A DNA stretch of 64,000 bases from Umezawaea tangerina (GTDB taxonomy: Bacteria > Actinomycetota > Actinomycetes > Mycobacteriales > Pseudonocardiaceae): the NCBI RefSeq assembly GCF_003002815.1, contig NZ_PVTF01000011.1:124001-188000 (forward strand), read 5' to 3'. The notes beneath the pieces were generated by a model, which was not told the DNA's origin, made no database searches, and saw only the letters and a program-made list of their open reading frames with translations. Every line of letters begins with the position of its first letter. Positions within the stretch are counted from its first letter, which is position 1. Of the stretch, positions 1 to 64,000 are shown one piece after another. Position numbers and translations under genes: made by a program.

Positions 1-1
1 A

Positions 2-1624
2 CCGGAGGCGGTCGACGAGCTGGTCGGGCTGTGCGCGCGGCTGCCGCTGGCGCTCAACATCGCCGCCGCCCACGCCCTCGCCCGCCCCGACGTCCCCCTG
101 GCCACCCTCGCGGGCAGGCTCCGCGACACCCCGGACCGGCTGTCCGAGCTGGACACCGGCGAGGACGCGGGCAGCGTGCGCGCGGTGCTCTCCTGGTCGT
201 CGCGCGACCTCGACCCCGACGCCGCCCGCCTGTTCCGGCTGCTCGGCCTGCACCCCGGCGCCGACCTCGACCGGTACGCGGCCGCCGCACTCGCGGACCT
301 GCCCGTGCACCGGGTCGACCTGCTGCTCGACCGGCTCACCCGCGCCCACCTCGTCCACACCGCGGGGCCCGACCGGTTCGGCATGCACGACCTGCTGCGC
401 GCTCACGCCCGCGACCTCACCACCCCGCACGAGGAGCGGCGGGCGGCGCTGTCCCGGCTGTCCGACCACTACCTGTGCACCGCGGCCACCGCGATGGACA
501 CCCTGTTCCCCTTCGAGGGCCACCGCCGTCCCCGCGTCGACCCGCCACCCGCACCCGGTCCACCCGTGCACGACGCCGCCGGGGCACGGGCGTGGCTCGA
601 CGCCGAACGCGCCACCCTCGCCGCCATCGCCGAGCACGGTCGCCCCGAGGACGCCATCCGGTTGTCGGCCACCCTGTCGCGCTACCTCATGGGCGGCGTG
701 CACGCCGAGGCCCTGGCGATCCACCACGCCGCCCGTCGCGCCGCCCACGGCACGGGCGACTCCCACGCCGAGGCCACGGCGCTGGCCCGCATCGCGATCA
801 TCGACCACCGGCAGGGCCGCTTCCGCCGTGCCCTGCTCTCCGCGCGGCGGGCGCTGGAGCTGTTCCGCGAGGTCGGGGACCGCCTCGGCGAGGCCCGTGC
901 GCTGCTCTACCTCGGGCTGGTCGCCAAGGAGCAGGGGCACGTCCCGGAGGCCACGGCCCACTTCGAGCAGGCCCTGGACCTCTTCCGGGAGACCGGCGAC
1001 CGGCTCGGGCAGGCCAAGGCCGTGGGCAGCCTCGGCGCGCTCGCCCTGGAGCAGGGCCGCCACCGCGAGGCAGCCGACCGGAACCGGCTGGCCCTGGACC
1101 TGTTCCGCGAGATCGGCGACCGGACGAGTGAGTCGCACACCCTGGTCGGCCTCGGTGAGCTCAGCTCGCGGGAAGGTCGGCACGAGGAGGCGACCGGTCA
1201 CCTCCGCCTGGCACTCGCGCTGAGCCGTGAGGTCGGCGACCGGTCGGGGGAGGCCCGCGGCCTGGACGCGCTCGGCGTGGTCCACCGGTGCCAGGGCGGG
1301 CACGAGCAGGCCGAGGAGCACCACCGCCGGGCCGCGGAGCTGTTCCGCGAGCTGGGGGACCGGGCGGGGGAGGCCCGTGCGCTGGTCAACCTGGGTGCGC
1401 TCGCCGCCGCGCGCCACCGCCACCAGGACGCGGCCTCCCACTACCGGCTCGCCCTCGACCTGTCCCGCGAGATCGGTCACCCCTCCGGCGAGGCGGCGGC
1501 CCTCAGCGGCCTCGCCGAGGTCGCCGCCACCCCGAGCGGCACCGGAACGCCGAGGGCTAGAACACCGCGAGCGGGTTCACCGGCACGCCCGTCAGCCCGC
1601 GGAACGGCGGCGCGCCCAACGTGA
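2..1624 (+). CDS. AfsR/SARP-like TPR regulator, C-terminal part (5' end outside window)
   Basis: The reading frame is open from the first bases, so only the C-terminal 540 residues are visible. The start resembles the end of an NB-ARC/STAND ATPase domain (a CARLPLALNIAAAHAL block, then a winged-helix-like region with HDLLRAHARDL near residue 130), as in AfsR-type regulators. From about residue 255 there are six consecutive 40-residue TPR units, each ending in a variant of LFREVGDR or LFREIGDR. The unit length is constant and the DNA repeats at 120 bp. The SARP DNA-binding domain and Walker motifs would lie upstream and are not seen. The last 20 or so residues are Arg/Pro-rich and are read antisense over the end of the next gene, overlapping it by 68 bp. 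Family assignment is good; target genes are unknown. Confidence 0.8.
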   Translation, partial: PEAVDELVGLCARLPLALNIAAAHALARPDVPLATLAGRLRDTPDRLSELDTGEDAGSVRAVLSWSSRDLDPDAARLFRLLGLHPGADLDRYAAAALADLPVHRVDLLLDRLTRAHLVHTAGPDRFGMHDLLRAHARDLTTPHEERRAALSRLSDHYLCTAATAMDTLFPFEGHRRPRVDPPPAPGPPVHDAAGARAWLDAERATLAAIAEHGRPEDAIRLSATLSRYLMGGVHAEALAIHHAARRAAHGTGDSHAEATALARIAIIDHRQGRFRRALLSARRALELFREVGDRLGEARALLYLGLVAKEQGHVPEATAHFEQALDLFRETGDRLGQAKAVGSLGALALEQGRHREAADRNRLALDLFREIGDRTSESHTLVGLGELSSREGRHEEATGHLRLALALSREVGDRSGEARGLDALGVVHRCQGGHEQAEEHHRRAAELFRELGDRAGEARALVNLGALAAARHRHQDAASHYRLALDLSREIGHPSGEAAALSGLAEVAATPSGTGTPRARTPRAGSPARPSARGTAARPT

Positions 1625-2492
1625 ACAGGAAGCTCCACCGGTCCAGCTCGGCGCACACGTCCCCCAGGGCGTCCACGGCGGCGTTGTCGACCAGCGGCGT
1701 CCCCAGCCGGGCGAGCGCGACCGCGTGCAGCGGCATCACCTCGCCGAGCTGCGGGGGCCGGTCCCCGATGTCGCTCGCGATGAGGCCCACCCCGCGGTCG
1801 GCCATCCAGAGGACGGCCCCCAGGGACAACCAGGGCGCGGGCTCCGGCCGCGGGAGGTGCCGCGTCCAGCCGCCGCGCACCACGAGCGCGTCACCGCTCG
1901 TGACCCGCACGCCCGACCTGGTCTCGGCCTCCTCCAGGTCCGCCGCGGTGACCGCCGTGGCGGGGTCCAGCCTGCCGCCCACCGCGAGGTCGAGCAGCAC
2001 CCCGCGGGTGACCACACCGTCCACGAAGGCGGTGGTCGAGGCGCGGTTCAGCGTCCCGCCCGCGGTCGCCTCGTCGAGGGGGACGCCGGGGTACACCCGG
2101 CCGTCCACTGTCACGTGCCCGAGGGCGTCGATGTGCGTGAGCGCGACGTGGTGGGTGGTCACGGTCATCGTGTCGACGGTGGCGAGGGACGGCGACCCCA
2201 CGTAGACCATGGTCTGGAGCAGCGGTGCGGGCATCGGCACGAGCCGCGGCGGACCGGGCCGCCCACCCGCCACGACGACGGGGTCGACCGGGTGCGCCAG
2301 CGAGACCACGCGCCCGGTCCGCGCCTCGGCGGCACCCCTGGCCCGCGCCTCGTCGGTGATGAGGTTCAACGTGCCGAGGTCGTCGTCCTGGCCCCACCGA
2401 CCCCAGTTGCTCGGCAGCTCCTCGTAGCCGGGCGGGAGCAGCGCCTCCTGGTCGGCGGGAGGGTGCGCGGTCGTCCTGGCGATCTCCGTCAT
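1557..2492 (-). CDS. Cyclase-family metal-dependent hydrolase (PF04199), paralogue 1
   Basis: 311 residues. The ATG at 2492 is preceded by GGAAG at a good distance. The N-terminal block LPSNWGRWGQDDDLGTLN is typical of the cyclase/kynurenine formamidase-like family. The metal-binding signature HxxxTHxDxxxH is present as THHVALTHIDALGH, so a divalent-metal hydrolase acting on a cyclic ester or amide is likely. A close paralogue lies at 4909-5793 beyond the IclR regulator and the MFS gene. The natural substrate cannot be read from sequence; isatin, kynurenine-type or lactone hydrolysis are all possible for the family. The 3' end overlaps the convergent TPR regulator gene by 68 bp. Confidence 0.85.
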   Translation of the reverse strand: MTEIARTTAHPPADQEALLPPGYEELPSNWGRWGQDDDLGTLNLITDEARARGAAEARTGRVVSLAHPVDPVVVAGGRPGPPRLVPMPAPLLQTMVYVGSPSLATVDTMTVTTHHVALTHIDALGHVTVDGRVYPGVPLDEATAGGTLNRASTTAFVDGVVTRGVLLDLAVGGRLDPATAVTAADLEEAETRSGVRVTSGDALVVRGGWTRHLPRPEPAPWLSLGAVLWMADRGVGLIASDIGDRPPQLGEVMPLHAVALARLGTPLVDNAAVDALGDVCAELDRWSFLFTLGAPPFRGLTGVPVNPLAVF

Positions 2493-2682
2493 CGGTCTTC
2501 CTTCGTCGGCCTGACGTCCACCGGTCCTGTGTGGACGGCCGTCGCGGTCGCGCGGCGGGTAGTTCGTACCCGCCGCGGTGGGACACGCGGGCGACACCAC
2601 GGCGACAGCGCACGACCGGATCCGGCGAGGTGCTCGATCGACCGCGGCCCGTCTCGGCTGGGCGGCGCTGCGCGGTCACGGC

Positions 2683-3465
2683 TCAGCCGAACGCGTCGGT
2701 GGTCGTCAGCTGGCGCGAGATCGCGCGGGCGGTGGCGCGGACGGCCGGTACGTAGGCCGCGGGGTCGAACTCCGGGCTCGGTACGACGACCGAGAGGGCG
2801 GCGACGACGTCGCGGCCGTTGCGGATCGGTGCGGCGACCGTGGTGCGGGGAGCCCTCGGGTCGGTGCGCCGCGCCACCGCGTAGTCGCCCCGCCGGATCT
2901 CGGCCAGGCCGCGGCGCAGGTCGTCGGCGGTGCGGAGGGTGTCGTCGGTGTCGACCGGGACGAAGGCGCGCAGGCCGCGTTCCTGCACGTCGACCGGGGC
3001 GTTCGCCAGGAGCACGAGCCCCACGCCCGTGGTGGTCATGGCCACGCGCTCGCCGACCCGGAACCGCACCGGGGCGGCGTCGTGCGCGGAGAGCCGTTCC
3101 ACCAGCAGGGCCTCGTCGTTGTCGCGCACCGCGAGCAGGACGTGCTGACCGGTGACGTGGAAGAGGTCTTCCATGAACGGCATCGCGACGGCGCGCAGCC
3201 CGTGCCCCCGCGGCGCGAGCGAGGCCACCTCCAGCAGGCGCAGGCCGATGACGAAGCGGCCGTCGTCGAGGCGTTCGAGCGCGCCGACGGCGGTCAGCTG
3301 ACGGGCCAGGCGGAGCACCGTGCTGCGCGGCATGCCGGTGCGGTGGGTGAGTCCCGCGAGCGGCAGCGCGCGGTGCTCGGAGTCGAACGAGCCCAGCAGG
3401 GCGAACGCCCGCTCGATGAGCGCCTCGCCCGCGCCGGAACCGCTCCCCGGATTCGATGACGACAT
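2683..3465 (-). CDS. IclR-family transcriptional regulator
   Basis: 260 residues from the ATG at 3465, chosen because GGAAG lies just upstream; a GTG at 3480 would add five residues. The N-terminus has the IclR winged helix (ALLGSFDSEHRALPLAGL, then GMPRSTVLRLARQL), and the C-terminal two-thirds is the IclR effector domain (VMTTTGVG-like and DPRAPRTTVAAPI segments). It is transcribed away from the MFS gene and, with 190 bp between, towards the cyclase gene. IclR proteins in such places usually control the adjacent catabolic genes in response to a small aromatic or organic acid. Two palindromes lie in the divergent promoter it shares with the transporter. Confidence 0.9.
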   Translation of the reverse strand: MSSSNPGSGSGAGEALIERAFALLGSFDSEHRALPLAGLTHRTGMPRSTVLRLARQLTAVGALERLDDGRFVIGLRLLEVASLAPRGHGLRAVAMPFMEDLFHVTGQHVLLAVRDNDEALLVERLSAHDAAPVRFRVGERVAMTTTGVGLVLLANAPVDVQERGLRAFVPVDTDDTLRTADDLRRGLAEIRRGDYAVARRTDPRAPRTTVAAPIRNGRDVVAALSVVVPSPEFDPAAYVPAVRATARAISRQLTTTDAFG

Positions 3466-3513
3466 GGTCTTCCGTTCCACTCAGTGGCATCGACGGTGCC
3501 ATTCCCCGCGGTC

Positions 3514-3530
3514 GCTCCTAGCTTAGGAGC
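3514..3530. promoter_or_regulatory. 17-bp palindrome in IclR/MFS divergent promoter, candidate operator
   Basis: GCTCCTAGCTTAGGAGC has perfect 7-bp arms around a 3-bp centre. It lies between the divergent regulator and transporter genes, 36 bp before the transporter start. A second, weaker symmetry (TGGCA, 7 bp, TGCCA) is at 3485-3501. Position and symmetry suit an IclR operator; binding is inference. Confidence 0.45.
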
Positions 3531-3566
3531 CCTGCCCAGGCCCCTACCGACGGGAAAGTCCTTCCG

Positions 3567-4901
3567 GTGAACGAAGTCGTCGCACAGCGACCGAACCGCC
3601 CGCGCGGCCCCTGGTGGGTCGCGACGGGGGCCGGTCTCGCCATGGCGGTCAGCGCGGGCCCGATGGTCGTGAGCACGCTGAGCCTGTTCGTCGTCCCCAT
3701 CGCCGAGGACACGGGGTGGAGCCGCACCGCGGTCACCGCCGCGTTCACCTCCATGGCGCTGGGGCAGGCGGTGGGGACACCGGTGGTCGGCCACCTGCTG
3801 GACCGGTTCGCGTTCCGGTGGGTCGTCGCGCCGTCCTGGGCGCTGTACTGCGCGTGCCTGGCGCTGGTCACCGCGGTTCCCCGTGCCCTGCCGCTGTTCT
3901 ACGGCCTGTTCTTCCTCACCGGCGTCTTCGCCGGGGGCACGATGATCCCGTTCGTCAAGGCCACGCTCAGCTGGTTCGACAACAGGCGCGGAGCGGCGGT
4001 GGGCGTGACCGCGGCGTTCGCCGCGCTCGGCGCGGCCACGACCCCGCTGCTCGTGAGCGCCCTGCTCACCGCGCACGGCTGGCGGGTCACCTACCGGTGG
4101 CTGGCCCTGGTCGCGTTCGTCGTCTCGCTGACCGCGGTGTTCGCCCTCGTCCGGGTCCGGGCCGAACGGGCGCTGCGCGGTCGGCTGGTCAAGGTGGTCG
4201 TCGCGGACGACCGGGTGGTGAGCCTGGAACCGCCGGGGCTGGACGTCCGGGAGTCGTTGCGCGACAAGCACTTCTGGATGATCGCGGTCAACCTCTGCGC
4301 GACCGGTGTCGCCGTGGTCGGCATCCAGGTGTCCATCGTGCCGATGATGCTCGACCAGGGCGTCGCACCCGGCCGCGCCGCCTCCCTGCTCACGGTGTTC
4401 GGCCTGGCCTCGTTGCTGGGCCGGGTGGTGGGCGGCGCGCTCCTGGACCGCTTCCACGCACCGGTCGTGTGCGCCGTCGTGGTCCTGTGCCCGGCCGTCG
4501 GGGTGTTCCTGCTGCACGGCCCGTTCGCGAGCGCGGCGGCCGGGACCGCGCTGGTCGGCGTCGCCTTCGGCGTCGAGGTGGACCTGCTGCCCTTCTTCGT
4601 CAGCCGGTACCTGGGCATGCGCCGCTTCGGCGGCCTGCTCGGGATCCTCCAGGCCGCCGTCATGCTGACCTCCGCCTTCGGCCCGCCGGCCGTGAACCTC
4701 GGCCGTGACGTGCTGGGCGGCTACGACGCCGTCCTGCCCTGGCTGGCCGGGTTGCTGGTCGTGTGCGCGGCCCTCGTGCTGCGCCTGGGCCCCTACCGCT
4801 ACCCCGCGGTCGCGGGCTTCGACCGGGTCGCCGCTCGCGACGAGCTCGTCGAAGCCCTGCGCCCCAACGATTCCACTCCAGCGACGAGGAAGAGCGAGTG
4901 A
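3567..4901 (+). CDS. Major facilitator superfamily transporter
   Basis: 444 residues with about twelve hydrophobic segments and the cytoplasmic loop typical of MFS carriers (VGHLLDRFAFRW after helix 2, and LGRVVGGALLDRF in the second half). The start is GTG with GGGAAAG upstream. It resembles the oxalate/monocarboxylate-type (OFA/MCT) actinobacterial carriers. It is divergent from the IclR gene and heads a forward run of five genes: cyclase 2, FMN reductase, amidohydrolase and FAD monooxygenase follow. The likely role is uptake of the acid catabolised by these enzymes, although export cannot be excluded. Confidence 0.85.
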   Translation: MNEVVAQRPNRPRGPWWVATGAGLAMAVSAGPMVVSTLSLFVVPIAEDTGWSRTAVTAAFTSMALGQAVGTPVVGHLLDRFAFRWVVAPSWALYCACLALVTAVPRALPLFYGLFFLTGVFAGGTMIPFVKATLSWFDNRRGAAVGVTAAFAALGAATTPLLVSALLTAHGWRVTYRWLALVAFVVSLTAVFALVRVRAERALRGRLVKVVVADDRVVSLEPPGLDVRESLRDKHFWMIAVNLCATGVAVVGIQVSIVPMMLDQGVAPGRAASLLTVFGLASLLGRVVGGALLDRFHAPVVCAVVVLCPAVGVFLLHGPFASAAAGTALVGVAFGVEVDLLPFFVSRYLGMRRFGGLLGILQAAVMLTSAFGPPAVNLGRDVLGGYDAVLPWLAGLLVVCAALVLRLGPYRYPAVAGFDRVAARDELVEALRPNDSTPATRKSE

Positions 4902-4908
4902 CCGGACG

Positions 4909-5793
4909 ATGACGTCACCGGACAGCACCGAGGACCTGCCGACCAACTGGGGCCGGTGGGGCCTCGACGACGAGCACGGCACCCTGAACTTCATCACGGA
5001 CGACGCGCGCGCCCGAGGCGTGGCCGAGGCGACGACGGGACGTGTCGTCCCGCTCGGCCTCCCCGTGCCGACCGCGCCGGTCGCCGGGCCCGTTCCCTTC
5101 GGCACCAGCGGAATGCCCACGGGTGTCCTGCAGATGATGTGCTTCACCGGCTCACCCGCGCGGGCCCTCACCGACGTCCTGGTCGTCAACACCCACCACG
5201 GCGCCGTCACGCACGTCGACGCCCTGGTCCACGTCCCGGTCGGCGACCAGGTGTACCCCGGCGTGCCGGTGGCGCGGGCGGTCGTCGGCGGGACGGTCCG
5301 GCATGGCTCCACCACACCGTTCGCGGCGGGGATCACCACCCGCGGCGTCTTCCTCGACCTCGCCCCGGACGGCCGTCTCGAACCCGGTCACCCGGTGACC
5401 GGGCAGGACCTCGCCGACGCCGAGTGGCGCGCCCGCGTGCGGCTGGAATCGGGGGACGCGCTCGTCGTCCGGGGCGGCTGGAGGATCGCCGACCACCTGA
5501 CCGACCCCGTGCCCGCTCTCGCCGTCAGCGCCGTGCGGTGGCTGGCCGACCGCGAGGTGAGCCTGTACGCGGGCGACATCGGCGACCCGCCGCCGGTCCG
5601 TCCCGGCGGCGCCCACGTCCTGCACCAGGTCGCACTCGCGCGGCTGGGCATGCCGCTCGTCGACAACGCCGACGTGACCGCCCTGGCCGCGACCTGCCGC
5701 GAGCTCGACCGCCACAGCTTCCTGCTCGTGGTCGCCCCGGCGGCCATCACCGGCGCCACCGGCCTGCCGGTCAACCCGCTGGCCATCTTCTGA
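4909..5793 (+). CDS. Cyclase-family metal-dependent hydrolase (PF04199), paralogue 2
   Basis: 294 residues, ATG 7 bp after the transporter stop. It shares with paralogue 1 the start LPTNWGRWGLDDEHGTLN, the block ITDDARARG, and the metal signature THHGAVTHVDALVH (HxxxTHxDxxxH). The two copies also share a C-terminus of the form GLPVNPLAIF/VNPLAVF, so they are duplicates kept in one cluster, presumably with different substrate or stereochemical preference. It is co-directional with the transporter and the downstream oxidoreductase genes, supporting a role in one catabolic pathway. Confidence 0.85.
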   Translation: MTSPDSTEDLPTNWGRWGLDDEHGTLNFITDDARARGVAEATTGRVVPLGLPVPTAPVAGPVPFGTSGMPTGVLQMMCFTGSPARALTDVLVVNTHHGAVTHVDALVHVPVGDQVYPGVPVARAVVGGTVRHGSTTPFAAGITTRGVFLDLAPDGRLEPGHPVTGQDLADAEWRARVRLESGDALVVRGGWRIADHLTDPVPALAVSAVRWLADREVSLYAGDIGDPPPVRPGGAHVLHQVALARLGMPLVDNADVTALAATCRELDRHSFLLVVAPAAITGATGLPVNPLAIF

Positions 5794-5826
5794 CACCGCG
5801 GTCGACGTCGACGGGAGGAGTGGCGG

Positions 5827-6423
5827 ATGTCCAGGTTGTCGATCATCGCGGCGAGCACCAGGCCCGGCAGGGTCGGTCCGGTCGTCGCCCGGTGGGTCGA
5901 GGCGGAGGCGAAGGCGCACAACGGGTTCGCGGAGGTCGAGGTGCTGGACCTGGCGGAGGTCGACCTGCCGTTCATGGACGAGCCCCACCACCCGCGCCTG
6001 GCCCGGTACGTGCACCGGCACACCAGGGACTGGAGCGCGAAGGTCGCCGCGGCCGAGGCGTTCGTGTTCGTCATGCCGGAGTACAACCACGGCTACAACG
6101 CCGAACTGAAGAACGCCATCGACTACCTGCACCACGAGTGGCGCCACAAGCCGGTGGGCCTGGTCTCCTACGGGGGTGTGTCGGCGGGCACGCGGGCGAC
6201 GCAGATGATCACGCAGGTGGTCACCACGCTGGGGATGACCCCCATCCCCGAGGCCGTGTCCATCCCCTTCGTGCGGCGGTTCGTCGACGCGGGCGGGTCC
6301 CTGGTCCCGAACGAAGGCATGACCGCGGCCGCGACGTCGATGCTCGACGGGCTCGTGCTCGTGAACCAGGCGCTGCGCGGGCTGCGCACCGCCTCCCGAT
6401 CCGCTCAGAACCCACCCCGGTGA
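5827..6423 (+). CDS. NAD(P)H-dependent FMN reductase family protein
   Basis: 198 residues, flavodoxin-like. The N-terminal phosphate-binding loop is IIAASTRPGRVGP, and the flavin-contact motif MPEYNHGYNAELKNAIDYL is clear near residue 80; YGGVSAG follows. GGGAGGAG lies just before the ATG. Such enzymes reduce FMN or quinones with NAD(P)H. In this cluster it could feed electrons to a monooxygenase, though the FAD monooxygenase downstream looks self-sufficient, or it could reduce a quinone or azo-type intermediate. It precedes the amidohydrolase by 8 bp. Confidence 0.85.
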   Translation: MSRLSIIAASTRPGRVGPVVARWVEAEAKAHNGFAEVEVLDLAEVDLPFMDEPHHPRLARYVHRHTRDWSAKVAAAEAFVFVMPEYNHGYNAELKNAIDYLHHEWRHKPVGLVSYGGVSAGTRATQMITQVVTTLGMTPIPEAVSIPFVRRFVDAGGSLVPNEGMTAAATSMLDGLVLVNQALRGLRTASRSAQNPPR

Positions 6424-6431
6424 GGAATCCC

Positions 6432-7382
6432 ATGCCGTTGTCGTCCGAACCGCTGATCGACGTGCACGCCCACTTCGTCACCGGAAGCTACGTCGCCGCC
6501 GCCGAGGCGGCCGGGGTCCTGCACCCGGACGGGATGCCGTCGTGGCCGACGTGGAGCAGTGCCGACCACCTGGACCTCATGGACCGCGGGGGGATCCGGA
6601 CGTCGTTGCTGTCCCTCTCCTCGCCGGGAACGCACTTCGGCGATGACCGGGCCGCACGGCTGCTCAGCCGCGAGGTCAACGAGTTCGCCGCCGGTGTCCG
6701 CGAGGAGCACCCGACGCGGTTCGGGTTCTTCGCCTCCCTCCCGTTGCCGGACACCGAAGGCGCGCTGGAGGAGGCGGTGCACGGCCTGGACGTGCTGGGC
6801 GCGGACGGGGTCGTCGTCCTGACCAACCACGGCGGGGTGTACCTCGGCGACGCGCGGTACGAGCCGCTGTGGCGGGAGCTCGACGCCAGGGCGGCGGTGG
6901 TGTTCGTGCACCCCACCTCCCCTCCGCACGCCGACGCGGTGACGTCGGGCCGCCCGCGTCCCATGCTGGAGTTCGTGTTCGACTCCGCGCGCGCCGCGGC
7001 CGACCTCGTGTTCGCCGGTGTGCAGGCCCGGTACCCGCGGATCGAGTGGATCTTCACCCACGGCGGCGGGGCGCTGCCGCTGCTCGCGGGCCGGATGGAG
7101 ATGTTCCGCCTCGCCCTCGGGCTGGGAGGCGACCCGGTGCGGGACCGGCTGCGCGGCCTGTGGTTCGACCTGGCGGGAACCCCGTTCCCCGACCAGGTCC
7201 CCGCGGTGGACCGCGCCTTCGGCACGGGAAAGCTCCTGTACGGCAGCGACTACTGCTGGACGCCCGCGGACCTGGTCCTGGGCCAGCTGGCGACCGTCGA
7301 CGCCGCCCCTGGCGGCTGGCGGAGCCTCACCACCGGTAACGCCGAGCGCCTCTTCGCGCGCCTGGGCTCCCAGCACCCCTGA
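6432..7382 (+). CDS. Amidohydrolase-2 family enzyme (ACMSD-like)
   Basis: 316 residues. Metal ligands expected for PF04909 are visible: the HxH pair in DVHAHF near residue 11, VFVHPT in the middle, FTHGGGALPLL, and the Asp of YGSDYCW near the end. This arrangement is typical of the ACMSD / gamma-resorcylate decarboxylase branch, non-hydrolytic decarboxylases of aromatic or muconate-type acids, but hydrolases share the fold. The start is the ATG at 6432 with GAGGAA upstream. Placed between a flavin reductase and a hydroxylase, a ring-acid decarboxylase is a reasonable inference. Confidence 0.8.
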   Translation: MPLSSEPLIDVHAHFVTGSYVAAAEAAGVLHPDGMPSWPTWSSADHLDLMDRGGIRTSLLSLSSPGTHFGDDRAARLLSREVNEFAAGVREEHPTRFGFFASLPLPDTEGALEEAVHGLDVLGADGVVVLTNHGGVYLGDARYEPLWRELDARAAVVFVHPTSPPHADAVTSGRPRPMLEFVFDSARAAADLVFAGVQARYPRIEWIFTHGGGALPLLAGRMEMFRLALGLGGDPVRDRLRGLWFDLAGTPFPDQVPAVDRAFGTGKLLYGSDYCWTPADLVLGQLATVDAAPGGWRSLTTGNAERLFARLGSQHP

Positions 7383-7434
7383 CCGACATCCCCACTTGGA
7401 CCACCCGTGGTCCGACCGGAAAGGCTCACCGCAC

Positions 7435-8562
7435 ATGGCTTGTGTCTCGACCGCGTTGGTCGTCGGCGGCGGCATCGCCGGCCTGTCGGCGGCGATCGCG
7501 CTCTCCCAGACGGGCGTGCACTGCGACGTCGTGGAGCTCGCCGAAGCGCCGGGGGGCGCGTCGCTCGCCCTGTCGGGCCGGGCGACCGAGGCGCTGGACG
7601 AGCTAGGCGTCTACGACGAGTGCTGCGCCCGCGGCACGCCGTTCCACCCCGGAACGACCGCGGCGGACCAGCTGGACGCGGCCGGACGGCTGATCAGCAG
7701 GGGACCGACCCGACCGCGGTGGCCGGGGGCGAAGACGCCGGTCGGCATCCACCGCCCGGTGCTCCTGACCATCCTGGAGGAGGCCGCGCGGCGGCTGGGT
7801 GTCGAGATCCGCCGGGGCGTGACGACCCTGACCGCGGACGACCGCGACGACGGCGTGCTCGTCACCACGACGGACGGCCGCGAGGCCCGCTACGACCTCG
7901 TCGTGGGCGCGGACGGCATCGGTTCGCGCACCCGCGCCCGGCTCTTCCCCGACGGACCCGAACCCGCCTACGCGGGGCAGTACAGCCTCCGCTGGATGAC
8001 GTCCGGTCCGCCCATCGAGGGCGAGGGGTGGTACCTCGGACCCGTTGGCCGCCTTGGCTTCTACCACCTCCCCGGCGGGCTGATCTACGTCCCCGCCGTG
8101 GTGGCCATCCCGGAGCGCGTGCACCTGACCGACGAGGACGTGCACGCGCTGTTCACCCGCCTCCTCGACTCCTACACCGCGCCCGCCGTCGTGGAGATGA
8201 GGCGCCGCCTCACCCCGGACGCCGACCTGATCGGCAGGCCGTTCGAGTGGATCCTCCTGTCCTCCGCGTGGCACCGGGGCCGGACGATCCTGATCGGCGA
8301 CGCCGCGCACGCGACCACCGCGCACATGGGGATGGGCGGTGGCATGGCGATCGAGGACGCCGTCGTGCTGGCGCGGTGCGTCTCCGCGGCGACCACGGTG
8401 GCGGAGGCCTTCGACACCTTCATGGACCGCCGCCGCGCCAGGGTCACCACGGTCGTCGAGACGAGCGTGGAGCTGTCGCGCCTGGAACGGGAAGGCGCTC
8501 CCGCGTCCGCGAACGTGGAGCTGCTGAGCACCGCCTTCCAGACCCTCGGCAGGCCCTACTGA
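7435..8562 (+). CDS. FAD-dependent aromatic-ring monooxygenase
   Basis: 375 residues; ATG with GGAAAGG upstream. Group A flavoprotein hydroxylase signatures: the dinucleotide loop VVGGGIAGLSAAIAL at residues 9-23, the DG motif DLVVGADGIGSRTR around residue 160, and the GD motif ILIGDAAHATTAHMGMGGG around residue 285. These enzymes use NAD(P)H and O2 to hydroxylate phenolic or N-heteroaromatic acids. It closes the forward cluster and runs almost into the convergent regulator gene (3 bp between the two stops). Confidence 0.85.
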   Translation: MACVSTALVVGGGIAGLSAAIALSQTGVHCDVVELAEAPGGASLALSGRATEALDELGVYDECCARGTPFHPGTTAADQLDAAGRLISRGPTRPRWPGAKTPVGIHRPVLLTILEEAARRLGVEIRRGVTTLTADDRDDGVLVTTTDGREARYDLVVGADGIGSRTRARLFPDGPEPAYAGQYSLRWMTSGPPIEGEGWYLGPVGRLGFYHLPGGLIYVPAVVAIPERVHLTDEDVHALFTRLLDSYTAPAVVEMRRRLTPDADLIGRPFEWILLSSAWHRGRTILIGDAAHATTAHMGMGGGMAIEDAVVLARCVSAATTVAEAFDTFMDRRRARVTTVVETSVELSRLEREGAPASANVELLSTAFQTLGRPY

Positions 8563-8565
8563 CGC

Positions 8566-11500
8566 TCAGGTCGTCGGGCCCAGCGCGTGCCGGAGCTCGG
8601 CGCGCGACGCGGCGCCGAAGCGCTCGTAGGCCTCGTGCACGAGCGCGGTCGTGGTGTCCAGACCGAGCGCTGTCCGGTGCGCGATGTCGGCCTCGGACCG
8701 GCCTTCGGCGGCGAGGTGGGCGATCCGCAGCAGGCGCGGCGACACGAGGTTCACCAGGCTCGGGCCGCCCGCGACGACCCCGGTGCGCACGAGCCGTCCC
8801 ACGATGACGTCCCGCAGCGCGAGGGCGCCGCACTCGTCGGCCGCGGTGAGCGCCAGGGACAACGCCCGACGGGCGTCCCCGGTGTGGTCGGCGCGCAGGA
8901 GGGCCGAGCCGAGCTCGGCCAGCGTGACCAGGCGCTGCCACCGGTCCGGGGAGTTCTCCAGCAGACGCGCCGACTCCTCCAGGAGGTCGATCCCGTTGTC
9001 CGGGGCCAACTCCGCGAGCACCCGCAGCGCCCGGCCTTTCGTGGTCGGGGTGCCGAGCCGGTCGGCCCGCGCGTGCGCCGCGGTGGCGATCTCGTGCGCC
9101 TCCTCCGGTGCGGAGAACCGCAGCGCCAGCGCCAGGTCCAGGTGCGCCGGGCACACGGCGGGGTTGGCCACGGGAGCGGAGTCCAGCCACCGGCAGGCCT
9201 CCCGGAGCGCCGCGACGGCCCGGTCGTGGTCGCCCTGGGCCAGGCGCAGCGCGCCGAGCACCGCTCTGGGGACGGGCAGGATCAGGGCGTCCGGCAGCCG
9301 CTCCCCGTAGCTCCGCGCGGCGCACACGGCCGCGGCCCGCTCGACGTCGCCGCGGGCGAGCAGGGCCTGGACGAGCGTGCCGGTCGCGAACCACTGCGCC
9401 GGTGTGCCCGTGCCGCCGCGGTCGGCGATGCGCAGGGCGATGTCGGCGTCGGCGACCGCGTCGGCCGTCCGACCGGCCAGCAGTGCCGACTGGCCCCGGT
9501 TGGTGTGGGCGAAGGCGAGGTGGGTGCCGTGCCAGCCGTGCCGGTCGAACTCGTCGACCCCCTGGTCGAACAGGCCGTGGGCGATGTCCTGGTGCTCGGT
9601 GTACAGGTGGACGAACGCGGTCATCGTCGCCACCTCCATCCCCTGGTCCGCGTCGGCGAACACGACACCGCGCCGCACGACCCGTTCCACCGCCTCCAGC
9701 GCCCTGGACGGCGGCTCGCCGCGCAGCACGAGGCTCCACGCGTGGGCCGTGATCAGCAGCCGCTGCGGGTGGGTGGTGCCCGGCAGCGGGGGAGCGATGC
9801 GGTCGAGCAGGTCCATCCGGTCGGACCGGAGCGGGTCGTCGGCCCACCAGGTCGCCCACAGCACCTGCTCGGCCAGCAGCTGTTCACGCGACGGCTCGTC
9901 GCCGCAGCGGTCGAGCGCGCTGTCCAGGAGGCGGACCGCGTCACCGAGCCGGTCGGCGTAGCCGTGGGTCTTGGCCAGCGCGATGGCCGCCTCGGTGAGC
10001 AGCACGTCGTCGGGCGCCTGGTCGTAGGCCGCGCGCAGCTCCGGCAGCGCCGTCGCGACCTCGCCCAGTGCCAGCGCCTGGCCGTAGCGCAGCCGCACCC
10101 GGCACATCCGCGAGGCCGGTGGCGGCTCGTCCAGCGCGCGCTTGAGGTAGCGGGCCGCGGTGGCGGACAGACCGGACTCCGCCGCGGAGGCGGCCGCCGC
10201 GGTCATCCGGTCGACCACCCACGGGTCGGCGGCGGTGTGCACGCGCAGCAGGTGCGCGGCCACGGCGTAGGTGTCGGCGTCCTCGCCGTGCAGGAGCCGG
10301 GCCGCCGCGAGGTGGGTGTCGCTGCGCCGGGACGGCTCGATGGCGTCGTGGACCGCGGTGCGGATGATCGGGTGGCGGAAGTCCACGGCGGGGCCGGGGT
10401 GCAGGACCGCCGCGGCGCACAGCCGGTCGTACTGGAGCTTGGCCTCCTCGGGCGTCAGGGAGGCCAGCCGCGCGGCGTGCCGCAGCGCGCAGCCGGGGCC
10501 CAGCACGGCGATGGCGTGGGCCAGCCGCCGGGCGGCCGGGCCCAGGTCGTGGAGCCGTTCGGTGACGTGCAGGACGACGTGCCGCGGGGTCAGCGTGCCG
10601 ACCAGCCCGACGTTGGCCGCCGTCGGGGTCAGACCGCGTTCCCGCGCCACGTCGAGCATCCAGCGCAGGTAGAACGGGTTGCCGCCGCTGTGCCGGAGGA
10701 GCTCGGCGCAGAACCGCTCGTCGGGCTCGCGGGTCGTGAGGCGGGGGAGCAGGACGCGGCCGACGATCGTGCGCACCGCGTCGGGCCCGAGCGGCGACGG
10801 CCGCACCACCTCCTCGGCGTCCAGGGCGATCCGCGCCAGCTCGGGCGTCCCGTGGTGGGGCCGGTGGGCGAGCAGCAGCACGACGGGCAGCCCGGACAGC
10901 CGGTCGCCGAGGAACTCCAGCCAGTGCAACGACTCCTCGTCCACCCAGTGCGCGTCGTCGACCGCGAGCAGCAGGCCGTCCTCGGGGTGGCCCGCGCCGA
11001 CCAGCGAGGTCGCGTTGACCACGAGCCAGTACAACGCCTCGGTCAGCCCGATCACGCTGGACGCGCCGGTGTTGCCGGGGTGCGGCAGACCGAGCGGGAC
11101 GCGCGCGAACGCCGCGGCCCCCGCGAAGAGGCGTTCCCGCTCACGGGGGTCGCGGCCCGCGACCCAGCGGGCCAGCAGCGAGCGGACGGCCCCGAACGCC
11201 AGCGTCCGGTCCTGCTGGTTGCCGCGCGCGGCCAGCGGCACGATCCCCCTGGCGGCCGCCTCCGCGCACACGTGGGCGACCACCTCGGACTTGCCGATCC
11301 CCGCTGGCCCCTCGACGACGATGGTGGCGCCCATCCGCGCGCGCACCGACTCCAGCACCGCCGAGCAGCGGTCGAGGTCGTCGTCGCGCTCCAGGATGCC
11401 GCTGTCGGACGCGGTGTGCCCCGGTAATCGGAGCGCGCGCAGGAGCCGCCGCTCGTCCAGCGGCGCGTGGCCGGAGGCGCGGGCGGACACCAGGCAACCG

Positions 11501-11679
11501 GACACGACCTTCGCCACGAACTCCTCCCGCGGCCGCCGCTTGCCCGACATCACCTCGGAGAACGTCGCGGCGGCCACCCCGCTGCGCCGGGCCAGCACCG
11601 CGTCGGAGGGACCGCCCACCACCCGCTGCAAGGTGCGCAGCTGCCGCCGGACGTGGTCGTCGGGATCCTGCTCGGGCAT
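8566..11679 (-). CDS. XRE-HTH / AAA-ATPase / TPR-like large regulator with degenerate LuxR tail
   Basis: 1037 residues. Residues 24-60 read as a helix-turn-helix of the XRE type (VLARRSGVAAATFSEVMSGK). An AAA/STAND ATPase follows with Walker A GPAGIGKS at 124-131 and Walker B LLLAVDDAHW at 236-245. The long middle is helical and TPR-like. The last 55 residues (SPRLLRIAHLAAEGRSEADI and on to ASRAELRHAL) align with the LuxR/GerE HTH of LAL regulators, but the usual TxRE start and TVxxHL recognition helix are eroded. So the LAL body appears to carry its working DNA-binding domain at the front. Likely a large transcriptional switch; target unknown. It is convergent with the monooxygenase gene and divergent from the micro-peptide. 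Confidence 0.8.
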   Translation of the reverse strand: MPEQDPDDHVRRQLRTLQRVVGGPSDAVLARRSGVAAATFSEVMSGKRRPREEFVAKVVSGCLVSARASGHAPLDERRLLRALRLPGHTASDSGILERDDDLDRCSAVLESVRARMGATIVVEGPAGIGKSEVVAHVCAEAAARGIVPLAARGNQQDRTLAFGAVRSLLARWVAGRDPRERERLFAGAAAFARVPLGLPHPGNTGASSVIGLTEALYWLVVNATSLVGAGHPEDGLLLAVDDAHWVDEESLHWLEFLGDRLSGLPVVLLLAHRPHHGTPELARIALDAEEVVRPSPLGPDAVRTIVGRVLLPRLTTREPDERFCAELLRHSGGNPFYLRWMLDVARERGLTPTAANVGLVGTLTPRHVVLHVTERLHDLGPAARRLAHAIAVLGPGCALRHAARLASLTPEEAKLQYDRLCAAAVLHPGPAVDFRHPIIRTAVHDAIEPSRRSDTHLAAARLLHGEDADTYAVAAHLLRVHTAADPWVVDRMTAAAASAAESGLSATAARYLKRALDEPPPASRMCRVRLRYGQALALGEVATALPELRAAYDQAPDDVLLTEAAIALAKTHGYADRLGDAVRLLDSALDRCGDEPSREQLLAEQVLWATWWADDPLRSDRMDLLDRIAPPLPGTTHPQRLLITAHAWSLVLRGEPPSRALEAVERVVRRGVVFADADQGMEVATMTAFVHLYTEHQDIAHGLFDQGVDEFDRHGWHGTHLAFAHTNRGQSALLAGRTADAVADADIALRIADRGGTGTPAQWFATGTLVQALLARGDVERAAAVCAARSYGERLPDALILPVPRAVLGALRLAQGDHDRAVAALREACRWLDSAPVANPAVCPAHLDLALALRFSAPEEAHEIATAAHARADRLGTPTTKGRALRVLAELAPDNGIDLLEESARLLENSPDRWQRLVTLAELGSALLRADHTGDARRALSLALTAADECGALALRDVIVGRLVRTGVVAGGPSLVNLVSPRLLRIAHLAAEGRSEADIAHRTALGLDTTTALVHEAYERFGAASRAELRHALGPTT

Positions 11680-11809
11680 GGCCGCCCCCGCTCGGAATCG
11701 TTCGGTTCTTCGACTCCGATGGTGCTCCGACCCGCGGGCGGACGACCCTGATCAGGCCGGCCGACACCCCAATGGCCGCCGGCGAGTGCCCGAAGGGGGG
11801 TGCGTGGAG

Positions 11810-11896
11810 ATGACGTTGGTCCTCACGTCGAAGTTCGTCGTCAGGCTGTGCTGCTGCTCTCTGGTCATCGGCTTCATCGCGGGCGTCCTGCTGTGA
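11810..11896 (+). CDS. Candidate 28-residue membrane micro-peptide
   Basis: A short ORF from ATG with AAGGGGGG 9 bp upstream. The peptide begins MTLVLTSKFVV, contains the triplet CCC at residues 19-21 of the segment RLCCCSLVIGF, and ends IAGVLL. After one Lys and one Arg it is almost entirely hydrophobic, fitting a single membrane span. It starts 131 bp from the divergent giant regulator. No homologue can be named from memory, so function is unknown: it may be a regulatory micro-protein or a chance ORF. The good ribosome site and the intact hydrophobic pattern argue for a real product. Confidence 0.45.
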   Translation: MTLVLTSKFVVRLCCCSLVIGFIAGVLL

Positions 11897-11916
11897 GCCC
11901 ACCGACCGGACCGGGG

Positions 11917-11938
11917 CCTGCCCGTTGCCAGGGGCAGG
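11917..11938. terminator. Short hairpin between convergent genes
   Basis: CCTGCCC and GGGCAGG form a 7-bp stem with an 8-base loop. It lies 20 bp after the micro-peptide stop and before the end of the convergent GH127 gene. There is no clear U-run, so this is only a plausible terminator. Confidence 0.35.
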
Positions 11939-11988
11939 TCACCGGGCCGCGTCGGCGGGTGGCGGTTCCCAGCCGGACCGCACCGCGT

Positions 11989-14304
11989 TCACCCGTTGCG
12001 CACCAGCCTCCACCGGTTGTCCGCGGAGCCGTTGTCGGAGTCCTGCACCGCCTGTGCGCCCTGCGCGGTCGAGCCGCCCTGGATGCCGAGCAGCTTGCCG
12101 CTGTTGGCGTTGCGGATCCGGTGGGTGCCGTCGCCGTTGTCGAGCAGCGTCCACCGGTGGTCGGCGGTGCCGGTGTCGGACCACTGCAGGACGCGGGCGC
12201 CGTCGGCGGTGGACATGTTCTCCACGCCGAGGACCTTGCCGCTGTTGGCGTTGCGGAGGCGCACGTCCCCGCCGTCGGGGACCAGCTCCCAGTCGTGGTC
12301 GGCGGTACCGGTGTCACCCCATTGCAGGGCGAGGCCGCCGTCGGCGGTCGACATGTCCCTGATGCCCAGCACGAGCCCGCTGGCCGCGTTGACCAGGCGG
12401 TGGGTGGTGACGCTGCCGCCGGTCCTCCAGTAGACGGTGTAGTTGTAGCCGTGCGCGTCGTGGAACGGGCCGAGGCCGACGGTCGCGCCGTCGGCCTTCG
12501 CCGTGAACGCGAGCGTCGAGCCGCTGGTGCGGGTGACCGAGGCGACGTCGAGCGACGGCAGCGCGGACAGCGCGGTGCTGCCGTAGTTCCCCGCCAGGAC
12601 GGCGGGACCGTAGGTGACGGCGACGACGTCCGGGTTGTCGTTGGCGGGCACCGCGACCACCCGCATGGGCAGCCGGAGGGTGACGGTGTCGCCGGACGCC
12701 CACGAGCGGGTGAGCGCCGCGTACGTGCCGGGAGTGGTCGCGGTGTTCTGGACGGTCCCGTTCACGGCGACCGTCGCGCCGGTGGTCCACGCGGGGATGC
12801 GCAGGCGCATCGTCCACGAGTCGCCCGCACTTCCCGACACGGTCAGCGTCGTGGTGTCGCTCGCGGGGTAGGTGGTGCTCTGGGTGACCGTGATGCCGCG
12901 TTCGGACCAGGTCAGCACCGAAGGCGCGTAGAGGTTGACGGTCAACGTGGTGCCGTCGCGGAAGTAGATCGAGTCGGCGAGCTTGGTGTTCGTCTCGAGA
13001 CCGGTGCCCTGGCAGCACCAGAACGTGCCGTAGTCGGTGCTCCAGTTGCCGCCGCCCCACGCCGGACCGGTGTTCCCGCGCCGGTGGCCGGGGTTGAGAC
13101 CGGTGAAGTAGCAGATGTGGCCGTGCGGGTCGGCGGGGTTCTGCTGGCCGATCAGGTGGTTGAGCAGGGCGCGTTCGTAGAAGTCGAAGTAGGCGGCCCG
13201 GCTCGGGTCGAGCAGCCACAGCTCGCGGGTCAGCTTGAGCATGTTGTAGGTGTTGCACGCCTCGGCCGTGTCGGTGGCGAGGTGGGCCGCGATGGCGTTG
13301 GGCGCGCGGAAGTGCTCGGCCTGGCTGTTGCCGCCGATCACGTAGGTGTGCGCGGACACGGTGGTGTTCCACGCGTTCGTGGCGATGTCGCGGTAGCGGG
13401 TGGTCCCGGTCGCCTTGTACTCGCGCGCCGCGCCGATCCACTTGGGCACCTGCGTGTTGGCGTGCACCCCGTTGAGCTGGTCCCGGTTCGCGGCCAACGG
13501 GTCGAACGCGGCCGCGTGGTCGAACCGCTGCGCCGCGGCCAGCCACCGGCCGTCCCCGGTCTGCTGGTACAGGTCGGCCAGCACGGCGTTCATGCCGCCG
13601 AACTCCGTGCCCAGCACGCGTTGCATCTGGCTCTGGGACAGCCTTCCCGTGCGCCGGTCCACCCAGCCCGCGAACCGCAGCAGCACGTCCCGCGCCTGCG
13701 TGCTGCCGGCGAAGCGCCACACGTCCAGCAGGCCGGCCAGGGTCTTGTGCAGCGCGTAGTACGACACCGACTTCGGGCTGCCCGCCTCCATCGCGTCGAA
13801 GTCCGACTCCGGGAACCCCGACAGGTACCCGGAGGTGAACCCGGCGGCCGCGTTGTTCGCCTGGCACTTGGCCAGCTCGGCGACCGCGTAGGCCGCCCGG
13901 TCGCGGCACGTCGTGTCACCCAGCACCGCCCAGGCCTGCGCCCAGGCCGTGAGGAAGTGCCCCTGGCTGTGCGTGCGGAACGGGAAGTCCGGCGCCTCCC
14001 ACCCGCCGAGCGCCGCCGCGCCGCCGGTCGACAGGCGGTGGTTGGCGCGGAAGTTGTAGAGCAGCCGGTCGACGTCGACGAACCTCAGGTAGGTCAGCGT
14101 GCGGTTCTGGTTGTCCAGCCACCGACCCGCGCCCAGCCGGACCTGGCCCAGGTCGAACGGCTGGGACAACGCGCCGATGTCCGCGCGCACCGGGGGCACC
14201 ACCGCGGCCTCGGCGCTACCCCGGAACACCGCGGGCGCGGCGCTCGCGGCGGCCGCGACCCCGGCGGCCTGCAACAGCCTGCGACGACTCAACGACGAGG
14301 ACAT
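11989..14304 (-). CDS. Tat-exported GH127 beta-L-arabinofuranosidase with C-terminal ricin-type lectin
   Basis: 771 residues from the ATG at 14304, preceded by AGGAGC. The N-terminus SRRRLLQAAGVAAAA is a Tat signal. The body is PF07944/GH127. The expected zinc-thiolate site is visible: Glu348 and Cys350 in AEACNTYNM, and Cys430-Cys431 in TFWCCQGTG, with Glu330 a candidate acid/base. By analogy to BlHypBA1 the Cys430 equivalent would be the nucleophile. From about residue 636 there are three repeats of the beta-trefoil lectin type (for example LRNANSGKVLGV and QWSDTGTADHRW), so the enzyme probably binds a plant polysaccharide. Two inverted LacI-type operators in its promoter suggest sugar-responsive repression. 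It acts outside the cell. Confidence 0.88.
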   Translation of the reverse strand: MSSSLSRRRLLQAAGVAAAASAAPAVFRGSAEAAVVPPVRADIGALSQPFDLGQVRLGAGRWLDNQNRTLTYLRFVDVDRLLYNFRANHRLSTGGAAALGGWEAPDFPFRTHSQGHFLTAWAQAWAVLGDTTCRDRAAYAVAELAKCQANNAAAGFTSGYLSGFPESDFDAMEAGSPKSVSYYALHKTLAGLLDVWRFAGSTQARDVLLRFAGWVDRRTGRLSQSQMQRVLGTEFGGMNAVLADLYQQTGDGRWLAAAQRFDHAAAFDPLAANRDQLNGVHANTQVPKWIGAAREYKATGTTRYRDIATNAWNTTVSAHTYVIGGNSQAEHFRAPNAIAAHLATDTAEACNTYNMLKLTRELWLLDPSRAAYFDFYERALLNHLIGQQNPADPHGHICYFTGLNPGHRRGNTGPAWGGGNWSTDYGTFWCCQGTGLETNTKLADSIYFRDGTTLTVNLYAPSVLTWSERGITVTQSTTYPASDTTTLTVSGSAGDSWTMRLRIPAWTTGATVAVNGTVQNTATTPGTYAALTRSWASGDTVTLRLPMRVVAVPANDNPDVVAVTYGPAVLAGNYGSTALSALPSLDVASVTRTSGSTLAFTAKADGATVGLGPFHDAHGYNYTVYWRTGGSVTTHRLVNAASGLVLGIRDMSTADGGLALQWGDTGTADHDWELVPDGGDVRLRNANSGKVLGVENMSTADGARVLQWSDTGTADHRWTLLDNGDGTHRIRNANSGKLLGIQGGSTAQGAQAVQDSDNGSADNRWRLVRNG

Positions 14305-14393
14305 GGGGCTCCTAGGTCGACCGGGACAGGCGCGCCGAGCCTGACCGCCGCCGGTGCCGGGACTCCTCACCGGGGCGGACAGCACCACAGGGT

Positions 14394-14407
14394 TGTTATC
14401 GCTAACA
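14394..14407. promoter_or_regulatory. LacI-type operator, proximal copy
   Basis: TGTTATCGCTAACA, near-palindromic with the central CG step typical of LacI-family sites in actinomycetes. It lies 90 bp upstream of the GH127 start codon. It is the exact reverse complement of the site at 14525-14538. Confidence 0.65.
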
Positions 14408-14524
14408 TTTAGCGCCCGTCGATGCGGGAGGTGGAGTGGGGCGGAGTGCGTCAGCGGCGGGATGGAGCTGTCTTCACCGGAACACCTGCGGGTGGTGACG
14501 TTGTCACGTGCGTGTAACACAGCA

Positions 14525-14538
14525 TGTTAGCGATAACA
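14525..14538. promoter_or_regulatory. LacI-type operator, distal copy in opposite orientation
   Basis: TGTTAGCGATAACA, identical to the reverse complement of the proximal site, with 131 bp between equivalent positions. The spacing would allow looping by a tetramer or cooperative binding. No LacI-family gene is in the window, so the repressor must be encoded elsewhere. Confidence 0.65.
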
Positions 14539-14716
14539 CATCGTGTGTCAACCGCTTCCCCGCGCGCACACGGGGGCGTGCCGGAACGTCGTTGGCGCAC
14601 AACGTGGTGCGGTAGGCGCCACCGCGGGGACGGCCATGCCGGGCAGGGCGACCACGATCGCCTTCGCGGGCGGGGCTTCCGCCGCCGGGGTTCCCCTGGT
14701 GATCCCCGGACAGGTC

Positions 14717-15025
14717 TCACCCCGCGGTCGCGGGACCGTCCTCGTGCTCGATCCCAACGGGGGAGGACCAGTCGGTGCGGTGGAGGCGGTTGGCCTCGGC
14801 GACGTTGCCGGTCCGCACGTCGCCGTCGCCGTCCGGCACGCCGACGTCCACCACGCCGCCGCTCTCCGCGGCGGGGGCCTTCCACCACCCCGCGCAGCCC
14901 CGCACGCAGGGGTGGCTCATCTGCCTGAGCACCACGTGACCGCCGGCGTCGGGCACGGGCTGCTGCCAGGTCATCACGCCGGTGCCGTCGCACAGGTCGC
15001 AGGCAGTGTCGATTTCCACCTCCAC
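14717..15025 (-). CDS. Small Cys-rich zinc-finger-like protein
   Basis: About 102 residues. The segment CDLCDGTGVMTW near residue 9, with HPCVRGCAGWW about 30 residues later, gives two CxxC/CxxxC pairs like half of a DnaJ-type zinc finger (CxxCxGxG). The rest is short and acidic, ending HEDGPATAG. Codon bias is strongly actinobacterial through this segment, so it is coding. The start is uncertain: GTG at 15025 is used, but no strong ribosome site is visible and in-frame GTGs exist upstream. It lies downstream of the MarR gene on the same strand. Function unknown. Confidence 0.6.
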   Translation of the reverse strand: MEVEIDTACDLCDGTGVMTWQQPVPDAGGHVVLRQMSHPCVRGCAGWWKAPAAESGGVVDVGVPDGDGDVRTGNVAEANRLHRTDWSSPVGIEHEDGPATAG

Positions 15026-15128
15026 ATCGTCGGGGCGACCGGTCCACCCTGCATGACAGGCCACCTGTACGGGGTAGTTCGAGGCCGCGGCGTCAGGGGG
15101 CGGCCCGTGGGGGTCGGTCGAACTCCGG

Positions 15129-15617
15129 TCAGGGCGCGGTGCCGAAGGGCTCGGACGGCGTCGTCGTGGCCCGGCGGACGGTGTCCAGCGCGCCGGCGAG
15201 CTGCGCCAGGGTGTCGGCGGACAGCGGTGCGCGCAGGTGCCGTTCGAGCTCGTCGTCGAACGTGGCCCGTGCCGCATCGAGGATCGTGCGGCCCGTCGGG
15301 GTCAGTTCGACGATGGATGACCGCCGGTCCTCGGGGTTGGGCCTGCGGGCGAGCAGGTCGGCCTTCTCCAGCCGGTCCACGGCCTGGCTGGTGCCGCCGA
15401 CCGTGATCGCGAGGGCCCGCGCGATGTCGTGCACCCGGCACCCGGCCGTCGCGTCGACCACCATCAGCACGTTCAGGCCGCCCAGGGTGAAGTCGTGGTC
15501 GCGGCGCAGCCGGGCGTCGACGGTGTTCCACAGGACCGTCTCGAACCGCACCAGGTCGTCGAAGACCTTCCGCAGGTCCGTGACCGGCTTCGTTCCTCGC
15601 ACTCGCGCGTCTCCCAC
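15129..15617 (-). CDS. MarR-family transcriptional regulator
   Basis: 162 residues. Winged-helix features include LGGLNVLMVVDATAGCRVHDIARAL, the recognition helix TVGGTSQAVDRLEKADLL, and the wing RRPNPEDRRSSIVELT with the conserved DRR. It is divergent from an esterase gene with 87 bp between starts, and AT-rich repeats sit in that gap. MarR proteins in this arrangement usually repress the divergent enzyme and themselves until a small phenolic or lipophilic ligand binds. Confidence 0.9.
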   Translation of the reverse strand: MGDARVRGTKPVTDLRKVFDDLVRFETVLWNTVDARLRRDHDFTLGGLNVLMVVDATAGCRVHDIARALAITVGGTSQAVDRLEKADLLARRPNPEDRRSSIVELTPTGRTILDAARATFDDELERHLRAPLSADTLAQLAGALDTVRRATTTPSEPFGTAP

Positions 15618-15624
15618 GGCGTCA

Positions 15625-15670
15625 GGTTAGCTTAACGGCAACTAGCTTAGTGCTAATCTGGTTAGCGCTG
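15625..15670. promoter_or_regulatory. Repeated TTAGC/GCTAA elements in the MarR/esterase divergent promoter
   Basis: The AT-rich gap contains TTAGCTTA at 15627, TAGCTTAG at 15643, GCTAA at 15652 and GTTAGC at 15661, as direct and inverted copies. They cover the region where both promoters must lie. A MarR operator is the natural reading; binding is inference. Confidence 0.5.
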
Positions 15671-15704
15671 ATGCAACTGCGGGACGTCTACGACGGGAAC
15701 GGTC

Positions 15705-16628
15705 ATGGGTGAAGAACAGCGGGAAGTGGTCCACCGCCTCCTCCGGGACGCGGACTTCGACCTCGGCGGGGATGTCCTGGCCCAGCGGCCGCGGCTGGAG
15801 CGGCTGCTCACCGCACACCCCCTGCCCGAGGACGTCCGCACGTCCACCGGTGAGCTCGGCGGTGTGCCCGTGGTGTTCGCCGAGCTGGTCGGGACGCGGG
15901 CTCTCGGGACGCTCCTGCACCTGCACGGAGGCGGGTTCGCGCTCGGCTCGGCGGGCGGTTCGATCGGGCTCGCGTCGAGCCTGGCCCGGTCGGCCGGGCT
16001 CGACGTCGTCGCGGTGGAGTACCGACTGGCGCCGGAGAACCCGTACCCGGCGGCGGTCGAGGACGTGGTCGCCGCGTACCGGGCGCTGCTCGACCGCGAG
16101 GGGAGCGCGGCGAACGTCGTCGTGTCCGGCGAGTCGGCCGGTGGGAACCTCGCACTGGAACTCCTCCTGGCCGTCCGGGACGAAGGGCTCGCCCGCCCCG
16201 CCGCGGCCGTGCTGTTCTCCCCGATGACCGACCTGACCGTGAGCGGGGAGAGCTTCCGCACCAAGGCCGCGGTCGACCCGAACATCACCGCCGCGGCGAT
16301 CCGCACCAGGATCGCCGACTACCTGGACGGCACCGGCGTGGACCCGGCCGACCCCGGGGTGAGCCCGGTCTTCGCGGACCTGACCGGGCTCCCTCCGCTG
16401 CTCGTGCAGGCGGGGTCGAGCGAGGTGCTGCTCGACGACGCCACCCGCCTGGCGGTCCGGGCCGCCGCCGACGACGTGCCGGTGGTCCTGGACGTCGTCC
16501 CCGGTGTGCCGCACGTGTTCCAGGCGTTCGCCGCCGTCCTGGAGGAAGGCGCCGAGGCTCTGCACCGGGCGGGGCGCTTCGTCCGCGGCCACCTCGCGGC
16601 GGCCGCTGTGGACTCCGTGGAGGTGTAG
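15705..16628 (+). CDS. HSL-type alpha/beta hydrolase (esterase)
   Basis: 307 residues. The oxyanion motif HGGG is at 74-77, the nucleophile elbow GESAG has Ser144, and the acid and base are likely the Asp of LLDDA and the His of VPHVFQAF near the C-terminus. YRLAPENPYPAA is also typical of the hormone-sensitive-lipase family. Substrates of the family are short-chain esters or lactones. It is divergent from a MarR gene that probably controls it. It ends at a strong two-way terminator. Confidence 0.9.
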   Translation: MGEEQREVVHRLLRDADFDLGGDVLAQRPRLERLLTAHPLPEDVRTSTGELGGVPVVFAELVGTRALGTLLHLHGGGFALGSAGGSIGLASSLARSAGLDVVAVEYRLAPENPYPAAVEDVVAAYRALLDREGSAANVVVSGESAGGNLALELLLAVRDEGLARPAAAVLFSPMTDLTVSGESFRTKAAVDPNITAAAIRTRIADYLDGTGVDPADPGVSPVFADLTGLPPLLVQAGSSEVLLDDATRLAVRAAADDVPVVLDVVPGVPHVFQAFAAVLEEGAEALHRAGRFVRGHLAAAAVDSVEV

Positions 16629-16643
16629 CCGGGGTCCGGTGGA

Positions 16644-16702
16644 AGTCCACAGTGGACTGCTTGGTCGGGGGCGACCGGTGGCGGCGGCACCGGTCGCCCC
16701 CG
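16644..16702. terminator. Bidirectional terminator between convergent genes
   Basis: Two stem-loops. At 16644-16658 AGTCCAC and GTGGACT pair around one base. At 16666-16702 a perfect 15-bp stem (CGGGGGCGACCGGTG and its complement) closes a 7-base loop. They lie between the esterase stop at 16628 and the stop of the convergent binding-protein gene at 16723, so they can end both transcripts. Confidence 0.75.
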
Positions 16703-16722
16703 TGCTCGACGGGGCGCGGTGG

Positions 16723-17856
16723 TTACCTGATCTGGTCCGCGGTCAGGTAACCGGAGTCGATCAGGACCTTCTGGTAGTTGGCCTTGTCGACGGTGACCAC
16801 GGGGAGGGTGAACGTGGGGACGACCTTCTTGCCGTTGTCGTAGTCGCCGGGGTTGTTGATCTCGGGCTTGCCGCCCTTCAGGACGGCGTCGGCCATCTTC
16901 ACCGCGACGTCGGCGAGCTGGCGCGTGTCCTTGTACACGGTGGAGTACTGCTCACCGGCGATGATCGACTTGACCGAGGGGACCTGGGCGTCCTGGCCGG
17001 TCACGATCGGGTAGGGCTGGGTGGCGCTGCCGTAGCCGTTGCTCCGGAGCGCGGACAGGATGCCGATGGACATGCCGTCGAAGGGGGAGAGCACGCCCTG
17101 CACGTGCGCGCCGCCGCCGTAGCTGGAGGTGATGACGTCCTCCATGCGCCGCTGCGCGGCGGCCGCGTCCCACCGCAGGACGGCGACCGTGCCGAAGTCC
17201 TTCTGGCCGCTCTTGACGACCAGGGTGCCCTTGTCCAGGTACGGCTTGAGGACGGACATGGCGCCGTTGAAGAAGAACGTGGCGTTGTTGTCGTCCGGCG
17301 AGCCCGCGAACAGCTCGACGTTGAACGGACCCGTCGCGTCGCCCGCGGATCCGTCGGCCTTCTTCAGCCCGAGACCGGTCAGCAGGGACGTGGCCTGCTC
17401 GACGCCGACCTTGAAGTTGTCGAAGGTGGCGTAGTAGTCGACGTTCGGGCTGTTGAGGATCAGCCGGTCGTAGGAGATGACCGGGATCTTGCGGTCCGCC
17501 GCCTGCTGGACCTGGCTGGTGAGCGACTTGCCGTCGATGGAGGCCACGATGAGCACCTTGGCGCCCTTGGTGATCTGGTTCTCGATCTGGTTGGCCTGCG
17601 TCGGGATGTCGTCCTGGGCGTACTGCAGGTCGACCTGGTAGCCCTGCTTCTCCAGTGCCGCCTTGATGTTGTCGCCGTCGTGGATCCACCGCTCGGAGGA
17701 CATGGTCGGCATCGTGACGCCGACCAGCGACCCCGCGCCGGACCCGGTTCCCGCCTGCTGGTCCACGGTCTTCGTGGACGAGCCGCAGGCGCTCGTCGCC
17801 GCGATCAGCGCCAGGGCGCCGCCCATCGCGGCGAGGCGTAAGGAAGTGGATTTCAT
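16723..17856 (-). CDS. Sugar ABC transporter substrate-binding lipoprotein, ChvE/XylF type
   Basis: 377 residues. The signal peptide ends in a lipobox with Cys24 (ATSACGSS). The mature part is a periplasmic-binding-protein fold of the multiple-monosaccharide (ChvE/XylF) type: [38 protein letters not shown] and [12 protein letters not shown] are characteristic. GAGGAGA precedes the ATG. It is the last gene of the fucD operon, 109 bp after the permease. It is the second, differently typed binding protein for one permease/ATPase pair. Ligand unknown; an aldose is likely. Confidence 0.88.
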
Positions 17857-17965
17857 CGTCGTCTCCTCGTTGGTGCCATCTCCGGCGGGGGCTGACCAGG
17901 ACGAGCCGGTGTGCGGGCCCGGCCGCCCGACGCCGTGTCGGTCGACTGGTGACGCGGGTCGGGGG

Positions 17966-19009
17966 TCAGTCCTGGACCTTGCCCCCGGTGACGCGGGACA
18001 GCGCCAGCGCGATCAGGATGATCGCGCCGTTGAGCGCGCCGATCCACTGCGCGGGGACGCCCGCGAGGGTGAGCACGTTCTGGATCATGTACAGCAGCAG
18101 GATGCCGGTGAAGGCGCCGAACACCGTGCCCTTGCCGCCGTTGAGGCTGATGCCGCCGATGACGGCCGCGGCGAACACGGTGAAGATGTAGCCGTTGCCC
18201 TGCGCGGAGGCCACCGACGCCAGCCGCCCGGACAGCAGCAGGCCCGCGACGGCCGCGAGCAGGCTGGCGGTGACGATCACGATCCAGAGCACCCGGTCGG
18301 TGCGGATGCCCGCCGCCTTGGCCGCGTCGACGTTGCCGCCGATCGCGTACAGGGACCGGCCGAAGCTGGTGAAGCCGAGCACCACGATGCCGACCGCGAA
18401 CAGGGCCAGGCACAGCCACACCGACGCGGGCACGCCGAGCCACTGCGTGGTGCCGAGGTAGAGCATCGACCCCGGCAGCCGGAAGAACGTCTGGCCGCCG
18501 GAGATCCCGGTCAGGATGCCGCGCAGCACGATCAGCATGCCGAGCGTCACGATGAACCCGTTGAGCCCGAACCGGATGATGAACAGCGCGTTGACGACGC
18601 CGACGAGCACCCCGACCGCGAGCGTGACCGGCACCGACCAGCCGCCCGGCAGCAGGCCCAGCCCGTGGCCCGCGCCGACGGGCACCGTGAGCCACGCGGC
18701 GACACCGGGGGCGAGGCCGACGGTGGACTCCAGCGAGAGGTCCATCTTCTTCACGACCAGCACGAGCGTCTGCGCCAGCACCAGGATCGCGATCTCCGAC
18801 ATGGTCTGCAGCACGTTGAGCAGGTTGTCCCCGCGCAGGAAGACCGGGCTGACCAGCTGCCCCACGACCGCGATCACGATGATCGCGGGGATGAGCGCCA
18901 GGTCGCGCAGCCGGGCGAAGGCGATCCGCCTGCCCCCGGCGCGCGGCGGCGGGCCGTCCTCGGCCGGGGTGCTCGCGGTGACCGCGGTCCCGGTGCTGGT
19001 CTCAACCAT
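17966..19009 (-). CDS. Sugar ABC transporter permease (RbsC/XylH type)
   Basis: 347 residues with about nine to ten hydrophobic helices. The BPD_transp_2 signature [16 protein letters not shown] and the loop [19 protein letters not shown] are clear. The start ATG overlaps the end of the ATPase gene by 8 bp, so translation is coupled. It forms the membrane channel of a ribose-type importer together with the ATPase just upstream. Confidence 0.9.
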
Positions 19010-20507
19010 CGAGGTCGACTCCTTCCATGGCGGCCACGAGCTGGTGGTCGTGCCAGCCGCGGGGGATCTCGGCGACCACGCGGCCCTGGAACACCACCAG
19101 GACCCGGTCGCACAGGCGCAGGTCGTCGAGCTCGTCGGAGGCGATGAGCACCCCGGCACCGGACTCGGCGATCTCCTCGACCTTGGCGAGGAGGAACTCC
19201 TTGGACCGCACGTCGACACCCGCGGTCGGGTTGACCAGCACCAGCAGCTTCGGGTCGTTCGCCAGCGCGCGGGCCATGACGACCTTCTGCTGGTTGCCGC
19301 CGGACAGGCCGGAGACCGGCAGCTCCGGCCCCGGCGTCTTGATCGCGAGCTTCCCGATCATGGACCGGGCGAAGGAGTCCCGGCGGCGGCCGTCAATGAA
19401 GCCCGCCCGGCCGAGCCGGTCCGGGATGGTCAGGGTCCCGTTGTCGGCGATGGACATCCGCGGCACGTAGCCCTGGTGGTGCCGGTCCTGCGGCACGAAA
19501 CCGACGCCCGCGGCCAGCGCCGCGGGCACGCTGCCCGGCGCGGGGCGCACGCCGTCGATCTCCACGACGCCGTCGGCGGCGGCCCGCAGGCCCGCGACGG
19601 TCTCCGCCACCTCGATGCGGCCGCTGTTCGCCGCGCCCGCCAGGCCGACGACCTCGCGGGCCCGGACCTGGAACGACACGTCCTCGTAGCGGCCGGGCAG
19701 GGACGCGCCGGTCACGGCGAGCACGGTCGCCGCCCCCGCCGGGGGACCGCTTCGCGCCGCGCCCGCCTCCGCCGCGGCCTCGCCGGTCATGGCCGCCACC
19801 AGCTCCGCCCTCGGCAGGTCGCCGACCGCGGCGGTCAGGACGTGCCGGGCGTCGCGGAACACCGTGACGGTGTCGCAGATCTCGTAGACCTCCTGGAGGT
19901 GGTGGCTGATGAACAGGAAGGTGACGCCCTGCCGCTGGAGGTCCCTGATCCGGGCGAACAGCCGGGCGATGGCCGCGCCGTCCAGCTGGGCGGTCGGCTC
20001 GTCCAGGACGATGAACCGCGCCCCGAACGACAGCGCCCTGGCGATCTCCAGGAACTGCCGCTGCTCCACGTCGAGGTCGCCCGCGGGCACCCGCACGTCC
20101 ACGTCGACCGACCAGGTCTCCAGCAGCTCCCGCGCCCGCTCGCGGACCGTCCGCCAGCTGATCAGCCCGCCCCGGCCGCGGTCGTGCCGGTTGAGGAAGA
20201 GGTTCTCGGCGACGGTCAGCTCGGGGATGATCGTGGACTTCTGGTAGACGCACGCCACCCGCCGCCGCCACGCGTCGCGGTCGGTGAGCCGGGGAGCGGG
20301 CTCGCCGCCGAAGGCGACCGCGCCCTCGTCGGCCGCCTGGAGCCCGGTGAGGATGGACACCAGGGTGGACTTGCCCGCCCCGTTGCGCCCCACCAGCGCG
20401 TGCGTCTGCCCCTCCTCGATCCTGATGGAGGCCTCCAGCAGCGCCGCTGTGGACCCGAACCGCTTCGTCACTCCCGTCGCCTCGGCGACGGGTGGGGCCG
20501 CGACCAT
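19002..20507 (-). CDS. Sugar ABC transporter ATPase, double domain (RbsA/XylG type)
   Basis: 501 residues with two ABC cassettes. The first has Walker A GRNGAGKS near residue 41, DVEQRQFLEIARAL as the signature region and LDEPTAQLD as Walker B. The second has LAGAANSGRIEVAE in place of Walker A, SGGNQQKVVMARAL as signature, and VNPTAGVDVRSKEF where Walker B is degenerate. This asymmetry is normal for the family. It lies between the RbsB-like protein and the permease in one operon. Confidence 0.9.
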   Translation of the reverse strand: MVAAPPVAEATGVTKRFGSTAALLEASIRIEEGQTHALVGRNGAGKSTLVSILTGLQAADEGAVAFGGEPAPRLTDRDAWRRRVACVYQKSTIIPELTVAENLFLNRHDRGRGGLISWRTVRERARELLETWSVDVDVRVPAGDLDVEQRQFLEIARALSFGARFIVLDEPTAQLDGAAIARLFARIRDLQRQGVTFLFISHHLQEVYEICDTVTVFRDARHVLTAAVGDLPRAELVAAMTGEAAAEAGAARSGPPAGAATVLAVTGASLPGRYEDVSFQVRAREVVGLAGAANSGRIEVAETVAGLRAAADGVVEIDGVRPAPGSVPAALAAGVGFVPQDRHHQGYVPRMSIADNGTLTIPDRLGRAGFIDGRRRDSFARSMIGKLAIKTPGPELPVSGLSGGNQQKVVMARALANDPKLLVLVNPTAGVDVRSKEFLLAKVEEIAESGAGVLIASDELDDLRLCDRVLVVFQGRVVAEIPRGWHDHQLVAAMEGVDLDG

Positions 20508-20526
20508 GTCGCTCGTCTCCCTCCTG

Positions 20527-21582
20527 CTAGAGCTTGTTGCCCCACAAGGACTTGTCGTCGTTCTTGAGGCTGGGGACGCCGTCGTAGGTGCCGCCGTCCG
20601 AGGTGACCAGCGGCGCGGAGAGCTGGTCCTCCAGCAACCCGTCGCGGACCTGGACGATCGTGCTGTCGTGGTCGGTCTTGCCGGGCGCGAACGTCTTCCC
20701 GTCGATCGCGGCCTTGAGGTACTGCAGGGCGTACTTGGCGTAGAGGTCGGCCGGCTGGGAGACGGTCGCGTCGACGTGCCCCTCGGCGATGTTCTTGAGC
20801 TCCTCGGGGATGCCGTCGTTGGAGACCACGAACACGTGCTTGGGGTCCTGCGGCCCGACCAGCAGGTCCTTCTGCTTGAGCACCTGGAGCGTCCCGGCGA
20901 GCGCGAAACTGGACTGCATGTAGACGCCCCGGATGTCCGGGTGGGCGGTGAGGTCGGTCTGGAGCTTCTGCGCGGCGATCGCGCCGTCCCAGTTCGTCGC
21001 CTCCCCGTAGACGGTGATGCCGGGGTAGTTCGACTTCATGCAGTCGTTGAACGCCTCGGTGCGGTCGCGGCCGTTGATCGAGGCGAGGTCGCCCTGCAGC
21101 ATCACGACCGCGCCCTTGCCCGCCAGCTTCGCGCCGAGGAACCGGCAGGCCTTCTCGCCGTAGGCCCGGTTGTCGGCCCGGACCACCATGAAGACGTCGC
21201 CGCTGTCGGGTCGGGTGTCCACCGTGACGACCGGGATCTTCTTGGCCGACAGCTGGTCCAGGGTCGGCGCGATGGCCGCGGTGTCCTGCGGGGCCATCGC
21301 CACCCCCTTGACGCCCTGGCTGATGAACGTCTGGGCGTTGGCGGTGAGCTTCGCGACGTCGTTCTGCGAGTTCGTGGTCTTCAGGTCCAGGCCCAGCTCC
21401 TTGGCGAACTCCGGCGTGTACTTGATGTAGGAGTTCCAGAAGTCGGTGTCGGACCGCGGGTAGTCGACGCCGACCACGGGTGCGCCGCCCGCCGCGCCCG
21501 AGCCCGCGGTGGTGCCGCAGCCGCTGAGCGCCGCGGCGAGCGCGGCGACGATGCCGAAGCCTGCGAGGGGTCTGGTCTTCAC
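20527..21582 (-). CDS. Sugar ABC transporter substrate-binding lipoprotein, RbsB type
   Basis: 351 residues, lipobox with Cys22 (LSGCGTT). The body is a Peripla_BP_4 fold (GVDYPRSDTDFWNSYI, ISQGVKGVAMAPQDTAAI, IPVVTVDTRP). It follows L-fuconate dehydratase by 38 bp and precedes the ATPase by 19 bp, so it is the primary binding protein of this importer. Context suggests a 6-deoxyhexose such as L-fucose as ligand. This is inference from the operon, not from binding-site residues. Confidence 0.88.
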   Translation of the reverse strand: MKTRPLAGFGIVAALAAALSGCGTTAGSGAAGGAPVVGVDYPRSDTDFWNSYIKYTPEFAKELGLDLKTTNSQNDVAKLTANAQTFISQGVKGVAMAPQDTAAIAPTLDQLSAKKIPVVTVDTRPDSGDVFMVVRADNRAYGEKACRFLGAKLAGKGAVVMLQGDLASINGRDRTEAFNDCMKSNYPGITVYGEATNWDGAIAAQKLQTDLTAHPDIRGVYMQSSFALAGTLQVLKQKDLLVGPQDPKHVFVVSNDGIPEELKNIAEGHVDATVSQPADLYAKYALQYLKAAIDGKTFAPGKTDHDSTIVQVRDGLLEDQLSAPLVTSDGGTYDGVPSLKNDDKSLWGNKL

Positions 21583-21620
21583 GGCGGTCTCCTAACGGGT
21601 GTGGGGCAGGTCGGGGGTGC

Positions 21621-22928
21621 TCACGCGGTGGCCTGCCTGTTCCAGACGGGCCCGTCGGGGAAGGTGTGGGCGGTGATGGACGCGGCGTGCAGCTGGGCGC
21701 TGATGCCGGGTGCCGTCGGCGCGAGGTAGTGGCCGTCGCGGATGCGCACCGGGTCGGTGAAGTGCTCGTGCAGGTGGTCGACGTACTCGACGACGCGGTC
21801 CTCGGTGCTGCCGCTGACGGCGACGTAGTCGAACATCGCCAGGTGCTGGACCATCTCGCACAGCCCCACCCCGCCCGCGTGGGGGCAGACCGGGACCCCG
21901 AACTTGGCGGCCAGCAGCAGGACCGCGACGTTCTCGGTGACACCCGCGGTGCGGCTGGCGTCGAGCTGCAGGACGTCGATCGCCTCCGCCTGGAGCAGCT
22001 GCTTGAACATCACCTGGTTGTGCGTGTGCTCGCCGGTGGCGACCTTCATCGGCGCCAGGGCCCGCCGGATGGCGGCGTGGCCGAGGATGTCGTCGGGCGA
22101 GGTGGGCTCCTCGATCCAGTACGGGTCGTACCGGGCGAGCGCGGACATCCAGTCGATCGCCTGCCGCACGCCCCACGCCTGGTTGGCGTCGACGGCGATC
22201 CTGATGTCGGGTCCCACGGCCTCGCGGGCCAGCCGCAGGCGGCGTTCGTCGTCGGCGAGGTCGGCGCCGACCTTGAGCTTGATCTGGGTGAAGCCGTCGG
22301 CGACGGCCTCCCTGGACAGGCGCACGAGCTTCTCGTCGTCGTAGCCCAGCCAACCGGGCGTGGTCGTGTAGGCGGGGTAGCCGTCGCTGAGCAGGTGGGC
22401 CGTGCGCTCGGCGCGCCCCGGTTCGGCGCGGCGCAGGATGTCCAGCGCCTCGTCGCGGGTGAGGGCGTCCTCCAGGTAGCGGAAGTCGACGAGGTCGACG
22501 AGCTGCTCGGGCGCCAGCTCCGAGAGCAGCCGCCACACGGGCTTGCCCTGCCTGCGCCCGTAGAGGTCCCACACCGCGTTGACGACCGCGGCGGCGGCCA
22601 TGTGGATGGCGCCCTTCTCCGGGCCGAGCCAGCGCAGCTGGCTGTCGCCGGTCAGGCGCCGGGAGAAGGCGCCGAGGTCGCTGAGCACGTCGTCCACGGA
22701 CAGGCCGGTCACCAGGGGCGCGAGGGCCCGCACGGCGGCGACCTCGACGTCGTTGCCGCGCCCCACGGTGAACGCGAGCCCGTGCCCCTCGGCGCCATCG
22801 CTCGTGCGGATGGTCACGTAGGCGGCGGAGTAGTCGGGCTCGGGGTTCATCGCGTCGGAGCCGTCGAGGTCCAGCGAGGTGGGGAACCGCACGTCGACCG
22901 CGTCGACGGCGGTGATCAGCTCGGTCAT
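21621..22928 (-). CDS. fucD: L-fuconate dehydratase (enolase superfamily)
   Basis: 435 residues from the ATG at 22928, with GAGGGAG upstream. The N-terminal block [18 protein letters not shown] is diagnostic of L-fuconate dehydratase. The active-site set matches the Xanthomonas enzyme with an offset of one: Lys217 and Lys219 (QIKLKVG), Asp247, Glu273, Glu300, Asp323 and His350 (CPHAGGVGL). It converts L-fuconate to 2-keto-3-deoxy-L-fuconate in the non-phosphorylating L-fucose route. It is first in an operon with a ribose-type importer and divergent from a GntR/FadR regulator. The other pathway enzymes are at 29.6-33.1 kb on the opposite strand. Confidence 0.92.
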
Positions 22929-23132
22929 CGTCCGGTGCTCCCTCGGGCGGAACGGCTGGGGTGTCGGGTCCGCTCCTGGTCGTGTGTCAACGGCGTGTCC
23001 GCTGTGCAACAGGAGGATGAGGACATGGGATGGATTTATAGGCCACGAACGTTCCTGTGTCCATGGTCACAGCTCAATTGGTCAGAATTCGGGGCTGGAT
23101 CAGGAGTGTTGTCGCCGTGGCGTGGAAACGGA

Positions 23133-23161
23133 CATCCCATCTCTTCCGAAGAGATGGGATG
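23133..23161. promoter_or_regulatory. 29-bp perfect palindrome in fucD/GntR divergent promoter
   Basis: CATCCCATCTCTTC, one base, then its exact complement: 14-bp arms, no mismatch. It lies 48 bp before the GntR start and 205 bp from the fucD start. The core ATGGGATG recurs alone at 23025-23032, nearer fucD. Either an operator for the adjacent GntR protein or a transcribed hairpin; the position favours an operator. Confidence 0.65.
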
Positions 23162-23208
23162 TATTGCTAGCCTCCCGTGGTGCGCGAGACGACCGGGGAG
23201 AGCGATCG

Positions 23209-23946
23209 ATGTCACTGACCGACAAGGCCATCGACCGCATCAGGGACCTGATCGGGTCGGGCGAGCTGTCGCCGGGGTCCAAGCTGCCGCCCGAGCAGCA
23301 GCTGGCGGCCGAGCTGGGGCTGTCCCGGAACCTGATGCGGGAGGCGGTCAAGGCGCTGGTGGTCGCGCGGGTGCTCGAGATCCGGCGCGGTGACGGCACC
23401 TACGTGACCAGCCTGGAGCCGGAGGTGCTGCTGGGCGGCATCTCCTCCGCCGTGGAGCTGCTGCGCGGCGACACCCTGCTCGAGATCACCGAGGTGCGCA
23501 GGCTGTTCGAGCCGGTGGCGACGGGGCTCGCCGCCACCCGCATCTCCGCAGGCGAGCTCTTCGAGGTCGAACAGCACCTGCACGCGATGCGGGCGGCGCG
23601 CGACGACGTCGAGCTGCTCAACCAGCACGACGCCGCCTTCCACCGCGCGGTCGTGGCCGCCACCGGCAACGCCACGCTGACGACCCTGCTGGAGGGCATC
23701 TCCAGCCGCACGGTCCGCGCGCGGGTCTGGCGCGGGCTGGTCGACGACAAGGCGGCCAGCCGCACCCTGGCCGAGCACGAGGCGATCTACGAGGCGCTGG
23801 TCCTGCGCGACGCCGGGCTCGCCCAGGCCGCCGCCCTCCTGCACATCAACACCACCGAGCGCTGGCTGCGCGAGCACGTCGGCCGCGACGCCGACCTCCT
23901 GCCCGACGCCGACCTCCCGGTCCTCCACCGGGGCGGCACCCGCTGA
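23209..23946 (+). CDS. GntR-family (FadR subfamily) regulator of the fucD operon
   Basis: 245 residues; ATG with GGGGAGAG upstream. The winged helix is at residues 5-70 (LPPEQQLAAELGLSRNLMREAVKAL, then RRGDGTYV). The FCD ligand domain follows with the metal-binding pattern of the family (LFEPVATGLAA, HDAAFHRAVVAATGN, LAEHEAIYEAL). It is divergent from fucD, so the natural targets are its own promoter and that operon. The ligand is probably a sugar acid such as L-fuconate or its keto-deoxy product, by analogy to other FCD proteins. It ends HRGGTR, convergent with the mutarotase gene. Confidence 0.9.
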   Translation: MSLTDKAIDRIRDLIGSGELSPGSKLPPEQQLAAELGLSRNLMREAVKALVVARVLEIRRGDGTYVTSLEPEVLLGGISSAVELLRGDTLLEITEVRRLFEPVATGLAATRISAGELFEVEQHLHAMRAARDDVELLNQHDAAFHRAVVAATGNATLTTLLEGISSRTVRARVWRGLVDDKAASRTLAEHEAIYEALVLRDAGLAQAAALLHINTTERWLREHVGRDADLLPDADLPVLHRGGTR

Positions 23947-24004
23947 CGTCGGGCGGGTACAGTCCTCCGCTCGGCCCGCCCTGTCGACGGCGCCCACCGC
24001 CCCG

Positions 24005-24364
24005 TCACCCGGCGGGTGGTCCCGTGTCGGGGTCGTCCAGGTGCCAGACCTCGCGCATCGGCGCCCACCGGCCGCCGGAGCCGGGCTCGGCCAGCGGCTC
24101 CTGGCACGGGTCGGTGAACGTCCACCAGCGGCGGGTCTCCGGGTCGGCGGCGATGCGGGCCTGGTCGGCGGCGTGGTCGTCGCCGGTGTACTCGTAGTAG
24201 CCGAACAGCAGGTCGCCGTGCAGGAAGATCGTGAAGTTGCGGATGTTGGCGTCCAGCATCGTCCGTTCGACGGCGGGCCAGACCGCCGCGTGCAGCCGGA
24301 GGTACTCCTCGCGCCGTTCCGGCCGCAGCCCGATCACCATGCCGTAGCGCTGTGCGTCGCCCAT
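24005..24364 (-). CDS. L-rhamnose/L-fucose mutarotase (RhaM family)
   Basis: 119 residues, the usual length of PF05336 mutarotases. Characteristic features are YGMVIGLRPERREEYLRLH at the start, ANIRNFTIFLHGDLLFGYYEY in the middle and PETRRWWTFTDPCQEPL towards the end; the histidine of RLHAAVWP and the WW pair belong to the active site. It interconverts anomers of a 6-deoxyhexose, supplying the beta form to the sugar dehydrogenase. It is the last gene of the CUT1 transporter operon, 22 bp after the enolase-superfamily gene. The family does not separate fucose from rhamnose reliably by sequence alone. Confidence 0.88.
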   Translation of the reverse strand: MGDAQRYGMVIGLRPERREEYLRLHAAVWPAVERTMLDANIRNFTIFLHGDLLFGYYEYTGDDHAADQARIAADPETRRWWTFTDPCQEPLAEPGSGGRWAPMREVWHLDDPDTGPPAG

Positions 24365-24386
24365 GCGGGTCTCCTGGAGTGTCGGG

Positions 24387-25568
24387 TCAGGCGTTGAGGG
24401 CGGCGCCCGCGGCCTCCCGGCCCGCCTCGACCGGGTGCAGGCGGTGGCCCGCGCGTTCGGGCCGGATGTGCGCGCCGCCGGACATCGGGTGGGGGAGCAG
24501 GTGGACCGACGCGGCGATCGCGTCCTCGTCGATCCGCAGGCCGAGGCCGGGGCGGTCGCCGAGGACGAACGCGCCGTCCTCGACGTGGTGGTCGAGCACG
24601 ACGCCCAGCGCGGGTTCGAGGTCCTGGAGCTCGCTGACGAGGTGGTTGGGCACCGACGTGGCGGCGTGCAGCAGGCCGATCGGGCTGGTGCCGATGGGGC
24701 TGACGGGCAGGTCGTGGGCGTGCGCGAGGGTGGCGACCCGGAGGAAGTGGGTGATGCCCCAGACCGCGGCCGTCTGGACGACGTCGACCGCGCCCGCGGC
24801 GATGAGCGGGCGGTGCTGTTCGAGCCCGGTGAGGTTCTCGCCGGTGGCGACCGAGGCGCGGACGCCGCGGCCGACGGCGAGGTGGCCCTCCACGTCCCAG
24901 CGCCGGACCGGCTCCTCGACCCAGGTCAGGTCGAGCGTCCGCTCGATCTCCCCGACGTGGCGGACGGCCTGCTTGCGCGTCCAGGTCTCGTTGACGTCGA
25001 GCATCAGGCTCGGCCGCGCCCCGCGCCCCGCCTCGGTGAGCACGTCGCGGACCAGGGCGAGGCGGTGCCGGTCCCGGTCGACGTCGAGGCCCCCCTTGAC
25101 CTTCGCCGCCCGCAGGCCGCGGTCGGCGTAGGCCTGGTAGACCGCGACGAACTCGTCGTCGTCGAGCCCGATGTCCAGGCCGGAGGCGTAGGCGGGCACC
25201 CGGCGGTCGCGCCCGCCGAGCAGCCGCCACAGCGGTTCCCCCGCCGCCTGGGCCTTGATGTCCCACAGCGCGGTGTCGAGGGCGCCGATGGTGCCGAACA
25301 CCTGCCCCGCGTGCCCCGCCTTGAACGTCCGGCGCAGCATCCGGTCGTACAGGGCGGTCACGCCGCGCGGGTCCTCGCCCTCGATGGCGGCGAAGACGCT
25401 CTCGATCTCCACGTGCGGTCCGAGACCGACGCCGGTGAAGCCCGCGTCGGTCTCGACGACGACGATCGGCACCCGGACCCGGCCGTCGGCGTAGACGCCG
25501 TTGGCGTCGCCGATCGGTCGGCCCCAGTCCTGGACCGTCGTGAGGGTCCGGTACCCGGTGATGCGCAT
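24387..25568 (-). CDS. Enolase-superfamily sugar-acid dehydratase-like protein lacking the Asp-His dyad
   Basis: 393 residues. The barrel has the lysine pair Lys156/Lys158 (AAKVKGG) and metal ligands Asp191 (LMLDVNE), Glu218 or 219 (WVEEP) and Glu244 (ATGEN), as in the mandelate racemase group. The general-base dyad seen in FucD (Asp then His) is not visible: the equivalent strand reads VVQTAAVWGITHF and the next VSPIGTSP. So chemistry may rest on the lysines only, or on another residue. It sits between the CUT1 permease gene (1 bp gap) and the mutarotase, so a sugar acid or sugar lactone is the likely substrate. Reaction not assignable. Confidence 0.75.
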   Translation of the reverse strand: MRITGYRTLTTVQDWGRPIGDANGVYADGRVRVPIVVVETDAGFTGVGLGPHVEIESVFAAIEGEDPRGVTALYDRMLRRTFKAGHAGQVFGTIGALDTALWDIKAQAAGEPLWRLLGGRDRRVPAYASGLDIGLDDDEFVAVYQAYADRGLRAAKVKGGLDVDRDRHRLALVRDVLTEAGRGARPSLMLDVNETWTRKQAVRHVGEIERTLDLTWVEEPVRRWDVEGHLAVGRGVRASVATGENLTGLEQHRPLIAAGAVDVVQTAAVWGITHFLRVATLAHAHDLPVSPIGTSPIGLLHAATSVPNHLVSELQDLEPALGVVLDHHVEDGAFVLGDRPGLGLRIDEDAIAASVHLLPHPMSGGAHIRPERAGHRLHPVEAGREAAGAALNA

Positions 25569-25569
25569 G

Positions 25570-26397
25570 TCAGCCCTTCGTGGACCCGGCGGTGACGCCG
25601 TCGGCGATCTGGCGTTGCAGGAACAGGTAGACGACCAGGACGGGGATCGCGGCGATCAGCACGCCCGAGGCGAACGTGGGGATGTCGTCGGAGTACTGCC
25701 CGCGCAACGACGTGACGCCGACCATGAGCGTGCGGTGCTCGGCGGAGGGCATCATCAGCAGGGAGATCAGCACGTCGTTCCAGCAGAACAGGGCGTTGAG
25801 CACGCCCACCGACAGCAGCGCGGGGGCTCCGATCGGGAGCATGATCCGCCAGTAGACGCCGTACACGGTGTTCCCGTCGATGCGCGCGGCGTCGATGATC
25901 TCCGGCGGCACGGTCGAGTAGTAGCTCGCCATCAGGAAGATCGTGAACGGGAGGAACTGCGCCACGTACGCGAGCACGAGTCCGGGGTAGGTGTCGACGA
26001 GGCCGGTGTCCGCCATGATCCGCGCCAGCGGGACCATGATCACCTGGAACGGGACGAACAGCGCGGCCAGGATCCCGAGGAAGAGGGCCGAGGAGCCGCG
26101 GAAGCGCAGCCTGCCGAGCGCGAAGCCCGCCATCGACCCGAGCAGCAGCAACAGCGCGACCGAGCAGGCCACGACGACCACCGAGTTCAGGAAGTAACGG
26201 GACATCCCGACGCTCGTCCACGCCTTGACGACGTTGTCCAGGCGCGGGGAGTCGGTGAGCGAGAACCGGTCGAGGGTGTAGTCGCGCCGGGTCTTCATCG
26301 AGACGTTGGCGGTGAACAGCAGCGGGTAGATCGTGGCCAGCGCGAGCGCGGCCATCGGCACCGCGACGACCCACCTCGCCCAGCGGGTGCCCGACAT
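25570..26397 (-). CDS. Carbohydrate ABC transporter permease, MalG type
   Basis: 275 residues, six hydrophobic segments. The CUT1 EAA loop reads EIIDAARIDGNTVYGVYWRIMLP near residue 185. The start ATG shares its A with the stop of the upstream permease gene (TGATG). It pairs with the MalF-type protein to make the channel of a binding-protein-dependent importer. No ATPase is encoded in this operon; actinomycetes commonly use a shared MsiK-type ATPase encoded elsewhere. Confidence 0.9.
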   Translation of the reverse strand: MSGTRWARWVVAVPMAALALATIYPLLFTANVSMKTRRDYTLDRFSLTDSPRLDNVVKAWTSVGMSRYFLNSVVVVACSVALLLLLGSMAGFALGRLRFRGSSALFLGILAALFVPFQVIMVPLARIMADTGLVDTYPGLVLAYVAQFLPFTIFLMASYYSTVPPEIIDAARIDGNTVYGVYWRIMLPIGAPALLSVGVLNALFCWNDVLISLLMMPSAEHRTLMVGVTSLRGQYSDDIPTFASGVLIAAIPVLVVYLFLQRQIADGVTAGSTKG

Positions 26398-27365
26398 CAG
26401 TCCTCCTTCCCCGCGGCGCGGCGCAGCACGGCGATCTGGGCCAGTCCCACCACGAGCATGATCAGGAACAGGGCCGTCGACGCCGCGGAGGCGAGCGCGG
26501 GTCGGTTCATCTGCCCCTGCTGGGTCCAGATGTAGTACTCGGGCAGGTACGTCGAGCCCTCGGGTCCGCCGCTGGTCATCACGAACAGCAGGCCGAACAT
26601 CGAGGTGAGCATGCCGATCATGGTGGTGATGAAGACGAACTGGATCGTGCGGGACAGGCCGGGGACGATCACGTGCCGGATGGTCTGGGGCAGCGAGGCA
26701 CCGTCCACTTTGGCCGCGTCGAGCAGCGAGGAGTCGAGGGTGGCGAACCCGGCCAGGAAGACGACCAGCGCCATGCCGAAGGTGGCCCAGACGTGCACGC
26801 CGACGACGGCGAAGATGGCCACGTCGGGGTCGCCGAGCCAGTCCACCGGTCCGATGCCCAGGCCGCCGAGCAGCGAGTTGAGCGGACCGTCGTAGGCCAG
26901 CAGCAGGGTGAAGATCGCCCCGACGATCACCGGGGAGAGCACGGCGGGGAAGAAGTAGACGCCGCGGTAGAGCCGGTGCCCCGGCACCTTCAGGTGGATG
27001 AACGTGGCCAGCAGGCCGGGGATCGCGACGGCGACCGGGAGGAGCAGCACGAGCAGGCCGACGTTGCCCAGCGCCGTGCGGAAGAGCGGGTCGTCGAGGA
27101 GCGTGAGGTAGTTGTCGAGGCCGACCGCCGTGCCGTTGCGGTCGCCGTCGCCGGTGAACGAGAAGTTGATCCCCAGCAGCAGCGGCCACAACCGCAGCAC
27201 CACGATGACCAGGACGGCCGGTGCCACGAGGACGAGCGGCGCCAGGCGCTCCGCCCGCGACCCGACGCGGTTGCGCCGGGGCGGGGCGGTGGCCTGCGGT
27301 CGGACACCCGTGGTCGGGGCGGCCAGACCGCTGGGCGACAAGGACGGTGGGGCCACGTCGGTCAT
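26397..27365 (-). CDS. Carbohydrate ABC transporter permease, MalF type
   Basis: 322 residues; a basic N-terminal tail (RRNRVGSRAERL) then six membrane segments. The CUT1 loop is LLDAAKVDGASLPQTIRHVIVP. The start overlaps the binding-protein stop by 4 bp (ATGA), and its own stop overlaps the next permease start, so the three transporter genes are translationally coupled. Confidence 0.9.
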   Translation of the reverse strand: MTDVAPPSLSPSGLAAPTTGVRPQATAPPRRNRVGSRAERLAPLVLVAPAVLVIVVLRLWPLLLGINFSFTGDGDRNGTAVGLDNYLTLLDDPLFRTALGNVGLLVLLLPVAVAIPGLLATFIHLKVPGHRLYRGVYFFPAVLSPVIVGAIFTLLLAYDGPLNSLLGGLGIGPVDWLGDPDVAIFAVVGVHVWATFGMALVVFLAGFATLDSSLLDAAKVDGASLPQTIRHVIVPGLSRTIQFVFITTMIGMLTSMFGLLFVMTSGGPEGSTYLPEYYIWTQQGQMNRPALASAASTALFLIMLVVGLAQIAVLRRAAGKED

Positions 27366-28633
27366 CCCGTCGTGTCGGAGGCGGCCAGCTGCGCCACCGC
27401 GTCGTCGACGGTGGTCGACCCGCTGAGCAGCTGCTGGGAGAGCCTGCCCATGAGGTCCAGCGTCTTCGACGACAGCGCGACGTGCAGGGCAGGCTTGCCC
27501 GCCTTGACCTCTGAGACGATGGTCTTGACGGACGGGCCGCCCGCGGACACGTCGATCGAGGTGTCGGAGGTGATGGCGCCCCCGTCGGCGTAGAAGGTCT
27601 TCAGGGCGTCGGTCGAGGTCAGCGAGCGCACCAGGTCCGCGGCCAGCTTCGGGTCCTTGGTCCACTTGGCGACCGCGTAGCCGATGCCGCCGTCGTAGGG
27701 CAGGCTCGGCGTCGCCGCGGTGTTGACCACGGGCGCCTGCATGACGCCGATCTTGTCCGGGGCGATGAACTCGGCGAAGTCCTTCCAGTGCCCCACGTCC
27801 GACATCAGGCCGATGACGTTGGCGGCCTTGCCGGACTGGAACAGCGCGAACTCGTCGTTGAACATCGCGGTCGAGTTGACGCCGTCGTTGTTCAGGCCGG
27901 AGTCGCCCGCTTCCTTCCAGAGCTCGAAGATCCGCTTCACGTCCGGCGAGGTCCAGTTCCGCTTGCCCGCGACCCAGTCGTCGTACTCCTGCGCGGTCAG
28001 CGTCGCCGATCCCATGGCGGACAGGAAGAACTGGATGCCGTAGCCCTCCTTGTTGCCGAGGGCGAAGCACTTCGCGCCGGTCTTCTCGGTGATGGTGCCG
28101 CAGTTCTTGACGAAGTCGGCCCAGGTCTTGGCCGGGGCGTCCGGGTTCAGGCCCGCCTTCTGGTAGAGGTCCTTGTTGTAGTAGAACGGATGCCCCTGCA
28201 GGGTGACCGGTGCGGCGTAGACCTTCCCGGCCTTGCTGAACGCCTCCCAGCCCGCCAGCCGCTGCCTGTCCTCGGCGACGTAGGAGTCCAGCGGGGCGAG
28301 GGCGTCGGACCGGTCGCGGATCTGCCCGCCGCCGTTGAAGAGGATGACGTCGGGCCCCTTGCCGGACTGGATGGCCGTCCCGAGCAGCGTGTAGTACTGG
28401 TCGAACGGCTGGGCCACGAACTGCACGTCCACACCGGGGTGCTTCTTGGCGAAGTCGGCCTTGGCCTTCTCGACGTAGCCCGCCGCCTTCGCGTCACCGG
28501 ACTTCCAGTCCCAGACCACGAGCTTGTCGCCCGATCCGCCCGCCGGAGAACCCGGTCCGGCGGCACTGCCGCAACCCGCGGTCGCCATCAACCCCGCGAC
28601 CAGGACTGCGGACCACAGTGTGCGCTGCTTCAT
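27362..28633 (-). CDS. Extracellular solute-binding lipoprotein, CUT1 family
   Basis: 423 residues. Signal peptide and lipobox with Cys21 (ATAGCGSA). The fold is SBP_bac_1: LVVWDWKSGDAK near the start, KGPDVILFNGG, and YYNKDLYQKAGLNPDAPAKT. It is first in a five-gene operon with two permeases, an enolase-superfamily enzyme and the mutarotase. It is divergent from a GntR regulator over 142 bp. The substrate is probably a mono- or oligosaccharide containing a 6-deoxyhexose, by context. Confidence 0.88.
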   Translation of the reverse strand: MKQRTLWSAVLVAGLMATAGCGSAAGPGSPAGGSGDKLVVWDWKSGDAKAAGYVEKAKADFAKKHPGVDVQFVAQPFDQYYTLLGTAIQSGKGPDVILFNGGGQIRDRSDALAPLDSYVAEDRQRLAGWEAFSKAGKVYAAPVTLQGHPFYYNKDLYQKAGLNPDAPAKTWADFVKNCGTITEKTGAKCFALGNKEGYGIQFFLSAMGSATLTAQEYDDWVAGKRNWTSPDVKRIFELWKEAGDSGLNNDGVNSTAMFNDEFALFQSGKAANVIGLMSDVGHWKDFAEFIAPDKIGVMQAPVVNTAATPSLPYDGGIGYAVAKWTKDPKLAADLVRSLTSTDALKTFYADGGAITSDTSIDVSAGGPSVKTIVSEVKAGKPALHVALSSKTLDLMGRLSQQLLSGSTTVDDAVAQLAASDTTG

Positions 28634-28699
28634 TGCCGGCTCACTTCCCGAGAGGGTGTCGGGCGGTGGAGGGCCCGACGAGGTGCGGTGAACATAATT

Positions 28700-28714
28700 C
28701 GTATGACGTATGAC
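28700..28714. promoter_or_regulatory. Tandem CGTATGA repeats, candidate GntR operator
   Basis: CGTATGACGTATGACG, two head-to-tail 7-bp units in the divergent promoter between the CUT1 operon and the second GntR gene. The string TCGTATGACGT matches ten of eleven positions of the FadR-type consensus TNGTNNNACNA. It lies 62 bp before the regulator start and 67 bp from the binding-protein start. Confidence 0.5.
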
Positions 28715-28775
28715 GTCAACCGGCAGGAGTCAGTACACTCGCCGCACACCGAGGTGTGGACGAACCGGAGGACCG

Positions 28776-29537
28776 ATGAAGGCGCCAGGCAAAGAACCGA
28801 CCACCGCCCCGAGCTGGGCACGTCGGCCCGCGAACCTGGCCAGCGCGGTCACCGCCGAGCTCGTGGGGCGCATCGTGCGCGGCGACCACCCCGCCGGGAC
28901 GTCGCTGCCGCCGGAGCCCGCGCTGTGCGAGGCCTTCTCGGTGAGCAGGACGGTCGTCCGCGAGGCCGTGAAGGTCCTCCAGGAGAAGGGGATGGTCCAG
29001 GTGCGCCAGGGCGCGGGCACGCAGGTCACCCCGCAGGCGATGTGGAACACCCTCGACGAGGTGGTGCTCGGGGCCGTCGTCGCGGAGGACGAGACCCTGG
29101 GGGTGCTGGACGACCTGGTGGTCACCCGCCGGCTGCTCGAGTCGGACATGGCGCACGTCGCCGCCCGCACCGCCGACCAGGCCACCGTCGACGCGCTGCG
29201 CGCGCTCGTGGACCGCATGGACGAGCTGGTGGAGGACCCGCTCGCCTACCGCGAGCAGGACCGGCTCTTCCACGACACGGTCATGCGGACCTCCGGCAAC
29301 CGCATCGCCAGGGGGGTGGTGCGCGCGCTGGAGAGCCAGGTCGGCAACACGGCCCGCTACATGGGCCGGACCGACCGGGACCTGTGCGCGGCCTCCAACC
29401 AGGGGCACCGCCGCATCTACGAGCGGATCGCGGCGCGGGACCCGGCGGGTGCCGCCGAGGCCATGTCGACCCACATCACCGAGGCCTGGCTCGTCCGCCG
29501 CAGCGACGCGGGGGAACCGGGCCGCCTCGAACGCTAG
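28776..29537 (+). CDS. GntR-family (FadR subfamily) regulator of the second sugar operon
   Basis: 253 residues; GGAGG just before the ATG. The winged helix has LPPEPALCEAFSVSRTVVREAVKVL and VRQGAGTQVTP; the FCD domain has TRRLLESDMAHVAA, DRLFHDTVMRTSGN and GHRRIYERIAARD. It differs in sequence from the first GntR protein and has its own candidate operator. It lies between the divergent CUT1 operon and the forward fucose-oxidation operon (86 bp before the SDR), so it could control both. Confidence 0.9.
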   Translation: MKAPGKEPTTAPSWARRPANLASAVTAELVGRIVRGDHPAGTSLPPEPALCEAFSVSRTVVREAVKVLQEKGMVQVRQGAGTQVTPQAMWNTLDEVVLGAVVAEDETLGVLDDLVVTRRLLESDMAHVAARTADQATVDALRALVDRMDELVEDPLAYREQDRLFHDTVMRTSGNRIARGVVRALESQVGNTARYMGRTDRDLCAASNQGHRRIYERIAARDPAGAAEAMSTHITEAWLVRRSDAGEPGRLER

Positions 29538-29623
29538 GCCCCCAGACCGGTCGGCGGACAAAGGTCCCGCCGACGCGGACCACACCGGCAGGTCGAACGA
29601 AGCGGACGAACGGAGCGGACTCC

Positions 29624-30376
29624 ATGGGTGAACTCGACGGACTGGTGGCACTGGTCACCGGCGGCGGCTCGGGCATCGGACGCAGCACGGCCGAGCTGCT
29701 GGCCGAGCGCGGGGCGCGGGTCGCCGTGCTCGACCTGGCGGCGGACGACCTGCCGGAGGGCGTGCTGCACGTCCGGGCCGACGTCACCGACGACGGGAGC
29801 GTCCGCGCCGCCGTGGAGACCGTGGTCGGCCACTTCGGCGGCCTCGACATCGTGGTCAACAACGCGGGCATCGGGGCGCAGGGCGACGTGACCGCCGCGA
29901 CCGACGACGAGTGGCTCCGGGTGTACGACGTCAACGTCGTGGGGATGGCCAGGGTGACCCGCGCCTGCCTGCCGCACCTGAGGAGGTCCAGCGCCGCCGC
30001 CATCGTGAACACCGGCTCGATCGCGGCCACCGCGGGCCTGCCGCAGCGGGCGGTCTACTCGGCGAGCAAGGGCGCGGTGCACGCGATGACCCGCGCGCTC
30101 GCCGCCGACCACGTGCGGGAGGGCATCCGGGTCAACGCCGTCGCCCCCGGCACCGCCGACACGCCGTGGGTGCGCAGGCTCCTCGACTCGGCACCGGATC
30201 CGCGGGCCGAGCGCGCCGCGCTGGAGGCGCGGCAGCCGCACGGCCGCCTGGTCACCGCCCAGGAGATCGCCGCCGCGATCGCGTACCTCGCGAGCCCGTC
30301 GTCCGGCTCGACCACGGGTACCGTGCTCGCCGTCGACGGCGGCATGGACGCGCTCCGGCTGCGTCCCCGCACCTGA
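29624..30376 (+). CDS. SDR dehydrogenase, probable 2-keto-3-deoxy-L-fuconate 4-dehydrogenase
   Basis: 250 residues, classical short-chain dehydrogenase. The cofactor loop is TGGGSGIG near residue 12, NNAG follows near residue 88, the catalytic Ser is in NTGSIAA and the Tyr-Lys pair is YSASK. An Asp at the end of the second strand (VLDLAADDL) indicates NAD preference. In the L-fucose oxidative route an SDR oxidises 2-keto-3-deoxy-L-fuconate at C4. Co-location with the FAH-family hydrolase that uses the diketo product supports this. An alternative is L-fucose 1-dehydrogenase, but the aldo-keto reductase next door fits that better. Confidence 0.75.
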   Translation: MGELDGLVALVTGGGSGIGRSTAELLAERGARVAVLDLAADDLPEGVLHVRADVTDDGSVRAAVETVVGHFGGLDIVVNNAGIGAQGDVTAATDDEWLRVYDVNVVGMARVTRACLPHLRRSSAAAIVNTGSIAATAGLPQRAVYSASKGAVHAMTRALAADHVREGIRVNAVAPGTADTPWVRRLLDSAPDPRAERAALEARQPHGRLVTAQEIAAAIAYLASPSSGSTTGTVLAVDGGMDALRLRPRT

Positions 30377-30393
30377 CCGGGAGGCGAGCGACC

Positions 30394-31359
30394 ATGACGA
30401 CCGACCCCCTGCCGCGGCTGGGACTGGGCACCTCCCCGCTGGGCAACCTCTACACCGCCGTGACCGACGACCAGGCCCGCGCCGTGGTCGACGCCGCGTG
30501 GGACGAGGGTGTGCGCACCTTCGACACCGCTCCCCACTACGGGCTGGGGCTGGCCGAACAGCGCCTCGGCGCGGCGCTGGCGGACCGACCGCGCTCGGAG
30601 TACGTGCTGTCCACCAAGGTGGGACGGCTGCTGGTGCCCGACCCGTCCGGGGCCGGGCGCCTGGACGACGACGGGTTCGTGGTCCCGGCCACCCTGCGCC
30701 GCGTGTGGGACTTCAGCGCGGACGGGGTGCGGCGCTCGCTGGAGTCCTCGCTGAGCCGCCTCGGGCTCGACCGGGTGGACGTGGTCTACGTGCACGACCC
30801 GGACGGCCACGCCGACCAGGCGGTGGCCGAGGCGGTGCCCGCGCTCGTGGAGCTGCGCGAGCAGGGGGTGTTGGGGGCCGTGGGCGTCGGGATGAACCAG
30901 TGGCAGCTGCCCGCCCGGTTCGTGCGGGAGTCCGATGTGGACGTCGTCATGCTCGCGGGTCGCTACACGCTGCTGGAGCAGCCCGCGCTGGCCGAGTTCC
31001 TGCCGCTGTGCGCCGAACGCGGGGTCGACGTCGTCATCGCCGGGCTGTTCAACTCCGGGCTGCTGGCCCGCCACGACGTCCCGGACGACGCCACCCACGA
31101 CTACCGGGCGGCGCCCGCCGGGCTGGTCGACCGCGCCCGGCGGATCGCCGCGGTCTGCGCCCGGCACGGCACGACCCTGCCCGCCGCCGCGCTGTGGTTC
31201 CCCTTCGGGCACCCGGCGGTGACCGGCGCCGTCGTCGGGGCTCGCACCGCTCAGGAGATCCGGGCGAACGTCGCCGCGCTCACCACCCCACCACCCGCCG
31301 GGCTGTGGGCGGACCTGCGCGCCGAGGGCCTGCTCGCGGCGGGCGCGCCTACCCCCTGA
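30394..31359 (+). CDS. Aldo-keto reductase, probable L-fucose (aldose) 1-dehydrogenase
   Basis: 321 residues. AKR features: RLGLGTSPLGNLY at the start, the catalytic Asp/Tyr region FDTAPHYGLGLAEQRLG near residue 47, Lys in STKVGRLL, and VYVHDPD in place of the usual HxPD. This matches the bacterial L-fucose dehydrogenase / D-threo-aldose 1-dehydrogenase branch rather than reductive AKRs. It would oxidise the sugar at C1 to the lactone, the substrate of the lactonase three genes on. GGGAGG precedes the ATG; the SDR stop is 17 bp upstream. Confidence 0.8.
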   Translation: MTTDPLPRLGLGTSPLGNLYTAVTDDQARAVVDAAWDEGVRTFDTAPHYGLGLAEQRLGAALADRPRSEYVLSTKVGRLLVPDPSGAGRLDDDGFVVPATLRRVWDFSADGVRRSLESSLSRLGLDRVDVVYVHDPDGHADQAVAEAVPALVELREQGVLGAVGVGMNQWQLPARFVRESDVDVVMLAGRYTLLEQPALAEFLPLCAERGVDVVIAGLFNSGLLARHDVPDDATHDYRAAPAGLVDRARRIAAVCARHGTTLPAAALWFPFGHPAVTGAVVGARTAQEIRANVAALTTPPPAGLWADLRAEGLLAAGAPTP

Positions 31360-31409
31360 CCACACCCGGCGACGACCCGAACAGCTTCGACACGGATGAG
31401 GAGCGCGGA

Positions 31410-32255
31410 ATGCGACTGCTGCGAGTTGGAGACCCCGGTTCGGAGGTCCCCGTCGTGCTGGACGAGTACGGTCGGGCCAGGGACCTGCGGCCGGTCACGG
31501 CCGGGATCGGCGGCGACTTCCTCGCCGACGACGGCGTGCGCCGGGTGCGCGACGCGCTGGACGGCCTGCCCGCGTTGGACATCACCGGGATGCGGGTCGG
31601 CGCTCCAGTCTCCCGCCCCGGCGCCCTGGTGTGCATCGGGCTCAACTACTCCGACCACGCCGCCGAGACGGGGGCGCGGCCACCCGCCGAGCCCGTCGTG
31701 TTCATGAAGGCCACCAACACCGTCGTCGGACCGGACGACACCGTGCTGATCCCCAGGACGAGCACGACCACCGACTACGAGGTGGAGCTGGCGGTCGTGC
31801 TGGGAGCGACCGCCCGCTACCTGGACAGCCCGGACGACGCGGCGGCGGTCATCGCGGGCTACGCGATCTCCAACGACGTCAGCGAACGCGACTTCCAGCT
31901 CGAACGCGGCGGCCAGTGGACCAAGGGCAAGTCCTGCGAGACGTTCAACCCGCTGGGGCCGTGGCTGGTCACCGCCGACGAGGTCGGCGACCCGCAGTCC
32001 CTCGGGCTGCGGCTGAGCGTCAACGGCGAGCCGAGGCAGGACGGCAACACGAAGAACATGCTGTTTGGCGTCCACCACGTCATCTGGTACCTCAGCCAGT
32101 TCATGGTCCTCGAACCCGGCGACGTGGTGAACACCGGCACGCCCGCCGGGGTGGGGCTCGGCGTCAACGACTTCGGCTACCTGCGCGAGGGCGACGTCGT
32201 CGAGCTGGGCATCGACCGCCTCGGCGGCCAGCGGCAGCGGATCGGGCAGGCGTGA
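31410..32255 (+). CDS. FAH-family hydrolase, probable 2,4-diketo-3-deoxy-L-fuconate hydrolase
   Basis: 281 residues of the fumarylacetoacetate hydrolase family. Signature elements: IGLNYSDHAAETG near residue 74, FMKATNTVVGP, the metal-binding DYEVELAVVLG with Glu pair, YAISNDVSERDFQ, and GDVVNTGTPAGVGLG. Members next to L-fucose or L-rhamnose dehydrogenases cleave 2,4-diketo-3-deoxy acids to pyruvate and L-lactate. The start at 31410 has GAGGAGCG upstream. Its stop overlaps the lactonase GTG (GTGA), so the two are coupled. Confidence 0.85.
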   Translation: MRLLRVGDPGSEVPVVLDEYGRARDLRPVTAGIGGDFLADDGVRRVRDALDGLPALDITGMRVGAPVSRPGALVCIGLNYSDHAAETGARPPAEPVVFMKATNTVVGPDDTVLIPRTSTTTDYEVELAVVLGATARYLDSPDDAAAVIAGYAISNDVSERDFQLERGGQWTKGKSCETFNPLGPWLVTADEVGDPQSLGLRLSVNGEPRQDGNTKNMLFGVHHVIWYLSQFMVLEPGDVVNTGTPAGVGLGVNDFGYLREGDVVELGIDRLGGQRQRIGQA

Positions 32256-33103
32256 CCGCGGTGCGCCGGATCGACGCCCACCAGCACCTGTGGGACCTCG
32301 CCGCCCGGCCGCAGGACTGGCTGGCCGGGCTGGAGCCCATCCGCCGCGACTTCCACGAGGCCGACCTGCGCGCGGCGACCGGTGCCGCGGGCATCGACGC
32401 CACCGTCCTGGTCCAGGTCCTCCCCGACGTCGAGGAGACGGCGGAGTTCCTGGCCCTGGCGGGGGAGTCCGACCTGATCTCGGGAGTCGTGGGGTGGGTC
32501 GACCTCACCGCGCCCGACGTCGCCGAGCAGCTGGACCGGCTGCGCCGAGGGCCCGGCGGCGACCGGCTGGTCGGCGTCCGGCACCTGGTGGAGCCCGAGC
32601 CGGACCCGGAGTGGCTGACGCGCCCCGACGTGCTCGCCGGACTGCGCGCGGTGCGCGACGCCGGGCTCGTCTACGACGTGCTGACCCGCCCCCACCAGCT
32701 GCCCGCGGTCGTGGCGGTGGCGAAGGCGTTGCCGGACCTGGCTTTCGTGCTGGACCACCTGTCCAAACCGGACATCGCGGGTCGGGTGCTCGAACCGTGG
32801 GCGGCCCGGCTGGCGGAGCTCGGCGCCCTGCCCAACGTGGTCGCGAAGGTGTCCGGTCTGGTGACCGAGGCGGGGCCGCGGTGGACGGTGGACGACCTGC
32901 GGCCGTTCGTCGACGTCGCGCTGGAGGAGTTCGGCCCGTCCCGGCTGATGGTCGGCACCGACTGGCCGGTGTGCCTGCTCGCCGCGTCCTACGCCGAGGT
33001 CCTCGACTCCGCCCGGCGGATGACCGACGACCTGACCGCCGCCGAGCGGGACCAGGTCTTCGGCGGCACCGCCACCCGCGTCTACCGGTTGGAGGACCGC
33101 TGA
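32252..33103 (+). CDS. Amidohydrolase-2 family L-fuconolactonase
   Basis: 283 residues from a GTG. Metal and active-site residues of the COG3618 lactonase group: RIDAHQHLWD (HxH) at the start, VGVRHLVEPEPD with the His, FVLDHLSKPDI, and GTDWPVC near the C-terminus. These enzymes open L-fucono- or L-rhamnono-lactones. Its place directly after the diketo-acid hydrolase and in an operon with an aldose dehydrogenase supports L-fucono-1,5-lactone. Its stop shares one base with the LarA start (TGATG). Confidence 0.85.
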   Translation: MTAVRRIDAHQHLWDLAARPQDWLAGLEPIRRDFHEADLRAATGAAGIDATVLVQVLPDVEETAEFLALAGESDLISGVVGWVDLTAPDVAEQLDRLRRGPGGDRLVGVRHLVEPEPDPEWLTRPDVLAGLRAVRDAGLVYDVLTRPHQLPAVVAVAKALPDLAFVLDHLSKPDIAGRVLEPWAARLAELGALPNVVAKVSGLVTEAGPRWTVDDLRPFVDVALEEFGPSRLMVGTDWPVCLLAASYAEVLDSARRMTDDLTAAERDQVFGGTATRVYRLEDR

Positions 33104-34374
33104 TGGACACCGTGCGCCTCGCCTACGGGGAGACGGGCCTCGACCTGCGCTTCGACCCCGCGGTCACCACCATCGTGACACCCCGGCACCACCAGGCCGC
33201 CGAACCGCCGCGGGAGCTCCTGCGGCGGGCGCTGCGGTCACCGGTCGCGGGCCCACCGCTGCGGGAGCGCGTGCGGCGCGGCCAGACCGTGGCGATCTCC
33301 GCCTGCGACATCACCCGTCCGCAGCCGCGCGAGCTGATGATCCCGGCGATCCTGGAGGAGCTCGACGGGCTGGTCGACCCCGGCGACGTCGTGGTGCTGG
33401 TCGCGACCGGCACCCACCGGGGCAACTCCGAGGCCGAGCTGCGCGCGATGTTCGGCGACGAGGTGGTCGACGCGGTGCGGATCGTCAACCACGACTCCCG
33501 CGACCGCGCGAGCCTGACGTGGCTGGGCGAGTTCGGCGCGGGCGTCCCGGTGTGGCTCAACAGCGAGTGGGTCGACGCGGACGTGCGCATCACCACCGGG
33601 TTCGTCGAACCGCACTTCTTCGCGGGGTTCTCCGGCGGCCCGAAGCTGGTCGCCCCCGGCCTCGCCGCGCTGGAGACGGTGCTGGTGCTGCACGACGCGC
33701 GCCGGATCGGCCACCCGCGCGCGACGTGGGGGATCATCGAGGGCAACCCGGTCCACGACGACGTGCGCGCCATCGCGGAGGCCACCGGCGTGACCTTCGG
33801 CTTCGACGTGGTGCTGAACCAGGACAAGGAGGTCGTCGCCGCGTTCGGCGGGGACATCCTCGCGATGCACGCCGAGGCCGTGCGCACGGCCCGCGAGGTC
33901 GCCATGCGGCCGGTGCCGCGGCTGTTCGACGTGGTCGTGACCACCAACTCCGGCTACCCGCTCGACCAGAACCTCTACCAGTCGGTGAAGGGCATGTCCG
34001 CGGCCTACCGGGTGGCCAAGCCCGGCGGTGTGATCGTCTGCGCGGCCGAGTGCCGCGACGGCTTCCCCGACCACGGCTCCTACCGCGAGGTCCTGGCCTC
34101 CGCCGACTCGCCCGCGGCGCTGCTGGCGGAGATCTCCGCGCGCACGGTCACCGTGCCGGACCAGTGGCAGGTGCAGATCCAGGCGCGCATCCAGAACGAC
34201 TGCCGCGTGGTCGTGCACACCTCGCACCTCAGCGACGCCGAGCTGGCGACCGCGCACCTGCGGCAGACCGCGGACGTCTCGGCCACCGTGGCCGAGGCCC
34301 TGGCCGCGGCCGGTCCGGGGGCCCGCCTGTGCGTGCTCCCCGAGGGCCCGCAAACGATCCCGTACGTCGCCTGA
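33103..34374 (+). CDS. larA: LarA-type nickel-pincer racemase (lactate racemase or sugar-acid epimerase)
   Basis: 423 residues. All key residues of Lactiplantibacillus LarA are present with a constant offset of three: His105 (ATGTHRG), His171 and Lys181 (EPHFFAGFSGGPK), and His197 (VLVLHDARRIGH), matching His108, His174, Lys184 and His200. The lysine carries the pincer nucleotide covalently and His197 binds nickel. The DITRPQP segment is also conserved. The start overlaps the lactonase stop by one base. L-lactate, made by the hydrolase two genes upstream, is the obvious substrate. The wider LarA family also includes 2-epimerases of sugar acids, so an aldonate epimerase is an alternative. Confidence 0.88.
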   Translation: MDTVRLAYGETGLDLRFDPAVTTIVTPRHHQAAEPPRELLRRALRSPVAGPPLRERVRRGQTVAISACDITRPQPRELMIPAILEELDGLVDPGDVVVLVATGTHRGNSEAELRAMFGDEVVDAVRIVNHDSRDRASLTWLGEFGAGVPVWLNSEWVDADVRITTGFVEPHFFAGFSGGPKLVAPGLAALETVLVLHDARRIGHPRATWGIIEGNPVHDDVRAIAEATGVTFGFDVVLNQDKEVVAAFGGDILAMHAEAVRTAREVAMRPVPRLFDVVVTTNSGYPLDQNLYQSVKGMSAAYRVAKPGGVIVCAAECRDGFPDHGSYREVLASADSPAALLAEISARTVTVPDQWQVQIQARIQNDCRVVVHTSHLSDAELATAHLRQTADVSATVAEALAAAGPGARLCVLPEGPQTIPYVA

Positions 34375-34386
34375 GGAGGAACCGGC

Positions 34387-35070
34387 ATGGTTGGACAGGA
34401 CGCGGTCGACCTCGGGTTCGCCAGGGTCGACGTCGACCGCGAAGCCCGCCAGGGGCTGCCCGAGGTGGTCTACGGCACCGGCAAGACACCGGGCCAGGTC
34501 GTCGAGATCGTGCGGACCCTGTTGCGGCACAACGACGGTCCCGTGCTCGTCACCCGCGTGGACCCGACCGCGGCGACCTCCGTGCTGCGGGCCGTCCCGG
34601 CGGGCGAGTACGACAGCGGGGCGCGGTTGCTGGTGTGGCGCCCGGCCGCGCCGACGGGGTTCAGCGTGGTCGTGGCCGCCGCGGGCACCGCCGACCGGCC
34701 GGTGGCCCACGAGGCGGCCGCCGTGGCCACCGCGGTGGGGATCGGCGTCACCACCGTCACCGACGTCGGCGTGGCGGGTCTGCACCGGCTGCTCGCCGAA
34801 CGGGACCGGTTGCGCGCCGCGGACACCGTCATCGTCGTCGCGGGGATGGAGGGAGCGCTGGCGAGCGCGGTCGGCGGCCTGGTCGCGTGCCCGGTGGTCG
34901 CCGTGCCGACGTCCACCGGCTACGGCGCGGGCTTGGAGGGCATCACGGCGCTGCTGGCGATGCACGCGTCCTGCGCGGCGGGCATCACGGTGGTGAACAT
35001 CGACTCCGGGTTCGGGGCGGCGATGGCCGCGTTCCGGCTGTCCCGCGTGGCGCGCCGGGGGACGACGTGA
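34387..35070 (+). CDS. larB: LarB, nicotinate-adenine dinucleotide carboxylase/hydrolase of pincer cofactor synthesis
   Basis: 227 residues. The C-terminal half is PurE-like, with VAGMEGALASAVGGL, PTSTGYGAG and the conserved HASCAAGITVVNID holding Cys196, the residue thought to attach NaAD covalently. The N-terminal DLGFARVDVDREARQG and VVYGTGKTP are also LarB hallmarks. GAGGAA precedes the ATG. It is 12 bp after larA and overlaps larC by 4 bp. It makes the first pincer intermediate from NaAD. Confidence 0.92.
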   Translation: MVGQDAVDLGFARVDVDREARQGLPEVVYGTGKTPGQVVEIVRTLLRHNDGPVLVTRVDPTAATSVLRAVPAGEYDSGARLLVWRPAAPTGFSVVVAAAGTADRPVAHEAAAVATAVGIGVTTVTDVGVAGLHRLLAERDRLRAADTVIVVAGMEGALASAVGGLVACPVVAVPTSTGYGAGLEGITALLAMHASCAAGITVVNIDSGFGAAMAAFRLSRVARRGTT

Positions 35071-36215
35071 GCCGGGTCTGCGTCATCTCGCCGTTCACCG
35101 GGCTGGCCGGGGACATGCTGCTGGCCGCGCTGGTCGACGCGGGCGCGCCGCTGGAGGCCGTCCGCGCCGCCGTGGCCGACACCGGTCTGAGCGGCTGGGA
35201 CCTGACGGTCGAGCGGGTGCTCACCCACGGGCTCACCGGCAGCCGCGCCGTCGTGTCGGTGACCGACGACGCCACGAGCCGCGGCGCGGGCGAGCTGATC
35301 GCCATGGCGGACCGGGTGCGCGACCGGGTGGTGGCCGACACCGCGGTCGCGGCGCTGAAGGCCATCGCCGAGGTCGAGGGGCACCTGCACGGCGAGGACC
35401 CCGATCTGGTGCACCTGCACGAGCTCGGCGGTCACGACACCCTCGTGGACGTCGTCGGAGTGGTCGCCGCCCTGCGCGCGCTGGACGTGCGGACCGTCCA
35501 CTGCGAGGCGCTGCCGATCGGCTCGGGGACGGTCCGCACGGCCCACGGCGTGCTGCCCTGCCCGGCTCCGGCGACCTCGGCACTGCTGCGGGGCGCGCTC
35601 GTCGTGGGCACCGACCTGCCCGGCGAGACCGTGACGCCGACCGCCGCGGCGCTGCTGCGCGCGCTGGGGGCCGACTACCACCCGGCGCCGGAGATGCGGA
35701 TGGAGGCGACCGGCTACGGCGTGGGCACGCGCACCCTCCCGGACCGGCCCAACGTGGCGGTGGTCCGGCTCGGCGACCGGGCGGTCGCGGACGTGCGCGA
35801 CCTCGTGGTGCTGGAGACCAACCTCGACGACGTGACGGGGGAGGTGCTGGGCCACCTCCTCGCCCGCCTGCTCGACGCGGGCGCGCTGGACAGCTGGATC
35901 ACCCCCGTGGTGATGAAGAAGGGCAGACCGGGGCACGTGCTGCACGCCCTGGCCACGCCGGAGACCGCCGACGAGGTCGAGCGGCTGATGTTCGCCGAGT
36001 CGGGCACCCTCGGCGTGCGGCGCACCGGGGTGAGCCGCACCGCCCTGCCCCGGACCACCGACACCGTGCACCTGCACGGGATGCGGGTGCGGCGCAAGCA
36101 CGGACCGCACCACAGCAAGGCGGAGTACGAGGACGCCGTCGCCGTCGCCCGGCGCACCGGTCTGCCGCTGCGCCTGGTGCTGGCCATGGTCACCGACCTC
36201 CCCGAGGAGCCCTGA
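35067..36215 (+). CDS. larC: LarC, CTP-dependent nickel insertion protein (single ORF)
   Basis: 382 residues from a GTG that overlaps the larB stop (GTGA). Features of the family: the start SPFTGLAGDMLLAALVDAG, the HLHELGGHDTLVDVVG block near residue 120, ETVTPTAAALLRAL, VLETNLDDVTGEVLGHL, and VVMKKGRPGHVLHAL. The gene is one continuous frame, unlike the larC1/larC2 arrangement of Lactiplantibacillus, which needs ribosomal frameshifting. It installs nickel in the pincer nucleotide. Its stop shares one base with larE. Confidence 0.92.
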   Translation: MSRVCVISPFTGLAGDMLLAALVDAGAPLEAVRAAVADTGLSGWDLTVERVLTHGLTGSRAVVSVTDDATSRGAGELIAMADRVRDRVVADTAVAALKAIAEVEGHLHGEDPDLVHLHELGGHDTLVDVVGVVAALRALDVRTVHCEALPIGSGTVRTAHGVLPCPAPATSALLRGALVVGTDLPGETVTPTAAALLRALGADYHPAPEMRMEATGYGVGTRTLPDRPNVAVVRLGDRAVADVRDLVVLETNLDDVTGEVLGHLLARLLDAGALDSWITPVVMKKGRPGHVLHALATPETADEVERLMFAESGTLGVRRTGVSRTALPRTTDTVHLHGMRVRRKHGPHHSKAEYEDAVAVARRTGLPLRLVLAMVTDLPEEP

Positions 36216-37024
36216 TGAGCACCGCTGCCACCGCCGCACGGCTCGTGACCCACCTGGAGGCGATCGGCCCGCTCGCCGTGGCGTTCTCCGGCGGCGCCGA
36301 CTCCGCCCTCGTGCTCGCCGCCGCCGTGCGCGCCCTCGGCCCCGCGGCGGTGCTCGCGGTCACCGCCGACTCGGCGAGCCTGGCCGCCGCCGAACTGGCC
36401 GCCGCGGTGGCGTTCGCCCGCGACCTGGGCGTGCGGCACGCGGCGCCGGAGACCGGCGAGCTGGACAACCCCGACTACGCGGCCAACGGCCGGGACCGCT
36501 GCTACTTCTGCAAGTCCACCGTGCTGGACGCCATCACCGCGGTCGCTCGGGACAACGGGCTGGCGGCGGTGGCGACCGGGACGAACGCCGACGACGCGCG
36601 CGACCCGTTCCGGCCCGGCATCCGCGCCGGTGACGAGATCGGCGTGCACACCCCGTTGCGCGACCTCGGGATGAGCAAGGCCGAGGTCCGCGGCGTGAGC
36701 GCGTTCTGGGGACTGTCCACAGCAGACAAGCCCGCGCTGCCGTGCCTGGCGAGCCGGGTGCGCTACGGCGTGGCGATCACCCCGGCCCGCCTGGCCAGGG
36801 TGGAACGCGCCGAGGTCGCCGTCCGCGCGTGGCTGGCGGACGCGGGCACGCCGACCAGGGACCTGCGCGTGCGCGACCTCGGCGACGTCGGCCGCGTCGA
36901 GCTCGACCCGCACCTGGCCGAGGTGCCCGTGATCCGGGAGGCGCTGACCGGGATCGTCCGCGAGGCGGGGTTCGACGGCGCGGAGCTGGCGGTGTTCCGG
37001 TCGGGGGCGCTCAACCACGAGTGA
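36215..37024 (+). CDS. larE: LarE, ATP-dependent sulfur transferase for pincer cofactor
   Basis: 269 residues. The PP-loop SGGADS is at 25-30. The sacrificial cysteine is Cys177 in KPALPCLASR, matching Cys176 of Lactiplantibacillus LarE, so this is the single-cysteine, self-consuming type rather than a three-cysteine iron-sulfur type. A CxxC (CYFCK at 96-100) is also present. It sulfurates the carboxylated nucleotide made by LarB. The ATG overlaps the larC stop (TGATG), completing the coupled set larA-larB-larC-larE. No LarD channel gene is seen. Confidence 0.92.
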   Translation: MSTAATAARLVTHLEAIGPLAVAFSGGADSALVLAAAVRALGPAAVLAVTADSASLAAAELAAAVAFARDLGVRHAAPETGELDNPDYAANGRDRCYFCKSTVLDAITAVARDNGLAAVATGTNADDARDPFRPGIRAGDEIGVHTPLRDLGMSKAEVRGVSAFWGLSTADKPALPCLASRVRYGVAITPARLARVERAEVAVRAWLADAGTPTRDLRVRDLGDVGRVELDPHLAEVPVIREALTGIVREAGFDGAELAVFRSGALNHE

Positions 37025-37199
37025 ACCGCGCGGGTGGCGCCGCACAACCTCGGCGATGGGCGTCTGCGGAACCGGCCCGCCGGTTGTGGTCCTCGCGGCG
37101 ATGGTGCCGACGGCGACCGTCGCACAGGCGAAGCGGACACGTCCGCTGCGGATCGCCGTCGTGGCCGGCTGGGCGGCGACTCCGCGTCGGGCGGGGCCG

Positions 37200-37892
37200 T
37201 CATTCCTCGACGGCGCCGCCGACCCGGCGGAGGTGGCGGCGGAAGCTGTAGGTCGGGTCGGCGGCGCGGCGGGCCAGGTAGTCGTCGAACGCGGTCTGCC
37301 GCCGGAGGGTGTCGCCCGCCTTGATCCGGTCGGCCTGCGCGCGCTCGGTCTCCCAGATCCGGCGCGCGGTGGCCAGGACCTCCTCGACGCGGTCGGCGGC
37401 GACGAACAGCACGCCGTCCCGGTCGCCGAAGACGATGTCGGCACCGGTCGCGGTGTGCGGGCCGAACCTGGCGTCCGCCAACGCCTCAGGCTCCTGCGGG
37501 TCGAGCCTGGTCGGGCCCGCGGGGTAGCTGCCGTAGCTGAACACCGGGACCCCGATGTCGACCAGCTCCGGGGTGTCGCGGTGCAGGCCCCAGACCACCA
37601 GCCCCGCCACGCCGGACGCCCTGGCCTCCAGCACCGCGAGGTCGCCGACGCACGCCTCGTCCGACCGGCCCGCGTTGTCCACGACCAGCACGTCACCCTC
37701 CTCGGCCCGGCCGTAGGCCTCGAGGAACACGTCCACGCTGCCGTAGTGGCGGGCGGGGAGCACGCGCCCGGCGACCCGGTGGCCCGGCGTGACCGCGGCG
37801 ATGCCGGGCGGCGCGAGGCGCAGGGGGACGTCGAGCCGGACGCAGGCGTCGGCCACCAGCGGTGTGGACAGGTCGGTGAAGGCTTGCAGCAC
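37200..37892 (-). CDS. RraA-like family protein (possible class II pyruvate aldolase)
   Basis: 230 residues. The RraA/HMG-aldolase fold is indicated by [15 protein letters not shown] at the start, [38 protein letters not shown] and the key GLHRDTPEL, where the Arg-Asp pair normally binds substrate and metal. Members cleave 4-hydroxy-2-oxo acids to pyruvate; others only bind RNase E. At the edge of a sugar-acid catabolic island an aldolase for a 2-keto-3-deoxy acid is attractive but unproven. It is convergent with larE across 175 bp that hold nothing I recognise. Confidence 0.75.
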
Positions 37893-38258
37893 GGCGGTTC
37901 CTCCTGCGGCTCGGACAACCAGCCGACCCTACCGGCGGGCACGGGGTCGGGGCGTGGCCCTGATGCCGTCCAGCGCCGTGCCGAAGCCGGCACCTGGAGG
38001 ACCTGCACGGGTGGGTCCGGCGGATGACGGCTTGACCAGCCGGATGCGCCTCGGGTAGCGGCGGGATCCGGGCAACGTCCACTGAGGACCGCTCCGAACG
38101 GGACGGCCATGCGCCACGCGCATGGCCCGTATCCCCGATCCGCGTTGGCGGGGCCGCTGGCCGGTCGGCACGCTTGATCACGTGCTCCCGCCCGTCGGCG
38201 GACGGACGTCGCAGTCCACCGGGCACCCTCCGCGTCGCCGCACCCGAAAGGCCCTGCC
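37893..38258. other. Intergenic region, no gene recognised
   Basis: 366 bp between divergent genes. Frames in it lack ribosome sites and good codon bias. Only the region just before 38259 (CGAAAGG) looks functional, as the ribosome site of the next gene. Confidence 0.5.
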
Positions 38259-39203
38259 TTGACCACTTCCCTCCGCCGCGCCGTCCTCGGCGCGGGCGCC
38301 TTCACCACGGCCGCCGTGCTCGTGGCCTGCTCCCTCGTCCCGGCCGTGGCCGCCGACCGCGGCTCGGGTCGCGGCGGCGGGCAGGTCCCCGCCCGCGTCG
38401 ACCTGCCCGACGGCTTCCCGCCCGAGTCCATCGCGATCGAGAACGGGACCGCCTACCTCGGGTCCCGTGCCGACGGCGACATCTACGCCCTGGACCTCGC
38501 GACCGGCAGGGGCGGGGTGATCAGCCAGGGGCCGGGGACGCAGTCGCTCGGGCTGGCCGTCGACAGCCGTAGGCGCAGGCTGTACGTCGCGGGAGGTGTC
38601 GCGGGCGACGCGCGGGTGGTCGACCTGCGCACCGGCGCGGTGCTGGCCTCCTACCAGCTGGTCCCGAAGGGCACGCCCGCGTTCGTCAACGACGTGCTGC
38701 TGACCGAGCGCGGGGCGGTGTTCACCGACTCGGTGCACGACGTCCTCTACCGCGTCCAGGACGGCCGGGTCGAGAACGTCCCGCTGCACGGGGAGTGGGT
38801 GCAGACGCCGGAGTACAACGCCAACGGCATCACCACCACCCCCGACGGCCGGGCCCTGCTGGTCGTGAACTCCACCACGGGCGGGCTCTACCGCGTCGAG
38901 CACGACGGCCGCGCGACCGAGGTCGACCTGGGCGGCCGGACCTTCGTCCACCCCGACGGCGTGCTCCGCGAGGGCCGCACCCTCTACGTCGTGCAGAACG
39001 CGGCGAACTCGGTCGCCGTCGTCCGGCTCGACCAGTCCGCCACCCGCGGCGAGGTCGCGCGAACCCTTGCCGCGGAAGGGTTCGACGTGCCCACCGCGAT
39101 CGCCCGCTCCCGCGACCGGCTCTACGTCACCAACGCCCGGTTCCAAGTGCAGGTGTCGCCCACCACCGAGTACTGGCTGACCGCGCTCGACGGCCGCGGC
39201 TAG
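38259..39203 (+). CDS. Secreted beta-propeller (SMP-30/gluconolactonase-like) protein
   Basis: 314 residues from a TTG start supported by GAAAGG 8 bp upstream and by the signal peptide it yields (RRAVLGAGAFTTAAVLVACS, cleavage after AVAA likely). The mature part has repeated blade-like units: IAIENGTAYLGSRADGDIYAL, DSRRRRLYVAGG, PAFVNDVLLTERGAVFTDS, NANGITTTPDGRALLVVNS and FVHPDGVLREGRTLYVVQN. The pattern resembles SMP-30-type propellers, in which Glu/Asn/Asp residues bind a metal. Substrate or partner unknown; it is exported. Confidence 0.75.
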   Translation: MTTSLRRAVLGAGAFTTAAVLVACSLVPAVAADRGSGRGGGQVPARVDLPDGFPPESIAIENGTAYLGSRADGDIYALDLATGRGGVISQGPGTQSLGLAVDSRRRRLYVAGGVAGDARVVDLRTGAVLASYQLVPKGTPAFVNDVLLTERGAVFTDSVHDVLYRVQDGRVENVPLHGEWVQTPEYNANGITTTPDGRALLVVNSTTGGLYRVEHDGRATEVDLGGRTFVHPDGVLREGRTLYVVQNAANSVAVVRLDQSATRGEVARTLAAEGFDVPTAIARSRDRLYVTNARFQVQVSPTTEYWLTALDGRG

Positions 39204-39250
39204 CCCGTGTCCGACACCGACCCCGTGCCCGGTGGTGCAGGCTGGTACCC

Positions 39251-39823
39251 GTGATCGACGACTTCGCGAAGGACTACCTGCACACCGACCTGCGGGAGAT
39301 CCGCGACACGGTGCTCCGCAAGCTCGACGGGCTGTCCGAGTACGACGTCCGCCGCCCGCTGACCTCGACCGGGACCAACCTCCTCGGCCTGGTGAAGCAC
39401 CTGGCGGTGGCGGAGTCCCGCTACTTCGGCGAGGTCTTCGGCAGGCCGTCCCCGGAGCCCGTCCCGCGGTGGGACGACCTCGACCGGCGCGGCACCGACA
39501 TGTGGGCGACCGAGCACGAGACGCGCGAGGAGGTCGTCGACCGCTACCGGCGCGTCTGGGCGCACTCCGACGCGACGATCGCCGCACTGGCCGTCGACTC
39601 ACCGGGTCACGTGCCGTGGTGGCCGCGTCCGGACGTGGTGCTGTTCACCGTCCTGGTCCACGTGCTCACCGAGACCAACCGGCACGCCGGGCACGCCGAC
39701 GTCCTGCGCGAACAGCTGGACGGCGAGGTGGACGCGGCCCGGCGGGACGCGGCCTTCTGGGCGGACCGGCGCGCGGAGGTCGAGCGGGCGGCCAGGGCGG
39801 CCGATCGCCGTCACGGCTCCTGA
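39251..39823 (+). CDS. DinB/DUF664 family protein
   Basis: 190 residues from a GTG. It is a four-helix DinB-type protein: LRKLDGLSEYDVRRPL, then GLVKHLAVAESRYFG with the first His, and LVHVLTETNRHAGHADVLRE with two more His for a metal site. In actinomycetes such proteins are thiol (mycothiol)-dependent transferases or of unknown function. There is no catalytic partner nearby. Confidence 0.85.
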   Translation: MIDDFAKDYLHTDLREIRDTVLRKLDGLSEYDVRRPLTSTGTNLLGLVKHLAVAESRYFGEVFGRPSPEPVPRWDDLDRRGTDMWATEHETREEVVDRYRRVWAHSDATIAALAVDSPGHVPWWPRPDVVLFTVLVHVLTETNRHAGHADVLREQLDGEVDAARRDAAFWADRRAEVERAARAADRRHGS

Positions 39824-39833
39824 CCGCCTCCGC

Positions 39834-40637
39834 TCACCCCTCGCCGTGGTCGAGGCCGGTGCGGCGCAGGACGACCCACTGCTCGCCGGGCCGGTCGACG
39901 ACGACCGGGTACCACCGCGGCCGCAACGCCGCGTGCAGCTCGTCGCCGCGTTCGACCAGCGAGGCCACGGCGGGGTCGCCCACGACGATCAGGGCGGACC
40001 AGTCGACGTGCGCCATGAGGTGGTCCGCGGTGACGCCGAACCGGGACTCCAGCAGGGTGACCAGGTCGTGGCCGGTGTCCGGCCCCGACTCCACGTGGTC
40101 GACGTCGGGCACCTCGACCACCCCGGTGGTGCCGCCGTCGGTGTGCTCGTCGTGGTCGCGCTGCTCGGACCACACGTGCTTGTCGAGCGAGTGGACGCGC
40201 GAGCACAGGTCGAACGCCTGCTCGTCGGAGAGGACCAGGGTGACCTTGCGGCCCCCGGTGAGCGTGAACGTCAGCTCGGCCTCCGGCCCGCCGCCGGAGC
40301 CGGGCTCGGCCTCGACGGTCCCGGCGACCTCACCGACCAGCTCGGACGCGGCCGGGCTCTCGTCGCCCGCGCCCAGGGACGGCAGGTTCGCGGCCATCTC
40401 CACCACGCAGTGCGCGGCGGTCCAGAACGACTCCTGGTCCCGGAACCCCTTGCGGCCGCGGGTCAGCGTCCGCCCGATCCCCAGCGGCTCCACGCGAGCC
40501 TCCACCGTGCCGGTCCCGCTCTCGTCGTCCCACGTCGCGAGCACGGTGACGTTGTTGGCCAAGTGCTTGCGGTAGCTCGCGACGCGCCCGTGCCGGACGA
40601 GCTCCCAGCCGCGCACCACCTCGTGCCGAAGGTCCAC
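39834..40637 (-). CDS. Hypothetical protein
   Basis: 267 residues; codon bias is clearly coding. I do not recognise the family. The N-terminal third is basic and beta-rich (GWELVRHGRVASYRKHLANN, then RVEPLGIGRTLTRGRKGF), followed by WTAAHCVVEMA. The second half is acidic, with HVWSEQRDHDEHTDGG. No signal peptide, membrane span or catalytic motif is visible. It is convergent with the DinB gene (10 bp between stops) and divergent from the DUF1996 gene. Confidence 0.7.
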   Translation of the reverse strand: MDLRHEVVRGWELVRHGRVASYRKHLANNVTVLATWDDESGTGTVEARVEPLGIGRTLTRGRKGFRDQESFWTAAHCVVEMAANLPSLGAGDESPAASELVGEVAGTVEAEPGSGGGPEAELTFTLTGGRKVTLVLSDEQAFDLCSRVHSLDKHVWSEQRDHDEHTDGGTTGVVEVPDVDHVESGPDTGHDLVTLLESRFGVTADHLMAHVDWSALIVVGDPAVASLVERGDELHAALRPRWYPVVVDRPGEQWVVLRRTGLDHGEG

Positions 40638-40777
40638 GACCGGATCCTAGCCGGGGACGGGCGCTCGAATTGGGCCCAACACCTGCGCCCGCTGGGACTT
40701 TCGGCTCACGACCGCGGCCTCGCCCCCTCCTACCTTTCGGCTGGTAGTCCCGTTTCCCGCGGGTGAAGGAGGAAGCT

Positions 40778-41803
40778 GTGTTGGGTGACAGGAGAGTCCC
40801 GCCTCGGGCCTTGCGGCTGGTGGACAAGGGGCGGATCGGGTTGGCCGGTGCGGCCGCCGTGGTGGCGGTCCTCGGACTGGTGCTGGCGCCGGGCGGTGGC
40901 ACGGCGGCGGGGTCGCAGGCCGGGCACCACGGCGGGATGACGATGGCGGCGGGTACCTGGATACCGGTCGACCAGGCGAAGTGGAACGCGCAGCTGGCCG
41001 CCTTCCGGGCGATGACGCCCAGGCCCGCTCCGCCCAACCCGAACCGCAACCCCGAGTTCAACGCCACGTGCACGTACAGCCATTCCGCGCAGGACGACCC
41101 GATCGTCTTCCCCGGACAGCCCGGCGCGTCGCACATGCACTCGTTCATCGGCAACGACCGCACCGCCGCGGCGACCACGGTCGACGACCTGATGCGCTTC
41201 ACCGCGTCGAGCTGCCAGCCGTTGCAGGACCACTCGGCCTACTGGGTGCCGACCCTGTTCGAGCACGACCAGCCCGTCCAGCCCAAGCAGGTGGTGGTCT
41301 ACTACGGGTCGCTGCTCACCGACAAGTCGAAGACCGTCCCCATGCCGCAGGGGCTGCGGATGATCGTCGGGGACGCGACGCGCCAGGTGCCGACGCCGGT
41401 CGGCGCGGTCAACCAGTTCTACTGCGCGGGCGGCCCGCTGGACGGCAAGAGCCGCAGCCGGGACGGCAACTGGCCGGTGTGCGACGGCGGCACGCTGCAC
41501 TTCACGATGCGCTTCCCGGACTGCTGGGACGGCCGGAACCTGGACAGCCCCGACCACAAGAGCCACGTGGCGTGGGGGCAGGGCGGCCAGTGCACCGAGC
41601 AGTTCCCGGTGCCCATCCCGGCGGTCACGTTCTCCATCTCCTACGAGACCAGCGGCAGCGTGGACGGGTTCCGACTGGCGTCGGGGATGGCCTCGTCCAT
41701 GCACGGCGACGGGTTCTTCGCCTGGGACGAGGACGCGTTGGGGCACCGGGTGAAGGACTGCGTGGTCCAGGTGGTCCAGTGCAACACCGCGGGCGGGTTC
41801 TGA
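40778..41803 (+). CDS. Secreted DUF1996 protein
   Basis: 341 residues from the GTG at 40778, chosen over GTG at 40763 because AAGGAGGA sits between them at the right distance. The N-terminus is basic, then has one hydrophobic signal segment (AGAAAVVAVLGLVLAPG). DUF1996 hallmarks: TCTYSHSAQDDPIVFPG, SHMHSFIGN, YWVPTLFEHD, VVVYYGSLL and MRFPDCWDGRNLDSPDHKSHV. Six cysteines probably form disulfides. The domain is found in exported actinobacterial and fungal proteins; its function is not known. It is convergent with the next gene, with only 9 bp between stops. Confidence 0.88.
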   Translation: MLGDRRVPPRALRLVDKGRIGLAGAAAVVAVLGLVLAPGGGTAAGSQAGHHGGMTMAAGTWIPVDQAKWNAQLAAFRAMTPRPAPPNPNRNPEFNATCTYSHSAQDDPIVFPGQPGASHMHSFIGNDRTAAATTVDDLMRFTASSCQPLQDHSAYWVPTLFEHDQPVQPKQVVVYYGSLLTDKSKTVPMPQGLRMIVGDATRQVPTPVGAVNQFYCAGGPLDGKSRSRDGNWPVCDGGTLHFTMRFPDCWDGRNLDSPDHKSHVAWGQGGQCTEQFPVPIPAVTFSISYETSGSVDGFRLASGMASSMHGDGFFAWDEDALGHRVKDCVVQVVQCNTAGGF

Positions 41804-41812
41804 CCTCCGACG

Positions 41813-42541
41813 TCAGCTCAGCACGACCTCGTTGATGTCCGGCGCGGAGCCGGTGTCGTTGAAGAACTTGATCCAGCTGTCCCCGGCGGGCACGAACACC
41901 TCGACCGACGTGGTCGCCGGGATCAGCAGGCTCGCGGCACCGGCCAGCCGCCGGGTCTGCGGGGTGCCGTCGTTGACCGCGACCATGAGCGTCCGCTGCT
42001 CCTCGGTCTCGTAGACGATGGTCAGGGTGCGGGTGCCCGCCGCGGGCACCCCGGCGACGCGGACGGCGAGGATGTTCGGACCGCCGATGTAGCCCACCCG
42101 GCTGCCGCCGCGGCAGCTCGCGCACTCGATGACACGGGCGCCGGTGCGGATGTTCGCGGGATCGGCCGCGTGCACGGTGGTGCTCGGGAACGCGGGCGGC
42201 GGGGACGAGGTCACCGGCTCCGGCGGGTCGGCCCCCGTCGTCCCGGCGGGCGGGGCCGCGGACACGGTGACAACGGGCGGGGTCGCATCGGGTTGGGTGG
42301 CACCGGGTCGGGTGGCCGGAACGGACGGGATGACGGCGGAAGGCGTTGCCGCGGAAGGGGATCCGGTGGACGGGGGAGCGGCGGACGGAGGTGGTAGCGC
42401 CACCGGAGGGTCCGGTACGACCAGCGGTGGCACGAGCACCGCGGTCGCGGTGATCCCGACGGCGAGCACCGTCCACCCCAGCCGCCGCAGCACCACCCGG
42501 CGGTCCACGACGCCCTTCCGGTCCGACACGTCCTCGTCCAC
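41813..42541 (-). CDS. Membrane-anchored or secreted protein with Pro/Thr-rich stalk
   Basis: 242 residues from a GTG at 42541 (a second GTG at 42529 is possible). A basic start (DRKGVVDRRVVLRRLGW) leads into one membrane or signal segment (TVLAVGITATAVLVPPLVV). Then about 75 residues are rich in Pro, Ser, Thr and Ala, a wall-spanning stalk. The C-terminal 100 residues form a beta-rich domain (VIECASCRGGSRVGYIGGPN, TLTIVYETEEQRTLMVAVN) resembling carbohydrate-binding modules of the CBM6/35 kind. It follows the response regulator by 5 bp, so it is probably in the two-component operon. Confidence 0.65.
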   Translation of the reverse strand: MDEDVSDRKGVVDRRVVLRRLGWTVLAVGITATAVLVPPLVVPDPPVALPPPSAAPPSTGSPSAATPSAVIPSVPATRPGATQPDATPPVVTVSAAPPAGTTGADPPEPVTSSPPPAFPSTTVHAADPANIRTGARVIECASCRGGSRVGYIGGPNILAVRVAGVPAAGTRTLTIVYETEEQRTLMVAVNDGTPQTRRLAGAASLLIPATTSVEVFVPAGDSWIKFFNDTGSAPDINEVVLS

Positions 42542-42546
42542 CCCGC

Positions 42547-43206
42547 CTACCGCCTGCTCGTCCAGCGCAGGGCGGCCTCGGTGCGGTTGCCCACGCGCAG
42601 CTTCGTGAAGGCGTGGTGCAGGTGGTTCTTCACCGTCTTCTCGGTGAGCACCAGCCTGCGGGCGATGGCCGCGTTGGACAGCCCTTCCGCCACCAGCCCC
42701 AGGACGTCCTCCTCGCGCCGCGTCAGTCCCAACCGGATCCGGTCCTGCCGCTGCCACTCCAGCTGTTCGTGCCGGGCCCGCTCGCGGTCCGCCTGCTCGC
42801 GCACGGCCGTGACGGCCACGGCGGCCGCCGGTGCGGAGAGCCAGCTCTGTCCACATGCGACGGCCAGCACCGCCCGCAGCAGCTCGTCGGGGTCGAACTC
42901 GCCGTGCACCAGGTAACCGCGCGCGCCACCGCGCAGCATCCCGCCCACCAGGCCGGGATCGGCGTCGCTGGTCAGCACGAGCACGGCGGTGTACCGGCAC
43001 AGCTCGCCGAGCACCGACAGCCCGTCCGCGACCGGCATGCGGTGGTCCAGCAGGGTCACGGCGGGACGCAGCCGCCGCGCCAGGGTCAGCCCCTGCCGAC
43101 CGTCCCCGGCCTCGGCCACGACCCGCGCGGAGTCGGTGCTGTCGAGGAAACCGCGGAGCGCGGCCCGCACGATCGGGTTGTCGTCGACGACCAGGACGTC
43201 GATCAC
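42547..43206 (-). CDS. NarL/LuxR-family response regulator
   Basis: 219 residues. Receiver domain with the acidic pair Asp8-Asp9, phospho-acceptor Asp54 in TLLDHRMPVADG, and Lys replaced region TSDADPG. The C-terminal GerE HTH starts LTRREEDVLGLVAEGLSNAAIARRL and continues TEKTVKNHLHHAF. Its ATG overlaps the kinase stop by 4 bp (ATGA). It is the output of the sensor kinase upstream. Confidence 0.92.
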   Translation of the reverse strand: MIDVLVVDDNPIVRAALRGFLDSTDSARVVAEAGDGRQGLTLARRLRPAVTLLDHRMPVADGLSVLGELCRYTAVLVLTSDADPGLVGGMLRGGARGYLVHGEFDPDELLRAVLAVACGQSWLSAPAAAVAVTAVREQADRERARHEQLEWQRQDRIRLGLTRREEDVLGLVAEGLSNAAIARRLVLTEKTVKNHLHHAFTKLRVGNRTEAALRWTSRR

Positions 43207-44387
43207 GAAGCCATCCGAACCGGACGGACGACGGGCACCGACACCTCGACCGTCGTGCCGCGGCCCGGCGTCGACGTCACGTCCAGCACACCACCCGCGT
43301 AGCGGGCGCGTTCGGCCATGCCCACGACGCCGAAGTGGTCGCCCGCGGTGAGGGCCGAGAGGTCGCCGGGGACCCGGAAGCCGTCGCCGTCGTCGTGCAC
43401 GCGCAGGCGGAGCCGGTCGGTCTGGGCGAGGGTGACCGCGATCCGCCGCGGGTGGCCGTGCCGCACGGCGTTGCGCAGCGCCTCGTCGAGGATGCGGCTC
43501 AACTCGTAGCGCACGTCGGCGGGCGGGTCCACCGGTGCGGCGGTGAGGGTGACGGCCACCCCGGACAACTCGGCGCAGTGCAGGCAGATCCGCCGCAACG
43601 TGGCCGCGAAGTCCTGGTCGGGGGCGTCGAGCCGTAGGCCGGTCAGCAGCTCGCGCGCCTCGCGGGCGGCCGCCATCGCGCCCTGCGACACCGTGCCCGC
43701 CAACTGCTCGGCGAGCTCGGGGTGCCTGCGCAACGAGGACGGCAGCGCGAGCGCGGCGAACGAGACGCCGCGCAGGGTCTTGCCGACCGAGTCGTGCAGC
43801 TCGCGCGCCAGCCTGGCCCGCTCCGAGGCGGCCGCCGAGCGCTGGGCCGAGGCGACCACGTCCACGGACAGGTCGACGTAGCGCACGAGCGCGCCGGTGG
43901 CGACCGCGGCCGCGACCCCGGCGAGCACGTCCATCGGCGGGAAGGCCAGGGGGAACACGGCGACGTGCGGACTCGGGGTGCCGGTCCGGAGCAGGTGGGC
44001 GGCCACGGAGTAGCCGAGCGCGGCGTGCGGGACCCAGAGCGCCAGCCCGCGCATGCCGAGCACCACACCGCCGAGCGCGCAGGCCCCGGCGGCGAAGCAG
44101 AAGAACGCCACACCGCCCCGCGCGGCGACCAGGACACCCAGCACGACGACCGAGTCCGCCAGGACCACGGGCACCGGGCGCCGCACCACCTCGGGACGGC
44201 GGGCGAGGACCACGAGCCCGGTGGCCGTGGAGACCACGACGACGACGGCGACGGCGAGCGCGGTCCGCGGGTCGGGGAGCACCCGGAGCCCGACACCGGC
44301 GGCCGTCAGGGTGAGCGCGGCCCGGCCGAGCAGCACGGCGCGGCCCAGGGCGGCCGCGGCTACGACCCGGTTGGCGGGGAGAGCCAC
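43203..44387 (-). CDS. Sensor histidine kinase, HisKA_3 (NarX/DesK-like) type
   Basis: 394 residues from a GTG with GGGAGG upstream. The N-terminal 170 residues contain about five to six hydrophobic helices with no large external loop, so it probably senses within the membrane. The phospho-acceptor is His198 in RARLARELHDSVGK. The ATPase domain has ILDEALRNAVRHGHP (N box) and DDGDGF / FGVVGMAERA. It is the partner of the response regulator whose gene it overlaps. Confidence 0.9.
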   Translation of the reverse strand: MALPANRVVAAAALGRAVLLGRAALTLTAAGVGLRVLPDPRTALAVAVVVVVSTATGLVVLARRPEVVRRPVPVVLADSVVVLGVLVAARGGVAFFCFAAGACALGGVVLGMRGLALWVPHAALGYSVAAHLLRTGTPSPHVAVFPLAFPPMDVLAGVAAAVATGALVRYVDLSVDVVASAQRSAAASERARLARELHDSVGKTLRGVSFAALALPSSLRRHPELAEQLAGTVSQGAMAAAREARELLTGLRLDAPDQDFAATLRRICLHCAELSGVAVTLTAAPVDPPADVRYELSRILDEALRNAVRHGHPRRIAVTLAQTDRLRLRVHDDGDGFRVPGDLSALTAGDHFGVVGMAERARYAGGVLDVTSTPGRGTTVEVSVPVVRPVRMAS

Positions 44388-44477
44388 GCGCCTACCACCT
44401 CCCGCCACTCCACATGACCACGTCGTCAAGGCGCCAGCACTGAGCGTGACAGCACTGTAGCGCAAAACGACCGTCTG

Positions 44478-44491
44478 AGAGAGCGCTCTCT
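44478..44491. promoter_or_regulatory. 14-bp perfect palindrome of LacI type
   Basis: AGAGAGCGCTCTCT, perfect, with the central GC-rich core seen in LacI-family operators such as CebR boxes. It is in the 273-bp gap between the divergent kinase gene and the small membrane protein gene. No LacI-family gene is nearby. Confidence 0.5.
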
Positions 44492-44660
44492 TGGCTCGCC
44501 GGCGCGACCGTGTGGGTCGGCGCCTGCGGCCCGCTCGCGGTGCAACCGGTCAGGAATCGAGAAGCACCCCTGCCGCGGCCGCACCTAGCTTGATCTCGGA
44601 CAGAGCACCGTCGCCGCCCCGGCACGACGCCGTGGGCCGCACGTCTCGAAGGAGATCGTC

Positions 44661-44888
44661 GTGAACTGGAACAAGCGGGTCAGGCAGGTCCACCGCTGGC
44701 TGTCGGTCATCTTCACGGTGACCGTCGTCGCCACCTTCGTCGCACTGGCGCAGGCGGAACCGCTGGTCTGGGTGTCCTACCTGCCGTTGCTCCCCCTGGC
44801 CCTGCTGCTGCTCACCGGTCTGTACCTGTTCGTGCTGCCCTACACGGCGAAGCGGCGCGGTCGGCGCCCCGCCGCCGGACAGGCCTGA
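44661..44888 (+). CDS. Small two-helix membrane protein
   Basis: 75 residues from a GTG with AAGGAGA upstream. RQVHRWLSVIFTVTVVATFVA is the first helix, preceded by a basic His-Arg-Trp motif like that at the start of PepSY-associated membrane helices. The second helix is LPLLPLALLLLTGLYLFVLP, followed by a basic tail (KRRGRRP). Function unknown. A LacI-type palindrome lies 170 bp upstream. Confidence 0.75.
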   Translation: MNWNKRVRQVHRWLSVIFTVTVVATFVALAQAEPLVWVSYLPLLPLALLLLTGLYLFVLPYTAKRRGRRPAAGQA

Positions 44889-44925
44889 CCCGCGCCCGCG
44901 ACGCCGCGCAGGCTAGTTTGCGGGG

Positions 44926-45366
44926 GTGAGTCTCCTCGATGATGTGGCCGAACGCGACGGCTGGCGCTGCTGGGTGTGCGACGAACCGGTGGACCCCGAC
45001 ATGTCGGTGAACGACCCGCGGGGGCCCAGCGTCGACGCCCGGACCGCCGACCGGAAGGCGAAGGTCGCCGAACGGCTCGCGCACCGCGGGTGCAACACGC
45101 GCAAGGGCGCGGTCAAGGTGGTCATCGCCTGGCCGGACCGCCTGCACGTGGTCGAGCCCGCGCCGCTGATCACCGTCGCCGGGCGGCTGGAGCGCAAGGG
45201 TGGCCGCGAGATGGTGGCCCGCTGCCCGACCCGGCAGGACGCAGACGAGGCGGCGGAGTGGTTGGTGGACCGGTTCTCCCGGCTCGCACCGGGGTTGCCG
45301 GTGACCGCGAACGTCGAGCCGGGCGGCGGCCAGTTCCTCGTCGTCCTGGCCACCGGGCGCCGCTGA
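44926..45366 (+). CDS. HNH-like small protein
   Basis: 146 residues from a GTG. The first half resembles an HNH nuclease: RDGWRCWVCDEPVDPD gives one CxxC, and RLAHRGCNTRKG gives the His and third Cys of the usual LAHxxCNxxKG block. The middle HN residues of a working site are not obvious, so activity is uncertain. The second half (MVARCPTRQDADEAAEWL) is unrelated and unrecognised. It ends at a GC-rich hairpin 13 bp after the stop. Confidence 0.65.
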   Translation: MSLLDDVAERDGWRCWVCDEPVDPDMSVNDPRGPSVDARTADRKAKVAERLAHRGCNTRKGAVKVVIAWPDRLHVVEPAPLITVAGRLERKGGREMVARCPTRQDADEAAEWLVDRFSRLAPGLPVTANVEPGGGQFLVVLATGRR

Positions 45367-45379
45367 CCCACCTGCCCGC

Positions 45380-45405
45380 GGGTGTCCGTCGCGCGACGGG
45401 CACCC
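45380..45405 (+). terminator. GC-rich hairpin after the HNH-like gene
   Basis: GGGTGTCCGTCG pairs with CGACGGGCACCC (one wobble) around a 2-base centre, then GTCGTTCTCGCTCTT. A plausible intrinsic terminator for the gene ending at 45366. Confidence 0.6.
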
Positions 45406-45710
45406 GTCGTTCTCGCTCTTGGCGAGCAGTCCCTGGATCTCCACGATCCTCTGCCGGGACTTCGGCTCGGCCACCACTACGGGTCACCGGTGTGACAAGT
45501 CGGGTGCATTCCTTGCGGCGCATCGGAATCCGTCCCGACTTTGGGGGCGCGGCCCGTCGCCAGGTGCACGGCGGCATCTCTTCGCCACCTGGTGGTTGTG
45601 GCCCATCCGAATGCTTGTGACCCGTCACCGGGTGCCCCTAACGTGGGGTTCGCCGACCGCTTCCCCGGTGCTGACCGGAAACGGGAGGGGGAGCGCGAGA
45701 AGGAGAACCT
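45406..45710. other. Intergenic region before the RppA operon
   Basis: About 300 bp, less GC-rich towards 45640-45700, presumably holding the promoter of the methyltransferase/RppA genes. A short reverse frame near 45420-45477 encodes a helix-like stretch but has no ribosome site. Confidence 0.45.
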
Positions 45711-47282
45711 GTGCGCGATCTCGACGTGGGCACCCCTTCGACAGGTCACCTCGACACCGCCGCCGAGACCTTGCGGGCCATCGCCGCACCCGGTCGGCAC
45801 GACTTCCACCCCGAGCTGTTCGACCGGCTGCTGTCGGAGGTCTGGTCCGAGGGGACCGTGTCCCCGGCGACCGTCGACGTCGCGGTGGTCATGCGCGACC
45901 TGCTGCCGACCGCGGCGGCGGCGTGGCGGCCCTGGTTGGTGCTCGCGCTCGGCGCGTTCGTCGAGGGGAGCGCGCCGGACCCGGCCGTGCAGGACGCCGT
46001 CCGGTCCGCTGTCGCGGCCGGGTACGACGGGTACCGGGCACTGCTGAGCGGGCTGGGGCCCGACGACCACGCGACCAGGTTGGCGCTGCTGTACCTGCTG
46101 GCGCACTTCCCGCCTGGCGACGGGCTGGTCGACGAGCTGACGTCGTCCCCGCTGGTGTCCGCGCAGGACGCGACGCGGGTGGCCCGGTGCGCCGGGGATC
46201 CGCCGGACGAGTCCCGGTTCCCGCTCGGCAGGTGCTGGCCGTCACCGGCCCTCTGGGTGCTGGAGGAGCACGAGCGCCGGGTCGACCGGGAGTGGCGGGC
46301 GAACCTCGCGCTGTCCGAGGAGGAGCGCGACGGGATCCGCGAGCTGGAGACCACGGCGATCATGGCGTTCCTCGGTGCGCAGGCGGAGAACGCCGCCCAC
46401 CGCGAGTCCGCCGGCGATCCCGCTGTGGATCCCGTTGTCGAGCCACCGCAGCGCGTTCCCGACACGTCGACCGCGGAGACGACGGGCGGCCACGACACCG
46501 TGTTCTGCTGCCCGCGCTGCCGCGGACCGCTGGACCTGGCCACCCGCTCCGAATGCCCCGGCTGCGGTGGGAGGTACGCCGTCGACGACCCGGTCGTCGA
46601 CTTCCTGCCGGACGCGGAACCGCGCACGGCGGGGTTGGGACTGCTGTTCCTCCAGGATCCCTTGCACGTGGCCAGGTACGAGTTCCTCCGCCCGAACTTC
46701 GTCGCGCTCATGGCGGCGAACTGGACGGGCGGGATCGACTTCGAGCAGGAACGCGACTACCTCCGCGACCACGTCCGCCCGGTGGACGGGCCGGTGTTCG
46801 ACGTCGCGTGCGGCTCCGGCCGGTGGACACGGCCGCTGGCCGACCGGTTCGGCGCCCACCGGGTCGTCGGCATCGACATCAGCCGGGCGATGGTCGCCCG
46901 GTTCCACGCCGCGAACCCCGGCATGCGGATCGGCCGCGCGAGCGCGACCGGCCTGCCCGTCGCCACCGCGTCGGCGGGAGCGGTCAACTGCTGGAACGCG
47001 CTCCAGCTGTTCGAAGATCCGTGGGCGGCTCTCGCGGAGATGGCCCGCGTCCTGCGACCGGGGGGCTCGTTGACCCTGCTGACCTTCCGGACGGCGGCCC
47101 GCCCGCTGCAGAGGCACTTCCAGCGGCGGCACGAGCTCGCGTTCACCGTGTCGTCGTTCGACCAGGACGCGCTGACGACGGGGCTGACCGGCCTGGGGTT
47201 CGAGGTCGTCGACACCTGGACCCCGAACAACTACCTCTTCCTCACGGCCCGCCGCCTGCCGCGCACCGCTTCGGAGACCTGA
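45711..47282 (+). CDS. Fusion of unknown N-terminal domain, zinc ribbon and SAM methyltransferase
   Basis: 523 residues from a GTG with AAGGAG upstream. Residues 1-230 are helical and unrecognised (LTSSPLVSAQDATRVARCAG, LALSEEERDGIREL). Near residue 265 there is a zinc ribbon, CCPRCRGPLDL with ECPGCGGRYAV, like the Trm112-type domain often fused to methyltransferases. The C-terminus is a class I methyltransferase: FDVACGSGRW binds SAM, then VVGIDISRAMV and NCWNALQLFEDPW. It is 1 bp before the type III PKS gene, so it probably methylates the product of that enzyme. Confidence 0.75.
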   Translation: MRDLDVGTPSTGHLDTAAETLRAIAAPGRHDFHPELFDRLLSEVWSEGTVSPATVDVAVVMRDLLPTAAAAWRPWLVLALGAFVEGSAPDPAVQDAVRSAVAAGYDGYRALLSGLGPDDHATRLALLYLLAHFPPGDGLVDELTSSPLVSAQDATRVARCAGDPPDESRFPLGRCWPSPALWVLEEHERRVDREWRANLALSEEERDGIRELETTAIMAFLGAQAENAAHRESAGDPAVDPVVEPPQRVPDTSTAETTGGHDTVFCCPRCRGPLDLATRSECPGCGGRYAVDDPVVDFLPDAEPRTAGLGLLFLQDPLHVARYEFLRPNFVALMAANWTGGIDFEQERDYLRDHVRPVDGPVFDVACGSGRWTRPLADRFGAHRVVGIDISRAMVARFHAANPGMRIGRASATGLPVATASAGAVNCWNALQLFEDPWAALAEMARVLRPGGSLTLLTFRTAARPLQRHFQRRHELAFTVSSFDQDALTTGLTGLGFEVVDTWTPNNYLFLTARRLPRTASET

Positions 47283-47283
47283 G

Positions 47284-48354
47284 GTGGCGGTGCTGTGCCG
47301 TCCCGCGGTAGCCGTTCCCGAGCACGTCGTCACCCTGGAGGAAACCCTTGCCCTGGCCCGCGCCGAACACCGCGGCCACCCGCGGCTGGCGTTGGCGCTG
47401 CGGCTGATCGAGAGCACCGGTGTGCGCACGCGGCACATCATCCGACCCGTCTCGCGGACGCTCGTGCAGGCGGGAATCGGTGCCAGGCACCAGGTCTACG
47501 TCGCCGAGGCGAAGGCGCGGATCCCGGCCGTGGTCGAGGAGGCGCTCGACAACGCGGGCGTCGAGGCCCGTGACATCGGCATGATCGTCTACGTGAGCTG
47601 CACCGGGTTCACGATGCCGTCCATGACGGCGTGGATGATCGACGCCCTGGGTTTCCGGCCGGACACCAGGCAGCTGCCGATCGCGCAGCTGGGGTGCGCG
47701 GCGGGTGCCGCCGCGATCAACCGCGCGCACGACTTCTGCGACGCGCGGCCGAGTGCGAACGTGCTCGTCGTCGCGTGCGAGTTCTGCTCGTTGTGCTACC
47801 AGCCGACCGACGACGACGTCGGCGACATCCTGTGCGCGGGGCTGTTCGCCGACGCCGTGGGCGCGGTGGTCGTCCGCGGCGAGGGCGGTCTGGGGATCCG
47901 GTTGGAGCGCAACGCCTCCCACCTCGTTCCGGGGACCGAGGACTGGATCTCCTACTCGGTCGACGACACCGGGTTCCACTTCCGGCTGGACCGGCGGGTG
48001 CCGGGGACCATGGCGCCGGTGGCGCCCGCCCTGCGGGGACTGGTGGAACGGCAGCACTGGGACGTCTCGGCTCTCGACTTCTACGTCGTGCACGCGGGCG
48101 GTCCGCGCATCCTCGAAGACCTCCAACGCCTGCTGGACGTGCCGAGGACCGCGTTCCGGCACAGCTGGGCCACGTTGGCCGAACGCGGGAACATCGCGAG
48201 CGTGGTCGTGCTCGACGTGCTGCGGCGCCTGTTCGAGGAGGACTCCCTGCCCGAGGCCGCGCGCGGCGTGATCGCCGCGTTCGGTCCCGGCATCACCGCC
48301 GAGATGTCCGTCGGCACGTGGCGGTCACGGGACCCGTGGCCCGCCGCCGGGTGA
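47284..48354 (+). CDS. rppA: Type III polyketide synthase, RppA-type 1,3,6,8-tetrahydroxynaphthalene synthase
   Basis: 356 residues from a GTG. The sequence follows Streptomyces griseus RppA closely from its start (LCRPAVAVPEHV). The triad falls at the same numbers: Cys138 (QLGCAAGAAAINRAHDF), His270 (VVHAGGPRIL) and Asn303 (RGNIASVV). Cys106 in VSCTGF, special to RppA, is present. The enzyme joins five malonyl-CoA to give THN, which oxidises to flaviolin and melanin-like pigments. It lies between two methyltransferase genes. No cytochrome P450 is adjacent, unlike some rppA loci. Confidence 0.92.
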   Translation: MAVLCRPAVAVPEHVVTLEETLALARAEHRGHPRLALALRLIESTGVRTRHIIRPVSRTLVQAGIGARHQVYVAEAKARIPAVVEEALDNAGVEARDIGMIVYVSCTGFTMPSMTAWMIDALGFRPDTRQLPIAQLGCAAGAAAINRAHDFCDARPSANVLVVACEFCSLCYQPTDDDVGDILCAGLFADAVGAVVVRGEGGLGIRLERNASHLVPGTEDWISYSVDDTGFHFRLDRRVPGTMAPVAPALRGLVERQHWDVSALDFYVVHAGGPRILEDLQRLLDVPRTAFRHSWATLAERGNIASVVVLDVLRRLFEEDSLPEAARGVIAAFGPGITAEMSVGTWRSRDPWPAAG

Positions 48355-48382
48355 CACCCGGCCCCCGAGGAAGGACGGCACG

Positions 48383-49108
48383 ATGTCGACCAGGTCCGAC
48401 GGCGAGGTCTTCCTGACCAACGCCGAGTTCGACGCCCTCTACGCCCGCGTCGAGGTGTCCGACCTCTCCCTCGACCTGCCCGTGTGGGAGCTGCCCGGCC
48501 CGCGCGAGGCGGTGGTGCGCTGGCACGACGCCGGGGTGGTGACGGGACACGTGCTGGACGCCGGCTGCGGCAGCGGCTCCAACGCCGTGTGGCTGGCCGC
48601 GCACGGCCACCCGATCACCGGCTTCGACGCCTCACCGAACGCGCTGAGGATCGCCCGCACCCGCGCAGCCGGCCTCCCGGCCCAGTTCCTGCTCGCCGAC
48701 GCGCTCACCCTCGACCTGCCCGACCGCTACGACACGATCCTCGACTCCACCCTCTACCACTGCCTGCCCTTCGCCGACCGCCAGACCTACCTGCGCGGCC
48801 TCGGCACCGTCAGCCGCCCCGCCGCCCGCCTGCTCATGATCTGCGTCTCCGACTCCCTCCCACCCACCCTGCCCGGCCCCGCCCGCATCACCCGGACCGA
48901 ACTGCAAGCCACCCTCCCGCCCGCAGGCTGGACCATCACCGACATCACCCCGAGCTCCATCCCCGTCTCCTTCACACTGGACCTGCTCCGCTCGGTCTGC
49001 GAAACCACCGGCCTCCCCGAACCGACAGGGGACGAGGTGGAGTTCGACAACGGCCTCGCCCTGTTTCCGACGTGGGAGGTCGTGGCGGAACGCCGCGAGC
49101 TTGGGTGA
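48383..49108 (+). CDS. Class I SAM-dependent methyltransferase
   Basis: 241 residues; GAGGAAGG precedes the ATG. SAM-binding motif LDAGCGSGSNAVWLAA near residue 58, then ITGFDASPNAL and the acidic LLADALTLDLPDRYDTILD. LYHCLPFADRQTYL follows. It resembles TehB/UbiE-like small methyltransferases. It lies 28 bp after rppA in the same direction, so an O- or C-methyl transfer to a naphthol or quinone is possible. It is not fused to a zinc ribbon, unlike the first methyltransferase of the operon. Confidence 0.85.
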   Translation: MSTRSDGEVFLTNAEFDALYARVEVSDLSLDLPVWELPGPREAVVRWHDAGVVTGHVLDAGCGSGSNAVWLAAHGHPITGFDASPNALRIARTRAAGLPAQFLLADALTLDLPDRYDTILDSTLYHCLPFADRQTYLRGLGTVSRPAARLLMICVSDSLPPTLPGPARITRTELQATLPPAGWTITDITPSSIPVSFTLDLLRSVCETTGLPEPTGDEVEFDNGLALFPTWEVVAERRELG

Positions 49109-49665
49109 CGCGGGGTTCGAGTTGTCCGCGCACGACTTCGTGGAAGGCGCTTTCCGCTCGGGCGGTACTGCTTGTTGCTGATTCCGACGTGCTGTGCGTT
49201 CTCGGGGCGGTCAGCAGTGGATGTGTGGTGCCGGTTCCACCGGATCGCCGTGTCGCGCTATCGCGTAGTGCGCGTTGCCGAGCTGCACGGTATTTCGGCT
49301 GGTCGTATGCGATCGAACGCGGACCAACCGCGCCTGAGCAGTTCGTTGATCCGCTGCTTGCCCCTGTCGACAGGGGTAAGACTCGTTTCCGGCCTTTGCC
49401 CAGTCGTCTTGGCATTTGGGAGTAGTTCGGACCCGGCGACCATGTGGCAGGTTCGTCGACCGCCCGATAGGGAGAGTTCGGATCCTGTCCCGCTGCTCAT
49501 CGATCCACGATAGCGGTGTCTCCGGTCGGGATGCGGGGATCGTTGGGTCAAGGGATCCATCGTATTCCTCGCGGTCTCGACTCGATTTCGTTCTGGATCA
49601 CGTTCGTTGTGGCCTGGTGTCGTGGTACTTCCGGCGGGCATCCTGGATGGCGTCGAGGGGGAGGG
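49109..49665. other. 557-bp low-GC intergenic region
   Basis: Noticeably less GC-rich than its surroundings, with many T-rich stretches. Open frames cross it on both strands but lack ribosome sites and actinobacterial codon bias. It probably marks a boundary of acquired DNA or a decayed gene. Nothing can be identified in it. Confidence 0.5.
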
Positions 49666-50340
49666 ATGGCTGCGCAACCACGCAACCGCAAAAAGAGGAA
49701 CGGCAAGAAGAAGAGACGTGGCAAAGGGCAGAATCGTGTGCCGCCGGTCGTGGTGATTGCCGGTGGGGTCGTGGTGTGGCTTCTGGTGGGGTTCGTCCGG
49801 GCACATCCGGTGTTGTCCGCGCTGATCGCCGCGGCGCTGGCAGCGATCGTGCTGGCAGGGGTGGTGGTGTGGCTGCGTGCGCGTCGCCATGAGGAGATGC
49901 TCCAGGCTGAGCGGGATCGTGCCATCGAAGTCACCGACGGCATGCGAGGAGTGGACTTCGAGCGGTGGACGGCTCGGCTGCTGCGCAGGTCTGGATGCGT
50001 CGACGTCCGTGTCGTGGGTGGCGCGGGCGACGCCGGTGCGGACGTGCTCGCCGCGACGCCGGATGGTCGCCGGATCGTGGTGCAGTGCAAGCGCTACGGC
50101 GAGAAGAACGTCGGGACCGGTGCCGTGCAGATGTTCGCGGGCACCGACCGGCTGTACCACGGGTCCGACATCTCGTTGATCGTGACGACTTCGGGGTTCA
50201 CGTCCGATGCTCGGAGGGTTGCGGCGAAGGTGGGCATCGTCCTCGTCGACCGCCCCGTCCTGGCCGAGTGGGCACGCACGAACACGGCGCCGATTCCCCT
50301 GGCCCGCAATGGGTTCGACTACCGGACGCGCTCGGGTTGA
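49666..50340 (+). CDS. Membrane-anchored Mrr-like restriction endonuclease domain protein
   Basis: 224 residues; GGGGGAGGG precedes the ATG. The first 27 residues are very basic (RNRKKRNGKKKRRGKG). Two membrane helices follow (VVVIAGGVVVWLLVGFV and LIAAALAAIVLAGVVVWL). The C-terminal 130 residues are the Mrr_cat domain: FERWTARLLRRSGC, the acidic residue in GDAGADVLA and the QxK of VVQCKRYGEKNVG, which together make a PD-(D/E)xK site. So the nuclease domain faces the cytoplasm at the membrane. A role in foreign-DNA degradation is known for Mrr; anchoring suggests surveillance of incoming DNA, which is speculative. Confidence 0.8.
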   Translation: MAAQPRNRKKRNGKKKRRGKGQNRVPPVVVIAGGVVVWLLVGFVRAHPVLSALIAAALAAIVLAGVVVWLRARRHEEMLQAERDRAIEVTDGMRGVDFERWTARLLRRSGCVDVRVVGGAGDAGADVLAATPDGRRIVVQCKRYGEKNVGTGAVQMFAGTDRLYHGSDISLIVTTSGFTSDARRVAAKVGIVLVDRPVLAEWARTNTAPIPLARNGFDYRTRSG

Positions 50341-50470
50341 GCCGATGCTTCGGCAGGTCGCTGTCCGGCTGATGGGGCGTGACGCGGGCCCCGATCTTGT
50401 CAATCGGCCGTGTGCCCAGTTGTCGGGCACTTACGATCCGGTAGGTGGTGGGGCTGAAGGGGGAGAAGCC

Positions 50471-50773
50471 GTGAGCATGGCCGATGAGCTGGGGAAGTTG
50501 GACCGGCTGCGTCAGTCGGGGGCGTTGTCCGAGGCGGAGTTCGCGGCGGCGAAGCGGGCGCTGTTGCAGCCGGCGGTGGCGCCTGTCAGGGATGACTCGA
50601 TCGGGCGGGCCGCGAACCGGTACGTGAGTTTCCAGATGGTGGCGGGGGTTGTCGGGCTGGTTCTGTTCCTGGTGTTCCTGTTCGCCGTGATCGTGCCGGC
50701 GATGGACTCGGTGAACAACCCGGTGGTCCCCCAGTTCCCCGGTTTCGAGCAGGGGCCGGTTCCGCTGCGCTAG
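50471..50773 (+). CDS. SHOCT-domain small membrane protein
   Basis: 100 residues from a GTG (GGGGGAGAAG upstream). The SHOCT helix pair is LGKLDRLRQSGALSEAEFAAAKRALL at the N-terminus (residues 6-31). One membrane helix follows (VGLVLFLVFLFAVIVPAM), then a short Pro-rich external tail. SHOCT domains mediate oligomerisation or protein contacts. It follows the Mrr-like gene by 130 bp; the pair could work together. Confidence 0.8.
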   Translation: MSMADELGKLDRLRQSGALSEAEFAAAKRALLQPAVAPVRDDSIGRAANRYVSFQMVAGVVGLVLFLVFLFAVIVPAMDSVNNPVVPQFPGFEQGPVPLR

Positions 50774-50946
50774 TCGGCGCGGCTGTCTGTAGCGAAACCG
50801 CGACGTGGTCCGGACACGATCGGGACATGAGCTTCCGATCATGGTCGCCATGCCGGACGGCAGGGGTGTCGTACTTCGGGCACTTGGTGTCCGGCACGTC
50901 TTCGGTGGCAGAGGTCGCCGGTGCTGGGCTGCCGAATGGACAACTG

Positions 50947-51318
50947 ATGGCGCGTCGTGTGGTTGTGCTGGTCGTGGACGATCTCGACGGGGGAGCGGCG
51001 GACGAGACGGTGGAGTTCGGGCTGGACGGCGTCGAGTACCGGATCGACCTGTCGACGGGCAACGCCGCGAGGCTCCGGTTCGCGTTGGCGGAGTTCATCC
51101 GGCACGCCCGGCGCACCGGAAACGCGCACCGAAGGCCTGCCGCGGCACAGACGGCGGCCGCGGAGCAGGAGCGGAACCGGCGGATCCGGTCGTGGGCGCG
51201 GGAAGCCGGGCTGGTGGTCCTCGAGCGCGGGCGCATCCCGGCGGAGGTCACCGCGAGGTTCCGCGCGGCGCAGGCGGACGGGCGGGGTCGCCGCGGCGCC
51301 TGGGGGCCCGACCGGTAA
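50947..51318 (+). CDS. Lsr2-like nucleoid protein
   Basis: 123 residues from ATG at 50947; an ATG at 50827 would add 40 unrelated residues and is less likely. The N-terminal dimerisation domain follows Lsr2 (MARRVVVLVVDDLDGG, VEFGLDGVEYRIDLS, NAARLRFALAEFI). The C-terminal DNA-binding domain has NRRIRSWAREAGL and the AT-hook-like RGR of LERGRIPAEVTARF. Lsr2 binds AT-rich DNA and silences acquired genes. It sits beside the lowest-GC stretch of the window. It may be an accessory paralogue rather than the main Lsr2. Confidence 0.85.
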   Translation: MARRVVVLVVDDLDGGAADETVEFGLDGVEYRIDLSTGNAARLRFALAEFIRHARRTGNAHRRPAAAQTAAAEQERNRRIRSWAREAGLVVLERGRIPAEVTARFRAAQADGRGRRGAWGPDR

Positions 51319-51448
51319 AGGAAAAGGAAAGCCGCAGGTCAGGTGCGATTCCCCGAGGTGGGCATGATCCATAGGCTCCCGCCTGCCGGTTGGCGAGACA
51401 GGCCCTTCCCCCTGTCCCCGCCGGTCATGGACACGGAGGAGTACTGGG

Positions 51449-52276
51449 GTGTTCGAGAAGAACCTTTCGAGGCGGGGCTTCGTCACGGGTGCGGCGGCCG
51501 TCGCCGGTCTGGCCGGTCTGTCCGCGGTGGCGCCGGGGCTGGCGGGTGCCGATCCCAAGATCGGCGACCAGCACGTCGAGTCCGAGTTCGCGCCCGCGGT
51601 CGGCGCGCAGGCGGCGCTGATCACGTTCCAGAAGATCGACGGCACGCCCGTGTACTACTGGCGCTCCAACCGGGGCAACACCACCGCCCGCAACTGGCAG
51701 GCCACCCAGGCGTTCTACGACGCCCTCGTCACGTGGATCCGCGACCTGCGGTCGTTGTCGTCGAGCTACGGGTCGATCAGCTACATCGTGTCCGCGGGCT
51801 TCTACGTCGACAAGGACGGGCAGCACGGCGCGGGTACCGCGATGGACCTCGACCACGTGCGCTGGTCCGGCGGCAACACGATCTCGCCGCTCGACCAGGC
51901 CCACGCGTCGGGCACCGCCGCGACCCGCAAGCGCTACCTGGCGACGGAGGCCGTGTGCCGCCGCAGGTTCCGCTACGTGCTCGACGGTTGGTACAACGCC
52001 GACCACCACGACCACATCCACTCCGACTTCGGCGGCATGCCGGTCCGCGTGCTCAAGGACTCCGAGGCCGACACCAAGTTCGTCCAGGCCACCTGCAACA
52101 ACTTCCGCGCCGCGGGTTTGGACATCGACGGCATCTGGGGCCCGAAGACGCAGAGCGCCTTCGACGGCCTCAAGTCGGCGCTGGCCGTGTCCGGTGACCC
52201 GCACACCACGACGTCGGTGTGGCAGGGCATGTTGTCGAAGATCGCGACCAAGGGCTTCGCGAACCAGAACATCTGA
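51449..52276 (+). CDS. Tat-exported extensin-like/peptidase-fold protein with peptidoglycan-binding domain
   Basis: 275 residues from a GTG with GGAGGAG 9 bp upstream. The N-terminus LSRRGFVTGAAAVAGLAG is a Tat signal, cut near AGADP. The middle domain resembles extensin-like / LAS-type zinc peptidases: the HGAGTAMDLDHV block carries His and Asp, and DHHDHIHSDFGG carries the HxH. The last 60 residues are PG_binding_1-like (GLDIDGIWGPKTQSAFDGL). It probably acts on or binds the cell wall outside the membrane. Catalytic activity is inferred from the metal-ligand pattern. Confidence 0.8.
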   Translation: MFEKNLSRRGFVTGAAAVAGLAGLSAVAPGLAGADPKIGDQHVESEFAPAVGAQAALITFQKIDGTPVYYWRSNRGNTTARNWQATQAFYDALVTWIRDLRSLSSSYGSISYIVSAGFYVDKDGQHGAGTAMDLDHVRWSGGNTISPLDQAHASGTAATRKRYLATEAVCRRRFRYVLDGWYNADHHDHIHSDFGGMPVRVLKDSEADTKFVQATCNNFRAAGLDIDGIWGPKTQSAFDGLKSALAVSGDPHTTTSVWQGMLSKIATKGFANQNI

Positions 52277-52434
52277 CCGGCGGCCGCCGATTCCCTTGCC
52301 AGGCCGGGGTTTCGCGACCGGGCGGCCCGGACGTCGTCGATGCCGTCAGCCGGCATCAGCGCCTCCGGGCCGCCCGCGCCGATCTTGTGGTGAAGCGGCC
52401 CCGGTCGGGGGTGGCCGCGATCTAGGATCCCGCT

Positions 52435-53382
52435 GTGCTCCCAACGAGTCGCCGTCGTGCCGAGACCGCCGCGCTGTGGCCGATCACGAGGCACATCGCC
52501 GCGGTGGTCCTGATCGGCCTCGCCGTGTTCACCGTCGCGGCCGTCCTGTTGTGGCTGGCACTGGGCCAGCCCGCCGCGCCGAGCCCGGACATCAGGCTGA
52601 ACGTCGTCAAGATCGCGCTGTCGGTCGTGGCGGGCGTCGGTGGTGTCGTGGCGCTGGTGGTCGCCTACCGCAAGCAGCGGATCGACGAGGTGGCCGAGGC
52701 GCGCGCGTACGTCAAGGTCCTGAACGAGCGGTTCGCGACCGCCTGCTCGCAGATCGGCCACGAGCGGCCGACCATCCGGCTCGCGGGCGTCTACGCCATG
52801 GCCAGCCTCGCCGACGAGTGGGTCGAGCAGCGCCAGGTGTGCATCGAGGTGCTGTGCGCGTACCTGCGCATCCCGTACGAGCCCGCGATGGACTCGCCCT
52901 GGCTGCACGACGAGGAGTCCGAGGTGCGCCTGTCGGTCACGAGCGTGATCAGCGACCACCTCCGTCCCGGCGCGCCGGTCAGCTGGCAGGGCCACGACTT
53001 CAACCTGGTCCGGGCGGTGCTGCGCGCGGCGGACTTCGCGGGGATCCAGGTGAGCGGCGGCCGGTTCCTGCTCAGCCTGGCGCGGTTCCCGATCGGCCGG
53101 GCGGACTTCGACGGGATGCGCGTCAGCGGCGGTGAGGTCTGGTTCGGCGGCGCCGAGTTCGCCGGCGGGACGGTGAGCTTCGACAACGCCGAGTTCAGCG
53201 GTGGCCGCGTCCGGTTCGAGGGCGCCGAGTTCACCGGCGGTGAGGTGACCTTCCGCGGCGCGCGGTTCACCGGCGGGGAGGTGGACCTCTCCGAGGTCGA
53301 CACCGACCACTACACCGCGCCTCCCGTGTTCGACCCGTGGCAGACCCCACCGCCGGGGCTTCGCCTCCCCGACGTCCGGTAG
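52435..53382 (+). CDS. Membrane protein with five 12-residue beta-helix-like repeats
   Basis: 315 residues from a GTG. Two membrane helices (IAAVVLIGLAVFTVAAVLLW and IALSVVAGVGGVVALVVAY) are followed by a helical region common to actinobacterial pentapeptide-repeat proteins (RFATACSQIGHERPTIRLAG, YAMASLADEW, VCAYLRIPY-like). Residues 225-285 hold five units of exactly 12 residues, such as FGGAEFAGGTVS, FDNAEFSGGRVR and FEGAEFTGGEVT. They alternate a bulky F with GG, so a right-handed beta-helix is likely, but the period is not the classic five. Function unknown. Confidence 0.75.
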   Translation: MLPTSRRRAETAALWPITRHIAAVVLIGLAVFTVAAVLLWLALGQPAAPSPDIRLNVVKIALSVVAGVGGVVALVVAYRKQRIDEVAEARAYVKVLNERFATACSQIGHERPTIRLAGVYAMASLADEWVEQRQVCIEVLCAYLRIPYEPAMDSPWLHDEESEVRLSVTSVISDHLRPGAPVSWQGHDFNLVRAVLRAADFAGIQVSGGRFLLSLARFPIGRADFDGMRVSGGEVWFGGAEFAGGTVSFDNAEFSGGRVRFEGAEFTGGEVTFRGARFTGGEVDLSEVDTDHYTAPPVFDPWQTPPPGLRLPDVR

Positions 53383-53762
53383 GGCAGCCGACCCCATGTC
53401 GGCCGCGTGGTGCCGAGGACGGACCACGACGGGAGTTGGCCGTTGTGGCTGTTGAGGTTGTGGACCGCGAGTCGAGTTGACCAAGCGGGGACCTCCGGGC
53501 GAAGTGGATGTGTCCGACGCACCCGATCCGCAGCGGTATCCGCCACGGACGTCCCCACTCCGGCGACCTGCCGCACATCGAGGTCAAGGAACCGGGCCGG
53601 ATACCCGCCGGCGGCCGGCGGATGCACGGCGGCGGCATCGGCTACGACCACCCGTCCGGGGCCACGACTGCAACACCCGACGAGCCACAGCACCCTCGGT
53701 GGCCGACCACCGATCAGCCGACTGGTCGCCCAAGCGTCAACGACATCACGAGCCATGTGCGC
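53383..53762. other. Intergenic region, no gene recognised
   Basis: About 380 bp after the repeat protein. No frame has both a ribosome site and coding bias. It leads into the triple operator at 53763-53825. Confidence 0.45.
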
Positions 53763-53825
53763 TAGCGGCGCTAGACTTGCGAGCGGTAGCGGTGCTAGCG
53801 TCGCCCCATCATCTAGCGATGCTAG
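53763..53825. promoter_or_regulatory. Three copies of TAGCGNNGCTAG in front of the DUF1772 gene
   Basis: TAGCGGCGCTAG (53763), TAGCGGTGCTAG (53787) and TAGCGATGCTAG (53814), with centres 24 and 27 bp apart, all within 81 bp of the start codon. Each is an inverted repeat CTAG(C)-type site. They suggest repression or cooperative control by a dimeric regulator of TetR, MarR or GntR kind not encoded next to the gene. Confidence 0.7.
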
Positions 53826-53843
53826 ATCCTGGGAGGGTTAGTC

Positions 53844-54290
53844 ATGGTCACCGCACTTGAGGTCGTCACCACCGTGGTCGTCGGTGTGATGGTGGGGGTG
53901 GAGTTTGCCGTCGCCTTCGTCGTCAACCGGATCCTCGACGCGCTGCCCGAGGACAGCGGCCAGCTCGGCCGTGCCCACGGGGGGCGGATGCTCGGTGCCG
54001 TCATGCCGTTCTGGTACATCGGCTCGCTGGTCCTGTGCGCGGTCTGGGCCGTCGCGGGATGGGGGCGTCCCGGTGTCGGGCTCGTCGTCGTCGCCGCCGG
54101 GCTGCTGGTCGTGAGCGTGGTCATGTCGGTGCTGCTGCTCGTCCCGATCAACAACCGGAGCAAGACCTGGACCCCGGAGAACCGGCCCGCGGACTGGAAG
54201 GAGCAGGGGGACCGCTGGGACCGCTTCCACCACGTCCGGGTCGCCGTGATCGTCGCCGCCTTCGCCTTGCTGGCCACCGCTCTCGCGTGA
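53844..54290 (+). CDS. DUF1772 (anthrone-oxygenase-like) membrane protein
   Basis: 148 residues; GGGAGGG precedes the ATG. Four hydrophobic helices with the C-terminal signature LLVPINNRSKTW, ADWKEQGDRWDRFHHVR. PF08592 includes small membrane proteins related to fungal anthrone oxygenases, but most bacterial members have no known activity. The strongly patterned promoter (three operators) implies tight ligand-responsive control. It stands alone, with no regulator gene beside it. Confidence 0.85.
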   Translation: MVTALEVVTTVVVGVMVGVEFAVAFVVNRILDALPEDSGQLGRAHGGRMLGAVMPFWYIGSLVLCAVWAVAGWGRPGVGLVVVAAGLLVVSVVMSVLLLVPINNRSKTWTPENRPADWKEQGDRWDRFHHVRVAVIVAAFALLATALA

Positions 54291-54971
54291 AGCCGCACTT
54301 CGACCATTCGCCCGTGGTGGTCATCGGTGGATGAGCCGGCCGGAGTAGTGCGACTGGTCGTGGTGCCGTGTGGACCCGCGGCGCTGTCGGCCGTGACGGT
54401 TTCCGGTCGGCATTTTCACAGATGCGGTGTCGCCGGTCTTCCGGTCCTGGAATCCCTGTCGTCATTTCCTCGGGTAAGACGGCAATCGGCCGTGATGTGA
54501 AGCGGAGGTGAAGTTCCCCATTGCGTGCACATGCAGGAAAGTTGTCGGGATGTGTTGGCATGAATTCGCCGTTCCGTGAGGTGGATGTGCGGCTTCGTGC
54601 GACTTGGGGAAGTTCTCTGAACTGCGCGTGAGCTCCTTGCGCACGCCTGCGTCGGGGGACGTCGAAACCGCTGCTGAGCCGGGTGCGCACCAGGAATTCC
54701 GATCCCCGCGCAGGCCTGGGATTCGATGGCGGAATCCCTGATGGTCCGGACGGGTGACCACCGCCGCGTTCGTTGACACCGCGTCGACGCCCCGTCTATG
54801 TTCGAATTCGAGGGCCGAAGCGGCCGGTATCGGGATTGGGAATCGACTCGACCCGGCGAATACCCCAAGATCTTTCCGATGGTTGTCCATCCTCTTTTTC
54901 GAAGTCATTCCCCTGAATGGGTCGGAGTCGATTTCCGGCGAATTCGACGTCGTGGAGAGCGAGATCTGCGA
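54291..54971. other. 681-bp AT-richer leader region before the biosynthetic cluster
   Basis: GC content falls visibly, with runs such as CATTTCCTCGGG and CTCTTTTTCGAAG. A 73-codon frame from GTG 54754 ends in a GTGA overlap with the AroA-like start, and the AroA frame itself is open back to ATG 54798. Both use codons such as CTA, AGA and TTT that the neighbours avoid. I read the region as promoter and 5' leader, with a small upstream ORF possible. Confidence 0.5.
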
Positions 54972-56390
54972 GTGAGCGTGAACTCCCGGTTCGGACGCCC
55001 GGTGACCGACTCGGCGGACCTGGTGGTGCACGGCCGCGACGCGATGCCCGGTGCCGCGGCCCGCGAGGTGGTCGTGCCCGGCGACAAGTCGGTGAGCCAC
55101 CGGGCGCTGCTCGCCGCGCTGCTGCCCACGGCCCCGCCCGTGGTGACCATCGCGGGCGCGAACCTCGGCGGTGCGGTGCGGGCGCTCCTGCCCGCGATGC
55201 GGGCCCTGGGGTGGTCGGTCGAGGGCGACCGGACCGCGCTCGTGGTCCGGCGCGCCGACCGGCCCGTCGCGCAGACCCCCAGACCGCACCCGACCGGGGG
55301 CCGCTGGCCCGACGGTGTGCCGTACGTGCAGACCGAGGGGTCGAGCGCCGCCGCCCGGCTGCTGATCGGCGTGCTCGCCGGGACCGGTGTCGACGCCGTC
55401 GTCGACGGTGACGACGTGCTGCGGCACCGGCCGATGGACTGGGTGGTCGAGCCCCTCGTCGCGCTCGGCGCCGTCATCGACCACCTCGGCGAGCCCGGCC
55501 GCCTGCCGGTCAGGGTTCGCGGGAAGGTGTGGCGGTCGGGGTCGGTGGAGCTGCTGGTGGGGAGCGCGCAGGCGCGCTCGGCCGTGCTGCTGGCCGCGGT
55601 GGCCGCGCGGCTCCCGGTGGTGATCAAGCACCCGGTCCGCTCGCGCGACCACACCGAGCGGATGGTGGCCGCGTTCGGCGCCCGGCTGACCGAGTCCGCG
55701 CACGAGCTGCGCTACGACGGCGGCGGCGACGAGGTGCCGGGGTTCTTCGACGTCCCCGCCGACCCGTCACTGGCGGCGTACCCGGTGGCCGCGCGGCTGC
55801 TCTGGTCCTGCGAAGGGGAGACCACCGTTCCGGGGGTCTGCCTGAACCCGACCCGCCTGGGCTTCTTCGAGGTCCTCCGGGAGGCGGGCGCGGACATCCG
55901 CTACACCGACGAGCGGACCGGCGCGACGGGGGAGCGGGTGGGGTCGATCGTGGTCCGGGGCGGCCTGAACGGCGTGGAGTCCGTCCGCGTCGTCGACGCG
56001 GCCGTGCTCCACTCGCTGATCGACGAGGTCCCGCTGCTGGCCGCGGTGGCGGCCCGGCTGCCGGGCAGGTCGTGGATCGGCTGCGCGGAGGAGCTGCGGT
56101 TCAAGGAGACCGACCGGCTGGACACCACCGCGCGGATGGTCACCGCGTTCGGCGGCCGGGTCGAGCCCGCGGCCGACGGTCTCACGGTGGTCGGTGGGCT
56201 CCCTTTGCGGGCGGGGACCGTGCCCGGCTTCGAGGACCACCGCGTCGCGATGGCCGCGGCCACCCTGGCGATGGCCGTCCCCGGCACGACCAGGGTCACC
56301 GGCGGTGCCTGCCACCGGACCTCGTTCCCCGGCTTCGTCGAAGTGCAGCGCCACGTCGGCGCGTCCGTCACCGAGGAGGCGCGGTGCTGA
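54972..56390 (+). CDS. EPSP-synthase (AroA) homologue of secondary metabolism
   Basis: 472 residues from a GTG. The family start VVPGDKSVSHRALL is intact with Lys39 and Arg44. LIDEVPLLAAVAA carries the catalytic Asp, EELRFKETDRLD the Glu and Arg, and FEDHRVAMAAATLAM the late Arg. Two sites depart from housekeeping AroA: the LGNAGTAxR loop is replaced by TEGSSAAAR, and the C-terminal NKTFPDY-type lysine is Arg in ACHRTSFPGF. So enolpyruvyl transfer is uncertain; AroA homologues in cyclohexanecarboxylate clusters are thought to do a related elimination. It leads an operon with an aminotransferase, reductases, an adenylation protein and a PKS. Confidence 0.82.
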   Translation: MSVNSRFGRPVTDSADLVVHGRDAMPGAAAREVVVPGDKSVSHRALLAALLPTAPPVVTIAGANLGGAVRALLPAMRALGWSVEGDRTALVVRRADRPVAQTPRPHPTGGRWPDGVPYVQTEGSSAAARLLIGVLAGTGVDAVVDGDDVLRHRPMDWVVEPLVALGAVIDHLGEPGRLPVRVRGKVWRSGSVELLVGSAQARSAVLLAAVAARLPVVIKHPVRSRDHTERMVAAFGARLTESAHELRYDGGGDEVPGFFDVPADPSLAAYPVAARLLWSCEGETTVPGVCLNPTRLGFFEVLREAGADIRYTDERTGATGERVGSIVVRGGLNGVESVRVVDAAVLHSLIDEVPLLAAVAARLPGRSWIGCAEELRFKETDRLDTTARMVTAFGGRVEPAADGLTVVGGLPLRAGTVPGFEDHRVAMAAATLAMAVPGTTRVTGGACHRTSFPGFVEVQRHVGASVTEEARC

Positions 56391-57658
56391 GGAGCCTCAC
56401 GGCGGTCACGGCCGTCGAAGCCCGGTCCACCGCGACCGTGCTCGGTCCCGAGTTCCACTCCGGTGACGGCCCGTGGCTGCACCCCCAGGAGGGCCCGGCC
56501 TGGTTCGACGCGACCTCGGGCAGCGGCGCGGTGACCTTGGGGCACCAGCATCCCGCGGTCACCGCCGCCGCGGTGGCGCAGGTGCGACGGCTCACCCACA
56601 CCGGCTGCAAGCTCGGGTCCGACGCCCGCACCGCGCTCGTCCACCGGCTCGGGCTGCTCTCCCCGTACGCCGAACCCGCCGTGCTGCCCACCGCGACCGG
56701 CGCGGAGGCCGTCGAGTCCGCGCTGAAGATCGCCAGGGCCGCCACCGGGAACCGGGCCGTGGTGGCGTTCCGGCACGGGTACCACGGGAAGACGGCCGGT
56801 GCGCTCGCCCTGACCTGGCGCACGGACTTCAAGGCCTACAACGCCTTTCCCGACGACGTCGTGTTCACCGCCGACCTGCCCGACCCGCGGGTGGGCCCCG
56901 CCGACGTGGACGCCTTCGCGGTCAGCTTCGCCGCGGTCCTCGACACGGCGGAACGTGCCGGCGGGGTCGCCGCGGTCGTGCTCGAACCCGTGCAGGTGAC
57001 CGAGGGCGTGCTGGACGTCGCGCCGACCGTGCTCGACGAGATCGCCCGGCAGACCCTGGCCCGCGGGGCGCTGCTCGTGCTCGACGAGATCTACACCGGC
57101 CTCGGCCGGGCGGGCCGGATGTTCACCGCCGGGCTGATGGCGGCACCCCCGGCGCTGACGCTGCTGGGCAAGACCCTCGGCAACGGCTTCCCGATCGCCG
57201 CGGTCGTCGGTGAGCGCTCCGTGGTGGACGCGCTTCCCCCCGGCGTGCAGACCTCGACCTTCTCCGGCGGCCCCGTCTCCGCCGCCGCGGCGTGCGCGGT
57301 GCTGGACGTCATCGCCGAACAGGACGTGCCCGCCCGCGCCCGCCGGCTCGGCGAGCGGCTCGCGACGGACCTGCGCGCGCTCGCGGAGCGGCACCGGTGG
57401 ATGCGCTCGGTGCGCGCCGTCGGAGCGCTGGCCGCCTTCGACTGCGCGCCCGACGGGCACCCGGACCCCGCGGTGGCACGGGCGGTGCTCGACGCCGCGG
57501 CACGACGGCGGGTGCTGCTGTTCGGCGGCGGACCCGAAGGAGCCACGGTGAAGATCGTGCCCCCAGTGCTGCTCGACGACGAGCAGTACGAGTTCCTGCG
57601 CGGGGGCCTGGCCGCCGCGGTCCTCGCCGCCGACCCGGCCGGGGGAACGCCGCGATGA
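56384..57658 (+). CDS. Class III PLP-dependent aminotransferase
   Basis: 424 residues from a GTG that lies within the AroA-like gene (7-bp overlap, GAGGAGG upstream). Fold type I class III hallmarks: LGHQHPAVTAAA near the start, ATGAEAVESALKIARAATG, HGYHGKTAGALALT, VVLEPVQVTEGV, LVLDEIYTGLGR with the Asp for the PLP nitrogen, and Lys263 in LLGKTLGNGFPIAA. It resembles ornithine / diaminobutyrate-type omega-aminotransferases. It probably puts an amine on a carbocyclic ketone made from the AroA-like product. The distal position of the amine would suit a beta- or gamma-amino acid. Confidence 0.88.
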   Translation: MLRSLTAVTAVEARSTATVLGPEFHSGDGPWLHPQEGPAWFDATSGSGAVTLGHQHPAVTAAAVAQVRRLTHTGCKLGSDARTALVHRLGLLSPYAEPAVLPTATGAEAVESALKIARAATGNRAVVAFRHGYHGKTAGALALTWRTDFKAYNAFPDDVVFTADLPDPRVGPADVDAFAVSFAAVLDTAERAGGVAAVVLEPVQVTEGVLDVAPTVLDEIARQTLARGALLVLDEIYTGLGRAGRMFTAGLMAAPPALTLLGKTLGNGFPIAAVVGERSVVDALPPGVQTSTFSGGPVSAAAACAVLDVIAEQDVPARARRLGERLATDLRALAERHRWMRSVRAVGALAAFDCAPDGHPDPAVARAVLDAAARRRVLLFGGGPEGATVKIVPPVLLDDEQYEFLRGGLAAAVLAADPAGGTPR

Positions 57659-58872
57659 CCTTCGAGCAGCTGGAGGAGGCGGTCCTGCGGCCGCTGCTGT
57701 GCACGGTGTGCGGTGCCTGCGAGCTGGCCTGCCCGCAGGCGGTGATCGGGTTCGACGGCCTCGACCCCGTGCTGACCGTGGACACGTGGACGGCGGCGGA
57801 CTGCGGTGGCTGCACCGACTGCCTGGACGCGTGCCCCGGCCTGGACCCGGCGACGCCGGAGGCCGAGCGGCTGCTCTTCGGGCGCACCCGCGAGCCGGGC
57901 GAACGGTGGACCGGGATCTTCCGGGAGGTCGTCGCCGGGCACGCGGTGGACGAGGAGCTCTTCGCCGCCTCGGCCAGCGGCGGCTCGATCTCGGCGGTGC
58001 TGCAGTTCGCGCTGTCCACCGGGTTCGCCGACGTCGTGCTCTGCATGGGGCGCGAGCGGGACGAGCCGTGGCGCGCCTCGCCGGTGCTGGTCCGCGACTC
58101 CGACGAGCTGGCCGAGACCGCCCAGTCGACCTACCAGCTCGCCCCCTACCTCGGCGCGCTGCGGCGGGTGATGGACACCGAACCCGACGCGCGCGTCGCC
58201 ATGACCGGCGTCGCCTGCCACGTCCAGGCGATGCGCAAGCTCCAGGCCATGGACACCCGCGCGGGCAAGTGGGCGCGCGAGCACGTCGTCCTGCTGGTCG
58301 AACCGGCCTGCTCGTCCAGCACCCGTCCGGAAGGGACGGCGGAGGTCATCAGGCAGCGGGCGCTGGTGCCGCTGGAGTCCGTGGTGCGCCTGCGCTACCG
58401 GGAGGGGGACTACCCCGGCGACATCGGCGTCCGCACCGACGACGGCGTGGACCACCGGGTGCCGTTCTGGCGCGCGGTCAAGGACTTCGCGGGCAACAAG
58501 ACGCACCGGTGCCTGTCCTGCGGCGACTGGATGTCCGGGCTGGCCGACCTCAGCGTCAGCGACGGCGACCCGAACATCTTCGCGGCCAGCACCGGCGGGG
58601 GCGGGATCGCCAAGCACGGCCGCCTGTTCATCCGCACGGACGTCGGGGCCGCGGCCGTCGCACGGGCGCGCTCGCGCGGGTTCCTGGCCTACGGCCCGGT
58701 CGAGCTGGCGGGGCTGAACCTCGGGCTGGAGCGCAAGCGCAACCGGCGGGCCTCCTACGAGAGGTCGGAGGAGCCCATCGCCCACGGTCCCATCCCCGGT
58801 TACGTCGAGGAGCTGGAGATCATCCCGGACGAGCAGTGGCTCGCCGCGCCGGAAGTGGAGGAACGCCCGTGA
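57655..58872 (+). CDS. FrhB/FdhB-family iron-sulfur flavoprotein (coenzyme F420 hydrogenase beta-subunit-like)
   Basis: 405 residues; ATGA overlap with the aminotransferase. Two ferredoxin-type clusters are written out: CTVCGACELACP (Cys16, 19, 22, 26) and CGGCTDCLDACP (Cys50, 53, 56, 60). FrhB_FdhB N- and C-terminal domains follow (ASASGGSISAVLQFAL, MTGVACHVQAMRKLQ, NKTHRCLSCGDWMSGLADLSV). The family includes F420H2 dehydrogenases, divinyl-chlorophyllide reductase and hydroxymethyl-chlorophyll reductase, which removes an allylic-type hydroxyl. Here a reduction or reductive dehydroxylation of the ring intermediate is proposed; electron donor (F420 or ferredoxin) unknown. Confidence 0.85.
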   Translation: MTFEQLEEAVLRPLLCTVCGACELACPQAVIGFDGLDPVLTVDTWTAADCGGCTDCLDACPGLDPATPEAERLLFGRTREPGERWTGIFREVVAGHAVDEELFAASASGGSISAVLQFALSTGFADVVLCMGRERDEPWRASPVLVRDSDELAETAQSTYQLAPYLGALRRVMDTEPDARVAMTGVACHVQAMRKLQAMDTRAGKWAREHVVLLVEPACSSSTRPEGTAEVIRQRALVPLESVVRLRYREGDYPGDIGVRTDDGVDHRVPFWRAVKDFAGNKTHRCLSCGDWMSGLADLSVSDGDPNIFAASTGGGGIAKHGRLFIRTDVGAAAVARARSRGFLAYGPVELAGLNLGLERKRNRRASYERSEEPIAHGPIPGYVEELEIIPDEQWLAAPEVEERP

Positions 58873-59912
58873 CGGCGGCGAGCGCCGTCCGGCGCCTGGT
58901 CGCCCACGGCAGTGCCGTGCCGCGGTGGGAAGAGGGGCCGCGCGCCGTGCCGGGCCACGGCGAGCTCGCGGTGCGCGCGGCCTACAGCATGGTGAGCCCC
59001 GGCACCGAGCTGCACTACCTGGACCGGTCCGCGCGCACCGGGGAGCGCTTCCCGCTGGGCTACTGCTCGGCGGGCGTGGTCGAGGCGGTCGGACCAGGAG
59101 TCAGTGGCTTCGCCGTCGGGGACCGCGTCATCGCCATGGGCTGGGGCCAGGCGGTGCACGCCGACGTCGTCACCGTCCCGTTCCGGTTGTGCCGCGGGGT
59201 TCCCGCGCACGTCGGCCTGGACGACGCCGTCGTGGCGAACCTGGCGGCGACGGCGGTGCACGCGGTGGACCGGGCCCAGCTGGACCCGGCCGACGAGGTG
59301 GCGGTGGTCGGTGCGGGCATCGTCGGGCAGCTGGTCGCGCTGACGGCGTCGGCGCGCGGCTGCCCGGTGTCGCTGCTGGACCGGCGGCCCGAGCGGTTGC
59401 ACGCCGCCGCCGCGCTCGGCCCGCGGGTGTCGACAGGCGTGGGCTTCCCGGAGCGGACCGGGTCCGGTGCCGCCGCGGGCCGGTGCGTCTTCCTCTGCAC
59501 CACGGGGGATGCCAGCACCACCCTGGTGTCCGCGGCGCGGTGGGCCGCCGCGGCGGCCGGCCGCCCCAGGCTCGTCGGGGTCGGCAGGTTCGAGGCGCGG
59601 GTCGCCTTCAGCGTGGAGCTGGGCAACCTCGACATCCGTTACGCGGCACGGTGCGGCGCCGGGTACCGGGACCACGACTACGAGCGCGGGCGCACCGAGG
59701 TGACCGCGCCGCCCGGTGAGGGCACGGTCACCGAGAACCTGCAACGCGCGCTCGACCTGGTGGCCGACGGGAGGGTGCGGGCCGACGCCCTGCGGCTGCC
59801 GCGGTTCTCGCCCGACGACGCGCCGCTGGTCTACGCGGCACTGCGCGAGCGGCCCGCCTACCCGACGGCGCTGTTCGACTACCGGCTGACGAAGGGGACG
59901 GTCGCTCCATGA
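58869..59912 (+). CDS. Medium-chain dehydrogenase (BchC/threonine-dehydrogenase-like)
   Basis: 347 residues from a GTG in a GTGA overlap. GroES-like N-domain with AAYSMVSPGTELHYL and LGYCSAGVVEAVGPGVSGF. Rossmann motif VAVVGAGIVGQLVALTA near residue 142, then SLLDRRPERL. The usual zinc-binding Cys/His residues of alcohol dehydrogenase are not seen, so it is likely zinc-free. The SPGTE start resembles the branch of bacteriochlorophyllide dehydrogenase BchC and bi-domain oxidoreductases. It would oxidise a hydroxyl to the ketone that the aminotransferase needs, or reduce an enone. Confidence 0.82.
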   Translation: MTAASAVRRLVAHGSAVPRWEEGPRAVPGHGELAVRAAYSMVSPGTELHYLDRSARTGERFPLGYCSAGVVEAVGPGVSGFAVGDRVIAMGWGQAVHADVVTVPFRLCRGVPAHVGLDDAVVANLAATAVHAVDRAQLDPADEVAVVGAGIVGQLVALTASARGCPVSLLDRRPERLHAAAALGPRVSTGVGFPERTGSGAAAGRCVFLCTTGDASTTLVSAARWAAAAAGRPRLVGVGRFEARVAFSVELGNLDIRYAARCGAGYRDHDYERGRTEVTAPPGEGTVTENLQRALDLVADGRVRADALRLPRFSPDDAPLVYAALRERPAYPTALFDYRLTKGTVAP

Positions 59913-61795
59913 CGGCGGACCCGGTGCCCCTGACGCTCGCCCACCGGTTCGACGCGGTGGCGGCGCGCTTCCCCGATCGCGAGGCCGTGGTCACGCCCAC
60001 GACCCGGTGGACCTACGCCGAGCTCGACGGGATCTCCCGGCGGATCGCGAGCTCCTTGGTGGACCGGGGACTCCGGCCCGGTGACCGGGTCGGGCTGCTC
60101 TTCCCGCACGAGGCCGAGATGATCGCGGCGCTGCTCGGGGTGCTGCGCGCGGGCATGGCCTACGTGCCGCTGGACACCGCCTACCCCGAGCACCGGCTGG
60201 GCCTCATGGTCGCCGACGCGGGCGTGCGGACGCTGGTCACGGCGAAGGAGCCCGCGGAGGTGGCGCGGCGGCTGGCCGAGGACCGGCCGGTGCTGGCCTA
60301 CGACGAGCTGGTGCGCGGCGCCGCGTCGGGAGAGCCCGCCGCGGTCGAGGACGGCGACGCCTACGTGCTGTTCACCTCCGGCTCCACCGGCCGCCCGAAG
60401 GTCGTCCGGCAGACCCACCGCAACGTGCTGCACCACGCGCGCGCGTGGATCGACGGGCTCGGGATCACCCCCGAGGACCGACTGTCGCTGCAGTCGGCCT
60501 ACAGCTGGGACTCCGCGGTGCAGGACACCTTCGCCGCCCTGCTCAGCGGTGCCGCCCTGTACCCGTTGGACTTCAAGACCCTGGGTGTCACGGGCCTGCT
60601 CGGCTGGATGGCCGCGGAGCGGGTCACCGTCTACCACTCGACCCTGCCGATCTTCCGCGCGCTGGTCGCCGCGATGCGCTCGCGCGGCGAAGGGCTCCCG
60701 GCGATGCGGATGCTGGCGCTGGGCGGCGACAGCGTGCACGACGCCGACCTGGAGGCCTACCGGGAGCTGTTCGGCGCGCACTGCGAGATCGCGGGCGCGT
60801 ACGGCTCCTCGGAGTGCTCGTGCGCGTTGCTGCGCGTGGCGGGCCGCGACTACCGGCCGCCGACCGGGGTGTTCCCGCTGGGGTTCCCGGTCGCCGAGAC
60901 CACCGTCCGCCTCGTCGACGGCGACGGCCGCACCGTCGACGGCGAAGGGGAGGGCGAGGTCGTCGTGGTGAGCCCGTACCTCTCGCCGAGCGCGCACGCC
61001 ACCGGCGACGCCTACCCCACCGGGGACCTGGCCCGCCGACTGCCCGACGGCACGCTGCTCCTGCTGGGGCGCAAGGACTTCCAGGTGAAGATCGGCGGGA
61101 TCAGGGTGGAGACCGCCGAGGTGGAGAGCGTGCTCAAGCAGCTGCCGGAGGTGGACGACGCGGTGGTCACGGCGTTCACCGACGCGCGCGGTGAGCTCCA
61201 GCTCGCGGCCTACGTCGTCACCGCGGGCGCCGCACTGCCCGGCACCACGGCGTTGCGCGCCGCGCTCCGGCTCCGCCTGCCCGACCACGCCGTGCCCACC
61301 AGGTTCGTGCGGCTGGACGCGCTGCCGGTGACGGCCAACCACAAGATCGACCGCGCCGCGCTGCCCGACCCGCGCGCGGCCGCCGGGGCACAACCCCGTC
61401 CGCTGCCGGGATCCCTTCGGCAGCAAGAGGTCCTGGCCGCCTGGCGCGACGTGCTCGACGTCGCCGAGATCGGTCTGGACGACAACTTCTTCGACCTCGG
61501 CGGGACCTCGCTGCGGATGGCCGCCGTGCACGAGCGGCTGACGCGCGTCGTCGCGCCGTGGCTGCGGATGACCGACCTGTACGGGGCACCGACGATCCGC
61601 CGCCTGACCGGGTTGCTCTCGGCGCCGCTGCCCGACGCCGACGGCGGCGCCCACGCGCGCGGCGCCCGCCGCCGCGCCCTCGTCCAGGCCCGGCGGGGAC
61701 GCGCCCCGGCACACCGCCCAGACCCCACGACGGATTCCGCCGAGCCCCCCCGTCTCGCGTCGGAACCGGCCCACCGTCACTGGAGGATCGGATGA
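59909..61795 (+). CDS. NRPS-type adenylation domain with peptidyl carrier protein
   Basis: 628 residues; ATGA overlap. Residues 1-505 are an adenylation domain: YVLFTSGSTGRPKVV (A3), YGSSECS (A5), YPTGDLARRL (A7), GRKDFQVKIGGIRVE (A8) and TANHKIDR (A10, final Lys). The Asp that contacts the substrate amine in amino-acid activators (FDxS motif) is present as SWDSAVQ, so an amino acid substrate is likely. The carrier follows, with Ser534 in DNFFDLGGTSLRM for phosphopantetheine. The last 60 residues are Arg/Pro-rich with no domain, perhaps a docking tail. No condensation domain: this is a loading protein for the PKS encoded next. Confidence 0.9.
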   Translation: MTADPVPLTLAHRFDAVAARFPDREAVVTPTTRWTYAELDGISRRIASSLVDRGLRPGDRVGLLFPHEAEMIAALLGVLRAGMAYVPLDTAYPEHRLGLMVADAGVRTLVTAKEPAEVARRLAEDRPVLAYDELVRGAASGEPAAVEDGDAYVLFTSGSTGRPKVVRQTHRNVLHHARAWIDGLGITPEDRLSLQSAYSWDSAVQDTFAALLSGAALYPLDFKTLGVTGLLGWMAAERVTVYHSTLPIFRALVAAMRSRGEGLPAMRMLALGGDSVHDADLEAYRELFGAHCEIAGAYGSSECSCALLRVAGRDYRPPTGVFPLGFPVAETTVRLVDGDGRTVDGEGEGEVVVVSPYLSPSAHATGDAYPTGDLARRLPDGTLLLLGRKDFQVKIGGIRVETAEVESVLKQLPEVDDAVVTAFTDARGELQLAAYVVTAGAALPGTTALRAALRLRLPDHAVPTRFVRLDALPVTANHKIDRAALPDPRAAAGAQPRPLPGSLRQQEVLAAWRDVLDVAEIGLDDNFFDLGGTSLRMAAVHERLTRVVAPWLRMTDLYGAPTIRRLTGLLSAPLPDADGGAHARGARRRALVQARRGRAPAHRPDPTTDSAEPPRLASEPAHRHWRIG

Positions 61796-64000
61796 CTGAC
61801 CGACCGCACGACGACTCCCCGCCCGACGGCCGGATCGCGGTCGTCGGGCTGGACTGCCGCCTGCCGGGTGCGCGCGACCACCACGAGTTCTGGCGCAACC
61901 TCGTCGCGGGCGACAGCGCGATCTCCGAGGTGGACGACGAGCGGCTGCGCGCGGCCGGGGTCGACGAGGCCGAGGCCGCCGACGACCGCTACGTGCGCCG
62001 GGCGGCCGTGGTCGAGGACGTCGACCTGTTCGACGCCTCGTTCTTCTACCTCAGCTCGCGCGAGGCGGAGCGGATGGACCCGCAGCTGCGGCTGTTCCTC
62101 CAGTCCTCGTGGTCGGCGCTGGAGCACAGCGGCCACGACTCCGAGCGGTACGACGGCCGGATCGGCGTCTTCGCGGGCTCGTTGGCCGGCACCTACCTGC
62201 TGCACAACGTGCTGACCGGGCAACGGGGGTTCGCGGGGTCGCTGTCGCGGATGCGCGAGGACCAGGCCGCGTTGATGGGCAACGACCCGAACCACCTGAG
62301 CACCCGCGTGTCCTACCACCTGAACCTCACCGGCCCCAGCATCTCCGTGCAGACGGCCTGCTCGACGTCGCTGGTCGCGGTGCACGTCGCGGCGCAGAGC
62401 CTGATCGCGGGGGAGTGCGACGTCGCGCTCGCCGGGGGCGTCTCGTTGCGGTTCCCCCACGAGGCGGGCTACCGGCACGACGTCGACGGCATCACCTCGC
62501 CCACCGGGACCGTGCGCCCGTTCGACGCCGCCGCCGACGGCACGTTGTTCGGCAACGGCGTCGGCGTGGTCGTGCTGAAGCGGTTGGAGGACGCGGTGGC
62601 CGAGGGCGACACCGTGTGGGCGGTGCTGCGCGGCTCGGCCGTGGGCAACGACGGTGCCGACCGGGTCGGCTACACCGCGCCCGGCGTCGCGGGCCAGTCG
62701 GCCGTGCTCGCCGAGGCGCTGGCGGTGGCCGGGGTGGACCCGGCGACCGTGGGCTACCTCGAAGCCCACGGCACCGGGACCAGGGTCGGCGACCCGATCG
62801 AGTTCGACGCGCTGTCCAGGGTGTACCAGGTGGACGGAGCGCAGCCGCTGACGTTGGGCTCGGTCAAGGCGAACCTCGGCCACCTGAGCACCGCGGCCGG
62901 GATCGCCGGGCTGATCAAGTGCGTGCTGATGCTGCGCCACCGGACCCTGGTGCCGACGCCGCACTTCACGAGGTGGAACCCGGAGTGCCGGGTGGAGGGC
63001 ACCCGCTTCCGGGTCGGCACGGAGGCGTCGCCGTGGCCCTCGACCGGGGCTCCGCTGCGCTGCGCGATCACCTCCACCGGGATGGGCGGGACCACGGCGC
63101 ACGTCGTGCTGGAGGAGGCACCCGCGGCGCACCGCGACCCGTCGGACGAAGCGGCCGAGCCGCCGATCGTGCTGCTGCCGGTGTCGGCGAAGTCGCCCGC
63201 CGCGCTGGACCGGCTGTGCGCCTCGCTGGCCGAACACCTGGAGGGGGCGGAGGACCCCCTCGGGGCGGCAGGCGACCCGGCACTGCACGACGCGGCCCAC
63301 ACGCTGGCCACCGGGCGGCGGACCTTCAACTACCGCGCGGTGGTCACCGCGCCGGACCGGGCGACCGCGGCGCGGGTGCTGCGCTCCGGCGATCCCCGGC
63401 ACGTGTACCGGGACTCCGGCCAGCCCGCCGAGCGGCCGGTCGTGTTCCTGTTCCCCGGTCAGGGCGCGCAGTACCCCGGCATGGGCGGCGGCTGGTACGA
63501 GCACCTGCCGGTCTTCCGCGACGTCGTGGACGAGTGCGCCGACCTGCTGGAGCCGCACCTGGGCCTGGACATCCGCGACGTGCTCTTCCCCCGGCTGACC
63601 GGCCACCGCGGCGAGGCGCACGACCTCGGCCGCACCGCGCTGACGCAGCCCGCGCTGTTCACCGTCGAGTACGCCCTGGCGAAGCAGTGGACGGCCTGGG
63701 GCGTGCGGCCGAGCGCGATGATCGGGCACAGCGTCGGCGAGTACGTCGCCGCGACGCTGTCGGGGGTCTTCGGGCTCCCCGACGCGCTCCACGTCATCGC
63801 CGAGCGCGGACGGCTGGTCGACGCGCTGCCCGCCGGGGTGATGGCGGCGGTGATGCTGCCGCCGGAGGAGCTGACCGCCTACCTCGGCCCGGAGGTCTCG
63901 CTGGCCGCGGTCAACGAGCCCGCGGTGTGCACGGTCTCCGGTCCGCGCGACGCCGTCCGCGAGCTGACCGCCAAGCTCACCGCCGACGGAGTCGCCCACC
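61792..64000 (+). CDS. Type I polyketide synthase, N-terminal part (KS and AT; runs off window)
   Basis: ATGA overlap with the adenylation gene. 736 codons are visible. The ketosynthase starts at once (RIAVVGLDCRLPGARDH), with Cys190 in TACSTSLVAVH, His326 in EAHGTGTRVGDP and His364 in VKANLGHLSTAAG. It ends TGMGGTTAHVVLEEA, where most KS domains have GGTNAH. The acyltransferase begins FLFPGQGAQYPGMG and has Ser647 in GHSVGEYVAA; Val rather than Gln after Ser favours malonyl-CoA. The later specificity motif is outside the window. It would extend the aminoacyl group held by the upstream carrier. Confidence 0.92.
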   Translation, partial: MTDRPHDDSPPDGRIAVVGLDCRLPGARDHHEFWRNLVAGDSAISEVDDERLRAAGVDEAEAADDRYVRRAAVVEDVDLFDASFFYLSSREAERMDPQLRLFLQSSWSALEHSGHDSERYDGRIGVFAGSLAGTYLLHNVLTGQRGFAGSLSRMREDQAALMGNDPNHLSTRVSYHLNLTGPSISVQTACSTSLVAVHVAAQSLIAGECDVALAGGVSLRFPHEAGYRHDVDGITSPTGTVRPFDAAADGTLFGNGVGVVVLKRLEDAVAEGDTVWAVLRGSAVGNDGADRVGYTAPGVAGQSAVLAEALAVAGVDPATVGYLEAHGTGTRVGDPIEFDALSRVYQVDGAQPLTLGSVKANLGHLSTAAGIAGLIKCVLMLRHRTLVPTPHFTRWNPECRVEGTRFRVGTEASPWPSTGAPLRCAITSTGMGGTTAHVVLEEAPAAHRDPSDEAAEPPIVLLPVSAKSPAALDRLCASLAEHLEGAEDPLGAAGDPALHDAAHTLATGRRTFNYRAVVTAPDRATAARVLRSGDPRHVYRDSGQPAERPVVFLFPGQGAQYPGMGGGWYEHLPVFRDVVDECADLLEPHLGLDIRDVLFPRLTGHRGEAHDLGRTALTQPALFTVEYALAKQWTAWGVRPSAMIGHSVGEYVAATLSGVFGLPDALHVIAERGRLVDALPAGVMAAVMLPPEELTAYLGPEVSLAAVNEPAVCTVSGPRDAVRELTAKLTADGVAH

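Follow-up and report, generated by a model that had tools for sequence, protein, structure and literature searches.

A complete gene set for nickel-pincer (NPN)-dependent racemisation, larA, larB, larC and larE, shares one operon with sugar-oxidising enzymes in Umezawaea tangerina. We propose that LarA racemises the three-carbon acid released by this route: chiefly the L-glycerate that L-galactose-type sugars would yield and, secondarily, L-lactate. We put the probability of this reading at roughly 0.55. It is favoured by glycerate kinase genes linked to larA in relatives, by sets of LarA and kinase that occur free of sugar genes, by the presence of LarA in one of two paralogous operons and by the identity of the racemase-kinase block between operons. 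Coordinates refer to the window, a stretch of 64,000 nucleotides (contig NZ_PVTF01000011.1, positions 124,001 to 188,000).

Gene organisation and the sugar route

The operon (29624-37024) consists of eight genes, all on the + strand, and gene calls confirm the order given in the initial annotation. It begins with an SDR (29624-30376), probably a type 2 L-2-keto-3-deoxyfuconate 4-dehydrogenase, whose best solved relative is 4dqx (192 bits). R142 and R203 of the SDR align with R170 and R231 of 4dqx, named as ligands in the available passages of PMC11199699, and thus supply the two arginine ligands of the 4-dehydrogenase of L-fucose route 3. The aldo-keto reductase (AKR, 30394-31359) has L-galactose dehydrogenases as best solved relatives (122.8 bits) and is probably the L-fucose/L-galactose 1-dehydrogenase. 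The putative 2,4-diketo-3-deoxy acid hydrolase of the FAH family (31410-32255) scores 258 bits to 8gsr, an L-2,4-diketo-3-deoxyrhamnonate hydrolase, and 315.4 bits on the diketo-deoxy-rhamnonate hydrolase model NF053535, a strong match below the curated cut-off of 500. Also strong, and below its curated cut-off of 400, is the match of the amidohydrolase-family lactonase of L-fuconolactonase type (32252-33103; 164 bits to 4dlf) to the fuconolactonase model NF052480 (233.4 bits). Then follow larA (33103-34374), larB (34387-35070), larC (35067-36215, GTG start) and larE (36215-37024). The junctions from the hydrolase to larE read GTGA, TGATG, 12 bp, GTGA and TGATG, as annotated initially. A GntR-family regulator below curated cut-offs is encoded upstream (28776-29537, + strand), and an RraA-like protein (37200-37892, - strand; PF03737, 83.4 bits) by a convergent gene. 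A promoter and terminator scan gave a single weak promoter-like site and no terminator.

Missing from the initial annotation were an ABC transporter, a true L-fuconate dehydratase and a GntR gene, all upstream. FucD (21621-22928, - strand; 667.1 bits to 1yey_A, 91% identical to FucD of locus L035) is the L-fuconate dehydratase that route 3 calls for. On the same strand lie a ribose-type sugar-binding protein (20527-21582, below all curated cut-offs), a sugar ABC transporter ATPase (19002-20507; Pfam ABC_tran, 85% to relatives) and a permease (homologous stretch 17984-18979, 88% to the permease of the relatives' FucD operon), and a GntR/FCD regulator of the FucD block (23209-23946, + strand; Pfam GntR and FCD) stands on the other side. 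Further - strand genes encode a rhaM-type sugar mutarotase (24005-24364; PF05336, 100.3 bits), a second enolase-superfamily sugar-acid dehydratase (24387-25568; PF13378, 127 bits to 2pp0, the nearest solved protein being an L-talarate/galactarate dehydratase) and a second sugar ABC transporter (25570-28633) made up of a binding protein and two permeases, the latter assigned from their place in the gene order and from their translations. The genome holds a single FucD at E <= 1e-100; the LarA operon must therefore also serve L-fucose, if that sugar is eaten.

Gene content, protein families, residues and the conserved linkage are observations; every reaction, the sugars and the substrate of LarA in vivo are inferred. 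The cluster would import L-fucose as well as L-galactose, the 6-hydroxy analogue of L-fucose, and oxidise both by a non-phosphorylating diketo route that uses mutarotase, AKR 1-dehydrogenase, lactonase, dehydratase (FucD and the second enzyme), SDR 4-dehydrogenase and FAH hydrolase. The hydrolase would release pyruvate and, from the three lowest carbons, an L-hydroxy acid, which would be L-lactate when the sugar is L-fucose and L-glycerate when it is L-galactose. LarB, LarE and LarC would supply LarA with its nickel-pincer cofactor, and LarA would interconvert the L and D forms of this acid. LarA would be needed most for the step from L-glycerate to D-glycerate, which a glycerate kinase, encoded beside larA in relatives and putatively by one of two genes elsewhere in this genome, would pass to glycolysis. 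L-Lactate is probably racemised as well.

LarA and its cofactor enzymes

LarA scores 546.9 bits on the lactate-racemase model NF033504 (cut-off 460), and all cofactor enzymes are present: LarB (NF033503, 257.1 bits, cut-off 175), the sulfur transferase LarE (TIGR00268, 267.9 bits, cut-off 150) and the nickel-inserting LarC (TIGR00299, 158 bits, cut-off 90; LarC2 model NF052512, 127 bits, cut-off 50) with LarC1 and LarC2 in one frame. Scores fall below the cut-off of 500 on the malate racemase (LarAH6/Mar2) model NF052593 (319.9 bits) and on the hexonate/gluconate 2-epimerase model NF052594 (18.8 bits). The catalytic and cofactor residues, equivalent to D72, R75, H108, H174, K184, H200, Y294 and K298, are kept by the window protein and throughout the alignment (142 of 142 LarA), the L. 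plantarum numbering being that printed in PMC7583248, with letters matched and I. pallida LarA and 2yjg as aligned sequences. The signature residues noted initially are thus present; their supposedly constant offset holds within the first block only, being -3 for D72, R75, H108, H174, K184 and H200, -2 for Y294, Q295 and K298, and again -3 for W358. The pocket is that of the LAR group (F172, F173 and W355, that is the F-F loop and the W358 equivalent), not the E-V/S loop of LarAH groups 18-20; in the 80 loci retrieved with the pattern PHFFAGFS, F-F is in part a consequence of the search. At position 356, equivalent to T359, LarA has Q, which is non-discriminating since the broad LarA of I. pallida has it too. 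By model and residues, LarA is an NPN-dependent short-chain 2-hydroxyacid racemase of the lactate group with predicted lactate activity.

LarA loci in relatives

We examined 158 stretches: the window, 64 from family genomes, the best 80 of one pattern scan and 13 from class genomes (15 class genomes had LarA; the own genome and the fragment G757 were left out). A full stop-free LarA was found in 153, excluding L093, L094, L095, L166 and L174; dropping 11 identical LarA gave 142 distinct loci, a non-random sample. Sugar context, defined as at least two of six markers at set identity limits in stretches of unequal length, applied to 49 of the 142 loci, in rearranged operon types; with L040 added by hand, 50 enter the tree, residue, glycoside hydrolase (GH) and oxidase counts. 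The initial description, a full set of LarA and its cofactor enzymes linked to a sugar route with a 2-hydroxy acid as product, thus holds in other genomes too, and so does the pairing with a lactonase, which lies within 200 bp of larA in 40 of the 142 loci. An adjacency unique to this genome is rejected by these counts, and chance adjacency by the 49 loci together with their rearranged operons.

The remaining 93 loci have other contexts; those of lower GC were called as simple ORFs, and LarA was unplaced in 6 of the 93. Among the 56 non-sugar loci with LarA in the initial gene calls, 21 have no operon neighbour. The family scan of non-sugar neighbours covered 49 proteins, two additional ones from L118 and 47 of 69 direct neighbours (the others being chiefly short genes or genes for Lar proteins or lactonases), and returned one glycerate kinase, one lactate permease and three proteins with a GlcF-type CCG domain.

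Glycerate kinase beside larA

A glycerate kinase gene lies directly beside larA, on the same strand and 12-263 bp away, in 16 of the 142 distinct loci; at one further locus (L188) only a permease separates the two, giving 17 linked kinases. The kinase is predicted to need D-glycerate. Linkage occurs in both sugar-operon types and changes at least seven times, gains and losses combined, on a FastTree tree of LarA. The linked kinase of L036 reaches 420 bits on PF02595 and 378.5 bits on TIGR00045, and those of L080, L089, L155 and L188 are 33-41% identical to the main type. L080 (LctP-LarA-kinase-LarE-LarB-LarC) and L188 (kinase-LctP-LarA-LarE-LarB-LarC), LctP being the lactate/glycolate permease family, carry no sugar markers; such sets of permease, racemase and kinase would be enough for glycerate, not for lactate.

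The window's own lar operon has no glycerate kinase gene, and 125 of the 142 loci have no linked one; both are points against glycerate. Outside the operon the genome encodes two glycerate kinases, which share only 37 and 47% identity with the linked type, and over the phylum the kinase family was found in 172 of 296 genomes.

Paralogous operons

One genome carries two LarA operons, between which the LarA-kinase-LarBCE block is 89-98% identical, as against only 55-82% for SDR, AKR, FAH and lactonase. This suggests that the lar-kinase block serves a shared end product. In four of four double-operon genomes, hand-picked from those with two FucD matches, the second operon with FucD, FAH, SDR, AKR and lactonase lacks both LarA and the kinase. 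FucD (E <= 1e-100) is present in 244 of 390 family genomes and LarA in 62 (among them a split frame in G166 and a 32% match in G358), so that LarA does not simply accompany FucD. The stretches around eight close-type FucD operons (76-79%) of genomes without LarA gave no FAH, LarA, AKR or kinase match, one SDR match (34%) and one lactonase match (35%), the L215 stretch being only 5.4 kb long. FAH is found in eight of eight further LarA-less FucD operons (L218-L225) and hence does not require LarA. By identity bands of FAH and FucD read from matches within set E-value limits, LarA occurs in 30 of 30 family genomes with a close FAH (at least 72%) and in 3 of 40 with a more distant FAH only.

Alternative roles of LarA

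The initial annotation had offered two readings. According to one, a D-specific dehydrogenase consumes D-lactate that LarA has made from the L-lactate of L-fucose breakdown, and glycerate activity is incidental. The lactate-racemase score agrees with this, and alpha-L-fucosidase genes (GH29/GH95) in 18 of 141 LarA loci (window excluded) point to L-fucose and hence to lactate. Five non-sugar loci (L133, L141, L148, L149 and L170) have LarA near FAD-oxidase and mostly also GlcF/LutA-like genes, fitting a lactate or glycolate context, and LctP or FAD-oxidase genes lie near a few more distant LarA. Among six FAD-oxidase_C matches in the genome there could be a D-lactate dehydrogenase. The same genome, however, has three full matches to the broad FMN_dh family as well as two neighbouring LUD_dom matches, and may oxidise L-lactate directly. 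One of eight LarA-less fucose operons (L223) adjoins lutA- and lutB-like genes (LutB 453.1 bits, cut-off 444.8); lutA and lutB are genes of L-lactate oxidation. FucD is far commoner than LarA, and the LutA, LutB, FMN_dh and FAD-oxidase queries used found no homologue in any of the 50 sugar-context loci; FAD-oxidase homologues occur in 5 of the 142 loci, homologues of this genome's FMN_dh proteins in none. The glycerate kinase is left unexplained. L-Lactate is an established end product of the route (available passages of PMC11199699). The relatives point at least equally to glycerate (kinase 16 of 142, FMN_dh 0 of 142), and we consider a role confined to lactate the less probable.

The other initial reading, LarA as a C2 epimerase of a pathway aldonate such as L-fuconate or L-galactonate that widens the range of accepted sugars, could draw on the lactonases near larA and on the slow epimerisation of 4-deoxy-threonate by some short-chain racemases (PMC11770544, in part). 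Against it stand the 18.8 bits on the hexonate-epimerase model and a pocket of F-F/W type, which is not the loop of gluconate epimerases (PMC7583248). The lar block is moreover exchanged between operons with diverged sugar enzymes and different dehydratases, and LarA also occurs with kinase and permease alone. Sugar-acid epimerisation is unlikely, and this form of it very improbable. Much the same small weight falls on a kinase that serves D-arabinose, through glycolate, glyoxylate and tartronate semialdehyde to D-glycerate, with LarA acting on lactate only: the title of Chan 1979 (cited in PMC13406643) has glycollate arise from D-arabinose by the same route in mammals, but the kinase abuts larA even in operons without sugar markers. 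Nor do we give much credence to the idea that LarBCE-LarA broadly salvages short hydroxy acids from the environment and merely happens to lie in a sugar operon. The 93 loci in other contexts and the LarA without operon neighbours would suit it; the occurrence of LarA with close rather than distant FAH and the start/stop codon overlaps in the window operon speak against it.

Racemisation of L-glycerate, with L-lactate, agrees with published activities. In the available parts of PMC11770544, the best substrate of LarAH43 is glycerate and all lactate racemases of that study also racemise glycerate, while the significance of the glycerate and 2-hydroxybutyrate activities of LarA homologues is described as still to be determined. 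A type 1 4-dehydrogenase takes the L-galactose-derived intermediate at 1/5.3 of the efficiency of the L-fucose one (PMC11199699, in part), and mammals convert L-galactose to L-lactate and glycerate, as the title of Chan 1979, cited in PMC13406643, states. A literature search, mostly outside subscription journals, found neither the phrase 'glycerate racemase' nor work joining glycerate, lactate racemase, glycerate kinase and nickel. Tentatively, and at slightly less than even odds, LarA may be a dedicated glycerate racemase, the LarA operon the L-galactose paralogue of the ordinary L-fucose operon, and the LarA-kinase pairs, whether or not sugar genes accompany them, a new catabolic module for L-glycerate. 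The nickel-pincer cofactor would then serve to salvage that half of an L-sugar which has the wrong handedness. The recurrent pairing with glycerate kinase offers a directly testable physiological role for LarA homologues and gives L-glycerate a fate; it would account for the outlay of some actinobacteria on nickel and three cofactor enzymes in the use of sugars.

Comparison with known systems

As in route 3 of non-phosphorylating L-fucose breakdown (FucA, B, C, F and G), enzyme families for each step stand in one cluster, with candidates for the lactonase and hydrolase steps. The window cluster differs by the addition of LarA and by an AKR as the candidate 1-dehydrogenase, the available passages of PMC11199699 naming no racemase. 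LarAH43 of Enterocloster asparagiformis, whose best substrates are glycerate and lactate, shares, by its published description, Q at the 359 position, and the available parts of PMC11770544 assign it no physiological role. The best solved relative (268 bits), the broad short-chain racemase LarA of Isosphaera pallida (9eia), has the same pocket W and Q, but an L-M loop in place of F-F. With L. plantarum LarA and its LarB, LarC and LarE (5huq, 6c1w) the window system shares the cofactor system, the catalytic residues, the F-F loop and the pocket W; it differs in having Q at the T359 position, in the location of larA in a sugar oxidation operon and in the glycerate kinase that partners LarA in relatives.

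Results

The genes, coordinates, orientations and junctions that the initial annotation had assigned to the lar operon (29624-37024, forward strand; SDR, AKR, FAH hydrolase, lactonase, larA, larB, larC, larE) were all confirmed. LarA, LarB, LarC and LarE each score above the curated cut-off of their own NCBIfam model, and LarC1 and LarC2 lie within a single open frame. A GntR gene is located upstream (28776-29537), and a divergent block encodes a mutarotase of the rhaM type, a dehydratase of the enolase superfamily and an ABC transporter. A true L-fuconate dehydratase (FucD; 21621-22928, reverse strand; 667.1 bits to L-fuconate dehydratase 1yey) had been overlooked. It belongs to a second block with permease, ATPase and binding protein genes (17984-21582) and a GntR gene (23209-23946). 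In relatives the two blocks fall into different operon types. Type A has the layout of 24005-37024 in the window. Type B varies and consists of ABC genes, SDR, FucD and often GntR, followed by FAH, AKR, lactonase, LarA, LarB, LarC and LarE. The window corresponds to the upstream half of type B minus its SDR, joined to a complete type A; the same combination is found, in part, in a genus mate (L032). An RraA-like gene (37200-37892, reverse strand) is convergent with larE and might encode an aldolase/decarboxylase of the same regulon. The whole genome (10.7 Mb, 34 contigs) contains a single Pfam Lar_N match (E <= 0.001).

Concerning the sugar enzymes, the AKR is closest to L-galactose dehydrogenases, the lactonase to 4dlf and the FAH hydrolase to L-2,4-diketo-3-deoxyrhamnonate hydrolase 8gsr. 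The SDR is closest to 4dqx, which the accessible part of PMC11199699 groups beside type 2 L-2-keto-3-deoxyfuconate 4-dehydrogenases, and keeps both arginines named there (R142, R203). The second dehydratase (24387-25568) has a talarate/galactarate dehydratase as its closest solved structure. According to the same part of that paper, the products of the route are pyruvate and L-lactate, and kcat/KM of a type 1 4-dehydrogenase is 5.3 times lower on the L-galactose-derived than on the L-fucose-derived intermediate. Judging from the shape of the sugars, L-galactose would leave L-glycerate.

The link between LarA and a sugar route, proposed in the initial annotation, recurs in other genomes: at least two of six sugar markers lie near LarA in 49 of 142 distinct full LarA loci, including Lentzea, Streptomyces, Streptacidiphilus, Streptosporangium, Herbidospora, Microbispora, Labedaea and a Chloroflexi bin. 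FAH is present in 42 of these 49 sugar loci. Sugar context changed at least 12 times on a FastTree phylogeny of LarA in which many forks are open. LarA itself occurs in 62 of the 390 family genomes (E <= 1e-30) and in 15 of 394 genomes of the class sample (E <= 1e-40, own genome counted). LarA is present in every one of the 30 family genomes with a best FAH at least 72% identical to that of the window, and in 3 of the 40 with another, more distant FAH above the E-value limit.

Sugar operons of this kind also exist apart from LarA. Genomes G160, G075, G128 and G092 hold a second operon (L218-L221) with FAH, FucD, SDR, AKR and lactonase, the enzymes being 49-71% identical to their LarA-operon counterparts; LarA was not found in these four second operons, nor AKR in the LarA stretch of G092. 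In one of the eight such loci fetched, that of G006, genes resembling lutA and lutB come after a FAH-FucD-SDR-AKR operon (LutB-like protein 453.1 bits, cut-off 444.8); this genome has no LarA at the family limit (E <= 1e-30), and the fetched operon stretch has no lactonase match. G061 holds LarA operons of both types. Between its two operons, identity is 66% for SDR, 55% for AKR, 73% for FAH and 82% for lactonase, and 98% for LarA, 89% for the kinase, 96% for LarB, 97% for LarC and 94% for LarE. Since the lar-kinase block is more alike than the sugar enzymes, it was copied between the two sugar operons.

In many relatives this kinase, a glycerate kinase (protein cluster f12), is encoded between larA and larB. 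A glycerate kinase gene directly adjoins larA, in the same orientation, in 16 of the 142 loci; L188 is one further kinase locus, with a permease between kinase and larA, and a match in L134, 7.7 kb off on the other strand, was left out of the count. In L080, L089, L155 and L188 the kinase shares 33-41% identity with the main type. Two of these loci, L080 (8318-12364) and L188 (9416-13759), carry genes for an LctP-family permease, LarA, glycerate kinase, LarE, LarB and LarC but no sugar markers, and are candidate minimal glycerate-utilisation operons; their permeases score 417.1 and 455.2 bits (TIGR00795 cut-off 341.15). The kinase is absent from all 16 fetched FucD stretches that lack LarA.

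All 142 LarA sequences share D69, R72, H105, H171, K181, H197, Y292, Q293 and K296. In the window LarA the pocket is formed by F172, F173, V295, W355 and Q356; invariance of F-F is partly built in for loci found by the PHFFAGFS pattern scan. Position 356 holds Q in 132 of the 142 sequences, among them all 50 from sugar context, and E in the other 10. In the available portion of PMC7583248, lactate racemases are recognised by F-F together with bulky hydrophobic residues, and a gluconate epimerase has small polar or negatively charged ones instead.

Other LarA neighbourhoods were also observed. In Geodermatophilus obscurus (L123 11349-14794), three genes come after LarA: one resembling D-threonate kinase (below its cut-off), one for a PdxA-type dehydrogenase and one with a weak Lar_N match; this may be a threonate/erythronate C2 epimerase module. 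In six loci (L074, L075, L076, L078, L079, L087), LarA comes directly after genes for an SDR and a protein of the 5-formyltetrahydrofolate cyclo-ligase family. In Nocardioides and Marmoricola (L118, L122; families scanned for L118), the genes before LarA encode a MadS/MadR-type two-component pair and an ErcA-like iron alcohol dehydrogenase. In L066, L067 and L068, where the stretch shows neither FAH nor a complete larBCE set, lactonase-LarA pairs lie near a GH95 glycosidase. In a Chloroflexi bin (L163), three enolase-superfamily matches, 22-25% identical to the window dehydratase, flank LarA; SAR202 Chloroflexi carry large sets of enolase-superfamily genes, and fucose and rhamnose enhance their growth (PMC10444878, in part).

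Discussion

We predict, with a probability of about 0.55, that LarA mainly racemises glycerate, left as the L-form by L-galactose-type sugars. Copying of the lar-kinase block is as expected if the block acts on the common end product of the two operons. In the sections available of PMC11770544, every lactate racemase tested racemised glycerate too, and LarAH43, with Q at the position equivalent to 356, has a kcat/KM of 114 x 10^3 M-1 s-1 on glycerate and 83 x 10^3 M-1 s-1 on lactate. Q alone cannot discriminate, since the LarA of I. pallida likewise carries it (PMC11851776, in part).

The alternative is that LarA acts on lactate from L-fucose. Alpha-L-fucosidase or GH95 genes, found in 18 of 141 LarA loci (window excluded) and in 10 of the 49 sugar loci, favour L-fucose as the sugar. 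Against glycerate, the window operon has no glycerate kinase, two being encoded elsewhere in the genome; a linked kinase is missing in 125 of 142 LarA loci; GlcF-, FAD-oxidase- or LctP-like genes adjoin several more distant LarA; and FucD is a single match in the genome (E <= 1e-100). The genome carries FMN_dh, LUD_dom and FAD-oxidase genes as well, so it may be able to oxidise L- and D-lactate in any case. Homologues of its FMN_dh proteins occur in none of the 142 LarA loci and FAD-oxidase homologues in five, all outside the sugar loci (L133, L141, L148, L149, L170). Glycerate is preferred, and lactate is kept as a second substrate because of the missing kinase here and in most LarA loci, the oxidase genes, the fucosidases, the neighbours of distant LarA and the single FucD.

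Taken singly, LarA, the genes for its cofactor and the fucose route all belong to known kinds. The novelty lies in two features, neither of which was found in the literature searched: a conserved attachment of LarA to the acid-releasing L-fucose/L-galactose route and the recurrent pair of LarA and glycerate kinase.
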